DNA of 20,302 nt, from positions 1-20,302 of the IMG/VR virus record IMGVR_UViG_3300006802_000792, one strand, 5' to 3'. Of this stretch, positions 1-20,302 are shown one piece after another. The notes beneath the pieces were generated by a model. That model ran no database searches and was not told the origin of the DNA. It saw only the letters and a program-made list of their open reading frames with translations. This DNA comes from a virus. Position 1 is the first letter of the stretch; each line of letters opens with the position of its first letter. A program made the translations under genes and the position numbers.

Positions 1-1
1 T

Positions 2-391
2 ATACCAGAAAATACAGAACAAAAATATATAGACGAATTAAAAAGACTTCATATCTTATTTGGTAAAAAATATGTGGGTCAGCTTTTTAATGAATATACT
101 CTTTTTGATTGTGGAATGTGGGAAGGGGTAGATGAATTTTCTGCTCAATGGCATAATGACTGGGAAGACGGTGATAAGTTTAATTCTAATATGCTTGTAT
201 ATTTAGATGATACTTATGAATATAAAAACAGTATTGAAATAAAAGGGCCTGGAACCTATCATAAATTATTTCCAAACTCAAATCAACTTTTATGGTTAAA
301 TCAAAAAAAGATGTTTGAACATAAAGCAACACATAATAAAGGAAGACGCCGAGTATTAAGTTTTGAATATTTGATTCCAGCACTATTTTAA
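2..391 (+). CDS. 2OG-Fe(II) oxygenase, C-terminal part (5' end outside the window)
   Basis: The reading frame is open from the left window edge, giving 129 visible codons, so the gene begins upstream; a GTG at 74 is an internal valine rather than a convincing start. The visible part has the layout of a 2-oxoglutarate/Fe(II) dioxygenase core. A His-x-Asp iron-binding motif (WHND, His at about 152-154) is followed by a beta-strand-like stretch (NSNMLVYL), and a distal FEHKATH segment lies near the end, with an Arg about ten residues after its first His (in RRRVLSFEY) suited to binding 2-oxoglutarate. Enzymes of this family hydroxylate or otherwise oxidise proteins, nucleic acids or small molecules; the substrate cannot be told here. 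Its TAA overlaps the ATG of the next mini-gene (TAATG), so it is co-translated with the radical SAM operon. The fold call is fairly secure. Confidence 0.72.
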   Translation: MPENTEQKYIDELKRLHILFGKKYVGQLFNEYTLFDCGMWEGVDEFSAQWHNDWEDGDKFNSNMLVYLDDTYEYKNSIEIKGPGTYHKLFPNSNQLLWLNQKKMFEHKATHNKGRRRVLSFEYLIPALF

Positions 392-504
392 TGGATGAAG
401 TATTACTTTGGCAGTATAGACGTAGTCTTATTAAGTATATTTGTATCAACAATTATTCTCCTAGACACGCGGCTAGAATACTAAATGGAATACCATGGAT
501 TTAA
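391..504 (+). CDS. 37-residue mini-gene, unknown; candidate precursor or partner peptide of the radical SAM enzymes
   Basis: A short ORF starts at the ATG that overlaps the oxygenase stop (TAATG at 389-393) and ends with a TAA at 502-504, inside the start of the first radical SAM gene (ATG at 495). It fills almost exactly the space between the two larger genes. The product begins MDEVLLWQYRRSLIKYI, has a middle NNYSPRHAARIL and ends GIPWI. It is basic and amphipathic, with one Cys, two Trp and two Tyr. No Shine-Dalgarno sequence is visible, so translation would depend on re-initiation. Support for its being real is the stop/start coupling on both sides and the lack of any other use for the interval. 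Small ORFs next to SPASM radical SAM genes are often RiPP precursors, but this one has no recognised leader motif, so that role is only a possibility. It may also be a non-coding remnant. Confidence 0.5.
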   Translation: MDEVLLWQYRRSLIKYICINNYSPRHAARILNGIPWI

Positions 505-1529
505 TAATTAAACCAACTGAGTTATGTAATTTCAAATGTACTTTTTGTTCATCAACTAAACTTGTAGACGATAAGGCGGCTAAGCTAGATCTGTTTAAAA
601 TCTATCAATTCTTAGATAGATTTCCTCACACTAAAACTATTATTGTAAATGGTGGAGATCCATTAATGATGGATCCAAAATATTATATGGAAATCATTTC
701 GTTTTTAGAAAAGAATGATTATCCAGCAACCTTATCACTTACTACCAATCTTTGGCCTTTTTATAAAAATCCACATAAGTGGATGGAAGTCTTTACACAT
801 TATAGGGTTGGAATTGCTACATCATTTCAATATGGTAATGGAAGATTAAAAGGTGATTATTCTGTATTTACAGAAAAAGATTTTTGGAAATGTTCTGATA
901 CCGTATTAAAATATTGTGGTTACAGACCTTCATTTATTGCTGTAATTACAGAAGAAAATGAAGATACTGTACTACAAACAGTGGAATTGGCCAAAAAGAT
1001 GAATGTGGTTTGTAAAGTAAATTATGCCATGGCTTCTGGAGATCAAGATGCTCCATATAGACTTTCCAAAATATATGAAAAATATGTTGAAATTTGGAAA
1101 GCAGGACTTGCAGATTGGGAACATAATACACAACAAATGATGAAAAGGCTACGTGGAGAAGCAACAATATGCCCACAAACACGTACGTGTGATTCCCATA
1201 TTAGAACTATACAACCAGAAGGTGATTATTATTCTTGTGGAGCATTTGGTGATGATAAAGATATGGCTATTGATTTTAATAAAGAAATGGCTGGTGAGTT
1301 TTTTACACCACTAGCCAAAAACTATGAATTAAATTCATTAAAACAATCTTGTTATACTTGCCCTATGTTCCAAATATGCAATGGGTGTAAAAAGACTATA
1401 AAGGATATGAAACAACATAATATGGTAGAAGATCATTGTTTTCATATGAAACAACTAGCCCCTGATATTATTAGATCCAACAAAATGAATTTAACAGTTA
1501 CAGAATATATCAATGAAAGTGTCAATTAA
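495..1529 (+). CDS. Radical SAM protein with C-terminal SPASM domain
   Basis: A 344-residue protein. The radical SAM cluster motif CxxxCxxC is at Cys11, Cys15 and Cys18 (CNFKCTFC), followed by a GGDP version of the SAM-binding GGEP motif at 53-56. The C-terminal part has a full SPASM-like cysteine set: Cys232-x10-Gly-x4-Cys248, then Cys286-x2-Cys289-x5-Cys295-x2-Cys298, and Cys315. This pattern normally binds two extra 4Fe-4S clusters and is typical of enzymes that modify peptides or proteins (anaerobic sulfatase maturase, PqqE and RiPP maturases). The start at 495 puts the first cluster motif at residue 11, the same spacing as in the next gene, which supports it. It overlaps the 37-residue ORF upstream and the next radical SAM gene downstream (17 bp). 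Substrate unknown; class assignment very secure. Confidence 0.92.
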   Translation: MDLIIKPTELCNFKCTFCSSTKLVDDKAAKLDLFKIYQFLDRFPHTKTIIVNGGDPLMMDPKYYMEIISFLEKNDYPATLSLTTNLWPFYKNPHKWMEVFTHYRVGIATSFQYGNGRLKGDYSVFTEKDFWKCSDTVLKYCGYRPSFIAVITEENEDTVLQTVELAKKMNVVCKVNYAMASGDQDAPYRLSKIYEKYVEIWKAGLADWEHNTQQMMKRLRGEATICPQTRTCDSHIRTIQPEGDYYSCGAFGDDKDMAIDFNKEMAGEFFTPLAKNYELNSLKQSCYTCPMFQICNGCKKTIKDMKQHNMVEDHCFHMKQLAPDIIRSNKMNLTVTEYINESVN

Positions 1530-2433
1530 TCCATCTTATTTTTGTAATTTTAGATGTGACTTTTGTTATCTGAAAAAAGAACAACTAGGTGACACTAAAA
1601 AAATAGAATTAAGCCAACTTGAAAATTTATTATCACAAATACCAAATATAGAATATATTGATCTATATGGTGGGGAAATTGGCGCATTAAAGAAAAATTA
1701 TTTTTATGGATTAAAGGATTCCATTCGTAAATTTTATCACGATGAAATAAACATCATTACTAATTTCTCTATGTTACACGAAGGATTTTTTGATGATGAT
1801 GTATATCTATCTGTATCATATGATTTTGAGGCTAGAGAGAAAAGTGATAAAGTATTTCACAATATGTTAATGTCTCCAGTCAAGATAGCAGTACTTATTT
1901 TAGCATCACAGTCTGTAATTAAAATGGACGTGGACAAAATGATAAATAAATTAAACATCTGTTCGTCTGTAGATTCTGTAGAGATAAAACCATATAGTAT
2001 CAATCAAGCAAATTCACATTCTGTGACTCATAAACAATTTGAAGAATTTGTTATAAAATGGCTAGAATCATCCATACCTAAAAAATTCGATTTTATAAAC
2101 AAAATAAGAATTGAAGAAAGTTATAAAAAACTTTATAATGCATTTTCAGATGACCACATTTATATCACACCGAATGGTAAATTTGGAGTTTTAGAGTTCG
2201 ATACAGATGATAAGGAATACTTTTTAGAATTGGATTCATATGATGATTATTTAAAATGGGCTGATAATGAAAAAATAAATTTAAGCCCTATATGTAAATC
2301 TTGTGATTACCACGGCACTTGCTTAACAGAACATTACAGATATGTAAAAGACCTAAATAACTCTTGTAACGGATATAAAGGATTGTTGGACTATTATGCA
2401 AGAATGGCGTATGAGACAAGAGATTTATCATAG
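1513..2433 (+). CDS. Second radical SAM protein, with a reduced SPASM/Twitch-like C-terminus
   Basis: A 306-residue radical SAM protein. The cluster motif CNFRCDFC is at Cys11, Cys15 and Cys18, and GGE lies at 53-55 (DLYGGEIG). The C-terminus has Cys261-x2-Cys264-x5-Cys270 and Cys285, enough for one auxiliary 4Fe-4S cluster. The first SPASM half is missing its cysteines: the corresponding strand at about 216-225 reads IYITPNGKFG with no Cys nearby. It is therefore Twitch-like rather than full SPASM. It overlaps the preceding radical SAM gene by 17 bp and the next gene by 38 bp, so its translation is probably coupled to both. The N-terminus is similar in layout to the preceding gene, suggesting an old duplication followed by divergence. 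The two may act in succession, or as a pair, on one substrate (inference). Confidence 0.88.
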   Translation: MKVSINPSYFCNFRCDFCYLKKEQLGDTKKIELSQLENLLSQIPNIEYIDLYGGEIGALKKNYFYGLKDSIRKFYHDEINIITNFSMLHEGFFDDDVYLSVSYDFEAREKSDKVFHNMLMSPVKIAVLILASQSVIKMDVDKMINKLNICSSVDSVEIKPYSINQANSHSVTHKQFEEFVIKWLESSIPKKFDFINKIRIEESYKKLYNAFSDDHIYITPNGKFGVLEFDTDDKEYFLELDSYDDYLKWADNEKINLSPICKSCDYHGTCLTEHYRYVKDLNNSCNGYKGLLDYYARMAYETRDLS

Positions 2434-2794
2434 ATTAAATAAGGATCATGATGACGATTTAAACAAAATCGATTTTATTTACGACGAGCATTTTGTTGAA
2501 TATAATGTGCTAAGGCATTTTGAAGAACGAATTGATGATTGGTTATATCCAGCAAAATCATATTTTGTGGCTTTTTGTTATGCATATTGGATTAGTGTAG
2601 ATTTTAATGAAAATTTTTGGGAATTGCTAAGGGATCCAAATTTGCTTGCTGGTAATGATCCATTTTTTAAACCATATGATGAAGACCCATCAATTTATAA
2701 TATGTTATTTGATACCATTCAATTCCCAATACCAATGACCGGTATGGTACCGGATGTGAGAAAATATTATGAAAAAGAATTCCACGACATTTGA
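2396..2794 (+). CDS. Unknown 132-residue acidic, aromatic-rich protein in the radical SAM operon
   Basis: I do not recognise this protein. It is acidic and rich in aromatic residues, with an Asp run (DHDDDLNKIDFIYDEHF, about 17-33), a hydrophobic aromatic stretch (SYFVAFCYAYWISVDF, about 55-70) that is short for a membrane helix, and a Pro-rich section near 109-119 (QFPIPMTGMVP). No metal-binding cysteine motif is present; the single Cys is at 61. The ATG at 2396 gives a 38-bp overlap with the radical SAM gene before it; an in-frame ATG at 2411 is an equally possible start that would remove five residues. Its end overlaps the following oxygenase gene by 26 bp. Its place between two modifying enzymes makes it a candidate substrate, chaperone or recognition protein, but nothing in the sequence proves this. 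Confidence 0.75.
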   Translation: MQEWRMRQEIYHRLNKDHDDDLNKIDFIYDEHFVEYNVLRHFEERIDDWLYPAKSYFVAFCYAYWISVDFNENFWELLRDPNLLAGNDPFFKPYDEDPSIYNMLFDTIQFPIPMTGMVPDVRKYYEKEFHDI

Positions 2795-3284
2795 ATTAGG
2801 TATTAATAAGTTTTGGCCAACAGATGTAATGGTTGACGAATTTACCATAACCGATGATTTAATTCAAGAAGGCTTACAAAATATTACGCATGGTATAGAA
2901 AAATTATCACTAAAATATTTTGATAAGTATTTAAATGAAACATTAGGTCATGGACTAGACTATTATAGTGATCATAAATTATCTGCCTGGGTTAACAGAT
3001 ATTCAAAAAATGAAAGTATGGAATACCATACACATTCTGGATCCTGGTTATCTGCTATATTTTATTTGGTAACAAGTGATGATGGTGAACTTGTTTTATA
3101 TGATCCAAGACATTTCGCTGCACGCGGATATGATATGTCTTTTAGAAAATTATTTGAACAAAAAATTTATAAACCAGTAGAAGGGCAACTCATTATGTTC
3201 CCAAGTTTTCTATATCACTCGGTAAGACCTACTAGTAATTTTAGGTTATGTGTACCAGTCGATTTATTCTTATTTAAAGAATAA
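2769..3284 (+). CDS. 2OG-Fe(II) oxygenase (PF13759-like)
   Basis: A 171-residue protein resembling the small phage/marine 2OG-Fe(II) oxygenase family (2OG-FeII_Oxy_5). After a helical N-terminus comes the signature EYHTHSGSWLSAIFYL (about 85-100, with His87 and His89), then a strand with ELVLYDPR (107-114), then VEGQLIMFPSFLYHSVRP (137-154) with the distal iron-binding His150, then the probable 2-oxoglutarate-binding Arg159 in NFRLCVPVDLF. Length and motif order match the family. Members are common in T4-like marine phages but their substrates are mostly unknown. It is the last gene of the + strand operon, starting 26 bp inside the preceding gene, and it runs 11 bp into the convergent fibre gene. 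Together with the oxygenase at the left edge, it brackets the two radical SAM genes. Confidence 0.85.
   Translation: MKKNSTTFELGINKFWPTDVMVDEFTITDDLIQEGLQNITHGIEKLSLKYFDKYLNETLGHGLDYYSDHKLSAWVNRYSKNESMEYHTHSGSWLSAIFYLVTSDDGELVLYDPRHFAARGYDMSFRKLFEQKIYKPVEGQLIMFPSFLYHSVRPTSNFRLCVPVDLFLFKE
3264..3284. repeat. 8-bp perfect inverted repeat over the convergent stop codons
   Basis: TTATTCTT (3264-3271) and AAGAATAA (3277-3284) are exact reverse complements separated by a 5-base loop (ATTTA). Both convergent stop codons lie within it: TAA at 3282-3284 on + and the - strand TAA at 3276-3274. The stem has only one G-C pair and no T-run follows on either strand, so it is at best a weak bidirectional terminator or RNA 3'-end structure. 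It could also arise by chance in AT-rich DNA. Confidence 0.35.
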
Positions 3285-4398
3285 TAGCTTCAACAGTATT
3301 GAATTTATTATCCTCAAGCGCTACTGCAAATGACCATTCATTTTTATTGTTATTAGCCATTGCAATACCATTATCTGTAGGGATCAATCGATCGCCTTTA
3401 TAAACAGTACCGGAAACTTTAACTTGTACTCTACCTTTAAGTGCAACAGGTACAACAAATTCACCTTTACCAGCAATTAGATTTTGATTCATTAAAATAG
3501 CAGGTTTTTCAGAAACAACTCCAATGACTGAATGTGCTCTATCATAGGTTCCTTTTGTTATTTCTTTTGATCCACCAACTGCCACAACAGTACCAACTTC
3601 TAATTCCTCATCACAAAGATAATTTTCTGCCAAGTCAGCCCATTTTGCTCTTAATGCAGTTCCAATAAAATCAATAGCATACATTGCACGCCATTCTCTA
3701 TTAGAAGCACCAATATCGTGGCTTGTATATGCTCCAGTTGGATGACTCCAACCATGGTTACTGTCGAACACAGGCATAATATCTCTAGTCAGAAAACGTT
3801 GAGCAGAGTCAAACCATGCTACAGGATCATTATTACGATTAAATAATAATCTTTTTCCTGGATGGCCTGGGAAATATTGACCAGATGCATCAGCAGATTC
3901 CTCTGTGATTGACCATTCATCAAAAATTAATCTGTCAGATTCCAAATCAATTTGATTAAATGTTGCATACTTATAACTAATACTGTCACCACGTAAACGA
4001 ACAATGGTAGCAGAATCAATATAAGCACTATCAACTGAAAGATGCGAGATGTATGCACTATCAACTCTTAGGAAGTGTGCATAAATGCTATCTGCATTAA
4101 TATCCCCACCATATAGACTATCAAAATTCAATGTGTTAATATATGCACTTTCTGCTCGAAGAGCATTAAAATCTGCGCTGTCAACATTAATATATTTAAA
4201 TCCAGCACTATCACCTAGTACTGTTTGTAATTGTGAATCTAAAAAGTTGATTACACTTACAATATTAGAGTCTGTATTATTGGCAGCAAATCTAGGATTT
4301 ATATCATCTAGGTCACCTATGTAATCCGACATTGCATTTGTTTTTTGAACAAACGTGCCTAGTGAATTAGTTAAGTCTACAAGAATTTTACGAGCCAT
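3274..4398 (-). CDS. Tail fibre protein with decapeptide DSA repeats
   Basis: A 374-residue protein with three parts. Residues 1-60 are an N-terminal attachment-like region starting MARKILVDLTNSLG. Residues about 61-130 are a regular ten-residue repeat of the form xVDSAYIxxL. The C-terminal part contains DIGASNREWRAMYA followed by ADLAENYLCDEELEVGTVV and VIGVVSEKPAILMN, a C-terminal layout I associate with fibre proteins of marine T4-like phages. Such domains often assist trimerisation or form the fibre end. It is the last gene of the - strand cluster; its start overlaps the previous stop by 1 bp (TAATG) and a GAGAG stretch lies upstream as ribosome-binding site. It would lie at the tail baseplate or fibre network and may contact the host surface. 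The fibre role is inferred from repeats and context; no receptor-binding motif can be named. Confidence 0.75.
   Translation of the reverse strand: MARKILVDLTNSLGTFVQKTNAMSDYIGDLDDINPRFAANNTDSNIVSVINFLDSQLQTVLGDSAGFKYINVDSADFNALRAESAYINTLNFDSLYGGDINADSIYAHFLRVDSAYISHLSVDSAYIDSATIVRLRGDSISYKYATFNQIDLESDRLIFDEWSITEESADASGQYFPGHPGKRLLFNRNNDPVAWFDSAQRFLTRDIMPVFDSNHGWSHPTGAYTSHDIGASNREWRAMYAIDFIGTALRAKWADLAENYLCDEELEVGTVVAVGGSKEITKGTYDRAHSVIGVVSEKPAILMNQNLIAGKGEFVVPVALKGRVQVKVSGTVYKGDRLIPTDNGIAMANNNKNEWSFAVALEDNKFNTVEAIIL
4009..4218 (-). repeat. Decapeptide (30-bp period) repeat array in the fibre gene
   Basis: In the encoded fibre, the Asp/Glu of the D/E-S-A/L/I triplet falls at residues 63, 73, 83, 93, 103, 113 and 123, an exact ten-residue period over seven units (for example NVDSADFNAL, RAESAYINTL, RVDSAYISHL). 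At DNA level the units share pieces such as gcactatcaac (near 4026 and 4056). The strict period suggests a beta-solenoid or trimeric beta-helical shaft. Confidence 0.8.
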
Positions 4399-4604
4399 TA
4401 CAATCTCTCTACTATTTGGTTAAGCATTTCTTTTATGTCTTGCACATCTTTTTTTAATTCATCAATTTCTTTTTCTTTTTCTTTCCTTAATGCCTTAGCT
4501 TTCTTTGCTTTTTCTATGGTTGCATTATCCATATTCAAAATAGCATTATTTCTAAGATCTCTTATAAGGGTCGATGAACCTTCTACTCTTGCATATCTTC
4601 TCAT
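4398..4604 (-). CDS. Small coiled-coil protein (68 residues), probable structural or assembly factor
   Basis: A small, strongly charged protein. The N-terminus (MRRYARVEGSSTLIRDLRNN) is followed by an Asn/Asp-containing linker, and residues about 28-68 form a Lys/Glu-rich helix with heptad-like spacing (KALRKEKEKEIDELKKDVQDIKEMLNQIVERL in outline), a likely coiled coil. Short proteins with an N-terminal TLIRD-type segment and a helical tail are frequent among structural genes of marine T4-like phages, where they are left as hypothetical. It overlaps both neighbours by 1 bp (TAATG at each junction), so it is translated together with the giant structural protein and the fibre. A connector between these two, or an assembly chaperone, would fit, but this is inference. 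The reading frame is well supported by the gap-free packing. Confidence 0.78.
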   Translation of the reverse strand: MRRYARVEGSSTLIRDLRNNAILNMDNATIEKAKKAKALRKEKEKEIDELKKDVQDIKEMLNQIVERL

Positions 4605-7600
4605 TATACCGCCAGTGCAATAATTCTAAGATCTCTAAATGTTGGCACTTTGGCCGCATTAGTAGATTTCATTACAATTTTCAAAGTGAATTTAGTGAAT
4701 GCATTACTTAATCCGCTTTGACCTCCGATTAAATATTCATATTCTCTAAAGATGTTTGGATTTTCATCTGTAGGTAAATTGTTTTCTGGGGCAATATAAA
4801 CCCAATTTGTATCCTCGAAAGCCACATCTTCTTCCACTGCTTTATAATAAAGATCAAATGCTGCTTCTTGAGGTACGTTAGCACCAATTAGAACCTTTAA
4901 TCCAATAGCAGGATTTTCCAAAGTTACAGGTCTTACGATGTGTTTTGCAACGTGTGAACCACCAGTAGGATCTGTTTCATCAGCATAGTTGATTGGTAGA
5001 TTTCTATTACCAGTTAATACCCCAAGTGAACCAGCAGAATCCTGGAAATCAATATTATTGTGGATCATCCACAATGATGATCTTTGCATATCCAAAACAG
5101 GACTTACATTTGCATCAGTGGTTGATAAAGTTACAGTAACTGTAGCAGATCTAGAACCACCCATTTCGGCAACTTCTTGACCTCTATTTGCCACCATTTT
5201 TACAACAGAGAAGCTATTATTTTCTCTCATATCTAATTCTGTATCAACCGCGTCCTTTAAATATGGAGTTTCAGATCCTGCAAGTGATTTACCTGAAGTA
5301 AATTTGCCTTTAATATTTAAATTTGTTGATTGTGGAACCAAATTTTCAATAAATGGCACTACGGTTTCGAACATATAATTTCTGGATGCTCGAGCATCGG
5401 TTCCACCAAAACTAAATGCACTACTACTTCCATTTGTAGCTCCTGCATTAAATTTGAAACTATTCTCATCAAGGGCAATAACATTACGGTTACCAAGGAT
5501 ATCTGTTCCCAAAATACCGCCACCATAGTTAGTAGCAGAATCCAAACCAGCAAATGTTACAATGTCACCAGAATCAAAACCATGATTTGCCTGAACTACT
5601 GTAACAACCTTTGAACTACCAGCAATTGTAAATGGATTGGTTGTCAATAATTGTTGAGGTACATTGGAATTTTCCAATACTACTGTAGCACCTGCAGTAT
5701 TAAAGTTTGCTTTATATATCTGGAACATTAGATCTTTTGTTTGAGCAGGTTCCCAAGTTGAAGCATTTTGTGATTTAAATAAGGAACCAAGTGTAGGTTG
5801 TTTTGAAACCTTTTTAGCAGTTGATCCTAAAATAAACTGTTCTGTTTCAGCAATGAAAACATTATATCTTGTTGATTCTGCTTTTAGAACAATAGCATAT
5901 TCCGTGAAAGGTAATAGATATGCTGGCTCATCAAATATAAAATCTGTACCGACTGATGCATCAGATGATGTATTAACGGATGATGGTGGTAAATATTTCA
6001 CGGTACCAGGTACAGTTGTATCTGATGATGGTTGTCCATTTACCATTGGTCTTATTTCACATGATACAGGTACTGTTCCATCTTTGGTTTGGAAGAATAC
6101 TCTCACCTTTGTAATAAAGATACCATTATCTTCATCTACAAAGAATGATTGTGCCAGTGGATCAAATACCATCCGATGTGTTCTAGATGTACCAGCAACA
6201 GTAATAACTCGAGTTGATAAAATATCTCTTTGACGAGTTTCTAAAACACCAGTTGATGTAAATTGTGCAGTTGCAATTGAAATTGCATCAGCATCATTAT
6301 TTGCAGAAATGTCCATTAATTTAAATTCTCTTTGGCCAGTTCTGAATCTTTTAGCATTAGAATTAGGAATAAAGAAAGATCCCTCAACTTCACCCTGTGC
6401 ATTACTGTATAGTGCAGAAGGCGTTTCTGGGTGTTGAGTAGCATTATTATATCTGCTACCATAATCATCAGGCTGAGTAGCCATTCTTTGGAATGATTCA
6501 GAACGAACCCAATTATCTACTCTTTGTCCATCAAAATATGCCCACATTCTAACATTAGGTGCAATACCCTCTGCCTTGAACCAAACTTTTCTAGATCTCA
6601 TGAATGGAATAAGAGCAACATTTACTACTCGATCACCAATTTGTTCTCTTACAATTTCATCTCTTACAACTGTATCTGTAGTTACCGTTCTAGTTGCTAC
6701 GCGGCCGCGCCTTTGCCAACCAGTATCTGTTTGAGCAAGTTGTTGTCCAACTCTTAAATTATTAATTCTATTACCTTGCCAGTTCCAGTTCCAGTTATTC
6801 CAAAGTAATGATTGCCTAGTATCCAAACGAGTACCACCATTGATAACTCTATTTGCTACATAAACAACTTCCTTCCAGTTATCTGAACCTGGTGAAAGGT
6901 TAATAATGCCTCTGTTTGTAATAACCGCAAATGGATTAATATTTTCAGTACCAGATGCCAAAGGTTGGTCAATATACAATGCATCAGTATGTGCAATATA
7001 TACATTATCACCTTTTAGAATAGCATTTGTAGATAAAGAAGAATCGTACCTTAAATTAATTGATTCTTCATTAAAAATAGGTCTTAAAATTTGTTCTCTA
7101 GGATCAATAGCAGCTCTATATTCCTGATTTACTGTATCAGAAGCTACATGATCACTGAAGTTATCAACTAGGAAACCAGACTTTGTTCTATCATTACCAA
7201 TAGAATCAAATACTGCAAAGGTAGCAGCATCATTTTCCAAAAGACTTAATGTCGTAAATTCTTCCAGGTTTTCAATTCTTTCTTCCAATTTAGCAATATC
7301 TCGCATAGTGAAACCTTTGGCTTCAATATTTTGAATTGTTAAATCGGTAGCATCTGTAGTACCAGGATTGAATTTAACATTGTATAATTCCAAACTGTTT
7401 GCCGGAATAGGTGGGTATTGTGGATTTAGTGAAGGAGTACCAGTCAACAGTGCTATATTAGCTTGTTCATCAATTACGAGTTTATCAAATCTTGGCAAAT
7501 AATATTCAGTATCTGCAGTAATAAGACTTGTATTAATAGGAACTTCGTTCACTCTAGCAGTACCGGCACTAAAATTAGAATTTGTATCATCTTTACGTGA

Positions 7601-9673
7601 TCTAAAATCTAGTACATCATATAAAGGAATATCAGTTCCGTTACCTAATGTATGAATAGGAATATCACCATAATTAATACCACCATATGAACTAGCAGCA
7701 AAATAATGGCCATTTGGTGAATGTGTAAAATAATTAAATCTTACAAAAACATTTCCGCTAGGTACCGCAGCATTACCTTTTAACAAAAGTCTTCCAGTTT
7801 CATAAAAATTATCTCTTGCACCTTTATCCAAGATAAAATCATTTGAAAGATCTGCACCATTGGAGTCAACTGCTCTAATTCTTGTAACATCATAAATGTC
7901 TGCTTTAGCTAAATCAATATATCTAGCACCACTTGACGGAGTAATAATAGTGGTTGTTCTGGTAGTATTTGTAAGAGTTTTTGTTCTTAAAATACCGTCT
8001 TTTTGAACATGAACTAAAGCTTCAATTGAGGTACTTGAAGGACCACCAGTAATTGAAGCAGAATTTGTACCAACACCTGTAATTGAACTAGGTGTAAATG
8101 TTGCTCCACCACCACCGACTGCAGCAAAAATCCATTGTGTTGAAGTTGAATAAACTTCATTAGCACCAAGTGTTGGTAGTGAAGCATTACCTGAACCATC
8201 TGTCGTTGCGGTTACACGTCTTTGTGTTGTAAGGCTCACGTCCGTAATTGATTTTACACGCTCTTGTGGGAACGGGAACAATAGATTATTATTAACAGCA
8301 TTTTTCTGTACAGCAATACCGTTTTCTAAAATTAAATCAAAATACTGATCTGTGCTAGTACCAATAGATTTTGCATCTCTAAAGTTTTGGCCAGAATTCA
8401 TCTTGATATCCATCAGATAAAATCTATAATTTGCACCATCTTCTTCTACTGCTTTAACTCTACAAGTACCAATAGTAGAACCACCGTGAGTAACTGCATT
8501 ACGAATATTTTGTAATTCAAATGTATCTACGTTTGGTAAACCAGCAAATGTTGATGATAAAACATAGTTACCATATGATGCAGCAATTGGCTCAGAATTA
8601 ATTGTTGTTGTGGTAAGAGATTTATCCACATTAAGTTTAATTGGTGATCCCTTTGAAGCTCTATAACCATTTACATATGCAACACCTGCACTTACATCCA
8701 TAACCAATTTAGTATTATCGGAATCGTGTTCATCAAATTCAATTTTAAATGCTTGTTTAATAAAGTCCCCGTTAATTTCTTTTGTACGAAGAGCATTAAA
8801 ATCTCTAATTTTATTATAGTCTTCAGTTCCAGTAACGGCTTCAATTAGAACACCATTTCTAATTTTACCAAAATAAACAAATGTATCTGCAGAATCAATT
8901 TGTGACTCAAGTGCTAAAGTTAATGTAATTCTATATCTGTCAGCGCCTGGTGCAGTAAGGTTTGGTAATAATCCTTGATTATCATAAAGTGCAGTTGTAT
9001 CATCAACTGTAACTACATCTTGAGTTACAATAAATCCAACTACTTCTGTAGGAGTAGATGAATATTTTGAAATAAGAATTTTTTGATTATCTGCCTGTAC
9101 AAAATGTCCTTGTGTAAAAAACGTACCTCTATGAACTGAACCAATAGTACCTTTACCAATTGCTGGATTACTAAGTGTATTTGTTGTTTGAACAGTAAGT
9201 GTTACAGAAGTTGCATTACCAACAATATTTTCACCAGGCGTAAATCTAATTGGAGTAGCACCAGATGTACCGGCAAGGGAATTAGTGTATTTTACATATA
9301 CAGTAGCAGGATCGGCCCCATCAACTGGTTCGACTTGTAATATTTGTGCTTGAATACCGGAAGTTTGACCAACAAAAGTATCTCCAACCATTGCTGCAGT
9401 ATTAACCGGTAACGTATTTGATGAGGTATTTAATTTAACAAATTCGTATGCATTATTAACGGTCATACCACCAGGAACAACTGCGGCACCTTCTTTAAAA
9501 ATATTTCTACCAAACCTTTCCAACTCACGCTGGATAATGGTTTGCATTTGAGTAAGCTCTCGGGCTTGTAATTGCCGTCCACTGTTAAATAGAATCCGAT
9601 GATAGTGATCACTATCTCTAAAATCGTCCCTATATCTTGTGGCGAATAGTTGTTCGGTATATTGTATAGCCAT
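4604..9673 (-). CDS. Giant DUF4815-type virion structural protein (baseplate)
   Basis: A 1689-residue protein. Its N-terminus (YRDDFRDSDHYHRILF, then SGRQLQARELTQMQTIIQRE) matches the start of DUF4815 phage structural proteins, in which a short RILF-type strand is followed by an LQ..EL..MQ helix. Long beta-rich stretches follow. A predicted coiled coil (IAKLEERIENLEEF) lies near residues 790-810, and a Trp/Asn-rich stretch (WNNWNWNW) near 955-965. Then comes a region with IPFMRSRKVWFKAEG and VRMWAYFDGQRV that recurs in very large marine myovirus proteins. The C-terminus is again beta-rich. Encoded right after gp8 (9-bp gap; an AAGGG ribosome-binding site precedes the ATG), it is most likely a baseplate wedge or peripheral baseplate component, perhaps replacing T4 gp7 or gp10. 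That correspondence is position-based only. Confidence 0.8.
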   Translation of the reverse strand: MAIQYTEQLFATRYRDDFRDSDHYHRILFNSGRQLQARELTQMQTIIQRELERFGRNIFKEGAAVVPGGMTVNNAYEFVKLNTSSNTLPVNTAAMVGDTFVGQTSGIQAQILQVEPVDGADPATVYVKYTNSLAGTSGATPIRFTPGENIVGNATSVTLTVQTTNTLSNPAIGKGTIGSVHRGTFFTQGHFVQADNQKILISKYSSTPTEVVGFIVTQDVVTVDDTTALYDNQGLLPNLTAPGADRYRITLTLALESQIDSADTFVYFGKIRNGVLIEAVTGTEDYNKIRDFNALRTKEINGDFIKQAFKIEFDEHDSDNTKLVMDVSAGVAYVNGYRASKGSPIKLNVDKSLTTTTINSEPIAASYGNYVLSSTFAGLPNVDTFELQNIRNAVTHGGSTIGTCRVKAVEEDGANYRFYLMDIKMNSGQNFRDAKSIGTSTDQYFDLILENGIAVQKNAVNNNLLFPFPQERVKSITDVSLTTQRRVTATTDGSGNASLPTLGANEVYSTSTQWIFAAVGGGGATFTPSSITGVGTNSASITGGPSSTSIEALVHVQKDGILRTKTLTNTTRTTTIITPSSGARYIDLAKADIYDVTRIRAVDSNGADLSNDFILDKGARDNFYETGRLLLKGNAAVPSGNVFVRFNYFTHSPNGHYFAASSYGGINYGDIPIHTLGNGTDIPLYDVLDFRSRKDDTNSNFSAGTARVNEVPINTSLITADTEYYLPRFDKLVIDEQANIALLTGTPSLNPQYPPIPANSLELYNVKFNPGTTDATDLTIQNIEAKGFTMRDIAKLEERIENLEEFTTLSLLENDAATFAVFDSIGNDRTKSGFLVDNFSDHVASDTVNQEYRAAIDPREQILRPIFNEESINLRYDSSLSTNAILKGDNVYIAHTDALYIDQPLASGTENINPFAVITNRGIINLSPGSDNWKEVVYVANRVINGGTRLDTRQSLLWNNWNWNWQGNRINNLRVGQQLAQTDTGWQRRGRVATRTVTTDTVVRDEIVREQIGDRVVNVALIPFMRSRKVWFKAEGIAPNVRMWAYFDGQRVDNWVRSESFQRMATQPDDYGSRYNNATQHPETPSALYSNAQGEVEGSFFIPNSNAKRFRTGQREFKLMDISANNDADAISIATAQFTSTGVLETRQRDILSTRVITVAGTSRTHRMVFDPLAQSFFVDEDNGIFITKVRVFFQTKDGTVPVSCEIRPMVNGQPSSDTTVPGTVKYLPPSSVNTSSDASVGTDFIFDEPAYLLPFTEYAIVLKAESTRYNVFIAETEQFILGSTAKKVSKQPTLGSLFKSQNASTWEPAQTKDLMFQIYKANFNTAGATVVLENSNVPQQLLTTNPFTIAGSSKVVTVVQANHGFDSGDIVTFAGLDSATNYGGGILGTDILGNRNVIALDENSFKFNAGATNGSSSAFSFGGTDARASRNYMFETVVPFIENLVPQSTNLNIKGKFTSGKSLAGSETPYLKDAVDTELDMRENNSFSVVKMVANRGQEVAEMGGSRSATVTVTLSTTDANVSPVLDMQRSSLWMIHNNIDFQDSAGSLGVLTGNRNLPINYADETDPTGGSHVAKHIVRPVTLENPAIGLKVLIGANVPQEAAFDLYYKAVEEDVAFEDTNWVYIAPENNLPTDENPNIFREYEYLIGGQSGLSNAFTKFTLKIVMKSTNAAKVPTFRDLRIIALAV

Positions 9674-9682
9674 CTCTAACCC

Positions 9683-11032
9683 TTAGAACTGAATAATTAC
9701 TTTAATATCTTCCGATTGAACATTGGATCTCAAAATAGGTGCTCTATTATCAATATAAAGAATATCACCACTATTAGGATCAGTAAGTGGTGGAATTAGT
9801 GCAGAATCACTAATTCCCTCACCAAGTCCATTCGTTTCTTCAATAATTTCACCATCTTGGAAAGCAACAAATCCAGTACTATCCGTTTGGTGATAATATA
9901 ATTCATTACTGTCAACATTATCTATATATGCTTCAGCTAATGTTGTTTGACCTCTAATTCTTTTATCTCTTGTAAAACCATTAATAATTGTTGCTAGTGT
10001 CATTTTCTTTAATGTATTACCAGTTTCTGCAGTAAAGATACTACCTGCTGCATCTCTAATATCTTTAATGAGAGACACTTGTCTGAAATCCTGATTTACA
10101 ATAAAGTTACTGTCTGTGCCTTCAATTGTTGTGGCAAACATAATTGATGAGGATTTAAGATCTACACGGCAATCTGCACCAATGCCAGAATCTGGTCCTA
10201 GGACTGCTCTAGCAGTTGCAGTAGTTACTGCACCACCACCAGTAATTGCAACTGCAGCTTTTGTATATCCGCTTCCAAAATTCAAAGATGTACCACTATC
10301 ACGCATTGAGATTTTTGATAGTGTTCCAGTAGCAGAATCAATATATGCAATTGCACGTGCTCCACTACCACCAGTGCCCGTAATAGTAACAGTTGGGGCA
10401 GAGGTATATCCAGAACCAACATCAGTAATAATTACTGAAGTTACAGCACCAGCAATTGCTGTATCTTGTATTTCTTTTTGTTTTAATTGAATACCAGTTG
10501 AAGATGAATCAGTCGCGCCTTGCTTTTGCACTGGTAAGAAATTTGAAGACATAAAAGCATTTGCTCTTGATGCACTTACTGTAAATAAGAATTTCCAAAC
10601 ATAACCATCTGCAGTTCTAAAAGCATCATTATTTGATCCTGTAGGTTCAACTGTTGAAGGTACTGCAATACCAAGATTATTTCTACCAGTTTCCAAACAC
10701 ATATAAACGTTATTATTTTCATTAATAACATAATATGAAGGATTTGGATAACCTTGTTGGGTATCATCATATTGTGAATAAATGGAACCATTTGACCAAT
10801 TTGTCCTTGGTACAACCAATGAAGTAGCCTGAACACGTTTTACAGACTGCATTTGGTTTCTTACTGCTTCAATTTGTCCAGGAGTATTAATTGGTGTTGG
10901 CACATTATCTGAACTATCCCACTGTTCCGATCTACCAATACCAATATAATATCTAGCAGTAGCATTGGCAAATTGATCATAAAATTGCCTTGCCAATAAA
11001 GCTTTAAGTGAATCAGTTACAATTGCTGGCAT
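9683..11032 (-). CDS. 8: Baseplate wedge protein gp8
   Basis: A 449-residue homologue of T4 gp8 (334 residues). Shared landmarks, from memory of T4 gp8, are YYIGIGRSEQW near residues 28-38 (T4: FITFGRSEPW), VVPRTNW at 73-79 (T4: VIPRRDW), DGYVWKFLF at 142-150 (T4: DGYVWEYLF) and the C-terminal GDILYIDNRAPI (422-433; T4: GEMIYMENRPPI). gp8 dimers join the wedge to the inner baseplate and the control region for sheath contraction. This copy is over 100 residues longer than T4's. Most of the excess is an insertion around 196-280 with two GSGYT/AxVxITG beta repeats. The ribosome-binding site AAGGA (11044-11040) overlaps the upstream fibre stop. Identification is secure. Confidence 0.9.
   Translation of the reverse strand: MPAIVTDSLKALLARQFYDQFANATARYYIGIGRSEQWDSSDNVPTPINTPGQIEAVRNQMQSVKRVQATSLVVPRTNWSNGSIYSQYDDTQQGYPNPSYYVINENNNVYMCLETGRNNLGIAVPSTVEPTGSNNDAFRTADGYVWKFLFTVSASRANAFMSSNFLPVQKQGATDSSSTGIQLKQKEIQDTAIAGAVTSVIITDVGSGYTSAPTVTITGTGGSGARAIAYIDSATGTLSKISMRDSGTSLNFGSGYTKAAVAITGGGAVTTATARAVLGPDSGIGADCRVDLKSSSIMFATTIEGTDSNFIVNQDFRQVSLIKDIRDAAGSIFTAETGNTLKKMTLATIINGFTRDKRIRGQTTLAEAYIDNVDSNELYYHQTDSTGFVAFQDGEIIEETNGLGEGISDSALIPPLTDPNSGDILYIDNRAPILRSNVQSEDIKVIIQF
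10193..10447 (-). repeat. Inserted tandem beta repeat within gp8
   Basis: Residues about 196-280 of gp8 carry two related units: VGSGYTSAPTVTITGTGGSG (205-224) and FGSGYTKAAVAITGGGAVTT (252-271). Each is followed by an ARAxAxx/TARAVLG strand. T4 gp8 has no such segment. GSGYT-type repeats recur in phage structural proteins as add-on beta domains, so this is probably a surface decoration domain inserted between the gp8 halves. Confidence 0.65.
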
Positions 11033-11042
11033 GATTTATTCC

Positions 11043-12731
11043 TTAACTTTCTAATGCTCTTAATATTACGGAGTGATTTTCGGTTGTCATCCCGGTGTCA
11101 TTTGTGATATTACAATGGATTTTATCCCCTGCATTATATGATATATTTAATGTTTCATTTAAGAATACATTTCCTGCACTGGTCACTTCAACAGATACTC
11201 CTGTCTGATAAGAATTATTTTTATAAATTGCAATTGAATGTGTTAAACTACCACCAGAATGTGAGGATGCTTCAGCAGACATTGTAATGTTACTTAATAT
11301 ACCAGCAACTGGTAAAACAACACCTTGTGGTGAATTTGATCCATCCGGGCCCAATAAACGAGAAGCTATTGCCCCACCGACGTGTTGGGCATCTAATCCA
11401 AATTGCCAATAAACTGGTTTATTATAAGTACCAGCAACCACATTTCTATCTAGTGCAAACCATCCATCACTATCCTTAAATTCAAATGTATGATCTGTTT
11501 TATTGTAATGAATAGCACCATTTGTTGCACCAGAGGTATTTCTGCTTGAAGTTGTATTATTACCCAAGTGGAACCAACCAGTATTACCCCAGCCGGCGAA
11601 AATAGTATTTGCAGAATCACCAACATATATGTAACCGTTAGTACCTGCCGTAAATATAGGCGCGCCATCGATGGTTTCAAATCTTACATCTTTACCACCT
11701 GCAGGTCTAATTCTAAGATGATCCGATGAAGATTGAATTACATTCGATCCAAGATCCATAGAATTGGCTACAACAATTTCAGCATTAATAGGAACACCAA
11801 AATTGATATTAGAACCATCATTAGTAATTGTTGTATTACCTAGGAAAATTGTACTACCCGAAAGGTGTAAATCTTTCCATTTATTAGTTGGAGAACCAAG
11901 ATCATATGTACTGTCAGCAGCTGGAATTAGATCTTGTGCAATATTACCAAATGCTTGACTGATATCTGAATCTGTACGAGATTTGGTATAATATAAATTG
12001 GCACCTTCGGTCAAATCAGCAGTTGTTTTAGTTCCAAAATTAGAATCAACTCTTGCATCTGTATAATATAAATTGGCCGGATTTTCAGTAACATCACCTG
12101 TATTTAATGCTGCTTGGTTTGATAATAGAAAATCAATATCATATCTATTTGCAGTGATGTCACTATCATGATCAGCTCTCAGTACGTTTACAGCACTATC
12201 AATATATGGTTGGAATTCACCAGGAGTTCCAAATACTTGTCTAGCTTGAACATATGCACTATCAACCGCGGCTAGTAATTCAGCAGAGTCAATTGTAATT
12301 GCAACAGCTCTAGCAGAATCAATAGAATTAGCATAAATTAATTGTAGGATTTCATTTTCATCTTTTAATTCATAACCAGAATTTTTGATATTCAAGATAT
12401 AATTTCGGTTAATAATTCTACCAATATCATCTACAAAAGCAACTTCGCCACTACTATCTCTTAAGGTAATTGTATTGATTTGTGTTGGATCTTCTGGAAC
12501 CAATCTTGTTGCAGTACCAAATGAATCCTGTGTAGACCCATCAAACATAATACCATAATAACCATAACCAATACCGTTAGCAACTGCAACACCAGTTGTT
12601 GCAAGTGAAATGTTATCAACAGCTGAATACAGTTCCTGGAAGTTATCATTAATTTTGGTAGCGCCTGTTCTTAAATCATCACCAGCGCCGTCATTCGCGT
12701 ATGAACCAGTATTAATAATTTTTCTAGCCAT
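11043..12731 (-). CDS. Tail fibre / baseplate fibre protein
   Basis: A 562-residue fibre-type protein. The N-terminus (MARKIINTGSYANDGAGDDL, then RTGATKINDNFQELY) is a common attachment module of phage tail fibres. DSA-containing stretches lie at about 137-180 and a 25-residue repeat with NLYYTDAR (220-227) and NLYYTKSR (245-252). A fibre motif DSTYDLGSPTNKWKDLHL (273-290) follows, then a C-terminal Gly/Ser-rich beta domain (from about 430) that may be the distal tip. It is the first gene behind the clear late promoter and lies just ahead of gp8, where T4 has baseplate and short-fibre genes. Its N-terminus begins MARKI like the fibre at 3274-4398, so they may attach to similar sites. Role in host contact is inference. 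Confidence 0.8.
   Translation of the reverse strand: MARKIINTGSYANDGAGDDLRTGATKINDNFQELYSAVDNISLATTGVAVANGIGYGYYGIMFDGSTQDSFGTATRLVPEDPTQINTITLRDSSGEVAFVDDIGRIINRNYILNIKNSGYELKDENEILQLIYANSIDSARAVAITIDSAELLAAVDSAYVQARQVFGTPGEFQPYIDSAVNVLRADHDSDITANRYDIDFLLSNQAALNTGDVTENPANLYYTDARVDSNFGTKTTADLTEGANLYYTKSRTDSDISQAFGNIAQDLIPAADSTYDLGSPTNKWKDLHLSGSTIFLGNTTITNDGSNINFGVPINAEIVVANSMDLGSNVIQSSSDHLRIRPAGGKDVRFETIDGAPIFTAGTNGYIYVGDSANTIFAGWGNTGWFHLGNNTTSSRNTSGATNGAIHYNKTDHTFEFKDSDGWFALDRNVVAGTYNKPVYWQFGLDAQHVGGAIASRLLGPDGSNSPQGVVLPVAGILSNITMSAEASSHSGGSLTHSIAIYKNNSYQTGVSVEVTSAGNVFLNETLNISYNAGDKIHCNITNDTGMTTENHSVILRALES
11986..12077 (-). repeat. 17-bp direct repeat spaced 75 bp (25 codons) in the fibre gene
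   Basis: The sequence gtataatataaattggc occurs at 11986-12002 and again at 12061-12077. The spacing of 75 bp equals 25 codons and corresponds to the NLYYTDAR / NLYYTKSR repeat of the protein. Such in-frame repeats allow shaft length to change by recombination. Confidence 0.75.
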
Positions 12732-12745
12732 TTTATATCCTACAG

Positions 12746-12758
12746 TAGAGTTACTCTA
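12746..12758. repeat. Small palindrome in the leader of the fibre mRNA
   Basis: TAGAG (12746-12750) and CTCTA (12754-12758) pair around a 3-base loop. It starts directly next to the late promoter box and would lie at or very near the 5' end of the transcript, where a short hairpin could protect the mRNA or bind a regulator. The stem is only 5 bp. Confidence 0.4.
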
Positions 12759-12766
12759 TATTTATA
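12759..12766 (-). promoter_or_regulatory. T4-type late promoter
   Basis: The minus strand reads TATAAATA, the exact T4 late promoter box recognised through gp55 and gp33 with the sliding clamp. It lies in the only sizeable intergenic gap (12732-12780), 27 bases before the fibre ATG, with an AGGA ribosome-binding site between. It would drive the fibre, gp8, DUF4815, coiled-coil and DSA-fibre genes as a late unit. Confidence 0.8.
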
Positions 12767-12780
12767 ATGTTTTTAATGAA

Positions 12781-13848
12781 TTATGATTTAATAATTAATG
12801 GAATATATCCAGAAGCAACATAATTTCCTGGGCCTGAAACATAAGAAGCATATGTTTCAAATTCTGCCTGATCCAGTTTTTCATATGTATTATCAAAAGT
12901 AAGGCCTGTTCCATTCGAATCAAATGCACTTGACCAATGTATACCATAATCTGTAAGTTCCTTTAGATTCTTATATGCAGAACCCAAATTGGCAAGTGAA
13001 GTATAAACTCTATTACCAACACTTGCAGCAACTGCAGAATCAGTAAAGTGTTCTAATAGTCTATATGGATTTGTTCTAAATTGTGGTATGTTAATGTGAC
13101 CACTACCAGAAACATAACTACCAATCCAATGATTATTTAGGTGACTTGCTTCACCAGCACCAAGCTGATTATCTAATATAGCAGTTTCCGTAACAAATTT
13201 AATATTTTTAAATGGATCTGGAACAGATTCGTCTACGGTAATTTCGATTGGATCGGGAATACCTTCCAATACAACTTTACCGGAAAGATAAAATCCAGAT
13301 GGATGCACAAATTTTCTATATAATTCTTCCCAAAAAGCAAATGAAATTGGAGATTTAATTAAAACGGAAAATATTTGATTTATGGCACCATCTTGTGTAA
13401 TATATCCATCATCTGTACCAATTGTCGAAGAACCTATTGTAAATAATTTATCTTTAGGATAAACGACTTCAACGTTTTCATTAAAAAATGCTCTAAAGAA
13501 ACCTTCTGCAGAAAAAATAGTACCTTTTACTCTAAAAAAATTACCAAAGTTTCTAATTGCTTCTCTTGGCTTTTGAACTTTATCACTTGAAATACCAAGG
13601 GCAAGTTCATTAAATAAAAGATCTAATTTTTCTAAATCTGTATCTTCAAAATCTCTAATAGTTTGCAGTTCATTAATGATACCACCTGGCATTTCATCTG
13701 AATCCAAATTATCATAATAACCTTCCAAAAATGAAATTAAATTTGGATAATCGGTTTGATAATATTCAGGGAGTACTTCTTGAATTGAACTTTTTCTAAA
13801 ATTCACACCAAGACGGTTGTAATCTCTTAATGTTTCACTATTAGACAT
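12781..13848 (-). CDS. Virion structural protein, baseplate region (355 residues)
   Basis: A 355-residue protein of a type found in baseplate clusters of T4-like marine and other environmental phages. Early residues carry LPEYYQTDYPNLISFLEGYYDNLD (outline, about 25-50), followed by a helical part with an FRVKGTIFSAEGFFRAFF segment (about 107-124) and NVEVVYPKD (129-137). In related phage proteins a comparable FYRAKGT...LFR..Y...VEI.YPK pattern occurs. The second half is more beta-rich and ends with PLIIKS. Its start overlaps gp6 by 8 bp and uses GGAAATAG as ribosome-binding site. It sits just after gp6, where T4 has gene 7, so it may be part of the wedge; I see no sequence match to T4 gp7, which is far longer. 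The unit ends just before the late promoter at 12759. Confidence 0.72.
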   Translation of the reverse strand: MSNSETLRDYNRLGVNFRKSSIQEVLPEYYQTDYPNLISFLEGYYDNLDSDEMPGGIINELQTIRDFEDTDLEKLDLLFNELALGISSDKVQKPREAIRNFGNFFRVKGTIFSAEGFFRAFFNENVEVVYPKDKLFTIGSSTIGTDDGYITQDGAINQIFSVLIKSPISFAFWEELYRKFVHPSGFYLSGKVVLEGIPDPIEITVDESVPDPFKNIKFVTETAILDNQLGAGEASHLNNHWIGSYVSGSGHINIPQFRTNPYRLLEHFTDSAVAASVGNRVYTSLANLGSAYKNLKELTDYGIHWSSAFDSNGTGLTFDNTYEKLDQAEFETYASYVSGPGNYVASGYIPLIIKS

Positions 13849-15679
13849 CTATTTCCAACGTTGTTGTTTGACGATCAATAATTGCAGTTGATGATGATTT
13901 TGATGCATCAATAGAAAACACATAATTTCTTAAAGGCTTTATTGTTGCTTCGTTCTCTGGTTTTACAGATAATTTAATATAGTTAACACCAAACAATAAT
14001 CTTTGAGGTTTAAAGCCAATAATATTTACAATTCCAGTTGTAGGATTATATTCACCTACGTTATCTGCTAAAACATTTCCATCTAGATCATATATTTGCA
14101 ATGTTCTGCTATTTAATTTATTTCTTAATTGACCAACTACACCACCATATTCAAACGTAGTAGATACAACTGTGTTTTCAATATCATCTGGTACAGCAAT
14201 CCTCATTGGGAATTTAAGTTCATGTTGAGTGGAAACATTTAATGTAGGAATAAATCTTAGTTGTGCTTTTACTTCAACTCTAGATGATAAAATTGCTGGC
14301 GATAAAGAATCTATTTCACTTGCAATTACTGACCTACGATATACAGAATCGAATTTATTTAGATTTGTAGTTAAATATGAATTTTGGAAATTATATACTT
14401 GTGTTTCAGTTGCCTGAACAGTATCGCCAGTTAATGCTGGATCAAAATTAAATTCGGTATTTAATTCAAGAAATACATTAATTGGGTCTATAAATTCTGT
14501 TTTAATAGACATAACAGAAAGATTGGAAGTAAAGTTTGTTACAATACTATTTTTAATTGCAGTTTGTGTTGAAACTGGAGTTCCACTTGCAAATTTTAAT
14601 GAAACAAAAACTTTACCATAATCAACTGGTATATTTTGATCACCACTCCAAACCGCAACATCTTCTACATCTGTGTAATTACTTTGAATAATTGCTTTAT
14701 AATCTAGTGATGTTACAAGTCTTTGTTGTGATGCATATGCATATGGAGCCAACTGTTTAATGGATTCCATTGATTGTTTATTAGCACCGCCCGTAGCTAC
14801 TGCTACGGTCGTAGTGGCAATATTATAGTTAATTCCACTTACAGTTAATTGGTTTGATGGAATGAAACCACTAGCAGTATTTGCAGCTGGCCCTTTTGTT
14901 GAAAGATATGTTACAACAATTTTATTACCGGCATCTGGTGATTTACCAAATGAAATACCATCACCAAAGTTTAATTCATAATATCCATTTGGTACTTCTT
15001 TAATTGCAAATAAAGTTGAGTTTTCGTTGACTTGTACAGCATCTTTAATAGGAGAATAATTAACAAAATTGGAAGATGATGCATTATCATATACTCTTAC
15101 AACAGCTGTATTTTTATCTATATTTACATCTGGTATAACATAAATTTGTCTTTCAGATTTATCCGGTGCAAAAAATGTTTTAGTTTTTTGAGTACCTTCA
15201 TAAATTGGAATATCATATGAACCATTTGCAGTTGTAAATCTATAAATACCCGCTCCAACATCCTTAGCAATATAGCTTTCAATTGTTCTAAAGGTATAAG
15301 TGGTACCGTCTACTTGTGCAGTAAATGAAGTTCCAGCAGGTAATGATATTGCTGCAGGTCTATTTACAACACCACTTAAATTAACTGATAAATTTACTAA
15401 TCCTTTTGCAGCAGTCCTTGATCTAATATCATAACCTAAATTTTCAGCATGCGAAACAACCGAACTTCTTAATTGTGCTGTATTAAGAAATGATTCATTA
15501 ATACCAAAATTGGCTGTTAATGCATTCAAGTGTGTATTATAAGCTAATACATCTAAAATATTTGATAACCCAGAGGCTTCAAAATCGTAATCTGTCCATT
15601 CCGGTTTTTGTCTCAGATAAGTTTTTAACTTATTTTTAATCTGTTCAAAATCTAGATCAGATGCATTGACGTGTACCAT
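13841..15679 (-). CDS. 6: Baseplate wedge protein gp6 (baseplate J-like)
   Basis: A 612-residue protein close to the length of T4 gp6 (660). The N-terminus has the family pattern: DFEQIKNKLKTYLRQKPEWTDYDFEASG, with the loop around SGLSNILDVLAYNTHLNA (about 38-55) and NESFLNTAQLRSSVVSHAENLGY (about 61-83, outline). These are typical of gp6/baseplate J proteins. The middle and C-terminal part is beta-rich, with a further J-like region (SLDYKAIIQSNYTDVEDVAV, about 321-340). gp6 forms the inner ring of the wedge and ties neighbouring wedges together. It follows gp25 without a gap (stop TAA next to the ATG), and a GAGG ribosome-binding site lies inside the gp25 end. The pairing of genes 25 and 6 supports the call. 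Confidence 0.9.
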   Translation of the reverse strand: MVHVNASDLDFEQIKNKLKTYLRQKPEWTDYDFEASGLSNILDVLAYNTHLNALTANFGINESFLNTAQLRSSVVSHAENLGYDIRSRTAAKGLVNLSVNLSGVVNRPAAISLPAGTSFTAQVDGTTYTFRTIESYIAKDVGAGIYRFTTANGSYDIPIYEGTQKTKTFFAPDKSERQIYVIPDVNIDKNTAVVRVYDNASSSNFVNYSPIKDAVQVNENSTLFAIKEVPNGYYELNFGDGISFGKSPDAGNKIVVTYLSTKGPAANTASGFIPSNQLTVSGINYNIATTTVAVATGGANKQSMESIKQLAPYAYASQQRLVTSLDYKAIIQSNYTDVEDVAVWSGDQNIPVDYGKVFVSLKFASGTPVSTQTAIKNSIVTNFTSNLSVMSIKTEFIDPINVFLELNTEFNFDPALTGDTVQATETQVYNFQNSYLTTNLNKFDSVYRRSVIASEIDSLSPAILSSRVEVKAQLRFIPTLNVSTQHELKFPMRIAVPDDIENTVVSTTFEYGGVVGQLRNKLNSRTLQIYDLDGNVLADNVGEYNPTTGIVNIIGFKPQRLLFGVNYIKLSVKPENEATIKPLRNYVFSIDASKSSSTAIIDRQTTTLEIDV

Positions 15680-16120
15680 TTATCTAAGCCTCGTTAGGTT
15701 TATGTCTATAGTTACCGTTTCTCCAATATTAACTACTTCAAATGTAATTGAAGCACTTAATTGGTTTCTGTCGGATATAGTTTTAATATCTATATTTAAT
15801 ACTTTAGCTCTTGGTTCGTGTAATTCAATGGTATTATAAATTCTATCAGATAAATCTCTAGCATCATATTCTGTATCTAATTCAAAAAGAGCAGTTCCTA
15901 AATTCCCACCAAATGATGGATTAAAAGGTTTTTCGGCTTCACCAGTCATTAAAAGATTTTTAACAGCCTGTTTAACAGCAGCTGCTTGTGTTTTCTTATA
16001 TAAATCACCAGAAGGCTTTTCAATAAAAGCAAGATCTATATCATTATATGATCTACCTCTAGCTCCTACTAAAGTAGCGCTATTTTGATTTCCATCCTCA
16101 ATTGAAAAAGCTTTAGCCAT
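15680..16120 (-). CDS. 25: Baseplate wedge protein gp25
   Basis: A 146-residue member of the gp25-like family (T4 gp25 is 132). Landmarks are the segment VKNLLMTGEAEKPFNPSFGG (about 53-72), followed by NLGTALFE, then IELHEPRAKVLNIDI (about 97-111) with the conserved EPR motif, and ITFEVVNIGETVTI near the end. gp25 nucleates sheath polymerisation and binds gp6. The family has a lysozyme-like name but no demonstrated muramidase role in the mature baseplate. The gene lies directly before gp6. An AGGG ribosome-binding site precedes the ATG, and a possible late-promoter variant lies at 16137-16144. Identification is secure. Confidence 0.92.
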   Translation of the reverse strand: MAKAFSIEDGNQNSATLVGARGRSYNDIDLAFIEKPSGDLYKKTQAAAVKQAVKNLLMTGEAEKPFNPSFGGNLGTALFELDTEYDARDLSDRIYNTIELHEPRAKVLNIDIKTISDRNQLSASITFEVVNIGETVTIDINLTRLR

Positions 16121-16135
16121 TTTTTATCCCTGTCA

Positions 16136-16735
16136 CTATTTATTCAAAATCTCAACCAATTCACCATTGGTCTGAACATTATTATTATACATTGTTTGAA
16201 TTTCGTTTTTATACGTTACAGTCCAGGCAGGGATAATTTCAGGCATAATAATAATAAGTTGTGTTACAATGGATCTATCTGGATTATATGAGTCGTATGA
16301 TAAAATCATTTTTTCAAATTCTAAATTATCTTTTAAATATACTGCCAGATCAAATGTTTTTTCATGTGCAATATTACCATTTAAATCTCTTAATTCATAA
16401 ACAACAGCTCTACCTTTACTTTTTAGATCATTGATACTATCAATTTCAATTGTTTCATTTGGAGCTTTTTTATATAAACCCTCTGCAACTACCAATCTAT
16501 ATTCATTAAATTTTGATTGATTGGTCATTACCTTTCTCATAACATTTGCTTGCATAGTGTATTGTTTTGCAATTTTCATTCTTTCATTGTCATCAGAAAT
16601 GTGATTCATATTACTTGCAGAACCGTAACCACCCAAAAATTTAGCCATGGTAACACCAATTGCTAATTTTGTTTTATTAGTAATTTTGGATTGAAATTCA
16701 GGATTATATTCATTTGCAACTTGAAATATAGCCAT
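16136..16735 (-). CDS. Unknown protein in the baseplate cluster (199 residues)
   Basis: I do not recognise this protein. It starts MAIFQVANEYNPEFQSKITN and has a Gly-rich turn LGGYGSAS near 34-41. A helical middle (DDNERMKIAKQYTMQANVMRKVM) is followed by an alternating hydrophobic second half ending MPEIIPAWTVTYKNEIQ and NGELVEILNK. Between the spike gene and gene 25, T4-like phages usually encode a small baseplate protein such as gp53 (196 residues in T4). The length fits, but I cannot see the LYWVLL-type signature of gp53, so I do not assign that name. The start overlaps the spike stop by 1 bp (TAATG) and AAAGAGAG precedes it. It is probably a structural or assembly protein of hub or wedge, by position only. 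Confidence 0.75.
   Translation of the reverse strand: MAIFQVANEYNPEFQSKITNKTKLAIGVTMAKFLGGYGSASNMNHISDDNERMKIAKQYTMQANVMRKVMTNQSKFNEYRLVVAEGLYKKAPNETIEIDSINDLKSKGRAVVYELRDLNGNIAHEKTFDLAVYLKDNLEFEKMILSYDSYNPDRSIVTQLIIIMPEIIPAWTVTYKNEIQTMYNNNVQTNGELVEILNK
16137..16144 (-). promoter_or_regulatory. Possible late-promoter variant before gp25
   Basis: The minus strand reads AATAAATA, one base from the T4 late box TATAAATA. It lies over the stop codon of the upstream gene, 16 bases before the gp25 ATG, with an AGGG ribosome-binding site between. Position is right for a late promoter of genes 25 and 6, but AT-rich sequence makes chance matches likely. Confidence 0.35.
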
Positions 16736-18228
16736 TATACAACTCTCTTTGTAATATCACTATTCGGTAAAGTTTTAGAACCACGAATTGGGGTAGTGCC
16801 TTTATTTACTACACGACCATATCCGTATGGCGGCACTGGATTAATATAATCGGATGATAATTTACCTTCCAATATTTGAGCATTAATAAACGTTTCATTT
16901 CTAAGAGTATTTGGATCTCTTAATTTTGATCTAATTTCTGGAGTAGTTAATTTGCGTTGGCTAATATTATCGTATGGTCTGGATTTATCTACAGTATCTA
17001 ACATTTCACCACCATAATCAATATTTACATCACGGATACCTCTATCACCTTCATACAAATATGAGAGTGCTTCGGCTTCATCAACTCTTGTTACTGCAGT
17101 TGTTGAATTTGTGCCTCCTTGTACTCGTGTTGTGGCATCAACCGCAATATCAGCAGTGGTATCAGTTGCAGCTGTATAACCAGGAGATGATCCAACGTCA
17201 CCATGGAAATCACCATATGATTGACTATGTGCAGTATCAGCATTAATTGCTTGTGTTGCAGTCCCTTGTAAATCTCCATATACAACAGGTATATTCATGT
17301 GCCCGGTTGTTACTTGTGTAACGTTATAAATTGTAGGAACTGTTACTGTATCCCCAATATCTACTGAATGACCTGTGTACATATTATAATTGTGCATAAT
17401 AATATTATCACCCCCAATAACACCCTCATCACCTACAGCCGTTAAATCATCTGCTAATATATTTACATTAACGGATGAAATTAGGATTTCATCTGCAGCG
17501 GTCATACGAAGAGAACTAACATTCGATCCATCATCCGGATCAATATAACCAACAAACAAATTGTGATCACCTTGTGTATAATTATTATTTTCACCTTTTA
17601 CAACAGAAGTGTTATCTCCTAGTGTGGTTGATGATGTATTTTTACCGACAAACTGTGATTTACTTTTTGTGATAGTTGTTTCATGAGAATTTGCAACAGT
17701 TTGTTTATAACTACCCTTAATATTTTCAATGTTATCACCACCTGTTGTGACATTAAAATCGCCTCCAACATTTAAATCAAAATTACCATTTACGGTTAAT
17801 TTTAAATTACCGTGATATACAATTTCCCCATCACCTTCAACAATTACTTTTTGATCTCCACCAGTAATGTGAACTGTATTATTAGTTGAACTTACAATAA
17901 CAGTACCGTCTGCGCGCATTTCAACACCAGCACCAGTACGGTGTTTAAATAATATTCTTTCTGCACCAGGAGTATCATCAATTTCAGTTACGTGACCAGA
18001 AACTGTTTCCCTCACTTGATTTAAAGGATACTGTGTATCTGCTGGCGGTTGTAATCCTAGATTAAGCGCAATGTCTCCACCACCAATATACAAATCATTT
18101 TGCTGTATGTTTCTTGCAGCAAAATTTGTAGATTGTTTATTATAATATTTTACTTTAGGAAATTCATTTCGTGGATCTTTAAATCCATCTTCTAAATTTT
18201 GTCCTAAATCATCTTCGTTTTCAGCCAT
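16735..18228 (-). CDS. 5: gp5-like baseplate central spike without a lysozyme domain
   Basis: A 497-residue spike protein. After about 65 residues of linker comes PLNQVRETVSGHVTEIDDTP (68-87), then GAERILFKHRTGAGVEMRADGTV. This is the typical transition into the triple-stranded beta-helix of gp5C/VgrG-like spikes. The needle follows at about 108-270 with short strands and turns such as GNLKLTVNGNFDLNVGGDFN (140-159). The remainder (about 270-497) has His-containing turns and a Pro/Tyr-rich end (YINPVPPYGYGR, 461-472). In T4, gp5 also has an OB domain and a lysozyme domain; no lysozyme signature is visible here, and the N-terminal segment is too short for it. It would form the membrane-piercing tip under the tail tube. 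Overlap of 1 bp with both neighbours. The spike call is firm; the gp5 symbol is by analogy. Confidence 0.85.
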   Translation of the reverse strand: MAENEDDLGQNLEDGFKDPRNEFPKVKYYNKQSTNFAARNIQQNDLYIGGGDIALNLGLQPPADTQYPLNQVRETVSGHVTEIDDTPGAERILFKHRTGAGVEMRADGTVIVSSTNNTVHITGGDQKVIVEGDGEIVYHGNLKLTVNGNFDLNVGGDFNVTTGGDNIENIKGSYKQTVANSHETTITKSKSQFVGKNTSSTTLGDNTSVVKGENNNYTQGDHNLFVGYIDPDDGSNVSSLRMTAADEILISSVNVNILADDLTAVGDEGVIGGDNIIMHNYNMYTGHSVDIGDTVTVPTIYNVTQVTTGHMNIPVVYGDLQGTATQAINADTAHSQSYGDFHGDVGSSPGYTAATDTTADIAVDATTRVQGGTNSTTAVTRVDEAEALSYLYEGDRGIRDVNIDYGGEMLDTVDKSRPYDNISQRKLTTPEIRSKLRDPNTLRNETFINAQILEGKLSSDYINPVPPYGYGRVVNKGTTPIRGSKTLPNSDITKRVV

Positions 18229-20093
18229 TACTTATTCCACGATTTTGTAACTGGATTATATGTATATCCAGCATCTATTGCTTTTTGTCTAAATCCCTGT
18301 GCTGAATTTAATGCACTTGTTAAGGATGATTCTGTTGAGTTTGCAGCATTACTAAATCCACCTAATAATCCTGTACCAATTTTCATGGCCTCACCAATTA
18401 TACCATCCTTTTGTCTTAGTGCATTACTTGCATTGGAAATTGCATTATTATAATCTGTGGATATTTGTGCAGCATCAATATCTTTTTTAAGTCCTGTTAG
18501 ATTATCTATATTTGCAATATCAGATGCTTTTTTATTAAGGTCTGCAATACTTGGTACTTCACTAGGATCGATAGATGGTGTAACTACTGTAGCAGGTTTT
18601 TTCTCAACTTTTTCTTCTGCAGTATATGGTTCATACAATTCATAATCTTCATCATCGTAAATATTTTCCTTACCAAATTTACTCTTTACATATTCAGCTG
18701 CATCAAATCCTGGATTAGGAGTTTTTTCTTTATTAATTTTATCTAAGGATACTACAGAACCTCCTGGGAAAACTTTAAGAAATGTGTCAGTAATTAAATC
18801 AAATGCTTTCCACTGTTCTGTAGATATTGATTTAATACTCATATATGATCTCCATTTTGGATTTTCAAATGGTTCTGTTGAACCGGCCCAAAATGCTACA
18901 CTGATTACACCTTTTGTCCATTTTGTATCTTCGGTTTTTGCAATAGGTTTTGCTAAAGGTCTACCTCTAAAAACTTTACCATTTCTCAAAATGATATAAT
19001 GTTCTTGGACACCTAAATCAATCGAATTAATGATACCGGAAAATTGTTGAAAAAATCCACTGGAACCTGTACCAAATGCACCACTAAATTGATCTAGTGC
19101 TTGTTGATCTCTTTTCTTTATAAGATCACTATAATTTTCTAAAGTACCATTGAAATTTATAGGAAATTCTAGCCAAGAAGTTACTACAGTTGTTAATTCT
19201 CTATTACACTTTTTTAATTCTAATTCTAATTCTTCTGCTGTATCAACTGGCTCATACTTGTAACTTTTTGTTCCAAATTTCTTTCCGTTTTCAATTGCAT
19301 CAAATGGTGTATCAGAATTACTAACAGAATTACCTATGGCACTTTTGCTTACCGTATTTTTAATATTTGTTGTTCCATCAACATTTACAATGTTTGGATT
19401 TGTTTTTTGTCCCGTAACAGGATCTATTATTTCTGTTGTTTTATCTTTTAATTCTTCACCAACAGTTTTAAATGATTCACCACCAGAAACTGCAGAAGCA
19501 ATGGTTGCAAATAAATTTCCAAATTTTCCACCAAGTGAACCAAATGGATCAATATTAGATGCAATAGGATTATTTAATTTTCTATTATTTTCAGCAACTG
19601 TTTTCTTTACTTCTTTTGATAATTCTGCTTTTTGATCTTTATCGATTGCATTTACAACAAGATTAGGTTGTGATGATGTTTCTGATGAAACACTTTTGAT
19701 TTGACTATCTTGTGCTTTCATTACACCTTTTAATACAGATTTAAATGCAGCAGGACTACCTTGTACTAATGCAATTTTTAATTGACCATTCCCAGATGAT
19801 TTCCCAGTTATTGCGCTTTGTGATGCAGTTTTTGTATTAGTGGTCTCAATTTTTACTGGTCCATCATTAGTTAATTTTGTCATTATAGGACCATCACTTA
19901 CTGTTTGTCCCTCAATAACACTTCCATTTAAGGACTTAAAGCCACCCTTTGTAACACCCTCATCAAGTATTGTTACTGCTTGCACTGCAGCATGATCTGC
20001 TTGTAATTTTTCTCCAGCACTAATATAACCAGACTGATATAAACTATTTGTAAATTGGCTGGTAAAAGCCAACATTTCATTTTTATCGATCAT
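18228..20093 (-). CDS. Baseplate hub-region protein with a degenerate PGRP/amidase-like domain
   Basis: A 621-residue protein. Residues 1-270 are low-complexity, Ser/Thr/Lys-rich, with a Gly-rich patch near 184-206. About 285-475 resembles an Amidase_2/PGRP fold: LTTVVTSWLEF (300-310, where active enzymes have VVHxT), EHYIILRNGKVFRGRPL (364-380, a strong match to HYIIxxDGxIxxGRPL), ISVAFWAG (397-404), TEQWKAFDLI (425-434) and KTPNPGFD (457-464, where active enzymes have KxCPGFD). The zinc ligands expected at these places are absent. The C-terminal 120 residues are Lys/Ala/Ser-rich with helical stretches. It starts in an ATGA overlap with the preceding tail-lysozyme gene (AAGGA upstream) and ends in a 1-bp overlap with the spike, so it is probably a structural part of the hub. 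The fold call is moderate. Confidence 0.7.
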   Translation of the reverse strand: MIDKNEMLAFTSQFTNSLYQSGYISAGEKLQADHAAVQAVTILDEGVTKGGFKSLNGSVIEGQTVSDGPIMTKLTNDGPVKIETTNTKTASQSAITGKSSGNGQLKIALVQGSPAAFKSVLKGVMKAQDSQIKSVSSETSSQPNLVVNAIDKDQKAELSKEVKKTVAENNRKLNNPIASNIDPFGSLGGKFGNLFATIASAVSGGESFKTVGEELKDKTTEIIDPVTGQKTNPNIVNVDGTTNIKNTVSKSAIGNSVSNSDTPFDAIENGKKFGTKSYKYEPVDTAEELELELKKCNRELTTVVTSWLEFPINFNGTLENYSDLIKKRDQQALDQFSGAFGTGSSGFFQQFSGIINSIDLGVQEHYIILRNGKVFRGRPLAKPIAKTEDTKWTKGVISVAFWAGSTEPFENPKWRSYMSIKSISTEQWKAFDLITDTFLKVFPGGSVVSLDKINKEKTPNPGFDAAEYVKSKFGKENIYDDEDYELYEPYTAEEKVEKKPATVVTPSIDPSEVPSIADLNKKASDIANIDNLTGLKKDIDAAQISTDYNNAISNASNALRQKDGIIGEAMKIGTGLLGGFSNAANSTESSLTSALNSAQGFRQKAIDAGYTYNPVTKSWNK

Positions 20094-20302
20094 ACTTCAA
20101 ATCCTTCTAATAATCCCTTTGCAGTAGATTTTCTTTTGGCTATTGTTCCAGTTCCAGTTTTAGGTTTTTCATATTTTCTTGCAAACACCTCTGCTGCTTC
20201 TTCTGCATCTTTTGAATTTTGCAATGGTTTTAAACCAAAATCTTCTGGCACAACAAATAATTCATAATTGATAAAAAGCAATTGTGCATATAAACTATCT
20301 GA
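20090..20302 (-). CDS. Probable phage tail lysozyme, C-terminus (5' end outside the window)
   Basis: The frame is open to the right edge; 70 residues are visible, beginning SDSLYAQLLFINYEL. A TTG at 20281 is an internal Leu rather than a start. The layout recalls the end of the phage tail lysozyme family (PF18013): a QL.F..YEL helix (Gln at about 20282-20284), a spacer, then a DAEEAAEVFARKYEKPKTG segment corresponding to the family's EEA...F..K(Y/F)ERP ending. After it comes a basic, Gly/Thr-rich tail. Such enzymes cut host peptidoglycan during injection and sit on the baseplate hub. The catalytic Glu would lie upstream, outside the window. The stop (TGA) overlaps the next ATG (ATGA), coupling it to the pseudo-amidase and spike genes. 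Confidence 0.6.
   Translation of the reverse strand, partial: SDSLYAQLLFINYELFVVPEDFGLKPLQNSKDAEEAAEVFARKYEKPKTGTGTIAKRKSTAKGLLEGFEV

Follow-up and report, generated by a model that had tools for sequence, protein, structure and literature searches.

The genes at one end of this phage contig are probably the 3' half of a RiPP-like maturation operon, whose likely substrate is the CHxS tail of S7, a probable virion protein. This conserved set of radical SAM (rSAM) and iron oxygenase genes occurs in many phages from water and soil and also in a few predatory bacteria, almost always together with a protein ending in CHxSCHxSCHxSRGRR. The analysis directly gives the gene content of the set, the co-occurrence of its genes, the near-invariance of the tail and its predicted disorder, and synteny with fibre and baseplate genes; the tail as substrate, S7 as a virion component, the order and chemistry of the steps, and the biological role are inferred.

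Window genes and their enzyme families

The window, meaning the whole stretch of DNA that was analyzed, is a complete virus record of 20,302 bases. The contig end cuts the 5' side of OXY1 and, because the window is the entire record, everything 5' of OXY1 is lost. Six overlapping ORFs occupy positions 2 to 3284 of the plus strand (Table 1). A first-pass annotation had placed them at the same positions, head to tail and adjoining tail genes, and this description holds. Successive ORFs overlap by 1, 10, 17, 38, and 26 nucleotides, OXY2 overlaps the convergent fibre gene by 11 nucleotides, and the neighboring T4-like operon has PHROG matches between 3.3 and 20 kb to baseplate wedge subunits, a baseplate hub/lysozyme, and a fibre connector. 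The six-gene set is real, but it is the 3' half of a longer operon and not the whole. The C terminus of fib374, the protein encoded next to OXY2, is weakly similar to Peptidase_G2, an autoproteolytic cleavage domain, with a score just under the Pfam cut-off.

Table 1. Features of the window
Feature	Coordinates	Strand	Description
OXY1	2..391	+	2OG-Fe(II) oxygenase, OXa family; open at 5' contig end, 129 aa present
MINI	391..504	+	37-residue ORF; DNA-level conservation in L005 and L007 only
RS1	495..1529	+	Radical SAM/SPASM enzyme, 344 aa
RS2	1513..2433	+	Radical SAM, single auxiliary-cluster cysteine set, 306 aa
P132	2396..2794	+	Conserved partner protein, predicted all-helical; phrog_20737
OXY2	2769..3284	+	2OG-Fe(II) oxygenase, OXb family, PF13759
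fib374	3274..4398	-	Tail-fibre-like protein
T4-like baseplate/tail operon	4398..20093	-	PHROG matches; module context

RS1 passed the Pfam Radical_SAM cut-off (PF04055; 33.0 bits against 29.5), and RS2 fell below it (28.0 bits). Both matched phrog_1802, at 2.6e-53 and 4.5e-27, respectively. In 76 sequences, the CxxxCxxC motif of RS1 (C11, C15, and C18) and a complete set of SPASM cysteines are each at least 97% conserved. The set is C232-x10-G243-x4-C248, C286-x2-C289-x5-C295-x2-C298, and C315, in which the last spacing is X2, compared with X3 in the reference pattern CX9-15GX4C - CX2CX5CX3C - C. The SPASM model TIGR04085 scored RS1 at 26.3 bits, just under its cut-off of 27. In 74 homologues, RS2 has C11, C15, and C18 of CxxxCxxC plus only C261, C264, C270, and C285. 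The first reading of these cysteines as SPASM in RS1 and reduced SPASM in RS2 was therefore right. In Atu_ph07 (NC_042013.1, 116018-116905), the annotation of RS2 starts too far downstream and gives only a shortened hypothetical protein.

OXY2 passed the PF13759 cut-off (57.6 bits against 27) and belongs among the marine myovirus 2OG-Fe(II) oxygenases (phrog_81, PF13759). Here, however, the gene is part of a recurring multienzyme operon with an apparent peptide substrate. OXY1 scored 16.6 bits against PF13640, below the cut-off of 27, and matched phrog_19592 at 8.6e-9. RS2 and OXY1, the two proteins below their Pfam cut-offs, each have close conserved families. Among 102 homologues, the HxD...H...R residues of the OXa family (H51, D53, H107, and R116) are present in at least 96%. 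The H...H...R residues of the OXb family (H87, H150, and R159) are at least 97% conserved in 102 homologues, of which 82 also have H89. The iron-ligand and 2OG-binding residues of 2OG-Fe(II) oxygenases are thus conserved in both families.

The first-pass annotation had listed the mini-peptide and the 132-residue protein among possible substrates, and both are unlikely. P132 was predicted to be all-helical (pLDDT, 92), a structure search gave no PDB match, and its conservation is spread along the whole protein. Since it is confidently folded, P132 looks like a partner and does not look like a flexible, general substrate. MINI was found only in the two closest relatives, L005 and L007, and is absent from the other relatives. 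Its DNA in L005 and L007 differs from that of the window at 4 of 102 positions, whereas divergence in the same comparison is 34 to 41% at the end of the preceding oxygenase gene and about 20% where RS1 begins. The segment of about 110 bp (window 391-504, L005:2586-2699, and L007:5897-6010) is 95 to 96% identical across contigs in which the flanking genes differ by 20 to 40%. It may have been recently exchanged, or it may be an element constrained at the DNA or RNA level. By its distribution, MINI is clade specific and lies outside the general module, a separate small puzzle.

Distribution of the module and the longer operon

We scanned IMG/VR with RS1 and kept the best 80 of 257 related stretches. 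RS1, RS2, and P132 occur together in nearly all sufficiently long loci of this set, and this recurrence argues from gene content against a grouping by chance. Identity to the window proteins is 61 to 78% for RS1 in marine relatives, mostly 48 to 73% for RS2, and mostly 42 to 57% for P132. When RS1, RS2, P132, and two further radical SAM proteins of the module (RS3 and RS4) were searched separately against 50,697 phage records, each matched the identical seven, from jumbo phages: Burkholderia phages S13, FLC6, and FLC8, Agrobacterium phage Atu_ph07 (two records), Sinorhizobium phage Phosso, and Pseudomonas phage DT01. The first-pass annotation had named a lack of co-occurrence in related phages as grounds for refuting the pathway; RS1, RS2, and P132 do co-occur, in related and unrelated phages alike, and the proposal passes this test.

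Gene calling and clustering of the related loci defined the larger operon. Its recurring order is cupin, RS4 (SPASM), S7, U4, U6, RS3, often a B12-type radical SAM protein, 2OG oxygenases, RS1, oxygenase, RS2, P132, and oxygenase, followed by fibre genes. Complete clusters encode at least four radical SAM proteins (often including one of the B12 type, which resembles C-methyltransferases), several 2OG oxygenases, and a cupin. The pairing of two radical SAM enzymes with two oxygenases noted at first pass is present in the window but understates the set. In the Burkholderia jumbo phages, the radical SAM cluster encloses two genes with DHFR domains (Pfam scores of 159 and 74 bits; L001:5855-7032); at the other loci, the recurrent clusters include no DHFR family.

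Individual module genes are listed without a function in the papers on FLC6 (PMC8066314), S13 (PMC11898562), and RP12/RP31 (PMC5468394). In the open-access library that was searched, we found no description of the module, the tail, or such a viral pathway.

S7 and its C-terminal tail

S7 has about 190 residues and is variable over most of its length, but its C terminus reads CHxSCHxSCHxSRGRR, in which the x and S positions vary slightly. Its gene lies outside the window, 5' beyond the contig end, and we infer its presence from L006, the record of L007, and L008. In a cluster of 45 sequences that was defined by sequence similarity, every member has the tail CHxxCHxxCHxxRxRR. Among 32 nonredundant members, chosen independently of the motif, mean pairwise identity is 86% in the last 16 columns and 40% elsewhere. 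The serines of the tail are encoded by both AGY and TCN codons; therefore, the tail is conserved as a peptide and not as DNA. The proteins at the same position in S13, Atu_ph07, Phosso, and DT01 share the tail but differ in length and N terminus, so that all four isolated phage lineages have a CHxS-tailed protein.

AlphaFold placed most of the S7 body above 90 pLDDT and the tail at 53 to 58, predicting a folded N-terminal domain followed by a disordered C-terminal tail. S7 had no family match in Pfam or NCBIfam, and a structure search gave no PDB match. The best viral matches in that search include Atu_ph07 gp170, the counterpart that lies outside the S7 sequence cluster and was matched by fold.

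Of the 59 records that carry RS1 and are at least 12 kb long, 56 have the tail (one of these tail searches used a slightly looser pattern, and some records are near-duplicates, so that the counts are not independent events), and a reversed control pattern gave 0 matches. Two of the three tail-less records, L058 and L059, look nearly identical in gene order to L057, whose longer record carries the tail; the third is a 22.8-kb fragment. This regular company with RS1 makes the tailed protein a candidate substrate. In the other direction, a search with just the tail pattern found 137 loci in which an ORF finishes with the tail, and module radical SAM genes are in the stretch for 129 of them. Invariance of the tail in loci fetched this way is by construction, and independent evidence for it comes only from the RS1-derived set and the clustering. 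A dedicated modification pathway, proposed at first pass, is thus strongly supported by co-occurrence across unrelated phages and by a near-invariant tail within the module; the modification itself is our proposal.

Some loci depart from the usual arrangement. In L117 (8105-8938), the tail has four C-H repeats (CHSNCHSNCHSNCHTNRSRR) compared with the usual three. A variant module with two tandem tail proteins of about 130 residues and several RS10-type radical SAM proteins occurs in L087, L110, L119, L138, L150, L152, L157, L160, L170, and others, and most of the records examined encode RS1 too. A gene of the tryptophan halogenase family lies inside the module in 4 of 46 records searched (L064, L065, L068, and L107). 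The CHxS tail contains tyrosine in L064, L065, and L068 but not in L107. This gives a hint of a link between halogenase and tyrosine, although most records with a tyrosine tail have no halogenase and the three carriers are related.

The genomic context of S7 points to the virion. At 60 tail loci the sequence extends 4.5 kb or more upstream, and in 43 of them this upstream part encodes homologues of the window's fibre and baseplate proteins, usually on the same strand. S7 is usually directly downstream of fibre or baseplate genes, and in many relatives the gene directly upstream is a fib374 homologue. ESI-MS/MS of Atu_ph07 virions defines the clusters CDS 31-76, 170-215, and 284-329 (PMC6102473). 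By these boundaries, the second cluster begins with gp170 (we checked the numbering against gp181, a baseplate wedge subunit), and it is likely that gp170 itself was detected in virions. S7 is probably a late, virion-borne protein. Of the substrates suggested at first pass, a virion protein is the option favored by this evidence, although the protein concerned is encoded outside the window.

The tail also occurs in 9 of 369 genomes of the phylum Bdellovibrionota, with titles mostly of Bacteriovoracaceae and Bdellovibrionaceae. These bacterial loci (L208, L209, L213, L218, L220-L223, and L225) each encode one CHxS-tailed protein with radical SAM genes beside it, and in L220 and L222 the neighboring genes include close relatives of RS1. 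The stretches examined from these genomes have no obvious phage structural genes, suggesting that the virion may not be the sole context of the module.

Related systems, alternative roles, and a proposed mechanism

Among the nearest known systems is HxS (HxsA/HxsB/HxsC/HxsD), which combines a His-x-Ser repeat protein with a pair of radical SAM maturases. RS4 and RS1 are weakly similar to HxsB and HxsC. However, the HxsB and HxsC models scored below their cut-offs (33.1 against 370 bits and 27.5 against 267.9 bits, respectively), the HxsA and HxsD models had no match, and the module is phage borne, with a C-H-x-S repeat, a fixed RxRR end, and many more enzymes. In NCBIfam, RS1 is most similar to DynA, over the greater part of the RS1 protein; DynA with DarE represents the dynobactin and darobactin SPASM maturases. 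The score was far below the cut-off (NF041298; 56 against 450 bits), and the module differs in its substrate and in having several radical SAM and 2OG enzymes. Polytheonamide-type (proteusin) clusters also combine radical SAM, B12-radical SAM, and Fe(II)/2OG oxygenase enzymes. In contrast to proteusins, S7 has no leader family known to Pfam or NCBIfam, and it has a folded, variable N-terminal domain and a phage structural context. The viperin equivalog scored at most 20 to 32 bits against a cut-off of 180, and none of the radical SAM proteins reached an equivalog cut-off in NCBIfam. A viperin or other defence identity was rejected, as PADLOC gave only weak pVip matches. As judged by these profiles, the module has none of the diagnostic features that were tested for HxS, dynobactin, proteusin, and viperin.

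The tail of S7 might be modified and then cut off as a free small peptide, such as an inhibitor of the host or of a competing phage, with the N-terminal part as its leader. The enzyme set resembles those of RiPP clusters, with weak similarity to SPASM, PapB, DynA, and B12 C-methyltransferases, and the near-invariant C-terminal tail is core-like. However, the N-terminal 175 residues of S7 are predicted to be a confident fold that varies in length and sequence, the gene adjoins those for fibre and baseplate, and its counterpart gp170 opens a cluster of virion proteins. Among the conserved genes we also found no protease, no exporter or other transporter, and no known recognition domain, so that the module can be called RiPP-like but not, so far, a classical RiPP. 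Release of a peptide is therefore unlikely.

It is harder still to credit that the tail stays unmodified as a tip for binding metal or a cluster, with a different virion protein, for example the adjacent fibre, as the target of the enzymes. Cysteine and histidine repeats are plausible metal ligands and the fibre gene does adjoin the module, but the near-invariant partner of the enzymes is the tail and not the fibre, both across phages and in the Bdellovibrionota with adjoining radical SAM genes. Least credible is a pathway for a small molecule, nucleic acid, or nucleotide (MoaA-, QueE-, or viperin-like, or DNA hypermodification) with S7 as an unrelated linked gene, because the weak N-terminal similarity of the radical SAM proteins to MoaA and viperin profiles and the two DHFR-domain genes of the Burkholderia phages are set against a complete SPASM set in RS1, missed equivalog cut-offs throughout NCBIfam, the tight association of the tail with RS1 and the other radical SAM genes (56 of 59 and 129 of 137), and the lack of DHFR among recurrent clusters elsewhere.

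Thus, we favor maturation of the S7 tail on the particle. Cross-linking, C-methylation, and hydroxylation are known chemistries of these enzyme families, and the 2OG enzymes of the module are hydroxylase-like. The C-H-x-S repeats would be modified stepwise by the radical SAM enzymes and the Fe(II)/2OG oxygenases, with radical cross-linking, C-methylation, and hydroxylation as the simplest sequence. P132, U4, and U6 may be recognition or scaffold proteins, and the outcome would be a tailored, perhaps metal-binding, tip on the particle. More tentatively, it is possible that tailed phages and a few predatory Bdellovibrionota use such a multienzyme radical pathway to build a heavily cross-linked, methylated, and hydroxylated CHxS tip (perhaps halogenated in some phages) that serves entry or attachment.

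Widespread and unexplained phage genes for radical SAM proteins and 2OG oxygenases are now tied to a concrete candidate substrate, a protein with a near-invariant tail of 16 residues. The function of the genes can be tested directly by mass spectrometry with phages that are already in culture. If our proposal is true, viruses carry out elaborate radical chemistry on peptides of their own virions, and the module would supply enzymes, a protein tag, and an element of phage entry or attachment biology, all of them new.
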